In this document: piece after piece, positions 1 to 40,850 of the stretch
Position numbering within the stretch: the first letter of the stretch is position 1
Layout: each line of letters starts with the position of its first letter
Virus record (IMG/VR): IMGVR_UViG_3300025646_000105
Location: 1-40,850 of that record
Strand: one strand, 5' to 3'
Length of the DNA stretch: 40,850 bases
Source: a virus
The notes under the pieces: generated by a model
What the model saw: only the letters and a program-made list of their open reading frames with translations
What the model was told of the DNA's origin: nothing
The model's database searches: none
Made by a program: the position numbers and the translations under genes

Positions 1-1
1 G

Positions 2-736
2 TCGCCAACCCTGTATATCCTCGGTGTAATGACGCATGACTTACCGGACACAGGCGAGAAAGGTTACTGCACGACGTGGGGTTTTGTGCGTGGGGTAGAT
101 ACTACCGGGACTGACGTTAGTGAGACTTGGTCAGTTGGAGACGTTCTTTATGCCAGCCCAACAGTCGCCGGTGGGTTTACTAACGTCAAACCTACAGCCC
201 CAAATAACGTTATCCCGCTGGCTGCGGTAATTATTGTAGATGCTACCGACGGGGTTATTTTTGTGCGCCCCACAATCCAGCAGATGCAGTACTACGGGGA
301 CTTTTCGCGGACAACCGATTACTCCCCTGCCGCAATAAATACCGCCTACGCCATTCAATTTGACACAACACGGATCAGTAACGGCGTGGTGATTGGATCG
401 CCAACTTCTAGGATAGTAGTGCCTGAATCAGGGTTTTATGATATATCAGTCACTTTGCAGTACTCCAGTAGCAACTCCTCAAATAAGAATATTTATAGTT
501 GGATCAGGAAAAACGGCACGGATATTAGCCAGTCATCTAGGATCCTGACCCTGAATATTAACGGCGGGTACTCCCCCGTCTTGATCTCGGAGTCAGTGTC
601 GATGGACGCCAACGATTACATTGAGATCATGTTTGCCACTACGGATACGGCGGTTAGTCTAAACGCAGCCCCGGCAACGGCTTTCGCCCCCGGATCTCCA
701 GCAGCCAATTTAGTTGTAACTCAGGTACAACAGTAG
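2..736 (+). CDS. tail-fibre-like virion protein, 5' partial
   Basis: The reading frame is open at the left edge, so the start lies outside the window; the first internal ATG is at 29. The visible 244 residues contain a segment around GYCTTWGFVRGVDTTG and SVGDVLYASPTVAGG of the kind I associate with receptor-binding or fibre proteins of marine and freshwater phages. A beta-rich C-terminal half follows (GFYDISVTLQYSSSNSS, then SVSMDANDYIEIMF), resembling C1q/TNF-like jelly-roll domains. No enzyme motif is visible. It probably forms part of a fibre or appendage at the virion surface. It is followed after 32 bases by the next virion gene. Fibre assignment is by style, not by alignment. Confidence 0.6.
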   Translation, partial: SPTLYILGVMTHDLPDTGEKGYCTTWGFVRGVDTTGTDVSETWSVGDVLYASPTVAGGFTNVKPTAPNNVIPLAAVIIVDATDGVIFVRPTIQQMQYYGDFSRTTDYSPAAINTAYAIQFDTTRISNGVVIGSPTSRIVVPESGFYDISVTLQYSSSNSSNKNIYSWIRKNGTDISQSSRILTLNINGGYSPVLISESVSMDANDYIEIMFATTDTAVSLNAAPATAFAPGSPAANLVVTQVQQ

Positions 737-768
737 CCAACACTTGACAAATCAAGGATAATAAGACC

Positions 769-2391
769 ATGCAATATCCCGTGATCGCCCAACCCCAATA
801 CGGCTTTGCGCCGACGATGCCCATGATGGCTAAAGGCGGCTCTGTCGAAGCCGAAAACGTCCGCGCCCAAGGCCGTAACAACGACACGATGCTGGTGCAC
901 ATGACTCCCCGTGAAGTCGGTGGGTTGCAGGCTCTGGCTATGCAGCATGGTGGTTCGCTGACGATTAACCCAAAGACGGGGCTTCCTGAAGCTGGGTTCC
1001 TTGATGCGATTTTGCCAATTGCGGCAGGTTTTGCCCTTGGCCCTGCGGGTTTTGCACTGATGTCTGCTCCAGCAGCGGCGTTAACGGTGGGTGGTATTAC
1101 TGCGTTAGCAACAGGTGACTTGGGTCGTGGCTTGATGGCGGGTCTGGGCGCGTTTGGTGGTGCCAACCTTGGAACTGCGCTATCTACTACGGGTGCTGGT
1201 GCTGAAACCTTAGCGGCTCTTCCAGAAGCAGGTGCCACGGCACTTCCAACCGCAGCAGAACAAGCCGCAGGCCAATCGTTGCTTTCTCAAAGTATTAGTG
1301 CAACACCGGGGATGTCTTTGGCTCCGGGGGCGGCGTCGCCTTACGGCACTGGGCTTTTACAAGCAGCAGGGACACCCACAATACAAGCCGCCGCACCGGC
1401 ATTAACCATGACCCCCACACAAGTGGCTGCAATGCAGGTTCAGCCTAGCTTCTCTACCGTAGGCTCAGGCGTTTCTGATCTTGCTTCCCCTGGAGGTTTT
1501 GGTCGGTTTACTAATGCGTTCTCAAATGCTTCTGGTGGAACGATGGGCACCACGCTGGGTGTAACAGGTATGGCGGCTCCAGTTTTAAACGCTATGCAGC
1601 CAACGTATGACTTCCCGACTGCTACGCCAGAGCCCTCTAATTACGCTGGCCCTTACACGCCCACACCTCGTGATGTTAGGTACCCAACTGCTGGTGAGCG
1701 TGATACAAGCCGTGAGTTTAGCTTCTTTACGCCATCTAACCCGGTGCCATACGCTGAGGGCGGTAAAGTTGATGAGCGAGGGTCTGTTCAGATGCCCAGT
1801 GCCGACTATGTTGCCGGTCAAAATCCAGAGTTTAATTACGGATTTAAGCCCGTTAGCATCGAGGGGCGCAGCGAATTAGGCATGACTCCTGAGCAACTAG
1901 GCAAGTTCGCCATGGGCGATGCGCTGTCAAATGTGATAATTGGTGGGCCTTTTAAGCCGTTGCTTAAAAAAGCAGGGGATCAGTTAAAGGGTGATACCAG
2001 CGCATACACAGACCTTTCTGGATACGAATACGATCCACAAACACAAACCATGCGAAAGATGGCTAACGGTGGGGTTGCTATGCTATCTAAAGGTGGTTCT
2101 GTACCCACGCTTGAAAACGGTGGATTTGTGCTGACCAAGAAGGCTGTGGATGGCCTTGGCAAAGGTAGTAACAAAAAGGGCCAGCAAGTAGCATCTGCTG
2201 GACTTGGCGCTATCCCCATCAAAGGCCCCGGCACAGGCACCAGCGATTCTATTAAGACCAGCATCGACGGCAAGCGTCCGGCTCGGGTTTCCAATGGTGA
2301 GGCTTACATCCCTAAGAAACAGGTTGCCAAGCACGGGGGTGCTAAAAAGTTTTATGCGTTAATGAAAAAAGCTGAAAGAGCCGCTGCATGA
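769..2391 (+). CDS. Gly/Ala-rich virion-associated protein
   Basis: This 540-residue protein is rich in Gly, Ala, Pro and Thr. The N-terminal part has MAKGGSVEAENVRAQG and NDTMLVHMTPREVGGLQALA. A hydrophobic glycine-rich stretch follows at about residues 80-135 (LPIAAGFALGPAGFALMSAPAAALTVGG). The C-terminal part holds the repeated motif GGS/GGF and GPGTGTSDSIKTSIDGKRPARVSNGEAYIP. I recognise this style from internal or tail-associated proteins of T7-like aquatic phages, encoded between fibre and ejection proteins. A weak Shine-Dalgarno (AAGGA) lies 10 bases before ATG. The stop overlaps the next start in ATGATGG, so the two are probably translationally coupled. Exact role unknown. Confidence 0.7.
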   Translation: MQYPVIAQPQYGFAPTMPMMAKGGSVEAENVRAQGRNNDTMLVHMTPREVGGLQALAMQHGGSLTINPKTGLPEAGFLDAILPIAAGFALGPAGFALMSAPAAALTVGGITALATGDLGRGLMAGLGAFGGANLGTALSTTGAGAETLAALPEAGATALPTAAEQAAGQSLLSQSISATPGMSLAPGAASPYGTGLLQAAGTPTIQAAAPALTMTPTQVAAMQVQPSFSTVGSGVSDLASPGGFGRFTNAFSNASGGTMGTTLGVTGMAAPVLNAMQPTYDFPTATPEPSNYAGPYTPTPRDVRYPTAGERDTSREFSFFTPSNPVPYAEGGKVDERGSVQMPSADYVAGQNPEFNYGFKPVSIEGRSELGMTPEQLGKFAMGDALSNVIIGGPFKPLLKKAGDQLKGDTSAYTDLSGYEYDPQTQTMRKMANGGVAMLSKGGSVPTLENGGFVLTKKAVDGLGKGSNKKGQQVASAGLGAIPIKGPGTGTSDSIKTSIDGKRPARVSNGEAYIPKKQVAKHGGAKKFYALMKKAERAAA

Positions 2392-3293
2392 TGGAGTTGC
2401 AGATCAGCACGATGTGGATTGAGAGGCTCCTAAAAAAGCCCTTCCATAAGTACTGTCTGCTGGGCGATAAGAAGTACTTTGACCCCCATTACTTCCCGGT
2501 TGCCAAGGAGTTGGAAGATAACTTCCCCGCTATTCAAGCCGAACTCAAAGAGATATTGAAGCGCTACGACGACTTTGCTCCCTTTCAGAGCATCTCGCCA
2601 GACCAGACTTACATCTCTAACGATGACAAATGGCGGATGTTCTTTTTTAAGGCGGCTGGAGTTAACTTTGGGCGCAACCAGAACTTTGCACCTGAGACTT
2701 TTAAGATTCTGAACAAGCACAAGGACGTCATCTCAGCCTATATTTCTGTGCTTGGTCCGCATAAAATGTTGATGCCCCATGAGGGGCCGTGGTCTGGCAT
2801 CTTGAGGATGCACTTGGGTGTGGTGATCCCTGGCGACAAAGCCTGCACGCTGGTCAATGGTGGGGAGAAGTACCACTGGGAAGAAGGCAAGACGGTTCTG
2901 TTTGATGACACGTACGAGCATATTGCCGTAAATGAGACCGATCAGATTCGTGCCATCTTGTTTCTGGATGTTATGCGCCCCCTGCCCCAGCCATGGAAGT
3001 TTATGAATTGGGCAATTTTGCGGTTGTCAGTTTTGTTTCCGTATATCTGGGTGCCATACTTTAGACATAAGCGCTGGGAAAAAGAATTCTACGGAGAGAG
3101 CGAATGCAAGTCACCATGGTCCCCCGTCAGCATGTTGATGAAGTCTGGAGCCAAGTTAGCGGATACTTGGAGGGGGCTGCGGAATACACTCATGGGCGCT
3201 ATGATGTGGATGACATTTACGACGCAATCATGGATTACGACCATACGCTCTGGATTGCGTTTGACGAGCAGGGAATCAAAGGAGCAGTTGTAA
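2388..3293 (+). CDS. aspartyl/asparaginyl beta-hydroxylase-like 2-oxoglutarate/Fe(II) oxygenase
   Basis: The sequence matches the aspartyl/asparaginyl beta-hydroxylase fold, whose bacterial members include lipid A hydroxylase LpxO. The candidate first iron-ligand histidine is H131 (MLMPHEGPW), followed by RMHLGVVIPGD. GGEKYHWEEGKTVLFDD leads to H178 (YEHIAVNETDQIR), with R188 as the likely 2-oxoglutarate contact. The family uses Fe(II), O2 and 2-oxoglutarate to hydroxylate a protein or lipid acyl chain. Position among virion genes suggests modification of the host envelope or of a virion protein (inference). The start overlaps the previous stop by four bases. The last 60 or so codons run out of frame through the next gene and look like read-through sequence (SPWSPVSMLMKSG), so the conserved domain probably ends near residue 240. 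Confidence 0.75.
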   Translation: MMELQISTMWIERLLKKPFHKYCLLGDKKYFDPHYFPVAKELEDNFPAIQAELKEILKRYDDFAPFQSISPDQTYISNDDKWRMFFFKAAGVNFGRNQNFAPETFKILNKHKDVISAYISVLGPHKMLMPHEGPWSGILRMHLGVVIPGDKACTLVNGGEKYHWEEGKTVLFDDTYEHIAVNETDQIRAILFLDVMRPLPQPWKFMNWAILRLSVLFPYIWVPYFRHKRWEKEFYGESECKSPWSPVSMLMKSGAKLADTWRGLRNTLMGAMMWMTFTTQSWITTIRSGLRLTSRESKEQL

Positions 3294-3544
3294 CGAATTT
3301 CGCACACTACCCAAAGAAAAAGTTTTTGGTAATGACGTTTTGTGGTGGGGTGCAGTTGGATCAGTGGAAAGACCCGATGCTAAAGTTGTTTCAGCACTAT
3401 GCACACGATACTCAGTGTGACGGAGTCGAGGCTACTGCACGTTTGGGATGGACAAAAATATTTAGAGACGACGGGCATAAACCGTTGTGGCAAACGTTTC
3501 AATTACCTGCGGCTGACGCGGGGCTAGGAGCACAAAATGGGTAA
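3104..3544 (+). CDS. GNAT-like N-acetyltransferase-fold phage protein
   Basis: This 146-residue protein begins at an ATG with GGAGAGAG a few bases upstream. It contains GRYDVDDIYDAIMDYDHTLWIAFDEQG, then KKFLVMTFCGGVQLDQWKDPMLKLF and ARLGWTKIFRDDGHKPLWQTFQL. This pattern recurs in small GNAT-fold proteins placed between virion genes of T7-like phages. The usual acetyl-CoA loop (R/Q-x-x-G-x-G/A) is not evident, so catalysis is uncertain. It starts 190 bases inside the upstream hydroxylase in another frame and overlaps the next gene by 8 bases. The composition in the overlap looks more natural in this frame than in the hydroxylase frame. Confidence 0.75.
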   Translation: MQVTMVPRQHVDEVWSQVSGYLEGAAEYTHGRYDVDDIYDAIMDYDHTLWIAFDEQGIKGAVVTNFAHYPKKKFLVMTFCGGVQLDQWKDPMLKLFQHYAHDTQCDGVEATARLGWTKIFRDDGHKPLWQTFQLPAADAGLGAQNG

Positions 3545-4457
3545 AGGCGGAGGAGGCGGCGGAGCACCCCCACCACAGAATCAAACAGTCACGCAGACCA
3601 ACCTGCCAGAATATGCTCGTCCGTATTTTGAGAACATTATGCAGCGGGCTCAGGCTGAGTCTTATCGGCCTTACACCCCGTATGAGTCTGAGCGAATTGC
3701 TGGGTTTACGCCGGGACAGGTAGCAGCGCAGCAAGAAACATTGGGCATGCAGACGCCGGGGCAATTTGGTTTTGGCACAGGGCTTACGGGTGCTGGCGGG
3801 ATTGGGGCGCTTGCGTCTGGGCAACAATATATGGGCATGGCTACAAGCCCCGGTGCTCAACAAGCGTTTATGTCGCCCTATATGCAGAACGTGGTCGATG
3901 TGCAGAAACAAGAGGCGATTCGTGATGCGCAAAAAGGGTTGCTTGGTCAGAATCTAGCCGCAGCGCGTCAAGGCACTTATGGTGGCGCCCGTCAGACACT
4001 TGCACAGACCGAAAGAGATCGGAATCTTCAGGCGCAACTAGCGCAAATTCAAGCTGCTGGTTCTCAGAAAGCGTTTGAAGCAGCCCAACAGGCGCAGCAG
4101 TTCGGTGCAAACTTGGGACTTCAAGGATTTGGGCAGGCCGCACAAGCGGGTGCTGCGATGGGTCAACTTGGTGCGCAGCAACAACAAACGGATCTTGCAC
4201 GGATTCAAGCACAAGCAGCGGCGGGTGCCGAACAGCGTTCACTTGAGCAACAAAGACTTGATACTGCTTACGCCGACTTCTTACGCCAGCGTGACTACCC
4301 CATGGAGCAGTTGGGCTACTACAGTAACTTGCTACGTGGAGTGCCGGTACAACTTGGATCTACGCAAACAACTTACGCCCAGCCTCCATCAATGATCTCT
4401 CAGGTCGGTGGTCTTGGTTTAGCGGGCCTTGGGCTGTATAACTTAGGTAGAGGTTAA
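3537..4457 (+). CDS. Gln/Ala-rich internal virion (ejection-type) protein
   Basis: The 306-residue protein starts with MGKGGGGGGAPPP. Its long central region, about residues 115-250, is Gln/Ala-rich and helical (LAAARQGTYGGARQTLAQTERDRNLQAQLAQIQAAG). It closes with LDTAYADFLRQRDYPMEQLGYYSNLLRGVPV and a Gly/Leu-rich tail. The C-terminal motif is one I associate with internal or DNA-ejection proteins of aquatic podovirus-like phages. It overlaps the GNAT gene by 8 bases and is separated from the next gene by two bases, so the cluster is almost certainly cotranscribed. No catalytic motif is seen. Confidence 0.7.
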   Translation: MGKGGGGGGAPPPQNQTVTQTNLPEYARPYFENIMQRAQAESYRPYTPYESERIAGFTPGQVAAQQETLGMQTPGQFGFGTGLTGAGGIGALASGQQYMGMATSPGAQQAFMSPYMQNVVDVQKQEAIRDAQKGLLGQNLAAARQGTYGGARQTLAQTERDRNLQAQLAQIQAAGSQKAFEAAQQAQQFGANLGLQGFGQAAQAGAAMGQLGAQQQQTDLARIQAQAAAGAEQRSLEQQRLDTAYADFLRQRDYPMEQLGYYSNLLRGVPVQLGSTQTTYAQPPSMISQVGGLGLAGLGLYNLGRG

Positions 4458-4459
4458 TT

Positions 4460-5725
4460 ATGGCTGGCCCATACGAACTCCAATCTCCCAAAGACATCGC
4501 CATGGAATATGGCGGAAATAAACAGAAGATTGCCCAAGCGGCTCAGATGGGTCTGGTCGATCCTACGGCAGCGGTGCTGGCTGGGATGTTTATTGACAAA
4601 ATGCGTACGGCCCAGCGGGAGGAAATGACTCCAGAGACTACGGTTGCTCAGGACGTTATGGCTCCTCAGATGGCGGCTGGCCTCGGTGCTACACCCCAAG
4701 CGGCTATGGCTCCCCAAATGCCTCAACAAATGCCTCAACAAATGCCGACCGAAGCGGGTGTGGCTGCGCTCCCGGTGCCTGATGAGATGGTGCCTAACGA
4801 GTTTGCAGGTGGTGGGATTGTTGCGTTCGCAAATGGTGGTACACCAGTGAATTACGCCCAGTTTGGGGCTTTTGGTAAGCGCCTTGAGGATGAGGCTAAA
4901 TTACGGGAACAGTTCTTAGGGCCTAACCAAAGCGTCGCTGATCTAATGAGCTATGTTCAAGGACTAGAAGGTAAAGCAGGTGAGCGTGCTGAACGTATGT
5001 TTAACCTTCGACTTGCACAAGCTGGCCTCGGCATTGCTGCCGGACAATCTCCATACGCGCTACAAAATATAGCCACTGGTGCCGCTCCTGCCTTGCAAGG
5101 GTACGGTGAAGACATCGCCAAACAAGAAGAAGCCGAGTTTGGACGTAAGAAAGCACTGGCTGAACTTGGTGGTAAAGAGCGTGCTGAGAAGATAGGCGTT
5201 TTTGAAGGTGCTAGGAAAGCAGAGGAATCTGCGGCTGATCGCGCTAACAGACTTGCTATCGCTAGTATCCCATCAAAAGAATTGCAAGTTGCCAAAGAGC
5301 TTATGGCTAAAGAGCCTGGCTTGACTTACTTAGAAGCAGTCGCTAAAGCATCTCAAGCACTTTCACCAAAGGATACGTACACCTCTACACGAAACGCTCT
5401 TACTGCGGCAGCAAAAGTTGCCAATGATGAAATGGCTAGGCTAGAGTTGTATAACTCAGATATTCGAGAACTCTCCAAGAAAGCTGCTGCTGGGGATGAA
5501 GCCGCTAAAACTAAATACAATGAAATTAAAAAAGGTGTAGAGAAGAGGGTGTTTGAACAGTTCCAAGTAGAAGGGGTAGACCTAAGCGGTGGTACACTAG
5601 AGCGGCCTAAAGATTTAGCACCACCACAAGGGGCTATTGATGCGTTACGGTCTAACCCTGATTTAGCTGTACAGTTTGATCAGAAATATGGGGCAGGAGC
5701 CGCTGCAAAATACTTAGGGAGATAG
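4460..5725 (+). CDS. helical internal virion protein
   Basis: The 421-residue protein has an N-terminal part with a short QMPQ repeat, then the motif EFAGGGIVAFANGGTPV, which recurs in internal virion proteins encoded beside giant polyvalent proteins in related phages. Residues from about 150 onward are charged and helical (KQEEAEFGRKKALAELGGKERAEKIGVFEGARKAEES), suitable for coiled coils or a channel across the envelope. The AGGGAG near the end of this gene serves as the Shine-Dalgarno of the giant gene downstream. Function is inferred from neighbours only. Confidence 0.65.
   Translation: MAGPYELQSPKDIAMEYGGNKQKIAQAAQMGLVDPTAAVLAGMFIDKMRTAQREEMTPETTVAQDVMAPQMAAGLGATPQAAMAPQMPQQMPQQMPTEAGVAALPVPDEMVPNEFAGGGIVAFANGGTPVNYAQFGAFGKRLEDEAKLREQFLGPNQSVADLMSYVQGLEGKAGERAERMFNLRLAQAGLGIAAGQSPYALQNIATGAAPALQGYGEDIAKQEEAEFGRKKALAELGGKERAEKIGVFEGARKAEESAADRANRLAIASIPSKELQVAKELMAKEPGLTYLEAVAKASQALSPKDTYTSTRNALTAAAKVANDEMARLELYNSDIRELSKKAAAGDEAAKTKYNEIKKGVEKRVFEQFQVEGVDLSGGTLERPKDLAPPQGAIDALRSNPDLAVQFDQKYGAGAAAKYLGR
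4716..4746 (+). repeat. 12-bp in-frame tandem repeat
   Basis: The unit AAATGCCTCAAC occurs twice in tandem followed by a partial third copy. It encodes the repeated peptide QMPQQMPQQMP in the helical internal virion protein and is probably a slippage product in a flexible linker. Confidence 0.8.
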
Positions 5726-5727
5726 GT

Positions 5728-8700
5728 GTGGCTAACTTTTTTGATAGGTTTGATGCCCCTACGCCTACTGTTGTTCCTAAGAAAAAAGATCAACAACACA
5801 ACTTCTTCGACCAATTCGATGAAGCGCAACCCCCTACGCAACCCCTTGCGCAACCCCCTACGCAACCCCTTGCGGCAGAAGAACCCGTATCTACGGGTAA
5901 ACCCGCATCTGTTATTCCTCAACTACCGGTAGCGCCTATAGAGTCGACTGTTCCGGAAGATGAAGGGTTTTGGGCTGCTAACTACCGATACGCCAAAGAC
6001 GCACTGATCTCTGGATTTGAAAACCTTCGGGCTAATACCAAAGGTGAAGCGTTTGCCATTGCTCGTGGGTACATCCAAAGTTTTGAACGTGAATACGGTG
6101 GTCCTGGCGTACCTCTTGCCCCTCCTGATGTAAAGAAAGAGTACGAAAAGTACAGATCGGAAGCTGGACAGTACGCCCAAGACATCGCTAACTTCCAAAA
6201 AGAAGCACAAGAACGGCAGCTTGCAAGCCCATTACGCCCTGAAACTGCACGACTTAAAGCAGCCATGGGGGATGACCTTACTTTCCTAGAGTCTGCTAAA
6301 GAGGCTGGGGCTGCGTTATTTTCCAATCCGGTTGGAGTTATTGCCGACTTAGGCGCTGAGTCTCTGCCTAACATGGCGTACATGGTGGCTACTGCTTTGA
6401 TAGGTAGGCTGGCTGCACAAAACCCGACGATTGCGGCACAGGCTGGAGGCTTAGGGTCGGCTGCTACTCAATTCGGTAACGAATATGTCGACCGGTTGCA
6501 GAAGGGTGAAAGCCACGATGAAGCTTGGAAAAATGCGTCCATTAGGTCGGGAGTCATTGGCGTCTTTGATGCGGTGTCCCTAAAAACTGCGGGTTCTGCT
6601 GCTGGCAAGATCGTCGAAGCACTTAAAACTGGCAAGCCCGCTTCTGTCGCTGCCAAAGAGTTCGTTAAAGAGACCGGGAAACAGGCTGGTCTGGGTGGTG
6701 CAGGTGAGGCCGCTGGATCTTTGGCTATTGGAGAAGTGCCTAATCCTGCTGCGGTAATAGCAGAGATGGCGGGTGAGACAGTAACTGCCCCGTTTGAGGC
6801 AATCGGCACCTACCAAAGAGTTAAAGGGATCGAGAAACTTTCCAAAGAAGATCAAGCAATTGCAGACCTTGATAGGTTGGCTGCGGAGGAAGAAGCCGAG
6901 GCCGCTGAAGCTGGTGTCGGGCCTTTGGTTAGCGAAGCAGATTTGTTCCCCGAAGAAGCTGGCATACCGTTAGAGGAAACAGTCCCTGCTACGTTAGACG
7001 AACTGAAGAAGATCGACAAAGATCTCAGGAAAAAACTTGGGCGTCCTCCGACTACTGATGAAGTAGAAAGGGCATTAAATGACTTCGAACGAGAAAAAAC
7101 AAGACGTCTTCGAGTTGAGTCCGGAAGAGGTGAGCCTTCTGTTCCTGTGTCTGGCGCAGAAGAAGCTCGTGCGGGAGTTGCCGGAGCACCTGAAAGAATT
7201 GAGCCTAGAGGATTGGGCGCAGGTGTCGGGCCTGTTGTTAGCACTGGAGCACGAAAAGAGCCAACACTTGGTCCATTAGAGCCGACTTCATTTGCGGCTG
7301 AGTCGGGGGATTACATAGTTGATGATGTTATCAACGAAGATCAACCACAACAGGTACAGTTATCTGTTCGCCCAGATGGAACGGGAAGCGTTATCTATAA
7401 AGATAGGGTGATGGATGTATCCGAGATGATTCAATCCGGGTACACGGCAGAACAAATTATTGCCCAAAAGCTTGGAGTAGATACGTCCGGCAGAAATGTT
7501 AAAAAACTCGGTGCACTAACGCCTCCTTCTACCCCAACTACGAAACCGGAAGATACCTATATATTTAGTGAGATGTTCCGTTTCGGGAGCGAAAGTCCAC
7601 CCTTACAGAACTACTTTAAGACGTACTTTGGGCTTCCAGCTAAATCGTTACCTGCCGCAGCTAGTAAGTTGATGCCTCTTCTCCAGCGAGCAGAGGAGCT
7701 TTATAACAGGTCTAAACAAGCTTACGATCAAAGTAATCAGCCACGCGGTGTAACGTCGCCTGAATATAGCGAAGTTTTTAAAAACCTACCGAGCGGTGAC
7801 GTACGACGGCTAGCCAACACCGCTTTGGCTATTGATAACAAGTACAAAACTAAAAGCAACAACCCCGAGCGGTTTGCCAAAGAAGTTGCTGATTTTGAAG
7901 CAAAGCTTAATGATCTTGAGGCTGCAATCGGCAATCTTCCACCCCCACTTAGTGATGAAGAGCGTCAGGCTAGACAAGCGGAATACGACGCAAAAAACCC
8001 GCCCGTCGATGTGCTTGGCGAAATCATGGGGGGTATCAGAAGAGGTATTACTGCCCCCTCTGACTCAAAGCCTGGTCCTCTTGGTTACGGAAGAGATAAA
8101 TTTGAATACAGCGGTCTAGACCAGTTGGTTTCTTCTGGTGTAACCACCTATGAAGAGCTAGATAACCTAGAAAACGCATTTGTCGATAAGTACAAAAAGC
8201 TTGCTGCCGAAGGAAAGGTATCCCAAAAGGCGCTTGATTTTGTACAAGAGAGAAGCAGAAAGTACTTTGAGGAACGTGCGCAACAAGCGGCGCCGACCGA
8301 GCCGATTGGCCCAACTATGGCTGGTATGCAGGCAGAACTGGATGCTCTCAAGGCTGCTGGTGCTGAGGTACCGACATTCTCACCTCCTTCTACTGGTGCA
8401 GATAAGCGTGCGGCTAAGGCTAAAAGAGAGCGCAGCAAAGCGATTGCTAAGTTAGCTGCTGAACTCGGCGGTACTCCTGCTGATGAAGAAGGTGGGTTCC
8501 GTCCAGCGAGAGATGAAGAAGATGGCGGCGAGACTATTAAGGCTAAACCGGGTGTAAACGCACGTAGGTTGAGCAAGCTGCTCGGCCCGAAGTTATATGG
8601 CGAACCCTCTCAAATGCCGAATGTGTCGGTTAAAGAGATGGTGCAAAACGCCTTTGACGCCATCAAGCCGATGCAGGAAAAAGGTCAGCTTGTTAAGGGC

Positions 8701-11700
8701 AAGATTGATATAACAGTAGACAAAGATACTCGGTCTATTACCGTCGTAGATAATGGCACTGGTATGTCGCCCGAAACATTGTCGACTACCTTCCTGACAA
8801 TTGCAGGCACCAAAAAAGAGGGCGAGCGGGATTCAGGGGGTCTTGGTATTGCCAAGATGCAGTTCCTGTTTAATAACGACGAAATCCAAGTTGTTACTAT
8901 GCGGGATGGTGTGGCTAGCGTATTGCGTAGTGATGGTGCGACTTTGGAAGCATCTATGGATGATCCGAGTGTAAGTCCGGACGTCACCGTCTACAAAGGC
9001 GACAACATCCCCGATTACATAAAACAAATTCTCCCAGAGGGGCATGGAACATACGTAAGCGTTGTAGTCCCCAAGTCGTATAAAGATACGTCGACAGGTC
9101 AAGACGTAGAAATAGACATCTCCGACTATTCCGGTGCCTACAAAGTGCTGAATTACAGCCCGCTGTTTGGGGACATAGAAGTAAAGTTTAACGACAGAAC
9201 TTTAGGTATTGGCTCGAAGTTTCCATACGAAGATTACACAACGTTTGCAAACGTTACGTTTGATTGGGGTGTAGCACGAATTTACGTGCAGAAGGAACCA
9301 CAGAAATACATGTGGGACGATAATACATCCGTTCTCTCAAACGGACTTTGGCAGTTTAATCTTAACCTTGAGGTTAACGACGAAAAGATCCCAAGAAGAA
9401 TTTACGTCGATGTATCCCCTAAAAAAGAAGTCAAGCCGGAGGATGCTCGATACCCGTTTGACCTTAACCGACAGCGGTTCTCCCCTGCGGTTGAAAAAAG
9501 TTTTAGCCAAATATTTAAGTACTTGCGGCTTGCCTACAGAGCAGCCGACTTTGCTTCTAGTGTAGATAACTTTGGTTCTATCCAATACCTGGACCTTGTT
9601 GGCCGCAATGATGATGTCCAAGCATCCCCTCTTGAGAAGCTGGCTCCTACCCCTACGTCTGAAATATTTACAGCCACAGATATTTCTGAAGGCGATCAGA
9701 TACAGGTTAAAGATGGGGTGCTGTACGTCAAAGGTAAAGCTGTCCGCGAGTTAACCGATGCGGATATGAAGTCCGCGACAATTGACGTTGACGAACTAAG
9801 GATTGATGAATCGTTGATTTCCAAAGACCGCGTCATGTTGCACATCAATACTGGCGTGGCAAAAGTCGACGATAAAAAAGTAAAAGAGTTACGGAATAAG
9901 GTAACTGCTCTCGAAGACGAAATTTACAAAAAGTACGGAACTTTTAGTGCTGAAGACATTGAAGATCAAGCCGGTAGGGCCGAGTACAAAGGAAAAATAT
10001 CTAAACTAAGAGCCGAGATTAAAAAAGCCGAACAAGGGGATGTTACCTCTATAGCTGATATTGGACGCCAAAAGTTTGGTGCTAAATTTGATGAGTTTTT
10101 GTTTGATATCGGCAAGGCGTTTTTAGACCTACGGAATTTTGCGGCTACTTTAGAACCGAGGTTTTCAATATTCACAGACGAAGCAGTTGGAGTTAGCCTT
10201 GATAGCGGGTATCGGGGGGTCAGTATTAAAATTCCTTTTGCTGGGGTGTTCATCAACCCGTTTGCTCCAGCAGTTGCTAACCTTTCCGCAGCGGCGTCAG
10301 GTACTTGGGGTACGATGGTTCATGAGTTGGCGCACGTAACTGTTCGTAGTCACGGTGCCGATTTCACTGCTGAGATGCAGAGGATTAATCTGTTGCTCGA
10401 TGCAAGTGAGATAGATGGCAACAACACTTGGCCTCAAATCAAAAACAGCATAAGACGGGCATACAGAGACTACAAAGATGTATTTGAGTACTTTAATAAG
10501 GAGCTAACTGATGGAAACCTTAAGCCTCTTGGAAAGCGCCTATCCGACTCTAGCGAAGAACAAATCGGAGATGGAGGGGATTCTGAGCGCGTGGCTGGAT
10601 TTAGGGGCGCAACAGAAAGCGAGTCAGACCTATCTCGACGAATTGGCCTTGGCGCAGAAAACATTGGAGAAGAGCGCGAGCGTGCCCGAGATGCTGGCGA
10701 AGCTACGACGACAGACTACGAACAAAGAATCATAGAGTTAGGCTTAAAGGCCGGGGATATCAACCCGGCTATGGTGAAAGCCATAGCCAACAACGACCTC
10801 AACGGTGCGTTAACGATTGCATCCCAGAAGCTGACTGGTTTTTCTGCTGACCTAGCAAAAGCATTATTGGAGCTTAAGCTTCCAACAAACATTAGCTTTA
10901 ACACTGGCACGGAATTGGTTCGTCGTTCAATCGACGATGCTACGCAGCCGCAACAGGAACGTTTGTTTCGGTACGTGCAAATGCACTACCCACAGGTTTA
11001 CGACAAGTACTTTAAGAACTATGACCGTTCCGAGTCCTTAGAAAGTGTAGCGGCAGGACTGATTGAACTACAGAAACCCAACTACAACCTCGGCCCAGTT
11101 ATTGCCGAATTCGGCGATGTGTCCGGTGCGTATAAAAAGTTTATAGAGGGACTGACTGCACCCGGTGCCTATTACCCTGCGTTTGATGAGATTGCTCTTA
11201 ATACAGATACGCTGACTGGCAAAAGCTACCGCGTTTTCTTGCACGAGGTGGTGCACGCTGCAACCGAGTATGTGCTGAATACGTTTGGTACTCGTCCGCA
11301 AGACTTAACTCCGGGTCAACGCGCTGCGGCAAAAGAGTTGACCGCTATGTACGACTACGCCGTGGAGAAGCTTGGCAAAACTCCGTACGGCATGACTAAC
11401 ATCTACGAGTTTGTAGCCGAAGTATTCACTAACAAGAAGTTTCAAGACCTCCTTAAAGGGGTCAAGTACGAGCCCAAGAAGGCGCCTTTCTTTACCAGAC
11501 TTGTGCGGGCTATCTTTAAAGCATTCGGCCTTGACAACCTTGCCGGTAACGCCATGGCTGAGGCGACCAAGATTTTCTCTGCGGTGCGCACCACTACTCC
11601 GTTGTCGATTGGTCCTCGGTTTGCTAAAACTGGTCCGAAACAGCCAAGAATCCGTGGCCCCGTTAGCCAGACATGGCGCACTGCGGAAGATGTAAACGCT

Positions 11701-14700
11701 GGCATGATCCAGATGTTTAATGATGCTCTTAGAGGTCGTCGGGAATGGAGTAAGGTACTGAAAGTTATTGGCCCATCCATGTGGGACAGCAGCACAGGTA
11801 CGTTCCGCAGGGCGGTTTTAGGTTTTGCCAACCTCCGGCAGATTGATGATCTGACTAAAACGAAGTTCCCGCAGATCAGCGGTGCGATCCGGATGATCGA
11901 GCAGATGCTTGCCTATCGAGGCAATATCATGAAGTCTGCTGAGGACATCGTTACCAAGTGGACAAAGGCTCAAGCTAAGAAACCAAAGCAGGGGCAACTC
12001 CTTGGTCGAGTGATGCTTGAGACAACCATTCGTGGTATCGACCCAGATAAGCCCGGTACTAAAACCATGAACGCCGCGTTGGTGCAGGCATGGAATCGGC
12101 TCGACCCCGAGTTCAAAGAAATTTATCGGGAAGTCAGGGACTTTTATGAGCGATCCGTGAATAACATGGTCCGGGAGATGAAGCTTCGCGTGGCAAAGAG
12201 TGATAAGCCGCTGGCGGAGAAGAAGGCCGCTATCCGTGAGATTAACGATAAGTTTGGCCCAGATAAGTTAGTCAAGCCTTACTTTCCTCTTCGCCGATTC
12301 GGTAAGCACTGGTTCCAAGTTGGTAAAGGCAACTTCAAAGAATTCTACGAGTTTGAAGGCTCGTTAAGTCGTGAACTAGCGATGCGTACCCGAGAGGCCC
12401 AGCTTCGCCGAGGAAATGCACAACAACAAGCTTTAGCCGACACCATTCGGAAAGGTGATGGGATCTCCGAGTTGTTCACCCAGAATTTGACCACTACTCA
12501 GGTTCTTAAAGAAGCCGAAGACATTATCGACAATGTGACGGCTACAACAGTTGGTGACGCTAAGAAGGAAATGAAAGACAGCCTTAATCAGCTAATCTAC
12601 ATCCTCCTGCCGCAGCAGAGCATGCGCAAAATGTTCATCAATCGTAAAGCGATTCAGGGTGCGAGTGGTGACATGCTTCGTGTGTTTGCTACGAGCGCAG
12701 TGCACAGTGCTTACCAGCAGTCTCGGTTTAAGTTTGCCGAACCTTTCCTTAATAATCTTAACAATGCTAGGCAGTATATAGCCGACCGAGTCGAAGAAGG
12801 ATCTATGAGTCGTGATCGCGCTGCGGTATATAGTGACTACATCACCGAAGTAGAAAGACGTGTTCCAACTATTCTTAGTAACGAGGACACAAGTCTCGCT
12901 GCGGTAGTTGCTGGTAAGGCATCTGAGTTGACGTTCTTCTACATGCTGTCGGCACCTTTCTCGGCGATGCTCAACGTGCTTGGTGTGGCTCAGATCACTA
13001 TGCCTTATATCGGCGGTCGATACGGCTATGCCAAAACCAATGCTGTGATGTTGAAAAACTTGGGGCGTTACTTTGCAACAACACCGAGGCGGACACTTGC
13101 TCCATTAGCGCAGGGTAAGTTTATGGAAGTTAACTTTCCATCAATTGTCGAAGGTGCAAAGCTGCCCCCCATACTGAATCGTGCAGCCCAGCGGTTTATG
13201 GAAGAAGGTCAGATTAATATTTCGTTGACCAACGATCTTATGGATATGGGTGGGCGCCCTTCATCGTTGTATACCGGTCGATACAACATGGTCAAAAAAA
13301 TGTTGTCCGGGTTATTCCATCAATCTGAAAGACTTGGCCGTGAGGTTTCCCTGCTTAGTGCGTTTGAGTTAGCGTACGATAAGTTTTCTAAGGCTCCCAA
13401 GAAAGATCTACGTGGAGTGATTGAGCGTGACGCTCAAGGCCAGCCGGTGATGAACACCCCCGAAGAAGCTTTTGAACTTGCTATCGCGGAAGCAAAAGAT
13501 ATTGTCGGTTTGTCTCTTGGTGACTTTACTCGGCAGATGAAACCTCGATATTTTGTGTCACCTTTAATGTCAGTTGTTACGAAGTTTAAACAGTACTCGG
13601 TATTAGCGACTTATGCGATTGTGCGTAACTTCTACTTCACTGTAGCGGCTCCATTCCGTAAAGGAGAGATCGAAGAGTTTCGACAGCAGATGGTTAAGGA
13701 TAAAGTAAGCTCACAAGTTATTGATCAGCGCATTGCAGAAGCAGAAGCCCAGCGTAAAGAGTTGTACCGAGAAGGTAAACGCCGACTGGCTGGCATATTA
13801 GCGGTTACTTACATACTTGGTGGTAACGAAGCTTCTCCCTTCTACAGCATCGGTTTACAGCCGCTAGTTAAACTACTTGCCGACGAAGACGATGATGAAT
13901 TCTTTGACTGGGAGAACTGGTTGAAGAACTACATGGAAGAAGAACTTGGCGGCGCTGCTGGAGATTTGTTTGCTGAGATGGGTATGGACCCTGAAAAAGC
14001 TGAAAAGGCTGGTCGGTTCGTCGGTGGTTCTTTGCAGCGAGGAGTAGTTACTGAGCTAACCGGCGGAGAACTTTCAAGTCGTGTTAGTCTTGACCCCAAA
14101 AACTTGTGGTATCGAGAAGGGCGGTACTCTCCTGATACCCGAGAAAGTGTCACACAAGAAATTATTGCTAACGCTGGCCCGGTTGTTGGCCTTGGATTTA
14201 ACTGGATCGACGCCTATCGGTTGTTCCAAGAAGGTCAATATCAACGTGCTTTTGAAAGGGCTGCACCCGCTCTTATTTCAAAACCTGTCACCGCAGCAAG
14301 GATTGCTGAAGAAGATGCACGTACGGCCAGCGGAATTAAGTTAGTCGACAACTTCTCGGCTTGGGAACTTGCCATGCAGTCTATCGGGTTACAGCCTACT
14401 CGGTTGGCCCAAGCGCAAAAGTCCGCCATTGAAGCTAAGACTTACGCAGAAAAAATTAAAGACCGTAGAACTTCGTTACTTAATCGGCTCTGGCTTGAGC
14501 GTGATAATACAGAGGGCTTTAATGAAACTCTAGAAAAAGTAATTGAGTTCTCCCTGAAATATCCTGAGCACGAAATTACTCCCGAAAATATTCAAGAGTC
14601 TTTTGATCGTCGTGCTGAAGGACAAGCTGAAGCCGAGGCTATTGGGGTGCAGGTGGATAAGAAGTCTTTACCCAAAGCTTTGGAGATGTTGCGGTACGGT

Positions 14701-14712
14701 CGGCCTGACTGA
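5728..14712 (+). CDS. giant polyvalent virion protein with GHKL ATPase domain and two HExxH motifs
   Basis: This 2,994-residue protein starts at GTG, placed after AGGGAG and two bases beyond the previous stop. The N terminus carries two short FFDRFD/FFDQFD motifs and a Pro/Gln repeat. Residues about 185-350 are hydrophobic and helical. Near 967-1040 lies a complete GHKL (Hsp90/MutL/histidine-kinase) ATPase signature: N box EMVQNAFDA, G1 DNGTGM at about 1008, and G2 GGLGIA at about 1037. HELAH at 1532-1536 and HEVVH at 1839-1843 look like two zinc metallopeptidase sites. The C-terminal third is helical with hydrophobic segments, typical of large polyvalent proteins injected with phage DNA. It likely enters the host with the DNA and combines channel, chaperone and protease roles; this is inference. 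Two small genes are nested out of frame inside it. Confidence 0.85.
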   Translation: MANFFDRFDAPTPTVVPKKKDQQHNFFDQFDEAQPPTQPLAQPPTQPLAAEEPVSTGKPASVIPQLPVAPIESTVPEDEGFWAANYRYAKDALISGFENLRANTKGEAFAIARGYIQSFEREYGGPGVPLAPPDVKKEYEKYRSEAGQYAQDIANFQKEAQERQLASPLRPETARLKAAMGDDLTFLESAKEAGAALFSNPVGVIADLGAESLPNMAYMVATALIGRLAAQNPTIAAQAGGLGSAATQFGNEYVDRLQKGESHDEAWKNASIRSGVIGVFDAVSLKTAGSAAGKIVEALKTGKPASVAAKEFVKETGKQAGLGGAGEAAGSLAIGEVPNPAAVIAEMAGETVTAPFEAIGTYQRVKGIEKLSKEDQAIADLDRLAAEEEAEAAEAGVGPLVSEADLFPEEAGIPLEETVPATLDELKKIDKDLRKKLGRPPTTDEVERALNDFEREKTRRLRVESGRGEPSVPVSGAEEARAGVAGAPERIEPRGLGAGVGPVVSTGARKEPTLGPLEPTSFAAESGDYIVDDVINEDQPQQVQLSVRPDGTGSVIYKDRVMDVSEMIQSGYTAEQIIAQKLGVDTSGRNVKKLGALTPPSTPTTKPEDTYIFSEMFRFGSESPPLQNYFKTYFGLPAKSLPAAASKLMPLLQRAEELYNRSKQAYDQSNQPRGVTSPEYSEVFKNLPSGDVRRLANTALAIDNKYKTKSNNPERFAKEVADFEAKLNDLEAAIGNLPPPLSDEERQARQAEYDAKNPPVDVLGEIMGGIRRGITAPSDSKPGPLGYGRDKFEYSGLDQLVSSGVTTYEELDNLENAFVDKYKKLAAEGKVSQKALDFVQERSRKYFEERAQQAAPTEPIGPTMAGMQAELDALKAAGAEVPTFSPPSTGADKRAAKAKRERSKAIAKLAAELGGTPADEEGGFRPARDEEDGGETIKAKPGVNARRLSKLLGPKLYGEPSQMPNVSVKEMVQNAFDAIKPMQEKGQLVKGKIDITVDKDTRSITVVDNGTGMSPETLSTTFLTIAGTKKEGERDSGGLGIAKMQFLFNNDEIQVVTMRDGVASVLRSDGATLEASMDDPSVSPDVTVYKGDNIPDYIKQILPEGHGTYVSVVVPKSYKDTSTGQDVEIDISDYSGAYKVLNYSPLFGDIEVKFNDRTLGIGSKFPYEDYTTFANVTFDWGVARIYVQKEPQKYMWDDNTSVLSNGLWQFNLNLEVNDEKIPRRIYVDVSPKKEVKPEDARYPFDLNRQRFSPAVEKSFSQIFKYLRLAYRAADFASSVDNFGSIQYLDLVGRNDDVQASPLEKLAPTPTSEIFTATDISEGDQIQVKDGVLYVKGKAVRELTDADMKSATIDVDELRIDESLISKDRVMLHINTGVAKVDDKKVKELRNKVTALEDEIYKKYGTFSAEDIEDQAGRAEYKGKISKLRAEIKKAEQGDVTSIADIGRQKFGAKFDEFLFDIGKAFLDLRNFAATLEPRFSIFTDEAVGVSLDSGYRGVSIKIPFAGVFINPFAPAVANLSAAASGTWGTMVHELAHVTVRSHGADFTAEMQRINLLLDASEIDGNNTWPQIKNSIRRAYRDYKDVFEYFNKELTDGNLKPLGKRLSDSSEEQIGDGGDSERVAGFRGATESESDLSRRIGLGAENIGEERERARDAGEATTTDYEQRIIELGLKAGDINPAMVKAIANNDLNGALTIASQKLTGFSADLAKALLELKLPTNISFNTGTELVRRSIDDATQPQQERLFRYVQMHYPQVYDKYFKNYDRSESLESVAAGLIELQKPNYNLGPVIAEFGDVSGAYKKFIEGLTAPGAYYPAFDEIALNTDTLTGKSYRVFLHEVVHAATEYVLNTFGTRPQDLTPGQRAAAKELTAMYDYAVEKLGKTPYGMTNIYEFVAEVFTNKKFQDLLKGVKYEPKKAPFFTRLVRAIFKAFGLDNLAGNAMAEATKIFSAVRTTTPLSIGPRFAKTGPKQPRIRGPVSQTWRTAEDVNAGMIQMFNDALRGRREWSKVLKVIGPSMWDSSTGTFRRAVLGFANLRQIDDLTKTKFPQISGAIRMIEQMLAYRGNIMKSAEDIVTKWTKAQAKKPKQGQLLGRVMLETTIRGIDPDKPGTKTMNAALVQAWNRLDPEFKEIYREVRDFYERSVNNMVREMKLRVAKSDKPLAEKKAAIREINDKFGPDKLVKPYFPLRRFGKHWFQVGKGNFKEFYEFEGSLSRELAMRTREAQLRRGNAQQQALADTIRKGDGISELFTQNLTTTQVLKEAEDIIDNVTATTVGDAKKEMKDSLNQLIYILLPQQSMRKMFINRKAIQGASGDMLRVFATSAVHSAYQQSRFKFAEPFLNNLNNARQYIADRVEEGSMSRDRAAVYSDYITEVERRVPTILSNEDTSLAAVVAGKASELTFFYMLSAPFSAMLNVLGVAQITMPYIGGRYGYAKTNAVMLKNLGRYFATTPRRTLAPLAQGKFMEVNFPSIVEGAKLPPILNRAAQRFMEEGQINISLTNDLMDMGGRPSSLYTGRYNMVKKMLSGLFHQSERLGREVSLLSAFELAYDKFSKAPKKDLRGVIERDAQGQPVMNTPEEAFELAIAEAKDIVGLSLGDFTRQMKPRYFVSPLMSVVTKFKQYSVLATYAIVRNFYFTVAAPFRKGEIEEFRQQMVKDKVSSQVIDQRIAEAEAQRKELYREGKRRLAGILAVTYILGGNEASPFYSIGLQPLVKLLADEDDDEFFDWENWLKNYMEEELGGAAGDLFAEMGMDPEKAEKAGRFVGGSLQRGVVTELTGGELSSRVSLDPKNLWYREGRYSPDTRESVTQEIIANAGPVVGLGFNWIDAYRLFQEGQYQRAFERAAPALISKPVTAARIAEEDARTASGIKLVDNFSAWELAMQSIGLQPTRLAQAQKSAIEAKTYAEKIKDRRTSLLNRLWLERDNTEGFNETLEKVIEFSLKYPEHEITPENIQESFDRRAEGQAEAEAIGVQVDKKSLPKALEMLRYGRPD
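5827..5874 (+). repeat. 24-bp exact tandem repeat encoding QPPTQPLA
   Basis: Two perfect copies of a 24-bp unit lie side by side in the N-terminal linker of the giant virion gene, encoding QPPTQPLA twice. Such repeats vary in copy number by slippage; this one sits in a proline-rich, probably disordered linker. Confidence 0.9.
7079..7279 (+). CDS. nested overlapping small gene 1, unknown function
   Basis: A 66-residue frame lies wholly inside the giant virion gene, shifted by +1. ATG is preceded by AAAGG with six bases between. The peptide (MTSNEKKQDVFELSPEEVSLL, then KELSLEDWAQVSGLLLALEHEK) has normal composition and amphipathic helices. The giant protein here reads as low-complexity RGEPSVPVSGAEEARAGVAG, as expected when the other frame is under selection. 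I recognise no family. It could be a small regulator or accessory morphogenesis protein. Chance cannot be excluded from one genome. Confidence 0.5.
   Translation: MTSNEKKQDVFELSPEEVSLLFLCLAQKKLVRELPEHLKELSLEDWAQVSGLLLALEHEKSQHLVH
10511..10735 (+). CDS. nested overlapping small gene 2, helical protein of unknown function
   Basis: A 74-residue frame inside the giant virion gene, in the same +1 relative frame as the other nested gene. The Shine-Dalgarno is a full AAGGAG seven bases before ATG. The peptide (METLSLLESAYPTLAKNKSE, then LDLGAQQKASQTYLDELALA) is well-formed and predicted helical. Meanwhile the giant protein is reduced to a Glu/Arg/Gly/Asp-rich linker (GDGGDSERVAGFRGATESE) between its two HExxH regions. 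Strength of the ribosome site and contrast in composition make this a likely real overprinted gene. No family recognised. Confidence 0.6.
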   Translation: METLSLLESAYPTLAKNKSEMEGILSAWLDLGAQQKASQTYLDELALAQKTLEKSASVPEMLAKLRRQTTNKES

Positions 14713-14737
14713 AAAAAGTCCCCGCACTAGGCGGGGC
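14712..14737 (-). terminator. rho-independent terminator of the leftward operon
   Basis: CCCCGC (14720-14725) and GCGGGG (14731-14736) form a six-pair GC stem with a five-base loop. On the minus strand it is followed by AC and six T residues (14712-14717). It ends the leftward operon just where the convergent giant virion gene stops. Confidence 0.85.
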
Positions 14738-14743
14738 TAAGAA

Positions 14744-14796
14744 GGAGAGTGACCATGAACCGTAGATCACAAGTCTATGGTACTACCGCACTCTCC
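14744..14796. other. interrupted inverted repeat in tail-to-tail junction
   Basis: GGAGAGTG (14744-14751) pairs with CACTCTCC (14789-14796), and ACCAT (14752-14756) with ATGGT (14777-14781), with a seven-base bulge. It lies just upstream of the leftward terminator and overlaps the 3' end of the last leftward gene. It may stabilise the 3' end of that transcript or stop read-through from the right-going giant gene. A 27-codon plus-strand frame with AAGGAG upstream (14755-14838) overlaps it; I do not call it a gene. Confidence 0.45.
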
Positions 14797-14980
14797 ATAT
14801 ACGCAACCCACGGATACCTTTTTCAATTACTACTTTGATAGTAACGCTGTATCCGAAGCGATTAGTGACCGCTAAGACCTCTTTTTTACCTTCCTCCACC
14901 CGCAAACAAGGTATAAAAAAGGACCAGCCGACTTTAAATTTAGTCCAGTCGACGTTATAACTAAGCTGGTTCACCCTCAT
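14783..14980 (-). CDS. small conserved phage protein
   Basis: A 65-residue basic protein (DWTKFKVGWSFFIPCLRVEE, then NRFGYSVTIKVVIEKGIRGLRIWRV). The pattern of FKVG-SFFIPC, then helix, then VVIE-GIRGLRVWR is one I recognise from small proteins in replication regions of other phages, function unknown. The start overlaps the end of the primase-helicase gene by 20 bases, so it is the last gene of the leftward operon, directly before the terminator. Confidence 0.75.
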   Translation of the reverse strand: MRVNQLSYNVDWTKFKVGWSFFIPCLRVEEGKKEVLAVTNRFGYSVTIKVVIEKGIRGLRIWRVR

Positions 14981-17807
14981 TTGCTGGCTCTTCTACTGGC
15001 TCCTGCATGTCTTCTTCGGCCTGAGCGGCGGCAACATACAAGTCAGGGTCTATAAAATCGCCTCTGGAGCAGTCAAAAACATAGGCATCTACGGGTGGAA
15101 CACTGCTTAACTTGGTGCCTTTGGACATGCGCTTCTTCTTGATGCCGCCATAGATCCCGTCGGAAGTTAGCCCGTTGAGCACATCTTTGAGGGTGATTTG
15201 GTTCTCCGTGCAGTACTTCCGGAAGTCTTTTGCCACGATAAACAGCTTCATCGTGTCGGGCTCCATGCGTAGGATCAGTTCTCCCCGTGGCTCTAGGATC
15301 GGCAGCATCTCTACCCCGGTACGCTTGTCGACCTCATCGTTGATGACCAAGGTGTTTTGGCGGTGCTTGTTCCAGAAATCCCCAACCACGCTAGCAAAGT
15401 CTGATACTGGTGGCGTAATTTCTTCTCGCATCTGGCTGAATTCTTTGAGCATCCACTTGAATACTCTGCCGACGTCAATGTCGATCAGGCCAAGCCTACG
15501 GGCAAAAAGAGCACCGGCGATGTTACAGGCAGCGATTGCAGACCAGAAACGTTCACGGCTTGTGAAGCCGACCTTCTTGTCGATGACCCGCTGTACGTCT
15601 TTAACCTCAGCAATACGCTCTTCAAGGTTGCATACCAAGTCCCGGATGTAGATGCGACCGGCATGTCCGTAGTTTGTGTACAACTTCGGATACATGTCAT
15701 CAGCCTCGGCTTTGGTCAGCAACTTGGTCTCAGGGATGCTGTACTCGATGATCCGCATTAACTCACCATCGGGTGTGCCTTTGAGCGACTTCAGCTTGTC
15801 GACCAATGAGGCGTTAGAAGAGCAGAGTAATATGGTCTGCCACTTCGTCATGTTGATCCGCTCGGCATTTTGAGAAGCCTGCATACGTCCACGGCCTCGG
15901 CCTTGCGATACTGCATAAGCAAAGTCAGATGCTTCATCGGGCTTCATCTTGGTGATCTCGTCGCACCCCAACCCTAAGTTGTTCATGACGCCAAGCCTGT
16001 GTAGCCGGGTGTTCATCGTGTCACGCTCAATCAGCATCAGTTCTTCTGGGTGCCCAAAGACGCTGTGCATGGCCTTGAGGGTTGTCGTCTTACCGGTACC
16101 GGATGTGTTGTTGATCAGGTTGATGATGGCGCCTTTGAGGTTCAAGTGTTTTAGTAGTGGTGCACCAAAAGCGGTGAAGAATCCAAACGCATGAGGTTCA
16201 AACCCCGGTATGTCGTAAGTATTGATGACGCTCTTCCACTCTTCCAACGATCCAACCGGCTCAAAGTACGGAGATGCCTGAGATGTGTAGCTTGAAGGGG
16301 GGCTGTATCGGTCGCCGTCGGGGCAGATTTCTGCGTCCCCAACCACAAAAGATCCGTTCTTCTCGGTCCAACCAAACTGCATCCTCATTATTTCTGCTCC
16401 TTCTCTGCACTGTAGTTCTTTAACAAACGAAATGATGTAGGTCATGATCCCTTCCATCTGCTTCTTGCCGCCGATTACCCCGAACCAAGCAAGCCTGTCT
16501 CGTAGTTTTTCAGCGGTTAGCAGGTCGACTGCTGGGAGAGCAAACTCTCTGACCCCATCTCTGGGAGTGTGCAATCTCATCCATATTGTTTCCCCCTGTT
16601 GGGGATCTTTCATACGTTTTACAACGTAAAGGTCGTGTTCGTAGATTAGTATTGGATCGTCGTCATCCTCCAAGGGACGGCGATAGACCCCACCATTTTT
16701 TCCCCTGAAGTATGGGAACGGGTACTCGGGCACTGTGTACGTGACCGGCTTCGAAACATCCTCGGCTTTGTACTCGATGTGCGTCTCTTCGGACTCAAGA
16801 ATCTCTTGCCCTAGCGTGATTGGAGAAGTCAGCTTGCCTTTGTGGGGGCAGTCATCACAACCACCGGGGTTGATCTTCTCGATGGCATCGCAGGTATATG
16901 GACCTTTGATCTTGTTAGCCTTATCTTCTGTGGCTTGTGCTGAGTATCCGTCATGATCTTTAGACACTTCGTGGATTGCCGTGTCTCTGTCGACGCAATA
17001 CGACGCAATAGATAATGCCGCCCTCCACATGGGCTCTTCGATAGTGGCCTGCTCTTTGACAGCCTTTTCAATCTGCGCACACCCGGTGCCGTTTTCAACC
17101 TTCGCCCACAGAACAGAGAACCGATTCTGCTTGTTCCCCATCAACGACTTGGTCAACTCGTTGAGGTTAGAGGTGCCGTAATCAGGAGCGTCAGCAAGTT
17201 CTCCTACGCCAATAGCAGACTTAAATACTTCTAGGTCGATGTCGGGAGAAACGCACATCAAAGTAACGTCAAGTGGTGGGTCAGCCTTGAAGTTCTTCGT
17301 GTCAGGGATGCGCAGGATAGATGCGGCATCCGATGTTCTGGCGGGGTCGGCCTCAAGCCCTTTTAGGTGGCACAACTTTTTGAGTTGATCTGCGATTGGC
17401 TTCCACTGCTGGCGCGTCAGTTCTGATGTGATTCCCCAATAGGCATGGAGTCCACGGCCTGAGTTGACTAGCGATGGTTTGGGTAAGCCGACTTCGTTGC
17501 AGAAGTCCTTGAATGCAGCCAGCCCTTCGGCTTGGGTTTCGTATGGCTTGTTTGGCCCACAGTCGATGTCCAACCAGAAAGCCTTGATCAGCTTTACGTT
17601 GTCGGCGGTGCGGGTTGAGTTGGTCTCGTATTTGGCGCAAGCAAAATAAACGTCATAGTGCTTAGCTAGTAAATCTTCTGCGACCTGTTCTACTTCTTCT
17701 AGTGTCTGCACGAACACCTGTTTAGGCATCCCTGTCTTTTTCAGTGCTACTACGCAGTACCACCCCTTCGGGGAGAGAACCGCAGACAGTAAGTCTTTCA
17801 TCGCCAT
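14961..17807 (-). CDS. primase-polymerase/helicase fusion protein
   Basis: The 948-residue protein joins an archaeo-eukaryotic-type primase domain to a P-loop helicase domain. In the N-terminal part, FWLDIDCG provides the catalytic acidic pair D80/D82, and SGRGLHAYWG (residues 116-125) supplies the conserved histidine H121. Four cysteines near residues 310-330 (CDAIEKINPGGCDDCPHKG) probably bind zinc. The C-terminal half has a Walker A (SGTGKTT, about residue 570), a CDE acidic motif and RGRGRMQAS, like DUF927/SF3-type phage helicases. It would prime and unwind DNA at the replication fork. The second ATG three codons in is an alternative start. Confidence 0.85.
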   Translation of the reverse strand: MAMKDLLSAVLSPKGWYCVVALKKTGMPKQVFVQTLEEVEQVAEDLLAKHYDVYFACAKYETNSTRTADNVKLIKAFWLDIDCGPNKPYETQAEGLAAFKDFCNEVGLPKPSLVNSGRGLHAYWGITSELTRQQWKPIADQLKKLCHLKGLEADPARTSDAASILRIPDTKNFKADPPLDVTLMCVSPDIDLEVFKSAIGVGELADAPDYGTSNLNELTKSLMGNKQNRFSVLWAKVENGTGCAQIEKAVKEQATIEEPMWRAALSIASYCVDRDTAIHEVSKDHDGYSAQATEDKANKIKGPYTCDAIEKINPGGCDDCPHKGKLTSPITLGQEILESEETHIEYKAEDVSKPVTYTVPEYPFPYFRGKNGGVYRRPLEDDDDPILIYEHDLYVVKRMKDPQQGETIWMRLHTPRDGVREFALPAVDLLTAEKLRDRLAWFGVIGGKKQMEGIMTYIISFVKELQCREGAEIMRMQFGWTEKNGSFVVGDAEICPDGDRYSPPSSYTSQASPYFEPVGSLEEWKSVINTYDIPGFEPHAFGFFTAFGAPLLKHLNLKGAIINLINNTSGTGKTTTLKAMHSVFGHPEELMLIERDTMNTRLHRLGVMNNLGLGCDEITKMKPDEASDFAYAVSQGRGRGRMQASQNAERINMTKWQTILLCSSNASLVDKLKSLKGTPDGELMRIIEYSIPETKLLTKAEADDMYPKLYTNYGHAGRIYIRDLVCNLEERIAEVKDVQRVIDKKVGFTSRERFWSAIAACNIAGALFARRLGLIDIDVGRVFKWMLKEFSQMREEITPPVSDFASVVGDFWNKHRQNTLVINDEVDKRTGVEMLPILEPRGELILRMEPDTMKLFIVAKDFRKYCTENQITLKDVLNGLTSDGIYGGIKKKRMSKGTKLSSVPPVDAYVFDCSRGDFIDPDLYVAAAQAEEDMQEPVEEPANEGEPA

Positions 17808-17828
17808 AGCCGCCCTAGTGCACCGCGC

Positions 17829-17890
17829 AAAAAAGATGAGGCGTCAGGGGGCGCGGCGGTACCCCTTTTCGTTCCGTCGAACTAGACGCC
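17829..17890 (-). terminator. possible attenuator/terminator upstream of primase-helicase
   Basis: In the 86-base gap, GGCGTC (17840-17845) is complementary to GACGCC (17885-17890), with a further GGGG/CCCC pair inside. On the minus strand the stem is followed after five bases by six Ts (17829-17834). It could reduce transcription into the primase-helicase gene. The distance to the T tract makes it weaker than the other terminators here. Confidence 0.35.
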
Positions 17891-17893
17891 CCG

Positions 17894-18139
17894 TTAGTCT
17901 ATGCTAAAGCCAACCTTCTCCAAGATGGCAAAGATCTCGTCGGCATGACGCTTCCGTGGCATCCAGTCACCAGTAAACCATTTGTAAATGGTCATGCGGC
18001 TCACCTTCAGGTGCACAGAAACGTCATTGACGGGGATCTCTCTAGAGATGCAGTACCGCCCCAGCACAACGCCGGGGTTGTCGGTACTCGCCTCTAAATT
18101 AGCCTTGATGATCCTTGATGTATAACCTCGGTTGTCCAT
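17894..18139 (-). CDS. small helix-turn-helix DNA-binding protein
   Basis: The 81-residue protein contains YCISREIPVNDVSVHLKVSRMTIYKWFTGDWMPR, a clear helix-turn-helix with recognition helix VSRMTIYKWF, of the Cro/XRE-like kind often found beside phage replication genes. Its start lies two bases after the stop of the probable ssDNA-binding protein, so it is expressed with it. It could regulate the leftward operon, or help load replication proteins. It is one candidate for the protein that binds the repeated 27-bp dyads. Confidence 0.8.
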   Translation of the reverse strand: MDNRGYTSRIIKANLEASTDNPGVVLGRYCISREIPVNDVSVHLKVSRMTIYKWFTGDWMPRKRHADEIFAILEKVGFSID

Positions 18140-18141
18140 GG

Positions 18142-19005
18142 TTACTCATCGTCTGTAGACCACGCATTTAACACATCCACAAAGTCTTTCTTGGGGGCGG
18201 GTTCAGCGTTCTTCTTGCTCGGACGCTTAGTGGGTTCAGGGATCTCTTCTTCTACTGGTGCAGAAGCTTTTGGTGCAGAGATGGCTTTCGGCTTGCTGTC
18301 AGTCTGTGCCGGGGTTTGGCTGATAGCAGACTTAGCGGCTGGGCTGTTACCTTTCTCTCTAGCGGATTCCCACTCATCACGCTCCAAGAAACGCACGGGC
18401 TTGAAGGTCAGCTTGGGAGTAGCACTGTCGCTGTCGAGGCGCATCTCAGTGACAAGGGTATTGATGTTCTTACCCTGCGAACCAACGTACTTGGCGTACT
18501 GCTGGAACGGCATCTTATCGACATCACCACGACCAAAGATCGAGGTCGCCGCAAGCGTCAGTTGGTACACGTCACCCTGCACATCGTCAGCAAGCAACAC
18601 AGCCAGTCGCTGTTGGAATCGGCAGGCACGGGAGTCACCCTGTCCTGAACCCTTGATGTTCTGAGGGCAACCCTCGCAGGTTTTGCTCTGAGGGCTCTCG
18701 ATGCTGGGGTCGGGGGTATCGCCATCATTAGACCAGCAGTCAGGAGGTGCAGTCTCACCCGGAACGTACTTACCAGCGTAGTACTGTCGAGATACTTTGG
18801 GTGCACCATTAACGATGACGACGTTCATGGCACGGTTCTCGTTCTTGGCAATCTCTTCGCCGTTAACCATCAGACGAAAGACGCCGCCCCGAATCGAGAT
18901 GCGCTTGAGGCCAGTGTTACCAGCCAGCGACTTGGTCATGTCATCGAGTTCGACTTCCTTCAGGTAGTCAGGTACGTTTTTACTAAACAAAGCGATGTCG
19001 CTCAT
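18142..19005 (-). CDS. probable single-stranded DNA-binding protein
   Basis: The 287-residue protein has a globular N-terminal two thirds (SLAGNTGLKRISIRGGVFRLMVNG, LTLAATSIFGRGDVDKMPF). It holds a cysteine cluster CEGCPQNIKGSGQGDSRACRF that may bind zinc. A Lys/Pro/Ala-rich linker precedes an acidic C-terminal tip (DVLNAWSTDDE). An acidic tail after a flexible linker is the hallmark of SSB-type proteins that recruit partners. Its position between replication genes fits. I assign SSB by architecture and context; no OB-fold signature can be proved by eye. AAGGAG lies upstream of ATG. Confidence 0.6.
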   Translation of the reverse strand: MSDIALFSKNVPDYLKEVELDDMTKSLAGNTGLKRISIRGGVFRLMVNGEEIAKNENRAMNVVIVNGAPKVSRQYYAGKYVPGETAPPDCWSNDGDTPDPSIESPQSKTCEGCPQNIKGSGQGDSRACRFQQRLAVLLADDVQGDVYQLTLAATSIFGRGDVDKMPFQQYAKYVGSQGKNINTLVTEMRLDSDSATPKLTFKPVRFLERDEWESAREKGNSPAAKSAISQTPAQTDSKPKAISAPKASAPVEEEIPEPTKRPSKKNAEPAPKKDFVDVLNAWSTDDE

Positions 19006-19007
19006 GG

Positions 19008-19397
19008 TTACTTTCTCCTTATGGTGATTTCGTATTCACTATCAATGTTAAGACCGGGAGGATGGGCATCAGGGTTGGTCTCTAAAAACTCTTTCATGTT
19101 CGTCTGATGAATCCTCTTCTCAAGCAACTCCATCGTACCTTTCTCACGCATGAAGTCGTAGAAGCTTCCCCAGTCGTTAGTCCAGTAGCGATTTTTAACC
19201 GTGCGGTACGCCACGCCGTTAGGTGTGGAGAAGCTTGTAACGCCGGTCTCTTTTGAGATCTCGATAAGCTTGTGCTTCAAGACTTGCATCTGCTCTTCGA
19301 TCTCAGAAGCTTTTGCGGTGTACTCTTTGTAGAGTGCATCCTTGGTGTCGCGCATCTTGATGTAAGCGGCGACGATCTTCTCAATAGGTGCGTCCAT
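19008..19397 (-). CDS. coiled-coil phage protein of replication region, unknown function
   Basis: The 129-residue protein has an N-terminal helix (KDALYKEYTAKASEIEEQMQ) typical of a coiled coil. A compact domain follows (GVTSFSTPNGVAYRTVKNRY), ending in LNIDSEYEITIRRK. It resembles small proteins encoded next to ssDNA-binding genes in related phages, without a known job. It is the first gene after a strong promoter and lies two bases before the probable SSB gene. AAGGAA precedes the ATG. Confidence 0.7.
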   Translation of the reverse strand: MDAPIEKIVAAYIKMRDTKDALYKEYTAKASEIEEQMQVLKHKLIEISKETGVTSFSTPNGVAYRTVKNRYWTNDWGSFYDFMREKGTMELLEKRIHQTNMKEFLETNPDAHPPGLNIDSEYEITIRRK

Positions 19398-19433
19398 GGT
19401 TTCCTTCCGTGTCGGATCTTGGTCCGTTTTGTA

Positions 19434-19462
19434 ACTGTAACCCAGTAACTTTAGTCTGTCAA
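19434..19462 (-). promoter_or_regulatory. internal sigma70-type promoter of the leftward operon
   Basis: Read on the minus strand, a perfect TTGACA (19457-19462) is followed after 17 bases by TACAGT (19434-19439). It lies in the 61-base gap before the coiled-coil/SSB/HTH/primase genes, and its -35 box overlaps the stop of the SNF2 gene. Three GTTAC direct repeats surround the -10 box and might bind a regulator. Confidence 0.65.
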
Positions 19463-21012
19463 GTATTCAATTCATTTTTATACAAGTCGATGATGCGGCT
19501 GTGGAAGTCCAATTTGTTTTGAAGCATTCCATACAGCTTAGTCTCCACAGGGCTTCCTTCGATATGCACAACAGTCACTGGGTTCTTCTGCCCCTGCCTA
19601 TGCACTCGTGCGTTTGCTTGTAGGTAGGACTCAATTGAAGTCACAGGAGCATACCAAATCACTACGTTTGCCGCAGTTAGGGTTACTCCGTGTGCGGCGG
19701 CTTGAGGCTGGATGAGTAAGACTTTTGGATCTTGTTGTTCTTGGAATCGTTTAAAGGTATCGGTACGTTTGTTAACGCTCACACTCCCATCTATGATCTC
19801 TGCGGTAATGCCATTTTTTGTCAGGTGTTCTTTGAGCATTGCAAGAGTGTGGGTGAACGGAACAAACACCAGTACTTTATGGGTAGATTCTTCGATGACC
19901 TCCACCACAGCCGATAGCCGGTTAGACACATCGAACTCCACTACATTGCCGGTGTCGGTGTAGACCGCGCCGCAAGAAATTTGAAGCAGCTTGGTCAGGT
20001 TCGATGCAGCATTGATAGCAGACACTTCTTCTCCAGCAGCCTCAATCATCATGTCTTTTTTAAGTTGCTTGTAGTACTTGGTTTGTTGAGGAGACAGGGG
20101 GGTAAATCTTGATACGTGCGTAACTTCTGGTAGATCCAGACACTCCTCCTTGGTAAACCGTATGGCTGGTTGGAGCATCTTGTGAATGGTCGCTTCTGCC
20201 GACGGTTTCGGCACCCATTTAAATCTCGTCAGTTGTTGCATCACGGTATCTCTGAACCCGCCAAACAACATCGGGGCGGTGTCGGGGACGCACATCTTAG
20301 CCAGACCAAAAGCATCTAGTGGCGACTGTGCGGCAGGTGTACCAGTCATCATCCACATCCAAGTGTCAGTAGTCATGACTTCTTTCATCGCTTTGAACCG
20401 CTTGGTTCTTGGGTTCTTGTAGGCGTTTGCCTCGTCGATGATGATCAGGTCGAACCCACCGTGCTTGACGGCATCTTTTACAATCTCCAGCCCATCGAAG
20501 TTGATGATGACGTACTCGGACAAATTGTTGATGATGTCTTTGCGTTTGTCTCGGTTGCCGTAGGCAACGCTCACCGTGCGGTGCAACGCAAACTTAAACA
20601 GGTCGGCTTCCCACGCAGACTGCATGATCGACAAAGGGCAGACCACCAACACTCGGCGGATGATCCCACGCTCAAGTAGATAGTCTGATGCCCAAATGGC
20701 AGAGGCGGTCTTGCCGGTGCCCTGCTCGTTAAAGCAGAACGCCCGTTTGTGAAGGGTTAAAAACGAAGCCGTCTGAGTCTGATGGGACATGGGTTTGTAC
20801 AGCCCAGGCCACTTGTAATCTTTCTCTATCGGAGAAGGAACATTCTTTAGATTTAGCTTGCGCAGGGTTTGTGCTTCTTCAAGCCCCCACTTAACGGCAA
20901 CCTCGGCAACCTCTCCATTCGTTTGTAGTATCTTGCTGTTCTTTATGGTCTCGGTGATTCTTTCTGGGTACCGAGTTCTTACAACCAGTGTGTTGCCGTT
21001 AACTATTTGCAC
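19459..21012 (-). CDS. SNF2-family (SF2) helicase/translocase
   Basis: This 517-residue protein has the ordered motifs of the SNF2 group: Walker A GTGKT at 98-102, DEAN box at 193-196, motif III TGTPAAQSP, and in the second lobe QPQAAAHGVTLTAANVVIWY and motif VI QANARVHRQGQ from residue 465. SNF2 proteins translocate on double-stranded DNA and displace bound proteins. In phages they are linked to replication or recombination. It starts at GTG with a weak upstream ribosome site and overlaps the HNH-like gene by 14 bases. It lacks the accessory domains of chromatin remodellers. Confidence 0.9.
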   Translation of the reverse strand: MQIVNGNTLVVRTRYPERITETIKNSKILQTNGEVAEVAVKWGLEEAQTLRKLNLKNVPSPIEKDYKWPGLYKPMSHQTQTASFLTLHKRAFCFNEQGTGKTASAIWASDYLLERGIIRRVLVVCPLSIMQSAWEADLFKFALHRTVSVAYGNRDKRKDIINNLSEYVIINFDGLEIVKDAVKHGGFDLIIIDEANAYKNPRTKRFKAMKEVMTTDTWMWMMTGTPAAQSPLDAFGLAKMCVPDTAPMLFGGFRDTVMQQLTRFKWVPKPSAEATIHKMLQPAIRFTKEECLDLPEVTHVSRFTPLSPQQTKYYKQLKKDMMIEAAGEEVSAINAASNLTKLLQISCGAVYTDTGNVVEFDVSNRLSAVVEVIEESTHKVLVFVPFTHTLAMLKEHLTKNGITAEIIDGSVSVNKRTDTFKRFQEQQDPKVLLIQPQAAAHGVTLTAANVVIWYAPVTSIESYLQANARVHRQGQKNPVTVVHIEGSPVETKLYGMLQNKLDFHSRIIDLYKNELNT

Positions 21013-21304
21013 GTTTTTTCTTTTCCCGTGTACTGGTTTCGTTGACCAATCCGCGCTTGGAGTTGCGTTTAAAAGACCGGTTCTCTGAAGCGTCCATCAC
21101 TGATAGGCCATCTTTATAGGTTCCGCCTTTTGATAGGGCCTTGTTATGGTGAACGTCTTTGCCATCCCCCTTCTTAACCTTCCCGGCCTCCTCCATGATC
21201 CTCCGCGCTCTGTTGCGCTCGGCTCGTTTCTTCTTGACCTTTTCGGTGCCGTCGTACTGCTCGTATTCTTTCTTGTAGGGCCGGGGCTTGTTGACGTAAG
21301 GCAT
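20999..21304 (-). CDS. small HNH-like basic protein
   Basis: The 101-residue, very basic protein contains DVHHNKALSKGGTYKDGLSVMDASENRSFKR. The VHHNK-LSKGG-G--NR pattern matches the core of HNH nucleases, with the paired histidines and the downstream Asn/Arg. An N-terminal Lys/Arg helix (KKKRAERNRARRIMEEAG) could contact DNA. The zinc-binding cysteines of longer HNH proteins are absent. It may nick DNA or be an inactive structural variant. It sits just before the SNF2 helicase in the same operon. Confidence 0.65.
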   Translation of the reverse strand: MPYVNKPRPYKKEYEQYDGTEKVKKKRAERNRARRIMEEAGKVKKGDGKDVHHNKALSKGGTYKDGLSVMDASENRSFKRNSKRGLVNETSTREKKKRANS

Positions 21305-21337
21305 GATGTCCTCCTAAGTAGAGCACCAATTTTAGGC

Positions 21338-21529
21338 TCAAACCTTAAGCCTGTACAGGTACGGCCTGCTCTTTGGCACGATCTGCACCACACCACGTAA
21401 AGTCAAGTCGGATAGCGCCCGTTGTGCTGAGTTCTCACTGGCTATGAAGTACTTAGCCATCTGTTTTATAGTGACGGGCTTCTTATGCTCTCGTATGTAA
21501 TCGAGTATCTTATCTTCAATCTTCCGCAT
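21338..21529 (-). CDS. winged helix-turn-helix protein
   Basis: The 63-residue protein reads as a single winged helix: KILDYIREHKKPVTIKQMAKYFIASENSAQRALSDLTLRGVVQIV followed by the wing RPYLYRLKV. Its start overlaps the DUF3310 gene by 14 bases. One of several tiny winged-helix proteins in this stretch. A repressor or activator role for the phage operon is likely, the target unknown. Confidence 0.75.
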   Translation of the reverse strand: MRKIEDKILDYIREHKKPVTIKQMAKYFIASENSAQRALSDLTLRGVVQIVPKSRPYLYRLKV

Positions 21530-21749
21530 TTTTCGTCTCGTTGGCTAATTTGCGAATGTACCAGTCGGCCTTTTTCAGATCCTCAATACCATTCTTGTGC
21601 TTCCATCGCCAAAGATACTTCAGAGCATTACCCGTGCAGTAACCCTCAAACCCATCCAACCCTTCGCATGCCGCCTTGATTGCGTCGATGCACTCGATGC
21701 CGCCTTGGGTGTAGTGCGGCGGGTGATTCACCATGTCTTTGTCACTCAT
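21516..21749 (-). CDS. DUF3310 family phage protein
   Basis: The 77-residue protein starts MVNHPPHYTQGGIECIDAI soon after the initiator and has YCTGNALKYLWRWKHKNGIEDLKKADWYIRKL, the hallmark of the DUF3310 family. This family is found in many phages and is sometimes annotated as a nucleotide kinase, though biochemical support is thin. The histidine pair of HPPHY and the tryptophans are conserved features. It lies two bases after the membrane protein gene. Confidence 0.85.
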   Translation of the reverse strand: MSDKDMVNHPPHYTQGGIECIDAIKAACEGLDGFEGYCTGNALKYLWRWKHKNGIEDLKKADWYIRKLANETKNAED

Positions 21750-21751
21750 GT

Positions 21752-21982
21752 TTACTCTTTCCTTTCAGGTAGTGTTGCTGTCCATAGCCCGAGGCAGACC
21801 ATCTCAAGTTCATCGTTGACTGGTCGTTTGTACAGGGCATCTTTCCAACCTTTGTTAAATCCCCGCTCGTACTCTTCAACCGCTTTTAATTCTCCAAGAC
21901 TCTTGCCGTGCTGTATTCCAATCAAAAGGAAGATCAACATCAGCAGTGCCCATATCACGTTAATCAGTCGTGTATCTCGCAT
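21752..21982 (-). CDS. small single-pass membrane protein
   Basis: The 76-residue protein has one hydrophobic segment near the N terminus (VIWALLMLIFLLIGI), followed by a charged soluble part EYERGFNKGWKDALYK. The topology suggests an inner-membrane anchor with a short tail. It overlaps the upstream winged-helix gene by 23 bases. Function is unknown; with one membrane span and no lysis genes in view, a holin-like role cannot be excluded, but the long tail does not favour it. Confidence 0.65.
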   Translation of the reverse strand: MRDTRLINVIWALLMLIFLLIGIQHGKSLGELKAVEEYERGFNKGWKDALYKRPVNDELEMVCLGLWTATLPERKE

Positions 21983-22259
21983 CTACCGCCCCCTTTAATT
22001 TAAACGGGTTGTTGTAGTACGTGCTTTGTGGAATTCTTGGCTCGGGTAATCGCATGCCGTCCATGTAGCGTTCTGGCTCTATGAATAACTCGTAGACATG
22101 AATCTTGGTTCCTCGATTCGTCTCGCTATACGGCAGTATCTCGACTATCTCTGCGAGGTTATCTCTGACCATGCGTCGTATCAGGCTTGCTGCCGACGGA
22201 CGACTCTTCCCAATCTTCGCCGCCAATGACGTCACCGTGTAACGCTTCTTCTTTTCCAT
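21960..22259 (-). CDS. winged helix-turn-helix protein
   Basis: The 99-residue protein begins MEKKKRYTVTSLAAKIGKSRPSAASLIRRMVRDNLAEIV, a clear winged helix. The C-terminal part (KIHVYELFIEPERYMDGMRL) is probably flexible. It begins inside the small DRWKLATP gene in another frame. As with its neighbours, a DNA-binding regulatory role is inferred from the fold alone. Confidence 0.7.
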   Translation of the reverse strand: MEKKKRYTVTSLAAKIGKSRPSAASLIRRMVRDNLAEIVEILPYSETNRGTKIHVYELFIEPERYMDGMRLPEPRIPQSTYYNNPFKLKGAVDARYTTD

Positions 22260-22314
22260 CTGTGTCCTCTAAGTAGTCAGGGGTTGCGAGTTTCCATCGG
22301 TCGTAGTTAGTCAT
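22159..22314 (-). CDS. short phage protein with MTNYDRWKLATPDY start
   Basis: A 51-residue frame starts at an ATG overlapping the stop of the upstream coiled-coil gene (ATGA). It reads MTNYDRWKLATPDYLEDTDG and then an acidic tail that runs about 100 bases out of frame through the winged-helix gene. The N-terminal NYDRWKLATP pattern is familiar from small zinc-ribbon-like phage proteins, but no cysteines are present here, so it may be a shortened version. Supported by coupling and N-terminal pattern only. Confidence 0.5.
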   Translation of the reverse strand: MTNYDRWKLATPDYLEDTDGKEEALHGDVIGGEDWEESSVGSKPDTTHGQR

Positions 22315-22490
22315 TTCTCGTCCCTCTTTGTGTAGCCGTTCTCAGCCCATGCCACCTCATCTGTTAACAACTTCACGCGATGGCGTTCCTCGTCCAGCAG
22401 TCGCTTCAGTCTGAGGTTCTCTGCCTTCAAGTCTTTGATCTCTTGCATCAGCATGTCGAGTTCAACTGCGTTAATCAGCACTTGGTTCAT
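22311..22490 (-). CDS. small coiled-coil protein
   Basis: A 59-residue frame with ATG after AGGAG (nine bases or fewer away). It reads MNQVLINAVELDMLMQEIKD, then a Leu/Lys/Glu heptad pattern (LKAENLRLKRLLDEERHR), so most of it is a coiled coil. It fills the gap between two recognised genes and its stop overlaps the next start. Function unknown; it could dimerise or act as an adaptor. Confidence 0.7.
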   Translation of the reverse strand: MNQVLINAVELDMLMQEIKDLKAENLRLKRLLDEERHRVKLLTDEVAWAENGYTKRDEK

Positions 22491-22498
22491 GGCGGCTC

Positions 22499-22717
22499 CT
22501 AAAAAGGTGCGGGTTCGTAAGTAACTTCTTCCTTGGGTTGGGACACACGTTTAAGTTTTTCAGGGTGACACTTGACGTAACTGGGGAAAGGCCAGTCAGT
22601 ACCGCTTGGAATGCGGACTTCTACAAGTCCTTCGTTTGCGGTAACAACCACGCCCTTCCGACCAGTGTCCTTCACCTGCACCCACATACCTTCTGTGAAG
22701 CGGTTAAGTGTTGGCAT
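22499..22717 (-). CDS. small beta-barrel-like phage protein
   Basis: The 72-residue protein (GMWVQVKDTGRKGVVVTANE, VEVRIPSGTDWPFPSYVKCH) has a strand pattern with a KOW/SH3-like look at GMWVQVKDTGRKGVVV. It may be a small barrel binding nucleic acid or protein. The start overlaps the end of the upstream winged-helix gene by 14 bases. No closer family recognised. Confidence 0.65.
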   Translation of the reverse strand: MPTLNRFTEGMWVQVKDTGRKGVVVTANEGLVEVRIPSGTDWPFPSYVKCHPEKLKRVSQPKEEVTYEPAPF

Positions 22718-23087
22718 GCTCTTCCTGCACCCTGCGCAAGAGGTAGGACCGAGTAATCACCAAGGACCGGATACCATCCGTAATGTTGTCGATTTCGTCC
22801 TTGAGCATGGCGATGCGGTCCACTGCGTTTTCGGTCTGTAATTTACGAGCCGTTTCAGCGACAAGCTTCATATCCAAAGGAGGTTTTTTTGGTTCTGCCG
22901 TAGGGATGGCAGTCACAAGCTTGCCCTCCATCCTGAGTTCACCTCGCTCCACCAACCGTTTGATGGTTGAGTAGAGGCTTACTACAGGGATCTTCAACGC
23001 CTTTGCTATTCCAACTTGGTTAGACGGGCCGTTTTTGTTGAGGTAACGAATTACACGACTGTCATGTTTGGGTTTACGTCCTGCCAT
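22704..23087 (-). CDS. winged-helix plus coiled-coil DNA-binding protein
   Basis: I start this 127-residue protein at ATG 23087 (MAGRKPKHDSRV), because AGGAG lies eight bases before it; an in-frame GTG two codons upstream is too close to that site. VIRYLNKNGPSNQVGIAKALKIPVVSLYSTIKRLVERGELRM is a winged helix. After a Pro/Lys linker the C-terminal half is coiled coil (AETARKLQTENAVDRIAMLKDEIDNI), suited to dimerisation. Likely a phage transcription factor; a candidate binder of the 27-bp dyads. Confidence 0.7.
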   Translation of the reverse strand: MAGRKPKHDSRVIRYLNKNGPSNQVGIAKALKIPVVSLYSTIKRLVERGELRMEGKLVTAIPTAEPKKPPLDMKLVAETARKLQTENAVDRIAMLKDEIDNITDGIRSLVITRSYLLRRVQEEHANT

Positions 23088-23099
23088 GGTCACTTCTCC

Positions 23100-23771
23100 T
23101 TAGTAAATGTTTTTTCCGTTATGTTCACAATCTACAACTGCACAAAACTTCCGACATGTGAAATTTGGTTTTGCATTCCACACATCGGTCTTGAACGCTG
23201 TTTCAAGGCGTTCAATTTCTGTAAGCCACTTGGTCCACGCTCCGCTCTGCTGATCTTCGGTGAACTCGGCTTTAACTAAACTTTCTGCAACAAGAAACAC
23301 TAAACCTGCCTTAACTCTCTTGACATTTGGAAAATGTTTAAAGACCAGCAACGACAGCAACTCAAGCTGTTTGATGTCTGCGTACTGAGCGGACTTACCA
23401 GTCTTGTAGTCAACTATTTTTGCTTCGTCGCCGTCGATGACAAGCAAGTCGGCGATGCCTCTAAACCAAACGTCGGGGTCACGAAACGCACAGGGCTTGA
23501 ATTCTTTGGTAAGCCCCATCTCGTACTCACAGTGCTTCTCTCCCGGCAATAACTTCAGGGCATCAAGATGCGGTTTGATAAACGCGTACTTCTCCGGGAT
23601 GTCTAGCCCACCGCACACATAGTCCTCAGCGGCTTTGTGTACGGCAGATCCATAGTCAAGATGTGCTTGAGGTGGTTCGGCAACATCTTTTAGTACCCGC
23701 AGTCGGTAATACTTCCTGGGGCACTGCTGGAACAGCGAGATACTGCTGTACGACCAAGTGTACTTATCCAT
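23100..23771 (-). CDS. Cas4/RecB-like PD-(D/E)XK nuclease with iron-sulfur cysteines
   Basis: Start chosen at ATG 23771, which overlaps the stop of the upstream small gene by eight bases (ATGGATAA); a second in-frame ATG is 15 bases upstream. From this start, H45 (GSAVHKAAED), D108 (GIADLLVI) and D121-Y-K123 (IVDYKTGK) form the PD-(D/E)XK active site. C17 (FQQCPRKYY) and C206, C210, C215 near the C terminus form the four-cysteine set that holds an Fe-S cluster in Cas4 and AddB-type nucleases. Likely a DNA exonuclease in recombination or end processing next to the polymerase. Confidence 0.85.
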   Translation of the reverse strand: MDKYTWSYSSISLFQQCPRKYYRLRVLKDVAEPPQAHLDYGSAVHKAAEDYVCGGLDIPEKYAFIKPHLDALKLLPGEKHCEYEMGLTKEFKPCAFRDPDVWFRGIADLLVIDGDEAKIVDYKTGKSAQYADIKQLELLSLLVFKHFPNVKRVKAGLVFLVAESLVKAEFTEDQQSGAWTKWLTEIERLETAFKTDVWNAKPNFTCRKFCAVVDCEHNGKNIY

Positions 23772-23937
23772 TGTGGCGAACCGCATTGAGCAAAAGTTTG
23801 GCTTCCACGACCAACTTCAACGCAGACTCTTCGGCTTCCTGATGCTTACGCTCATTAGACAGTTCGTAAACTTCGCGGACCAGTCGCTTGATCTCATCAG
23901 TGTGTGGGGCAAAGTCAATCACTTGGGTTACTTTCAT
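23764..23937 (-). CDS. small helical phage protein
   Basis: A 57-residue frame with AAAGGA close upstream of ATG. It reads MKVTQVIDFAPHTDEIKRLV, then REVYELSNERKHQEAEESAL, wholly helical and charged. It fills the gap between the sigma-like gene and the nuclease and its stop overlaps the nuclease start, so it is coupled to it. No family recognised; an accessory subunit is possible. Confidence 0.7.
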   Translation of the reverse strand: MKVTQVIDFAPHTDEIKRLVREVYELSNERKHQEAEESALKLVVEAKLLLNAVRHNG

Positions 23938-23938
23938 T

Positions 23939-24607
23939 TCAGTCCTTTCCTAAAAATTCTACAATTTTTTTCGCACGCCCCGGCTGGCGCATAAGTCTCA
24001 TGGCTTTTGCTTCGACTTGTCTAATTCGTTCTCTGGTGACTTTAAAAATAGCAGCCACTTGTTCCAATGTTAGTTCGGAGCCACCCCCAATCCCATAACG
24101 CAAACGCAATACTTTTGCATGCCGAAGAGGTAAAGAATCTAGATTCTCTGCGATACACTTTACTAACTCTTTTTTAGTTTGCTTTTGCTCCAGAGTCTCA
24201 TCATCCTCGTATAAATCGCCTTCTAATTGGGCAACGTTGCCGCCAAGAACAGATCGCATGGCGTTTGCATCCAACAAAAACCTTTTGGTAACTACACTTT
24301 CGGTACTGTTTCTAGGTAGGTTCATGGTTAACTGCTCGGTCGTCCACAAGTCATGCGGGGCGGCACCTAGTGCTTCCATGACATCTTTGGCTAAAGGGCT
24401 AAACGTTCCGTCCTTGTTAACTGGCGGTTTGCGTAGGGAAACTAAACTACTTATCTCTTGGGCAGTGTAACCAATAGCCTTTGCAAAACTTGCGGCTGAT
24501 TTGTACCCAGCATCTTCGATTGCAGTCAGTAGTAAATTATTGCGTACGGTGAATTTAACTCGGTACGCCTGAGCATCGTCAGAATCTCTAGCGTCAACAA
24601 TCTCCAT
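23939..24607 (-). CDS. sigma-factor-like protein: N-terminal XRE-like HTH, C-terminal sigma region 4
   Basis: I start at ATG 24607 because GGAG lies six bases before it; an upstream in-frame ATG at 24631 lies inside the polymerase gene. The 222-residue protein has a Cro/XRE-like helix-turn-helix in its first third (SAASFAKAIGYTAQEISSLV). The C-terminal part is a textbook sigma70 region 4 (LDSLPLRHAKVLRLRYGIGG, LTLEQVAAIFKVTRERIRQV, EAKAMRLMRQPGR). Regions 1 and 2, needed for -10 recognition and melting, are not seen. It could join the host RNA polymerase through region 4 and redirect it to phage promoters, or act as an appropriator. It overlaps the polymerase gene by 14 bases. Confidence 0.85.
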   Translation of the reverse strand: MEIVDARDSDDAQAYRVKFTVRNNLLLTAIEDAGYKSAASFAKAIGYTAQEISSLVSLRKPPVNKDGTFSPLAKDVMEALGAAPHDLWTTEQLTMNLPRNSTESVVTKRFLLDANAMRSVLGGNVAQLEGDLYEDDETLEQKQTKKELVKCIAENLDSLPLRHAKVLRLRYGIGGGSELTLEQVAAIFKVTRERIRQVEAKAMRLMRQPGRAKKIVEFLGKD

Positions 24608-26420
24608 AACTATCTCCGTATCCAACTTCACAATTCAACGGAAGCGTCTCGGCCCACTTCGGTCTCCAACGCATGCACTCTTCAACATACTTAACTGCTT
24701 CTTCTCTTTCTTCGATGGGGGCGATACACGCAATCGCATCATGCACCGTCAAGACCACTCGGTAGCGTTTAGCCACACGGAGCATCTGCTCACCAATCAC
24801 ACAACGGGCAACTGCTTGGCAGATGTTCTCCACAACTTTCCCGCCGTATATCCGAGTGACACCTTTCCTAGTGTCGTAGATGTACTGGGGGGTGCCGTCA
24901 TAAAACTTCTCGCCGGTCTCACGCAGATTCAGATACCGAATCGGCATGCCGCTTGGGATGTCGAACCCAACTCCGGGTAACAGACTCACCGCTTGTGGCT
25001 GTGCGCAGAAGTCAAATGTCTTGAGTTCCGTAGACGCAAGGGCTTCCAAACATCGGCTAGCAGAATCCCAAAGTCCTGGGATGTAGGGGAAGTTTTCTCT
25101 GTATCGTCTAATAATGAATTGGGATGTCGACTCTTCCATGTGCACACCAACCGACCGCATGTGCAACATAAACTTCTTGTGCCCTAAGCCATACCCGCAT
25201 CCTAATACTACGGTCTTGCCTAAGAAGCGTTCTTCCGTAGTAATGTCGTCGACTGGCTTGCCGTAGATTCTAGAGGCCATGATCTTATAAACGTCCTCGC
25301 CAGCCTCGAATGCTAGGACCAAATCTTTTTGCCCTGCCAGCCAAGCAAGAGTCCTAGCCTCGATCTGAGAAGAGTCAGCGTCAATAATCACGTAGCCCTT
25401 GGGTGGGATGATTGACTTCTTGAGCATGCCAGCGTTCTGCCCACGTGACGGGAGGTTCTGTAGGTTTAACTTGTCGTCGCCACCCCAACGCCCGGTGTGT
25501 GCCGCGTAGTAACGCAGAGGGACCGGAAGGCTACCCCGTTTCGCTATTGAGATTAATCTCTCGGTGCGTGTCTCTTCGAGCGTACTTTTTGTCCCAAGCC
25601 TAGCCGCCGCAAGAGCCTGTACTTTCTCGTCACGGTGCTCAAGGAGAGCCTTGAACCCGTCATCACTCTTTGCCAACGCCGGGGCCAACTTGCCTGTGGT
25701 TGGACTTATCTTTACGGGGACATCAACGCCCATGCTCTCAAGCAACTGCGCAAACTTGGGCTGAGACATTAGGACTTCTTTATCCACCCCGGCGCTGGAG
25801 AGCAATGCTTCCTTCCGGGCCTTAACTTCTTCTAGGTGCTGCTCAAGTAGTGGGAGGTTCAACTGCAAGACCGGGTCGGTGAACATCCGCATCGTCAGAT
25901 CAATGAGCTTGAGTTCCTTCTTGTTGTAACTCTCTTTTAGGATATTAAAAAGCTTGTAGGTGATGTCGACGTCGTTACGGCAGTACTCCCCGTACTGATG
26001 CAGTTCTTCAGCAGTGAAGTCGGCTTTATGCTTGCCCATCGCTAGGACCACCTCGGTCCCTTTTTTGCCTACCCCGTAACGATCCGCGAGTTTTGCGAGG
26101 CTGTTGCCCACTTCTGAACCGTCCACCGCCCGAGCCATACACAGCGTATCAAGGTACACATTAGGCTTGATTCCGTATCTCCAACTGAGAATCGCACCAT
26201 CGAACATCATGTTGTGCGCTAGCACAAAGGAATTCTCCCAATCGAATTGGGCTAGGAATTTATCTACCTCGTTGGCGCACCAAACTGCTTCGCCGTCATC
26301 AACTTTAACTGCTACCCCGATCACTTCGAACCGATCATCACGCACATACTCTTCCGTTGTCATCTTCGAAAGAGAAAACTCTCTGTCGTAATAGGTTTCG
26401 AAATCAAGCGTAATCAGCAT
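24594..26420 (-). CDS. polA: family A DNA polymerase with DnaQ-like 3'-5' exonuclease
   Basis: Start placed at ATG 26420 (MLITLDFETYYD), after GGGGGAG and overlapping the VRR-NUC stop in TGATG; a longer frame upstream is not needed. The 608-residue protein begins with a proofreading exonuclease: D6-F-E8, HNMMFD with D74, and YCRNDVD with D150. The polymerase domain follows: motif A IIDADSSQIEAR (D347), motif B from R398 to G413 with K402, and motif C LTVHDAI (H560-D561). It is the replicative polymerase. The lesser length compared with PolI reflects the lack of a 5' nuclease. Confidence 0.95.
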   Translation of the reverse strand: MLITLDFETYYDREFSLSKMTTEEYVRDDRFEVIGVAVKVDDGEAVWCANEVDKFLAQFDWENSFVLAHNMMFDGAILSWRYGIKPNVYLDTLCMARAVDGSEVGNSLAKLADRYGVGKKGTEVVLAMGKHKADFTAEELHQYGEYCRNDVDITYKLFNILKESYNKKELKLIDLTMRMFTDPVLQLNLPLLEQHLEEVKARKEALLSSAGVDKEVLMSQPKFAQLLESMGVDVPVKISPTTGKLAPALAKSDDGFKALLEHRDEKVQALAAARLGTKSTLEETRTERLISIAKRGSLPVPLRYYAAHTGRWGGDDKLNLQNLPSRGQNAGMLKKSIIPPKGYVIIDADSSQIEARTLAWLAGQKDLVLAFEAGEDVYKIMASRIYGKPVDDITTEERFLGKTVVLGCGYGLGHKKFMLHMRSVGVHMEESTSQFIIRRYRENFPYIPGLWDSASRCLEALASTELKTFDFCAQPQAVSLLPGVGFDIPSGMPIRYLNLRETGEKFYDGTPQYIYDTRKGVTRIYGGKVVENICQAVARCVIGEQMLRVAKRYRVVLTVHDAIACIAPIEEREEAVKYVEECMRWRPKWAETLPLNCEVGYGDSYGDC

Positions 26421-26737
26421 CACTCCCCCTTCTTGGGAACGGTCATCGCAAAATTGTCGCGCAACCACACGGACAATTCCTCTATGTTGTTTTCGTTTAT
26501 TGTGAATGTAGAACCACCGGCTTCTCTAATCCGACGCAGTTCCCTATCTTGTAATGCAGTCGTAGTGCCGCGACCGGCCTTGCACTCTACCGCAAAAAAG
26601 TACCCTCGGTAACATCCAACGATATCGGGAATACCACTACGCCCATAGCCACCAGTAGCAGGCATAAAAGAATACACGCCGTACTCTTCTAATATCTTCT
26701 TAACTCTTTGTTTTACCTTGGCTTCGGGGGTAGACAC
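26420..26737 (-). CDS. VRR-NUC domain nuclease
   Basis: The 105-residue protein starts at GTG with AGGAG five bases before it. It shows the VRR-NUC core GIPDIVGCYRGYFFAVECKAGRGTT followed by the helix LQDRELRRIREAG. The D in GIPD and the E-x-K of VECK are the metal-binding and catalytic residues of this PD-(D/E)XK-like family, which includes FAN1 and stand-alone phage Holliday-junction nucleases. Coupled by TGATG to the polymerase gene, it likely resolves branched replication intermediates before packaging. Confidence 0.9.
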   Translation of the reverse strand: MSTPEAKVKQRVKKILEEYGVYSFMPATGGYGRSGIPDIVGCYRGYFFAVECKAGRGTTTALQDRELRRIREAGGSTFTINENNIEELSVWLRDNFAMTVPKKGE

Positions 26738-26765
26738 CGCATCTCCTCATGGGGTAAGTAGACAC

Positions 26766-26794
26766 AGTATAGGTGTAAGTTTTCAGGAATGCAA
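26766..26794 (-). promoter_or_regulatory. putative promoter upstream of VRR-NUC/polymerase
   Basis: On the minus strand TATACT (26766-26771) sits 17 bases after TTGCAT (26789-26794). The -10 box is good and the -35 box weak. It lies just beyond the terminator at 26807-26844, where a fresh start of transcription is needed, and about 30 bases before the GTG start of VRR-NUC. Confidence 0.5.
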
Positions 26795-26806
26795 GGGGGT
26801 AAACAT

Positions 26807-26844
26807 AAAAAAAGGGACATGGTGACTATTCGTCAGCATGTCCC
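26807..26844 (-). terminator. rho-independent terminator containing dyad copy 1
   Basis: GGGACATG (26814-26821) and CATGTCCC (26837-26844) form an eight-pair stem, extended by TGAC/GTCA inside. On the minus strand a run of seven Ts follows (26807-26813). It separates the MoxR/VWA half from the polymerase half of the leftward genes. Its core (26816-26842) is also a copy of the 27-bp dyad, the only copy that carries a T tract. Confidence 0.8.
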
Positions 26845-26898
26845 TAACCCTCGACCAAGAAAAGCAACGGGGTTGAGCCCCCCGTCAGGGCTTGCTAC

Positions 26899-27774
26899 TT
26901 AGCAAAGCGTAACTGTATCACCTCCGACCAAGTAATACAAAGTGGCTTCCGGATCTCTTTCGATATCACTCTTGAACATCACGCCAACATTCTCAACTGG
27001 TTGGCTAGGTTCGCACAACTTAATGAGTGCTAACTTCTCTTGAAAGTTTTGCGGCATATCGTATGTCGAATTCAACTTAACTATCTCGGGATCATCGGCA
27101 CTAATTTGTGCGTACCACATTGTCCCGTCAGAAAAGTTTACGACGACAGCGCCACCCTTATCGACTTCTTTGTTAATTGAGCAGGCAATCCTGAGATCAT
27201 AGAAGTTTTGGACCTTCTCCTCGGTAGAAAACAATTTCGCAATGGTGCCTTCGATCTTGGGTTGACTACCTTCGTAGCAATCAAGTAAGAACATAGCGAT
27301 CTCGGTACCCGTTTTGTTTGTGTCTATATCTCGGAGTACCTTGTATCTAGCGTTCGACACCATGTTACCGATTTGACTCTTTGCCTCAGCGATCATTTTG
27401 CTTTTGAAAGCACCAGTGACGGGCACCAAGAACACTTCTTCCATCACCTTGATTGCTTTGTGGGCATCCTTGGTCGTGATAGTGCTTCGGTTGTGCCCCC
27501 TGCGCTTGTTGATGTTGTCCGAACTGATATGGTAGACATCCATCACCCCACGCCCACGGTATTCCTCTCGCTTGAGTCTTACCCTACCCAAGTACTGAGA
27601 GTCTTGATACACAGATAGAGTCCCGATGAATTCAGTATCGTATTTCCAACCATCTTTGTCGGCAACGAACTTCACTTGGGGGTGTAGTACATAGTAGTTG
27701 CTGATCAAATCCTCCAACGGTTTGGGTAGCGTCAGTTTTTGGGACATACGGTTTTCAAAGTTAGGCAATGCCAT
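26899..27774 (-). CDS. phage protein of unknown function downstream of MoxR/VWA module
   Basis: The 291-residue protein has mixed alpha/beta character: QKLTLPKPLEDLISNYYVLH, IGTLSVYQDSQYLGRVRLKR, and a C-terminal VNFSDGTMWYAQISADDPEI. No catalytic motif, membrane segment or signal peptide is visible. It follows the DUF3150-like gene by 14 bases and is the last gene before a terminator. Co-transcription suggests a role with the AAA+/VWA module, but this is inference. Confidence 0.65.
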   Translation of the reverse strand: MALPNFENRMSQKLTLPKPLEDLISNYYVLHPQVKFVADKDGWKYDTEFIGTLSVYQDSQYLGRVRLKREEYRGRGVMDVYHISSDNINKRRGHNRSTITTKDAHKAIKVMEEVFLVPVTGAFKSKMIAEAKSQIGNMVSNARYKVLRDIDTNKTGTEIAMFLLDCYEGSQPKIEGTIAKLFSTEEKVQNFYDLRIACSINKEVDKGGAVVVNFSDGTMWYAQISADDPEIVKLNSTYDMPQNFQEKLALIKLCEPSQPVENVGVMFKSDIERDPEATLYYLVGGDTVTLC

Positions 27775-27788
27775 CTTGTGTTCCTTTC

Positions 27789-28649
27789 TTACCAGTTAAA
27801 TTTCGAGAGGATGTCGTCGACTTTGTTCTTGGTCTGCAACCGTATCTCGTCGCTTTCCTTGAGCATCTCGGTATCCACAAGCAATAGCGCAGATGAGAGA
27901 TCACGCTTGGCTTGATCCAGTTTGGCATCCTTGGTGATGTTGAGATGATTGAGTAGATCTACCAACTCTTTAGCGTTTCCTAGCATCGTATCGTGGAAAC
28001 CCTTACGCTTACCCTCCTCGTCGTTGGCTAGGCGATCACTCATGTGACTGAGGCATTTGTGCAGTCGCTCCCAAACATCACGCATGGCTCCCTCGATACG
28101 CTCATTGAAGTTAGCCTCGTACTGCTGAATCAACTCGGCTTTGGCTTGCTCGTTGATGTCGATGCGGAAATCCCCCGCAGTCGGCACAGGTGTGAACGCA
28201 TAGGCAAAGCGGAACTTGCCCATGATGTTGTCCACATCGGGGTACTCCTCACGATTAAACATGTCTCCCAGAGAGAAAGCCGCCGCTGATATCAGAGTAG
28301 GATACTCAACGAAAAACTTTTGGCACAGTCGGTTGAACTCCATCTCATGCGCATTCAACTCGGCTTTGTAGTCCAAGAACTGAGACATCGTCACCAGTCG
28401 TGTGCCCTTGTCAGACCACGGCAAAGTTTTCTGCGTATTCCACAGGCGAACCCGAGCGGCATACTTGTTCACATCTTCAAGGCTCTTGCTACCGGCAAGT
28501 AGGTTCTTGTGGTAATTGCCACCCCGCGCTCTAGTTTTCTTGACCGCATCCACTTCCTCGGACACTTGCTTGTCCAACTTACGGGCAGTCCAGCATGAGA
28601 CATTCAACTCGACAAGCATGGCACTTGTTGCGATTCCAATGGTTTCCAT
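27789..28649 (-). CDS. DUF3150-like protein of the MoxR/VWA module
   Basis: I start at the eleventh codon of the longest frame (METIGIATSAMLVELNVS), where AGGAAAACCAAATG gives a ribosome site. The 286-residue protein has LVELNVSCWTARKLDKQVSE and GNYHKNLLAGSKSLEDVNKY, which match my memory of DUF3150 proteins that travel with MoxR ATPases and VWA proteins. The rest is helical (WERLHKCLSHMSDRLANDEE). It is probably a substrate adaptor or partner of the ATPase. A copy of the 27-bp dyad lies in its leader at 28675-28701. Confidence 0.7.
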   Translation of the reverse strand: METIGIATSAMLVELNVSCWTARKLDKQVSEEVDAVKKTRARGGNYHKNLLAGSKSLEDVNKYAARVRLWNTQKTLPWSDKGTRLVTMSQFLDYKAELNAHEMEFNRLCQKFFVEYPTLISAAAFSLGDMFNREEYPDVDNIMGKFRFAYAFTPVPTAGDFRIDINEQAKAELIQQYEANFNERIEGAMRDVWERLHKCLSHMSDRLANDEEGKRKGFHDTMLGNAKELVDLLNHLNITKDAKLDQAKRDLSSALLLVDTEMLKESDEIRLQTKNKVDDILSKFNW

Positions 28650-28674
28650 TTGGTTTTCCTTTCTTAGTATCAGG

Positions 28675-28701
28675 GACAAGATGACTATTGGTCACTTTGT
28701 C
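28675..28701. promoter_or_regulatory. 27-bp dyad, copy 2
   Basis: GACA, 3 nt, TGACT, 3 nt, GGTCA, 3 nt, TGTC, perfectly spaced. It overlaps the stop codon of the RHH-like gene and lies 26 bases before the DUF3150-like start. No T tract on either side, so it is not a simple terminator. Confidence 0.7.
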
Positions 28702-28864
28702 GTGTCTTGTACTGCTTGATCAAATACTCGATCACTTGGGTAAACGAAAGGTTTATCCCGAGTCGGTCCACCAACTCGTTCTTGATGTCGAGCAACTCGT
28801 GGGCTGTTTCTTTGCTAATGCTCACACCCACGCGACCGTCTTTACTTGCGACTTTAGTTTCCAT
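28685..28864 (-). CDS. small ribbon-helix-helix-like protein
   Basis: A 59-residue frame directly abuts the VWA stop (TAAATG), with GGAG shortly upstream. It reads METKVASKDGRVGVSISKET, then AHELLDIKNELVDRLGINLS and FTQVIEYLIKQYKTR. A short strand followed by two helices is the ribbon-helix-helix plan of Arc/MetJ-type repressors. These bind as dimers to palindromic operators, which makes this protein an attractive candidate for the repeated dyads, one copy of which covers its own stop codon. Confidence 0.7.
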   Translation of the reverse strand: METKVASKDGRVGVSISKETAHELLDIKNELVDRLGINLSFTQVIEYLIKQYKTRQSDQ

Positions 28865-30142
28865 TTAGATCTCCACTAGAGCAGATTGACCAATAAGAGG
28901 AACGAACCTCTTGTTATTAACAACACACCAAAACACAGGAACTCCCATATTCTCCCACAACTCTACCTTGTGACGATAGAAGTACCCGTCAGTCAGCATG
29001 ACCACGCATTGCGGCTCCAACTTGTTCTTCATCACAAACCTCGGAACGCAGTCGGGATCAGTACCACCACCGCCTTTGGGCTTGGTCGAATTGATTACTG
29101 TTGCTACCTCGGAACCATAGTAGATTTCATGGCTCGCTACCTCGGTATCCCAATAAAGAACCTCCACGCGCTCAGGCATGATCTCTTCGCAGATGTTCGC
29201 CATCTCACCCAAGAACTGCCCAAGCACCGGCCCACCAATCGAACCCGATGTGTCAATGCCTATCACGATGCACTCTGCCTTTTGTCCTACCATGCTAGGC
29301 ATGATGATGTCGGCCCCGAGGAACCTCCGATTCGGTCTGCGCCAAGTCGTGATCTCGCCACCCTTGGTCGTCACCTTCACAAAGTCTCGCAACGCCTCAC
29401 GCCAATCCACGCGGGGATGCAAGATTTCCTCGATGCCACGGGGCATGTTGCCCTTCATCTTGCCTGCAAGGATTGCACCCTCACGCAAGCCGTGATCAAT
29501 CTCTTGCTCGAGTTTCTCTTTCTCCTCGTCTGATAACTCAGCGGCACCATCCCAGTCATGCTCATCCATCGAGTCGTTGGGTTGGTTGCCACCATTGGGC
29601 TTTGATTGCTTGCCGGGACTTGATGACCCTCCGTCATTTTGTCCCTCACCTTGCCCATCTCCGGGTTGGCCTTCCTCGCCTTGTTCACCCTGCTCGTCTT
29701 TGAGGATGTCGTAGACTTGCTTGGTGTCCATGTTGCGGAACCGCTCGTCGAGTAGCCCGATCTGATTGCCGTCTTGATCTCTTGGCATCACAACCACAAA
29801 ACCGTCTGGGTCCATGTCGTGAATCTGAAGATTGATCACATAGTCAGCCGCCATGTTGGTCAGCCGCATGTTCTCTTTCGCCAGTTTCTTCCATGTCGAG
29901 ATATGCCGATACGCCTTGTGCATTGCCTCGTGTACTACCAAGAAAGCAAGCATCTTGTCGTCAAGCATCTCCACGAACTCGCGCCCGTAGTCGACATCGC
30001 GCCCATTTGTTCTTGCGGTAATCGGCTCGTCAAGCACAGTTACTTTGCCGATCATGAACATCCCGCTAAATAAGCAGAAGTCCTTGTGCCGCATGAGCGT
30101 CACATGTGTGCGCTCGATTCTTTGTTCAGCAGTTAGTTTCAT
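28865..30142 (-). CDS. VWA-domain protein with N-terminal metallopeptidase-like domain (DUF2201-like)
   Basis: The 425-residue protein has an N-terminal domain with HEAMHKAYRH (HExxH at 71-75), as in DUF2201_N. A Gly/Gln/Asp-rich linker spans about residues 150-195. The C-terminal von Willebrand A domain has a complete metal-ion-dependent adhesion site: D297-T-S299-G-S301, T361-D362 (GGGGTD) and D385 (LTDGYF). VWA proteins pair with MoxR AAA+ ATPases to remodel or load cofactors onto targets. Here a MoxR gene lies 200 bases upstream in the same operon. The target is unknown. Confidence 0.85.
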   Translation of the reverse strand: MKLTAEQRIERTHVTLMRHKDFCLFSGMFMIGKVTVLDEPITARTNGRDVDYGREFVEMLDDKMLAFLVVHEAMHKAYRHISTWKKLAKENMRLTNMAADYVINLQIHDMDPDGFVVVMPRDQDGNQIGLLDERFRNMDTKQVYDILKDEQGEQGEEGQPGDGQGEGQNDGGSSSPGKQSKPNGGNQPNDSMDEHDWDGAAELSDEEKEKLEQEIDHGLREGAILAGKMKGNMPRGIEEILHPRVDWREALRDFVKVTTKGGEITTWRRPNRRFLGADIIMPSMVGQKAECIVIGIDTSGSIGGPVLGQFLGEMANICEEIMPERVEVLYWDTEVASHEIYYGSEVATVINSTKPKGGGGTDPDCVPRFVMKNKLEPQCVVMLTDGYFYRHKVELWENMGVPVFWCVVNNKRFVPLIGQSALVEI

Positions 30143-30333
30143 TTGAAAACCTCCTTGTGCAGTTTTGTGTACTCGTCTTGCAACTCAACTATCCAATCTT
30201 GGAGAATGTCTAGACCAACGACATCTCGCGGGATTGTTGAGAGCAAAAAAACCTGTCCTTCTTCCTTGTCTATGCGATATCTCAGTACCCCATGCACACG
30301 AAAGTTCTGCGGGTGTCTATAAGTAAATTTCAT
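30139..30333 (-). CDS. small protein between MoxR and VWA genes
   Basis: A 64-residue protein (MKFTYRHPQNFRVHGVLRYR, then IDKEEGQVFLLSTIPRDVVG) with mixed strands and a C-terminal helix (QDWIVELQDEYTKLHKEV). It overlaps the VWA start by four bases and follows MoxR by eight, so it is part of the module. No family recognised. Confidence 0.65.
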   Translation of the reverse strand: MKFTYRHPQNFRVHGVLRYRIDKEEGQVFLLSTIPRDVVGLDILQDWIVELQDEYTKLHKEVFK

Positions 30334-30341
30334 ACCGCCTC

Positions 30342-31403
30342 CTAGAACAAGTATTGGTTCTCACGCATCCAATTCACAAACGAACCGGATGTCATCATGA
30401 TCTGCTTCTTCTCGGGGTGCTTACCAGCAGTCAAGCAAAACACAGACTGCAACTCTTTCGGTGTGCGCTTGAGATACTCGAACCATTTGCCGATGTTGCC
30501 CCGGTCCACTCGTTGAACTGCGCCGTAAGCCATGATGCACAGCGCCGCCGGTGAAGTCGGCACAATCGCCGTTTGTGGATTGGTAATCACATCTTCCCAA
30601 AGCGGTAGTGTGTCTGCTACTTCGACATAGGCAGTCATATCTCTCGCCGCCGCATCGCCAATCGTTCCGCTCAACGCAGTCACCAACGCATTGCGTGTCA
30701 TCAGGCTACGCTTCTTGATGATGTTGCTTGCGCGGTGGCCCGAGCGCGGAGAGAAGTATGACCGTTTCGGGTTCTTCGGGTTGAAGTTGTACGGATTGTC
30801 TGCTTGCGCAGGATCCTTGTACGATGCCATGCAATGCGGATAAGCCTTGACCCATGCCATGACCTCGGGCGCAACCCCATTCAACGCCGCCCACTCTAGC
30901 CATTCCTCAGCCGTTGGGTTGGCAATCGGGCAGATGGTCAGCCGGTTGATCGAGTGGTCCTTCAACAAATCGCCCACGCCATCCGTCGTATTGTTACCAG
31001 CAGTAATGACGATGGAATCTTTGTGCAGTTTGAACCCGCCGATCCTTCTCTCTGATAGCAGAGGATGGAGCATGTTCTGTACCGCAGGTGATGATGGTTT
31101 GGTGAACTCGTCAATGAAGATCACGCATGGGTCGCCATGTTGGAAACCCCACGCTTCGTTCGGATACAACGCCGTCGTGCGAGTCTCATGGTTGGGCATG
31201 GGGATGCCGATGTCGCCCAACTCGGTGTTGGGGGTGTCGATATAGATGCCACGATAGCCCGTCTTTTCCACGATACGCTCGTACATAGCAGTCTTACCAA
31301 CGCCGGGCTGTCCGACAAGATGGGTAGCGACTTCGTTTCCAACACTAAGGATGAACTCCTCGGCTTCTTTGAGGGTCATTTCTGTGCGCAGGTTAACTTC
31401 CAT
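30342..31403 (-). CDS. MoxR-type AAA+ ATPase
   Basis: The 353-residue protein has Walker A GQPGVGKT at 31-38, Walker B CVIFIDEF with D98/E99, and the sensor-1-like ITAGNNTTDGVGD near 133-145. PNTELGDIGIP after the first strand and the overall length fit the MoxR group of AAA+ chaperones. MoxR proteins act with VWA partners to insert cofactors or remodel complexes. In the same operon lie the VWA, DUF3150-like and RHH-like genes. The start follows AAAGGAAATACCAA. Confidence 0.9.
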   Translation of the reverse strand: MEVNLRTEMTLKEAEEFILSVGNEVATHLVGQPGVGKTAMYERIVEKTGYRGIYIDTPNTELGDIGIPMPNHETRTTALYPNEAWGFQHGDPCVIFIDEFTKPSSPAVQNMLHPLLSERRIGGFKLHKDSIVITAGNNTTDGVGDLLKDHSINRLTICPIANPTAEEWLEWAALNGVAPEVMAWVKAYPHCMASYKDPAQADNPYNFNPKNPKRSYFSPRSGHRASNIIKKRSLMTRNALVTALSGTIGDAAARDMTAYVEVADTLPLWEDVITNPQTAIVPTSPAALCIMAYGAVQRVDRGNIGKWFEYLKRTPKELQSVFCLTAGKHPEKKQIMMTSGSFVNWMRENQYLF

Positions 31404-31442
31404 TTGGTATTTCCTTTCTTAGTAGAGAGACAGAGAACAAAA

Positions 31443-32402
31443 TTAAAAAGACAACGACAGGTAGTGCTTGTTGGAATCGTGTACTCCGCGATCCCGTGGT
31501 AATACTTCCTTCTTATTGAATACTTCGCTAGCAAAGCGGTACTTGATCAACTCGTAGAAGTGATGCTTGGCATCCTCAAACTTAGCGATCCGCATACCAG
31601 CGTAGTTAGCAGGCTTCTCCATCAGTACAGAGCAGAGCATCTTGTTGGCAAGGTGGTAAAACCGCTTGAGTTTCTCCCCCTCGTCAAGTGTTAACGCTTC
31701 GTTTAGCAGATCAAAGAAGATCAACATGCTATCGGCAACTCTGCGCTCGGTTCTTACTGCACTCTTGAGTGATGGCATGTAATAGACCCGATTCAACTCA
31801 GAAACAAAGAACTCTTCCAAGTCATCCGTGTTGGGGTTCACTTCGACATACTGATTGATTGTCAGCATGTCGCGGATGAAGATCACGAACGATGCGTACT
31901 TCTCCCGCATTGCTTTCATCGCATCAAAGTCAATGCTGTGTTGGCATTCGATTTCATACCCACGGATTGCACCATCAGCGGATATTTCCACATAGCCACG
32001 ATTAGGCATGCGATAGAAAGTACCCTTGTAAACTGCATAGATCTTCCCTTTCTCCCTCTGAAAGTGGAGGGCGTCGGTCTTGCTGGTCTCGTTCAGCACA
32101 CAGGTGGTCGAGATCGACGGGTATCCACAAATGCTGAACTCCCTGCGCCCATCGGGATGCAGTCGGACCACATGGTTGTTGTAGTAGGAAAAAACAATCT
32201 CGCTCCCATAACGCTTGTGTATGAGGGATCGCGTGTACCTACGCTTCGCACCAAGTGGACGAAAGCCTAATTCTTCCCCTTTCGAATACGGGCGAACGCT
32301 CTCGTAGTGATCGTGTGCCATTGCGTAAGTAGGCAGATGCGGTAAACCTTCGGGCATCCATTGCCCCTGCGGATAACTGCTGTGTTGTGTGTAATAACCC
32401 AT
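31443..32402 (-). CDS. phage protein of unknown function upstream of MoxR
   Basis: Start moved to ATG 32402 (MGYYTQHSSYPQ), preceded by GGGAGAGTGAC, giving 319 residues. The N-terminal part is basic and aromatic (GFRPLGAKRRYTRSLIHKRY), the middle has strands (VVRLHPDGRREFSICGYPSI), and the C-terminal half is helical (FFDLLNEALTLDEGEKLKRF). No enzyme motif is visible. It is encoded just upstream of the MoxR gene, with a 39-base gap, and may belong functionally to that module. Confidence 0.65.
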   Translation of the reverse strand: MGYYTQHSSYPQGQWMPEGLPHLPTYAMAHDHYESVRPYSKGEELGFRPLGAKRRYTRSLIHKRYGSEIVFSYYNNHVVRLHPDGRREFSICGYPSISTTCVLNETSKTDALHFQREKGKIYAVYKGTFYRMPNRGYVEISADGAIRGYEIECQHSIDFDAMKAMREKYASFVIFIRDMLTINQYVEVNPNTDDLEEFFVSELNRVYYMPSLKSAVRTERRVADSMLIFFDLLNEALTLDEGEKLKRFYHLANKMLCSVLMEKPANYAGMRIAKFEDAKHHFYELIKYRFASEVFNKKEVLPRDRGVHDSNKHYLSLSF

Positions 32403-32403
32403 G

Positions 32404-32538
32404 TCACTCTCCCAGTATAAGAACCAAAACCAACAACACATAGAACATCGTGAAACCAATGATGCCCAAGGCCCATGTTGCTAGGTTGTCACGCACGCTC
32501 AGACTGCGATCCCAAAACAACTCTTTGATCCAATTCAT
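32404..32538 (-). CDS. 44-residue single-pass membrane protein
   Basis: The frame reads MNWIKELFWDRSLSVRDNLA and then a hydrophobic span WALGIIGFTMFYVLLVLVLI. GGGAG lies upstream of ATG, and the stop nearly touches the next start. One membrane span with a short N-terminal cytoplasmic part. Small membrane proteins like this in early operons often act on host functions; a specific role cannot be given. Confidence 0.6.
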   Translation of the reverse strand: MNWIKELFWDRSLSVRDNLATWALGIIGFTMFYVLLVLVLILGE

Positions 32539-32539
32539 T

Positions 32540-32728
32540 TCACGGTCTCCCGCTTGAATCAACCCACCCCATACCGACATAGTCGGATGGGTCCTCGTAC
32601 TCCTCTTCTTGGCTCACCTCCTTGTCGTCCTTTGCGGCAGACTCATAGGCGGCATTCAACTTGTTCACTTCTTGCATGAACTTGGCTAGTTCATCCTCGG
32701 TCATGTTGTCTCGGTATTTCATGCTCAT
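32540..32728 (-). CDS. small acidic protein
   Basis: Start at ATG 32728 (MSMKYRDNMTEDELAKFMQE), with AGGAG seven bases before, rather than the longer upstream frame that overlaps the neighbour. The 62-residue protein is helical then acidic (SAAKDDKEVSQEEEYEDPSD) and ends GMGWVDSSGRP. Its start shares TGATG with the upstream stop. Acidic small proteins made early can mimic DNA, but nothing here proves that. Confidence 0.6.
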   Translation of the reverse strand: MSMKYRDNMTEDELAKFMQEVNKLNAAYESAAKDDKEVSQEEEYEDPSDYVGMGWVDSSGRP

Positions 32729-32937
32729 CACACATCTCCTTTGATAAGAATTGGTTGATTCATAAACGCTTCCCTCTGTAGATACGACGGGTCGAACCCG
32801 TAGCACCCAGCCGATATGCTTATGTGTTTGTTAATAAACTCCCTAGTGAATTGGTCGCACGGCATGAGACCTACTGCTTTGTGCCCTGCCGTTGTCGTTA
32901 CTGCCGTAGTCCACCTCAACTTCAATTGCTTTCTCAT
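32728..32937 (-). CDS. small phage protein of unknown function
   Basis: Start at ATG 32937 (MRKQLKLRWTTAVTTTAGHK), which overlaps the DUF6915-like stop as ATGA and follows AGGA; the longer frame upstream is not supported. The 69-residue protein includes CDQFTREFINKHISISAGCYGFDPSYLQREAF. No family recognised. Tightly coupled on both sides. Confidence 0.6.
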   Translation of the reverse strand: MRKQLKLRWTTAVTTTAGHKAVGLMPCDQFTREFINKHISISAGCYGFDPSYLQREAFMNQPILIKGDV

Positions 32938-33305
32938 TTCACTTCCTCCTCGACATGCTGATCGTTGGTCATTTTGTCCACTTTGTACCCTCGGTTCATC
33001 CACACTTCCATCTTGATGTTCTTGAACCAATCGGCAACCGTGGGTATGCGACCCCCACAATCTTCTTTGACATGCTGTTCGCCGATATACCGAACGGGTA
33101 CAGTCCGTCCATCGCTGTTTGTTATCGTGCTACCGAACACCCGCTCACACTCAAAGATGCCTTGCGAATGGTGTCTGAGCGCACGATGTCTCGCGTCCGC
33201 GAACACTTCCTTGGTCGCGTCGAACCAGTCGTGGATGGGCTGATAGTCCTCGGGCTTGCCGCCCCAAATTTTGACGCTTGTGAGCGCGTGATGGTGCGGG
33301 TGCAT
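32934..33305 (-). CDS. DUF6915-like phage protein
   Basis: The 123-residue protein begins MHPHHHALTSVKIWGGKPED and contains HDWFDATKEVFADARHRALRHHSQGIFECERVFG and RYIGEQHVKEDCGGRIPTVADWF. I recognise this His-rich pattern as the DUF6915 family of phage and bacterial proteins, function unknown. The clustered histidines could bind metal. Copy 3 of the 27-bp dyad lies inside its last codons. Confidence 0.75.
   Translation of the reverse strand: MHPHHHALTSVKIWGGKPEDYQPIHDWFDATKEVFADARHRALRHHSQGIFECERVFGSTITNSDGRTVPVRYIGEQHVKEDCGGRIPTVADWFKNIKMEVWMNRGYKVDKMTNDQHVEEEVK
32952..32978. promoter_or_regulatory. 27-bp dyad, copy 3 (inside a coding end)
   Basis: GACA, 3 nt, TGATC, 3 nt, GGTCA, 3 nt, TGTC, with the same spacing as the other copies. 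It lies within the C-terminal codons of the DUF6915-like gene and just before the next gene's start, so the signal is kept even where it must also encode protein. Confidence 0.65.
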
Positions 33306-33793
33306 TATTTGCCCTCCTCAGAAGTGACCGTTTCCTCATCTTCTTCGTCAGCGTCCGTGTAGTCGAACTCATGCGCGTCGGTCTCCATTCGGTTGATCTC
33401 CACATGCAGCATTACAGTCGGCGGGGTTTTGGTCAGGTCGATGGTCAAGGTGCCTTGGCCCCCCTCGTTGTTGTACCAGTCGAACCCCTCATGCTCTAGC
33501 AGGCTCTCGGTGACATCCCGCAGGATCTCGCTTAACTCCATGGGCATCTCTTTGGTTTTAGTGACCCACTTCCCCGTCTCATGGTCGAACTCGTCGCTGG
33601 TCTTGGCCCAGTCAAAGGTGATGCCGTCCATGCTGATCTCGTTCTCAAAAGCATCGTAGAGAGTGCCTCTCTCGACTTCGCCCGAGTCCCCACCGCCTTG
33701 GAAGTTGACGATGACCCGATGCCCACCAAGAACCTTGAGCATGTTGAAGAACAACTCTTTTTGTTCCCTAGTATCAAAATATAGGCTTGCCAT
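33305..33793 (-). CDS. DUF6878-like phage protein
   Basis: The 162-residue protein has VIVNFQGGGDSGEVE near residue 28 and EGFDWYNNEGGQGTLTIDLT near 105, a pair of motifs I associate with the DUF6878 family in phages. The C terminus is strongly acidic (EFDYTDADEEDEETVTSEEGK). No catalytic residues are established. Its stop overlaps the next start as TAATG, and a 27-bp dyad lies in its leader. Confidence 0.7.
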   Translation of the reverse strand: MASLYFDTREQKELFFNMLKVLGGHRVIVNFQGGGDSGEVERGTLYDAFENEISMDGITFDWAKTSDEFDHETGKWVTKTKEMPMELSEILRDVTESLLEHEGFDWYNNEGGQGTLTIDLTKTPPTVMLHVEINRMETDAHEFDYTDADEEDEETVTSEEGK

Positions 33794-33825
33794 TTTGTTT
33801 CCTTTCTACTGATTACGAATACCGG

Positions 33826-33852
33826 GACATCCTGACCGATGGTCACTTTGTC
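33826..33852. promoter_or_regulatory. 27-bp dyad, copy 4 (most symmetric)
   Basis: GACA, 3 nt, TGACC, 3 nt, GGTCA, 3 nt, TGTC, flanked by GG and CC so that outer arms become GGGACA/TGTCCC. It lies in the 71-base gap ahead of the DUF6878-like gene. No T tract follows on the minus strand. Confidence 0.75.
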
Positions 33853-33864
33853 CCCCCCGAACTG

Positions 33865-34083
33865 CTACTGCCTATCCTCACGCTCGATCCAATCGGCATC
33901 GACAACGCTTGGGTAGAACTCTGCGAAATACTTCTTCTCGTCCATTGACTGCACTTGGACGCGGCCTGTGCTTGCAGGCTTGTGGGGTTTGGTTATCCCC
34001 ATGATGTAATGCGGCACCCCACGGATGTGGGCGATGTCGCCGACTTTTACTTCGACATTGGTTTTTGTATATACAAGTTTCAT
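33865..34083 (-). CDS. small KOW/SH3-like phage protein
   Basis: The 72-residue protein (EVKVGDIAHIRGVPHYIMGI) has the strand-rich look of a small barrel. KPHKPASTGRVQVQSMDEKK and a C-terminal FYPSVVDADWIERED complete it. I know the pattern from early regions of other phages without function. It follows the zinc-ribbon gene by three bases. Confidence 0.7.
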   Translation of the reverse strand: MKLVYTKTNVEVKVGDIAHIRGVPHYIMGITKPHKPASTGRVQVQSMDEKKYFAEFYPSVVDADWIEREDRQ

Positions 34084-34086
34084 GTT

Positions 34087-34314
34087 TCACGCCTCCGTGC
34101 GTTTGGGGTTTATCTGCTTTAGCAGGGAAAAGTCTGTGATGCGGGTATAGCCCATCTTGTTGCTGATGGGGGCGATGCACCAACTCATACGCTCTTGGCG
34201 GGACTGCTCCTCCCCGCACTCAAGGCATACACGCTTGCCGATCTCCCACCGAGCGGGGTCGATCTCGTCGTCGCAAATGCGGCACTTGGGAATAAGGTAC
34301 ATATTCGCGGACAT
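34087..34314 (-). CDS. zinc-ribbon phage protein
   Basis: The 75-residue protein has two CxxC pairs (CRICDDEIDPARWEIGKRVCLECG), a classic zinc ribbon. It ends in MSWCIAPISNKMGYTRITDFSLLKQINPK, a tail seen in small phage proteins of unknown role. It probably binds DNA, RNA or a host protein. Among the first genes made from the leftward promoter. Confidence 0.75.
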   Translation of the reverse strand: MSANMYLIPKCRICDDEIDPARWEIGKRVCLECGEEQSRQERMSWCIAPISNKMGYTRITDFSLLKQINPKRTEA

Positions 34315-34326
34315 AGTGTCGTCTCC

Positions 34327-34605
34327 CTACGCTACTAGGGACCAAAAACATACGGCTGAAGATGCAGGGTCGGGACACAGGTTGGCTCGGAATCCACCGG
34401 GCATGAAGTTGCCGCTTTGGAATTCTTCGCGTACGCCGACTGCCATGCCTTCGATTTGGCTCAGAGATTTGATGAACAGAATGTTCCATTGGAAGTCATG
34501 CGCCGCGATGCTCGGATCGTAGGTGCTGTAATGTTCGAAAACAGGGTCGTAATGTTCCAATTGTTCGAGATTGGATTCGGTTGGGACAGAGTGACTGATG
34601 GTCAT
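34327..34605 (-). CDS. first gene of the leftward early operon, unknown function
   Basis: The 92-residue protein (MTISHSVPTESNLEQLEHYD, HDFQWNILFIKSLSQIEGMA, REEFQSGNFMPGGFRANLCP) has no recognised domain. It is the first gene after the near-consensus promoter, with an AAAGG ribosome site. Its start codon lies inside a copy of the 27-bp dyad, and its coding sequence contains the TAATGTTCGAAAA motif that recurs in the intergenic region beyond. It is therefore likely to be both immediate early and autoregulated (inference). Confidence 0.65.
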   Translation of the reverse strand: MTISHSVPTESNLEQLEHYDPVFEHYSTYDPSIAAHDFQWNILFIKSLSQIEGMAVGVREEFQSGNFMPGGFRANLCPDPASSAVCFWSLVA

Positions 34606-34611
34606 GATGTC
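34585..34611. promoter_or_regulatory. 27-bp dyad, copy 5 (over the first early start codon)
   Basis: GACA, 3 nt, TGACT, 3 nt, GGTCA, 3 nt, TGTC. It covers the start codon (34603-34605) of the first leftward gene, about 60 bases downstream of the promoter -10 box. A bound protein or folded RNA here could block elongation or initiation of translation. Confidence 0.75.
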
Positions 34612-34658
34612 GTGCCTTTCTTGGTTGGTGATGGAAAAGGATGTACTTCAATTTTTTC

Positions 34659-34670
34659 GCCCTAAAGGGC
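34659..34670. promoter_or_regulatory. short palindrome at the leftward transcription start
   Basis: GCCCT, AA, AGGGC. It begins one base past the -10 box of the leftward promoter, so it should cover the transcription start. Suits an operator or a 5' hairpin on the transcript. Confidence 0.5.
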
Positions 34671-34671
34671 T

Positions 34672-34700
34672 ATTATAGCATGGAAACTATACAAAGTCAA
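34672..34700 (-). promoter_or_regulatory. near-consensus early promoter, leftward
   Basis: On the minus strand: TTGACT (34695-34700), a 17-base spacer, and a perfect TATAAT (34672-34677), preceded by an extended TGC. This is the strongest sigma70 promoter in the window and would be used by host RNA polymerase at once after infection. It drives the leftward genes from 34605. Confidence 0.9.
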
Positions 34701-34730
34701 GTGAATGTCGGGTCGCAAAGGGCAAAAACG

Positions 34731-34748
34731 GGGGGTAATGTTCGAAAA
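34731..34748 (+). repeat. 18-bp direct repeat, copy 1
   Basis: GGGGGTAATGTTCGAAAA, identical to 35021-35038. The core TAATGTTCGAAAA also appears at 34529-34541 inside the first leftward gene. This copy lies just upstream of the -35 box of the early promoter. Confidence 0.85.
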
Positions 34749-34791
34749 AGGGTAAAAATTCGTACAATCAAGAACAAAAGGCCCGCTCTGG

Positions 34792-35013
34792 TATTGGTTT
34801 GTACGGAATGTTCTATTGTTCTATAGTTTTATAAGTACATTCTCGTGCGAGGCTGGTGGGTGCGGAGAAACACTTGCAGAGAGCCTCTTGAACAGATTCG
34901 GTTTTGGCACTTTTACCCTCAAAAAGTCCGAACAATAGAACAAATCAATGTTTTCAATGACTTACGAAAGAACAATACAAAGAACAATAGGGGCACTTCC
35001 GTACAAACCAATA
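34792..35013. repeat. long interrupted inverted repeat
   Basis: Left arm: 34792-34808 (TATTGGTTTGTACGGAA) and 34813-34822 (CTATTGTTCT). Right arm: 34981-34990 (AGAACAATAG) and 34997-35013 (TTCCGTACAAACCAATA). Both blocks are perfect reverse complements, with short mismatched bulges between. CCCGC and GCGGG lie symmetrically outside after five bases. The arms enclose about 158 bases with two more GAACAAT motifs. Candidate cruciform, origin or regulatory structure. Confidence 0.85.
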
Positions 35014-35020
35014 ACGACGC

Positions 35021-35038
35021 GGGGGTAATGTTCGAAAA
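35021..35038 (+). repeat. 18-bp direct repeat, copy 2
   Basis: Identical to 34731-34748. It lies just outside the right arm of the long inverted repeat and 19 bases before the 25-bp cassette repeat. Confidence 0.85.
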
Positions 35039-35057
35039 TTTTTTAGGGGGTCAAAGA

Positions 35058-35082
35058 CTACCCCGTTGGAGTGACCGTTCCC
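35058..35082 (+). repeat. 25-bp cassette repeat, copy 1
   Basis: Begins CTACCCCGTTGGA, then G, then TGACCGTTCCC. It matches 35920-35944 at 24 of 25 bases. Each copy stands at the head of a rightward cassette with a paralogous gene, so it probably marks a promoter element, a regulator site or the junction of a duplication. Confidence 0.8.
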
Positions 35083-35089
35083 TCCATGC

Positions 35090-35116
35090 GACATACTGGC
35101 GGTCGGTCATCATGTC
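35090..35116. promoter_or_regulatory. 27-bp dyad, copy 6
   Basis: GACA, 3 nt, TGGCG, 3 nt, GGTCA, 3 nt, TGTC. Outer arms and spacing match the other copies, the left inner arm is degenerate. It lies just after the 25-bp repeat in the leader of the first cassette gene. Confidence 0.6.
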
Positions 35117-35226
35117 TGGCCCGGCTGGTGAAAACTTTTTTATTGCGGCCGTGTTTTTTGGTGGCATTTTGTGGCATAGTGTGAATGGGCATTTTGCCCG
35201 CGATTCTTACTTTGAAAGGAAACACC

Positions 35227-35877
35227 ATGCAACAGAAGCCCGTTGTCTCTGCCGTCATCTCTGCCCTATCAGAGAATCAAACCAACGAAGCCCGCAAGGC
35301 GGGCGCGTTATTCGCTCGATCTGAACTTGAAGCCGATGAGGCTTTTGAGGTTTTCGCCCGTGCCGTGGGCGAAGCCCCGGTCTATGCGGTTTATGAGCAA
35401 GCCCGGATTGAGTGGGTATCGTCCTACACCACTACCAAACCGCATACAAAGGGGAATACCGCTGACAAAGCCTTTGGGAGGTTCGTGGGGCGTTTGCGTG
35501 AAAAGTATCCGCTCGATATTCAGAAGCCGGTCTCTGACAATCCAGCCGCCCGTAAAAAGGCGGCAGAGCGTGAGGCCAAGCGTGCGGGGATTCTCGAAGC
35601 GCATGAGGGTATTGATACTAGCGAACTACGCTCACGGCTTGCCAAGGCGTTTAGTACTCTCGCATCTAACCCGGATTCTAAAGTGGCAGAAGCCGCCGTT
35701 AAGAATCTGAAAGCCGTCATCCGTGAGCGCACTAAAGGCGAGTCTGCCGCGTTGAAAGCCGACCTCACCGCCAAGCGTACAGAGATACGCGGTCTACTCT
35801 CTGGGTGCGATGATATCGAGCGCCTGGACGCGGTGATTGAGATTCTCTCGCCTGAGAATAATGTAAGCATCCAGTAA
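35227..35877 (+). CDS. cassette protein 1, paralogue of the next rightward gene
   Basis: Start chosen at ATG 35227 (MQQKPVVSAVISALSENQTN) with AAAGGAAA upstream, not the ATG 42 bases earlier. The 216-residue protein is highly charged and helical (ARKKAAEREAKRAG, VAEAAVKNLKAVIRERTKG). It shares with the next gene the N-terminal PV-AISA-S pattern, the YEQARIEWVSSYTTTKP / WEAARTDWVNGYTAANP block, and the C-terminal IRGLLSGCDDIERLDAVIEIL / LRQQVRAAASKCTDLEKLQAALDIL block. It has its own upstream repeats and terminator, so it is made as a single unit. Function unknown. Confidence 0.8.
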   Translation: MQQKPVVSAVISALSENQTNEARKAGALFARSELEADEAFEVFARAVGEAPVYAVYEQARIEWVSSYTTTKPHTKGNTADKAFGRFVGRLREKYPLDIQKPVSDNPAARKKAAEREAKRAGILEAHEGIDTSELRSRLAKAFSTLASNPDSKVAEAAVKNLKAVIRERTKGESAALKADLTAKRTEIRGLLSGCDDIERLDAVIEILSPENNVSIQ

Positions 35878-35892
35878 CTAAGCCGACCCAGA

Positions 35893-35917
35893 CCCCCGGA
35901 TTTTTCCGGGGGTTTTT
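35893..35917 (+). terminator. rho-independent terminator of cassette 1
   Basis: CCCCCGG (35893-35899) and CCGGGGG (35906-35912) with a six-base loop, then five Ts. It ends cassette 1 directly before the second 25-bp repeat. Confidence 0.9.
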
Positions 35918-35919
35918 CC

Positions 35920-35944
35920 CTACCCCGTTGGAATGACCGTTCCC
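35920..35944 (+). repeat. 25-bp cassette repeat, copy 2
   Basis: Same as 35058-35082 except for one A/G change (CTACCCCGTTGGA, A, TGACCGTTCCC). It follows terminator 1 after two bases and heads cassette 2. Confidence 0.8.
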
Positions 35945-35985
35945 AATCTTCCCGACTGGGGACAAGCTGGTCGATCTGGCCCTGG

Positions 35986-36001
35986 TAGCTGGGCCCAGCT
36001 A
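35986..36001. promoter_or_regulatory. 16-bp perfect palindrome in leader of cassette 2
   Basis: TAGCTGGGCCCAGCTA reads the same on both strands. It lies 157 bases before the start of cassette protein 2 and could be an operator. Nothing like it is seen in cassette 1. Confidence 0.5.
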
Positions 36002-36072
36002 ATCCCGACTGCACTGCGGGGTCATACCAGGGAATGTCGCACAACGTGGCTTTTTGTGAGACTATACGTATT

Positions 36073-36099
36073 GACATGTTGGGATTCGCTCAGCATGTC
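36073..36099. promoter_or_regulatory. 27-bp dyad, copy 7
   Basis: GACA, 3 nt, TGGGA, 3 nt, GCTCA, 3 nt, TGTC; outer arms extend to GACATG/CATGTC. Its left end overlaps a perfect TTGACA (36071-36076), though no good -10 box follows at 17 bases. It lies 43 bases before the start of cassette protein 2. Confidence 0.55.
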
Positions 36100-36142
36100 G
36101 AGGGCCATACCGGCCACAAGTAGTCAACACAAGGAGCATCAC

Positions 36143-36808
36143 ATGAAGAACGCAACACAACAGCAACCAGTCGCAGCAGCCATCTCGGCCATCAGCCAGC
36201 AGCAGCATGAAGCAGCCAGCACCTGTGGATCGCGCTGGGGCAAGAATCGCCAGGAGCGCATCGAGATCGCCACCGACTACTCCCGCATGCTGGGGACCGA
36301 GCCGACGTTCTTGGAGTGGGAAGCAGCCAGGACCGACTGGGTCAACGGGTACACAGCAGCCAACCCTGGCAACACCGGGAACGCAGCCGACGCGGCCTGG
36401 GCCGACTTCAGCAAGCTGCTCAATGACCTGTTCGGCCTGGTCAAGCCCAAGTCGAAGTCGGACGCAGCCGTCAAGAAGGGGAAGGAGCGCAGCGCGAAGG
36501 AGCAGGCCCTGTTCGACAAGTACAAGGACAAGGGCGTCGCTGATCTCCAGGGCATGAGGCGCGCAGCACTCGAGAAGGCCGCAGCCGGGTCTGACCTGGC
36601 TGAGAAGATCGCAGCTGAGATCAAGAAGGTGCTGCGGGTCAAGACCAGGGATCAGGACAAGGCTATCGCCGAGGAGCGCACTGCACTGCGGCAGCAGGTT
36701 CGCGCAGCAGCCAGCAAGTGTACCGACCTCGAGAAGCTCCAGGCCGCGCTCGACATCCTCGACGTGGAGACTGAGCTGAGCTTCATCGACGAAGACATCG
36801 ACGCCTGA
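36143..36808 (+). CDS. cassette protein 2, GC-rich paralogue
   Basis: Start at ATG 36143 (MKNATQQQPVAAAISAISQQ) with AAGGAG six bases before; the long frame upstream has no ribosome site. The 221-residue protein is Ala/Lys-rich and helical and shares three sequence blocks with cassette protein 1. Third codon positions are almost all G or C (GCC, CAG, AAG, CTG), unlike every other gene here, which suggests recent arrival from a GC-rich phage or host. The high GC content also creates a long spurious minus-strand frame. Ends EDIDA in an acidic tail. Function unknown. Confidence 0.8.
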   Translation: MKNATQQQPVAAAISAISQQQHEAASTCGSRWGKNRQERIEIATDYSRMLGTEPTFLEWEAARTDWVNGYTAANPGNTGNAADAAWADFSKLLNDLFGLVKPKSKSDAAVKKGKERSAKEQALFDKYKDKGVADLQGMRRAALEKAAAGSDLAEKIAAEIKKVLRVKTRDQDKAIAEERTALRQQVRAAASKCTDLEKLQAALDILDVETELSFIDEDIDA

Positions 36809-36829
36809 CCCAGCAACACCCAGCAGCAG

Positions 36830-36854
36830 CCCCGGCCCAGCGCCGGGGTTTTTT
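36830..36854 (+). terminator. rho-independent terminator of cassette 2
   Basis: CCCCGGC (36830-36836) and GCCGGGG (36842-36848) with a five-base loop, followed by six Ts. Ends cassette 2. Confidence 0.9.
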
Positions 36855-36989
36855 ATTGCCTGGCGCCACCGCAGCAACCAGGCCAGCCAGGCCGACCCAC
36901 CCAGTCCCACCCCCCCAAATCGACCAGATGGTACCTAACTCGCACATAGCACATTAATCTGCACCGTCAATACGCAACTTTTGAAATAG

Positions 36990-37018
36990 TTGACTAATTT
37001 GGTCAAGTATGACTTAAT
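36990..37018 (+). promoter_or_regulatory. putative late promoter with overlapping dyad
   Basis: TTGACT (36990-36995), 17-base spacer, CTTAAT (37013-37018). The -35 box forms the left arm of a dyad TTGAC / GTCAA (36990-37006), a natural place for a regulator. It is in the 380-base gap before the terminase genes, in which I find no gene. Confidence 0.4.
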
Positions 37019-37109
37019 GCCGAAAGGGGGAAAGCGGTCTCCTCATCCGAGGTCCGGTAAATGAACGTGCTTACACCGGCTGCAAAGATCGTGAGTACCC
37101 CCCACCCCC

Positions 37110-37137
37110 TTGTGTTTTTCCCACAAGCTGTTATATT
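37110..37137 (+). promoter_or_regulatory. putative extended -10 promoter before terminase genes
   Basis: TTGTGT (37110-37115), 16-base spacer, TATATT (37132-37137) with an extended TGT before it. A perfect hairpin CTTGTG / CACAAG (37109-37127) covers the -35 box. The position, about 50 bases upstream of small terminase, suits the late promoter. Confidence 0.45.
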
Positions 37138-37188
37138 TGCCAACATTGAAACGCACCCCCTTCTCTTTTTTGGAGTCCCGTTTCCTCC

Positions 37189-37812
37189 ATGACTATAAAT
37201 ATCACGCCAGATAGTGATCACCCGCATCCAGAGAATCTTAGCGATGAGGTCGGCGCGTCTCTGAAAGAAAATACTAGGATTGCTGCCAACACTGCTTCTC
37301 TTATGGCTGAATTAGGCATGCCGTTCGAGATGACAGAAGACGACCAAGAAGAAGCCAGACGGTTATTCAAAGCAGTAGACGTTGAGAAAAAACGCACAGA
37401 ACCTGCCTCTGCGTACAATCCCCCCAACTTATATAAAGGCTCCGTTGCCATAAAGCTCGGCGCCCTTCTAGATGCTTACGACGGACAAGTCGTAAATGAT
37501 GCAGTCCAAGCTAGGAACTACATCACCAACAGACTACTTGAGATCAGCCAATGCGGAGACGTCAAATACGAACTCCGTGCCATTGAGTTACTAGGAAAGC
37601 TTTCTGATGTTGGAGCTTTCACAGAAAAATCTGAGATCACGATTACTCATAAAACGTCGGATGACCTTCGAAAAGCCATCCAAGACAAGATTCAGCGACT
37701 GCTGGATATGGAAGTAGTAGACGTTGAAGCAAAAACACTGGAAGAAGAGTTAGGGATAGATGAGCCCCCAGCAATTACAGGATCTGCTGAAGAAGCTACC
37801 CAACCTACCTGA
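37189..37812 (+). CDS. terminase small subunit-like protein
   Basis: The 207-residue protein has a central helical block AVDVEKKRTEPASAYNPPNL, then GALLDAYDGQVVNDAVQARN and ALELLGKLSDVGAF-type sequence (RAIELLGKLSDVGAFTEKSE), which resembles small terminase proteins of podovirus-like phages. It overlaps the large terminase by 53 bases. GGAG lies 13 bases before ATG, further than usual, and can pair with CTCC just before the start, so translation may be damped. Assignment rests on position and pattern. Confidence 0.7.
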   Translation: MTINITPDSDHPHPENLSDEVGASLKENTRIAANTASLMAELGMPFEMTEDDQEEARRLFKAVDVEKKRTEPASAYNPPNLYKGSVAIKLGALLDAYDGQVVNDAVQARNYITNRLLEISQCGDVKYELRAIELLGKLSDVGAFTEKSEITITHKTSDDLRKAIQDKIQRLLDMEVVDVEAKTLEEELGIDEPPAITGSAEEATQPT

Positions 37813-39274
37813 AGCCCATCTCCGCGCCCTTTATGCTGACTTGGCTCAGCACGAGGTGGTTAAAGAGAGGGAAGATGCCAAGGGTAACTTCATGCACTTC
37901 GTAAAGAAGGTGTGGCCTAATTTTATTGAAGGTGCACACCATAAGAAAATGGCTCGGGCATTTGAAAAGGTGGCATCAGGCAAACTAAAACGCCTGATTA
38001 TTAACATGCCACCACGGCATACCAAGTCTGAGTTTGCGTCTTACCTTCTCCCAGCGTGGTTCCTGGGTAAATATCCCCACAAAAAAGTTATTCAAACTTC
38101 ACATACCGCCGAGCTAGCCGTTGGATTCGGTAGAAAGGTGCGAAATCTTGTCGATCAGGAAATCTATACATCGGTATTTCCGGGAGTTGGACTACAAGCG
38201 GACTCTAAAGCTGCTGGGCGGTGGGCGACTAACGCTGGTGGAGACTATTTTGCTATCGGTGTGGGGGGCGCCGTCACTGGTAAAGGCGCTGACTTGCTCA
38301 TTATTGACGACCCTCACTCAGAGCAGGAAGCGGCTCTGGCTGAAATTAACCCAGAGATCTACGACAAAACCTACGAGTGGTACACATCAGGCCCAAGACA
38401 GCGACTCCAACCAGGGGGGTCCATCGTCATAGTGATGACAAGGTGGTCAAAGAAGGATTTGACCGGCCAAGTTATCAAAGCAGAGGCGCAAAGAGGTGGA
38501 GAAGGGTGGGAAGTTATTGAATTTCCTGCAATTTTGCCGTCTGGAACACCCCTTTGGCCTGAATTTTGGTCACAAGACGAGCTTGAGGCCCTCCGAAACG
38601 AGCTTCCGAACGGAAAATGGCAAGCTCAGTACCAACAAAACCCAGTTTCTGAGTCTTCTGCCATCGTAAAACGTGAATGGTGGCAGATTTGGGAGGAAGA
38701 AGACCCACCTTGGTGTGAATTTACTCTAATGGCATGGGATACGGCGTTTGAAAAGAGTAATCGTGCCGACTACTCCGCATGCACGCACTGGGGTGTGTTC
38801 TATAAAGACGACGATACGGGCACGCCGCAGGCAAACATTATCTTACTCAACGCATTTCGGGACCGGATGGAGTTTCCTCAGCTTAAACAGACTGCGATTG
38901 AGCAATATAAGGAGTGGGAGCCCGACTCAGTCATTATTGAGAAGAAAGCTTCCGGGGCTCCGCTAATATATGAGATGCGGGCCATGGGCATTCCGGTGCA
39001 GGAGTTCACGCCGAGCCGAGGGAATGACAAGATTTCCCGACTAAACGCAGTTTCTGATTTGTTTGCTTCAGGAAGGGTATGGGCACCGAACACCCAGTGG
39101 GCCGAGGAAGTCATTGATGAAGTTGCAAGTTTCCCTGCTGGGGAGCATGATGACTATGTTGACTCCGTATCTCTTGCGATGATGAGGTTCCGCAAGGGCG
39201 GCTACGTGCGCACACTTCTCGATGAGGAAGACGAGCAACAACAATTTAGACGCAGACAACCTGCGTATTATTAA
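37760..39274 (+). CDS. terL: terminase large subunit
   Basis: The 504-residue packaging motor has an N-terminal ATPase with Walker A-like PPRHTKS (84-90) and Walker B LLIIDDP (D183/D184). The C-terminal RNase H-like nuclease has D327 (MAWDTAFE), E394 (VIIEKKASG) and D464-D465-D468 (GEHDDYVDS). It cuts and pumps genomic DNA into proheads through the portal encoded just downstream. The start overlaps small terminase. Which packaging type it follows cannot be told from this alone. Confidence 0.95.
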   Translation: MSPQQLQDLLKKLPNLPEAHLRALYADLAQHEVVKEREDAKGNFMHFVKKVWPNFIEGAHHKKMARAFEKVASGKLKRLIINMPPRHTKSEFASYLLPAWFLGKYPHKKVIQTSHTAELAVGFGRKVRNLVDQEIYTSVFPGVGLQADSKAAGRWATNAGGDYFAIGVGGAVTGKGADLLIIDDPHSEQEAALAEINPEIYDKTYEWYTSGPRQRLQPGGSIVIVMTRWSKKDLTGQVIKAEAQRGGEGWEVIEFPAILPSGTPLWPEFWSQDELEALRNELPNGKWQAQYQQNPVSESSAIVKREWWQIWEEEDPPWCEFTLMAWDTAFEKSNRADYSACTHWGVFYKDDDTGTPQANIILLNAFRDRMEFPQLKQTAIEQYKEWEPDSVIIEKKASGAPLIYEMRAMGIPVQEFTPSRGNDKISRLNAVSDLFASGRVWAPNTQWAEEVIDEVASFPAGEHDDYVDSVSLAMMRFRKGGYVRTLLDEEDEQQQFRRRQPAYY

Positions 39275-39283
39275 GGACAAAAA

Positions 39284-40850
39284 ATGGCAATTGAGAAATC
39301 ACTGTCCCAAGCACCGCTTGGTCTAACTGAAGAAATGATGGAAGAAGCCGCAATGGCTGAGCCTGCCATCGAGATTGAGATCGAGGATCCCGAAAAAGTC
39401 AGCATTGAGATGGGTGGCTTGGAGATTGAGATCGAGCCAGGGGAAAAAGATGATGACTTTAACGCCAACATCGCTGAGGATATGGATGAGGATGAGTTGG
39501 TTGGCTTGGCTACCGACCTCCTTGGTGAGTTTGAAGAAGATCTCTCATCCAGAAAAGACTGGATGCAGACATACGTCGATGGTCTTGACCTTCTGGGTTT
39601 GAAGCTGGAGGACCGCACGGAGCCGTGGCCCGGAGCCTGTGGTGTGTACCACCCCCTGTTGGCTGAGGCTGTAGTGAAGTTCCAGGCCGAGACGATCATG
39701 GAGACCTTCCCGGCGCAAGGTCCAGTTAAGACACAGATTATCGGCAAAGAGACTCCCGAGAACATGGAGGCTGCGTCTCGGGTTAAAGAGGACATGAATT
39801 ACCAGTTGACCGAAGTGATGGTCGAGTACCGGCCTGAGCATGAGCGCATGCTGTGGGGTCTGGCGCTGGCAGGTAATGCGTTCAAGAAGGTGTACTTCGA
39901 CCCGAGCCTTGAGCGTCAGGTCTCTATATATGTTCCAGCCGAGGATGTTGTTGTTCCTTATGGCGCAAGTAACTTAGAGACCGCCGAGCGGGTGACGCAC
40001 GTGATGCGTAAGACGCCAAACGACCTGAGAAAACTTCAGGTGGCTGGCTTTTATAGAGACGTTGACTTAGGTGAGCCCCATGACACTCTCGACGAGGTGG
40101 AGAAAAAGATCGCAGAGAAGATGGGATTCCGAGCCACTTCTGACAACCGGTTCAAGGTTCTGGAGATGCAGGTTGACTTGGACCTCCAAGGGTATGAAGA
40201 CAAGGACAAGAATGGCAATGAGACAGGTATCGCACTTCCTTACATTGTCACTATTGAGAAGCAGTCGCAAACAATCCTAGCGATCCGAAGGAATTGGCAC
40301 CCAGATGACCCCACAAAACAGAAACGCAGCCACTTTGTCCACTATCCGTACGTTCCAGGATTTGGGTTTTACGCTCTTGGCCTCATCCATCTCATTGGCG
40401 CTTTCGCCAAGTCTGGCACTTCTCTTATCCGCCAACTTGTGGATGCGGGAACTCTATCCAACCTACCGGGTGGATTCAAAACCAAGGGACTGAGAGTTAA
40501 GGGGGACGACACCCCCATCGCCCCGGCTGAGTTTAGGGACGTTGACGTAGCCTCTGGAACCATTAAAGACAACATCATGACGCTCCCGTACAAGGAGCCA
40601 AGTCAGGTGTTGTACAGCTTGCTGGGAACAATCGTTGATGAGGGACGCCGGTTTGCTAGTGCAGCCGACCTTAAAGTCAGCGATATGTCAGCCCAGTCGC
40701 CCGTGGGTACTACGCTGGCGATTCTTGAGAGAACTCTGAAGGTGATGAGCGCCATCCAGGCGCGGGTTCACTACGCCATGAAGCAGGAGTTCCGGCTTCT
40801 CAAGAACATTATTAGGGATTACACGGATGACGAATACACGTACGAGCCTG
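39284..40850 (+). CDS. portal protein, 3' partial
   Basis: The frame runs from ATG 39284, after AAGGA, to the right edge, 522 codons without stop. A long acidic N-terminal part (EIEIEDPEKVSIEMGGLEIE) precedes DWMQTYVDGLDLLGLKLEDR, PGACGVYHPLLAEAVVKFQA, and the central HFVHYPYVPGFGFYALGLIHLIG. GTIKDNIMTLPYKEPSQVLY and SDMSAQSPVGTTLAILERTL follow, typical of portal proteins of T7/P22-like phages, which form the dodecameric DNA gate. The C-terminal barrel lies outside the window. Confidence 0.9.
   Translation, partial: MAIEKSLSQAPLGLTEEMMEEAAMAEPAIEIEIEDPEKVSIEMGGLEIEIEPGEKDDDFNANIAEDMDEDELVGLATDLLGEFEEDLSSRKDWMQTYVDGLDLLGLKLEDRTEPWPGACGVYHPLLAEAVVKFQAETIMETFPAQGPVKTQIIGKETPENMEAASRVKEDMNYQLTEVMVEYRPEHERMLWGLALAGNAFKKVYFDPSLERQVSIYVPAEDVVVPYGASNLETAERVTHVMRKTPNDLRKLQVAGFYRDVDLGEPHDTLDEVEKKIAEKMGFRATSDNRFKVLEMQVDLDLQGYEDKDKNGNETGIALPYIVTIEKQSQTILAIRRNWHPDDPTKQKRSHFVHYPYVPGFGFYALGLIHLIGAFAKSGTSLIRQLVDAGTLSNLPGGFKTKGLRVKGDDTPIAPAEFRDVDVASGTIKDNIMTLPYKEPSQVLYSLLGTIVDEGRRFASAADLKVSDMSAQSPVGTTLAILERTLKVMSAIQARVHYAMKQEFRLLKNIIRDYTDDEYTYEP

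Follow-up and report, generated by a model that had tools for sequence, protein, structure and literature searches.

The window analysed here, a stretch of viral DNA of 40,850 nucleotides (IMG/VR virus record IMGVR_UViG_3300025646_000105, positions 1 to 40,850), contains a leftward early operon along which a 27-bp dyad is repeated nine times, all from 26.8 to 36.1 kb; the array extends from the leftward promoter at 34672-34700, with its adjoining genes, to the operon boundary at 26.8 kb. A preliminary description of this DNA had counted seven exactly spaced dyads and had seen none of such quality elsewhere. All seven were recovered at the positions and with the spacing reported, and beyond the 26.8-36.1 kb range there was indeed no other with two mismatches or fewer; but within that range we found two further copies—one with an exact core at 31845-31871 and one with a single change at 29617-29643—which addition brings the total to nine. 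The features concerned are listed below, the dyads without a strand and with their mismatches to the family consensus of 16 fixed bases:

17894-18139, minus strand: 81-aa HTH protein, set aside as binder
26766-26794, minus strand: promoter-like, sigma-70-like sequence of the next leftward operon (TTGCAT-N17-TATACT), from sequence inspection and not in the list of the promoter scan
26816-26842: putative operator copy 1, 0 mismatches, flanked by the terminator of the early operon on one side and the next leftward operon's promoter on the other
26865-26887, minus strand: terminator-like stem-loop at the early-operon end, computed
28675-28701: putative operator copy 2, 0 mismatches, between the end of the RHH gene and gene 27789-28649
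28685-28864, minus strand: RHH-like protein, rejected as binder
29617-29643: putative operator copy 3, 1 mismatch, where the VWA-protein gene 28865-30142 encodes a linker
31845-31871: putative operator copy 4, 1 mismatch, exact 12-base core, within ORF 31443-32459
32952-32978: putative operator copy 5, 1 mismatch, within the 3' end of gene 32934-33305
33826-33852: putative operator copy 6, 0 mismatches, intergenic
34585-34611: putative operator copy 7, 0 mismatches, ~60-90 bp past the leftward early promoter and over the ATG of ORF 34327-34605
34672-34700, minus strand: leftward early promoter, TTGACT-N17-TATAAT, its -10 preceded by TG, 11/12 matches
35090-35116: putative operator copy 8, 1 mismatch, upstream of 35227-35877, whose start codon is 110 bp away
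35227-35877, plus strand: candidate regulator, FEG-A paralogue 1, 216 aa, whose presence tracks class A
36073-36099: putative operator copy 9, 3 mismatches, inner arms degenerate, upstream of 36143-36808
36143-36808, plus strand: candidate regulator, FEG-A paralogue 2, 221 aa, predicted all-helical, no known family or fold

The 12-base core GACA-N3-TG-N9-CA-N3-TGTC occurred exactly eight times in the window versus 0.002 expected (40850/4^12), and a reversed-pattern control of that core gave no occurrence there. The refined consensus was GACA-N3-TGAC-N5-GTCA-N3-TGTC, and the whole window, when scanned, held no further site with two mismatches or fewer. The most divergent copy, at 36073, has a counterpart in a relative (L082) that retains nearly the same core, while copy 1, which had earlier been placed in a terminator, actually lies between the terminator (26865-26887) and the promoter (26766-26794).

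When IMG/VR was scanned with the symmetrical 16-base form, at least 119 stretches were found, many with four to seven copies per contig; and the 150 sites drawn from the 33 loci that had at least three copies among the matches listed gave the consensus GACA-W-N-M-TGAC-N5-GTCA-K-N-W-TGTC. In 15 long related uncultured contigs, the window among them, we counted 63 sites without a mismatch, 27 with one, and 7 with two—three to ten per contig and 97 overall, with none expected at that stringency. Neither matches at random density nor a lack of conservation in relatives, the two outcomes that the preliminary description had set against a genuine array, was seen. Gene order was common to the contigs and the window, and in all 15 the sites were confined to the leftward early operon and its ends. 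A boundary site equivalent to copy 1 recurred in most relatives, copy 2 was syntenic in relatives, and the VWA-protein gene also contained copies in L059, L067, L119, and L040; in different phages the sites recurred either in the same intergenic gaps or in the coding sequence of poorly constrained linkers. Non-coding DNA, which according to the gene calls of a simple in-house program made up 20% of those regions, was touched by 153 of the 211 sites of all types. Beyond these contigs, the matches of the genome scan were to short contigs from metagenome bins, to a relic within a bin assigned to Dehalococcoidia, and to distant relatives, and the search among isolated phages returned distant relatives of the DNA polymerase and the ATPase only, with no match there for the zinc-ribbon protein (34087-34314). 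A literature search on other operator arrays and on this phage group retrieved nothing on the present system.

For the sites of the window's type, A1, a conserved flanking element was sought within 150 bp on either side of 154 distinct copies oriented by transcription, and none was found beyond a slight information content past the first bases. Since the flanks are nearly without information, the sites do not belong to promoters located at a constant distance from them, which tells against both a promoter-embedded operator and a phage promoter. The single-subunit RNA polymerase (PF00940) had no match in 19 contigs, in which search the controls likewise remained without a match. With a model built from the other loci, 111 of the 154 A1 sites fitted better along the direction of transcription, and none of 500 random flips gave as strong a bias; because related sites are not independent, this orientation is indicative, and the asymmetry is minor rather than full.

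Phages without the canonical dyad, which we reached via relatives of the DNA polymerase, carried other repeated dyads in the same region. Class A comprises two-part dyads of 25-27 bp and class B the 17-bp palindromes centered on a single base (N1), and the forms other than A1 include:

Type A2: GACA-N3-TTAC
Type A3 (L215): GACA-N3-TGTC-N5-GACA-N3-TGTC, that is, GACA-N3-TGTC twice
Type A4: GACA-N3-CCGT
Type A5, weak: GACA-N3-TTTC
Type A6: ACTTRGCGACA-N3-TGTCGCYAAGT
Palindromes of 17-18 bp: for example, ATACTGTC-N-GACAGTAT or TATTAACA-N2-TGTTAATA

In a scan for all ten types each contig had its own type only, G020 (weak A5) excepted, and G029 had none of the ten. In form, the 27-bp site resembles a pair of 11-bp half-operators, one reading GACA-N3-TGAC and the other being its mirror, set 5 bp apart, a layout that would suit two dimers or one tetramer.

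The two genes at the right-hand end of the array belong to a family, FEG-A, that was present in 14 of the 14 class-A contigs reaching the terminase end and in none of the 5 contigs with other dyads or no dyads, a split that would arise by chance once in 11,628 for independent contigs. The independence of these contigs is incomplete; moreover, classes A and B may be separate lineages, so that the split may in part reflect one historical event. In most class-A contigs an operator ended 9-29 bp before the start codon of one FEG-A gene. The corresponding distances in the window were larger, at 43 and 110 bp, and its FEG-A genes, unlike those of the single-copy relatives, pointed away from the early operon. 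The operator type went with the neighboring protein: a 67%-identical relative of the A4 (CCGT-type) protein had an A4 operator 36 bp before its gene, and relatives 91% and 56% identical to the A6 (CTTRGC-type) protein were accompanied by the A6 array, the latter relative by nine A6 sites. With the window's FEG-A protein as the query, only one near-identical relative was obtained. The family is variable, with a mean column identity of 24%, and its alignment is short of conserved stretches. The AlphaFold2 model of the 36143-36808 product was all-helical (pLDDT 88, pTM 0.55), and comparisons with PDB, BFVD, Pfam, and PHROGs gave neither a convincing match nor a recognizable DNA-binding domain. 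Within class A the protein type appears to predict the operator type, and the orphan helical FEG-A, in lying beside the array and tracking the operator architecture, is the candidate for its reader.

Class B has a corresponding neighbor. Another orphan family, FEG-B, adjoins the terminase in three contigs with 17-bp palindromes; its structural model was weaker (pLDDT 76), with no PDB match and no recognizable DNA-binding domain. A search with the FEG-B protein alone returned 24 loci, some of them from contigs already in the set. Of these loci, 16 included 1 kb or more of the early region; 15 of the 16 had at least three copies of a 17-bp N1-centered palindrome and the remaining one had two, with eight different half-sites in all. 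Dyad type B3 (TATTAACA) accompanied neither FEG-A nor FEG-B. In class B, furthermore, the operator before the regulator gene was located just upstream of the promoter, a position that would equally suit an activator.

Two class-B phages, L362 and L368, provide a natural swap. Over most of the 10 kb compared they are ~92% identical in DNA, and their common genes are 84-100% identical, FEG-B excepted, whose N-terminal part has 36 of 103 positions identical and whose C-terminal part has 56 of 60. The alignable syntenic operators have the sequence CTATAGTC..GACTATAG, or one close to it, in L362 and CTCAAGTC..GACTTGAG in L368, and they differed at every syntenic site compared, within flanks that were near-identical. 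A third phage, L366, combined nearly the L362 operator with an L362-type N-terminal part of FEG-B (84/104). In a second divergent segment, downstream, L366 resembled L368 and not L362, so that this segment does not follow the operator. We consider this swap the strongest evidence that the N-terminal domain of the protein encoded next to the array may be what reads the operators; the sites and the protein reading them seem to change together. The swap is known from class B and not from the window's class A, and homology between FEG-A and FEG-B was not detected.

The preliminary description had proposed the operator of a phage regulon, a suggestion that is supported, the dyads forming a phage-specific array of DNA sites that is conserved and restricted to the early operon. 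Our preferred reading, to which we assign a probability of about 0.6, is that the dyads would be binding sites for an early-encoded regulator (35227-35877, 36143-36808), which protein would probably repress its own gene and roadblock early transcription. The regulator would build up early in the infection, bind the operator before its own gene and so limit its own synthesis, and occupy the further copies that occur every 0.5-2.5 kb along the early operon, where it would mainly block the elongation of RNA polymerase in the manner of a stoperator, with the outcome that the early operon would be shut down or insulated. We infer a roadblock as the main action because most copies are intergenic or intragenic and not on promoter cores; such a roadblock, together with autorepression, would best account for sites that lie in gaps, in genes, and in any context, and that nevertheless have a direction.

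The same array and regulator could serve the opposite purpose, the bound protein activating or protecting transcription as an activator, an anti-terminator, or an anti-silencer. The class-B operators and copy 1 of the window, just upstream of a sigma-70-like promoter, would be well placed for that function, and the array covers the operon that needs to be expressed first; but types A4 and A6 have the operator that precedes the first FEG-A gene between the promoter and the start codon, copy 7 of the window is likewise downstream of its promoter, no promoter element recurs at a fixed distance from the sites, and many copies lie within coding sequence or immediately ahead of a start codon, all of which makes activation unlikely. 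A role for the array in the DNA itself—compaction, tethering, segregation, replication, or the sheltering of the early region, with the effects on transcription being secondary—we judge improbable as well: the sites, whatever their context, are spread fairly evenly over a block of 8-10 kb, which would agree with it, but the limits of the array are those of the early operon and its two ends, an operator precedes the regulator's own gene, the sites are asymmetric along transcription, and a ParA-type ATPase (sought as PF13614 only) had no match in the 19 contigs, a result that does not bear out a parS/ParABS reading. Tyrosine integrases (PF00589), the class of integrase covered by the search, were likewise without a match in those contigs, which may be incomplete; with neither protein found, a classical prophage role is not supported, subject to that same incompleteness.

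Another phage protein or a host regulator might instead bind the sites, with the FEG proteins merely traveling along. Neither FEG family shows a DNA-binding fold that is known. The RHH-like and HTH proteins, which the preliminary description had put forward as binders together with a sigma-like protein, are recognizable DNA binders encoded nearby. Those candidates nonetheless failed on their distribution or on their specificity. Of the 15 A1 contigs, 6 had the RHH-like protein, which was found with class-B arrays as well; the sigma-like protein was encoded by a single one of the 15, the window. The 81-aa HTH protein, found in 14 of the 15 contigs, was our first favorite by virtue of that near-universality; but its recognition helix, VSRMT[IV]YKWF, hardly differs between A1, A4, and A5 phages, and a helix that remains constant while the operator varies is unlikely to set the specificity, for which reason we dropped it. 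A host factor, for its part, does not predict the joint switch of the FEG-B N-terminal domain and all the operators in near-identical phages. On this evidence a binder other than the FEG proteins seems very unlikely.

Within the dyad, Watson–Crick combinations at the spacer pairs 5/23 and 6/22 were rarer than the base composition predicts, and at 7/21 slightly commoner; the A1 arms, read on the transcribed-sense strand, contained 930 Watson–Crick pairs, 2 G-U, 20 A-C, and 24 other combinations. On account of this pairing and of these departures the dyads are best read as double-stranded DNA elements. An RNase III-type processing site was rejected in the same analysis, since the paired stem is not kept by compensatory or G-U changes. 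The alternative raised in the preliminary description, of RNA hairpins on the leftward early transcript acting in processing, translation control, or anti-termination, is scarcely tenable: the sites do occur in leaders and over start codons, are slightly asymmetric along transcription, and in types A2 and A6 alone have arm changes that are mainly G-U, but the spacers do not pair, 44 of the 46 A1 arm departures are not G-U and break the pairs, and the class-B palindromes have a single central base.

Among known systems, the operators of lambda-like CI and Cro are palindromic, are read by a phage-encoded regulator, and can switch specificity between relatives; and those of lambda cluster at two promoters. 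The present sites share the palindromic form, the candidate phage-encoded reader, and the switching of specificity between relatives, but unlike lambda operators they tile a whole operon, largely off promoters. Restriction–modification controllers offer a second comparison, C.Kpn2I being a small regulator that, in a published case, roadblocks the elongation of transcription in its own gene (PMC6237814). As in the C boxes of C.Esp1396I (PMC3758141), the operator is here in two parts with short half-sites suited to two dimers, most clearly so in A3. The C-protein systems, however, have one operator region in place of arrays; their regulators are HTH proteins, whereas FEG-A is not of the XRE type and gave no match to C proteins; and no restriction–modification genes were seen linked to the sites in these phages.

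A further close parallel is with the stoperators of Cluster A mycobacteriophages such as L5 and Bxb1, whose many phage-specific copies are located mostly in short intergenic gaps and off promoters, are oriented with transcription, vary in sequence from phage to phage in step with each one's own regulator, and include one near the promoter of that regulator (PMC9283540, PMC6550527). Here, too, many sites of one sequence lie off promoters in the gaps between genes, the phage-specific site types are matched to a neighboring protein, a site is near the regulator's own gene, and the orientation follows transcription, in this instance as the minor asymmetry of 111/154 A1 sites. L5, by contrast, has 20-30 stoperators, each 13-14 bp long and without dyad symmetry, and the protein that binds them is a monomer with an HTH (PMC9283540, PMC6550527), whereas ours are near-palindromes of 17-27 bp, with 4-14 per genome and in the early operon only. 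Nor do the proteins correspond: the Cluster A repressor has an N-terminal HTH and a stoperator domain, whereas FEG-A and FEG-B are orphan, helical, and without a detectable HTH; and Cluster A phages are temperate, with an integrase or parABS, and use bound stoperators to halt elongation and to give immunity to superinfection. In the 19 contigs, which may be incomplete, neither a tyrosine integrase nor a ParA-type ATPase was found.

The analysis, conducted on sequences throughout, thus leads from an unexplained repeat to a likely reader in a large group of phages without a cultured close relative, and two families of unknown function, FEG-A and FEG-B, are named as probable sequence-specific DNA binders. 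We would propose, tentatively and with the odds against it, that a widespread phage group without a detected tyrosine integrase may possess a self-contained module in which an early-encoded regulator of a hitherto undescribed helical family and an operator array matched to it would throttle elongation along the early operon as a whole and confer an immunity-like exclusion of phages with the same operators, a module whose specificity would be rewritten by the exchange of the N-terminal domain together with all the operators, and which would have arisen from unrelated proteins on two or more occasions. Phages that are almost identical, yet unlike in one protein domain and in each of the operators compared, constitute a ready-made test of how a regulator and its multiple sites change together. 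Operator diversification has so far been linked to superinfection immunity in temperate mycobacteriophages (PMC6550527), and these phages raise the question of why apparently lytic ones would diversify their operators.

Within the early operon, the highest degree of conservation was found in a pair of genes:

28865-30142, VWA-like DUF2201 protein
30342-31403, MoxR-like ATPase

The former product is labeled 'HNH endonuclease' in PHROGs, which label Pfam does not support. Outside that pair, two further proteins were noted:

5728-14712, 2994-aa protein
23939-24631, sigma-70 region 4 protein

In the 2994-aa product, a segment of GHKL-type ATPase was recognized by eye, as was the metalloprotease motif HELAH; this product is probably an injected polyvalent virion protein. 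The second, in which region 4 is C-terminal and the N-terminal part possibly contains an HTH, was not detected in the 14 other contigs compared. A small HTH protein (17894-18139) is present in nearly all the relatives, with its recognition helix almost invariant.

In contig L093, the operator site at oriented position 9587 of 12103 spans the ATG start of the zinc-ribbon protein gene, along with a Shine-Dalgarno-like sequence. A Dehalococcoidia metagenome bin (L379, CP070693.1) carries the phage-family DNA-polymerase and Hjc-like gene pair surrounded by bacterial genes, with the polymerase being 56% identical; this pair would be either a relic or an assembly artefact.

Upstream of each regulator paralogue lies a single copy of a second repeated element, CCCCGTTGGARTGACCGTTCCC:

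35061-35082, first copy
35923-35944, second copy

Relatives carry similar sequences, GGTCATTCCAACGCGGTAGCC, close to these genes. The gap separating the leftward promoter from the rightward regulator genes (34740-35040) contains a cluster of GAACAA/TTGTTC words, with six exact hexamers within 34772-34987, together with repeats of GTAATGTTCGAAAA. The cluster and the repeats look iteron-like, and may mark an origin.
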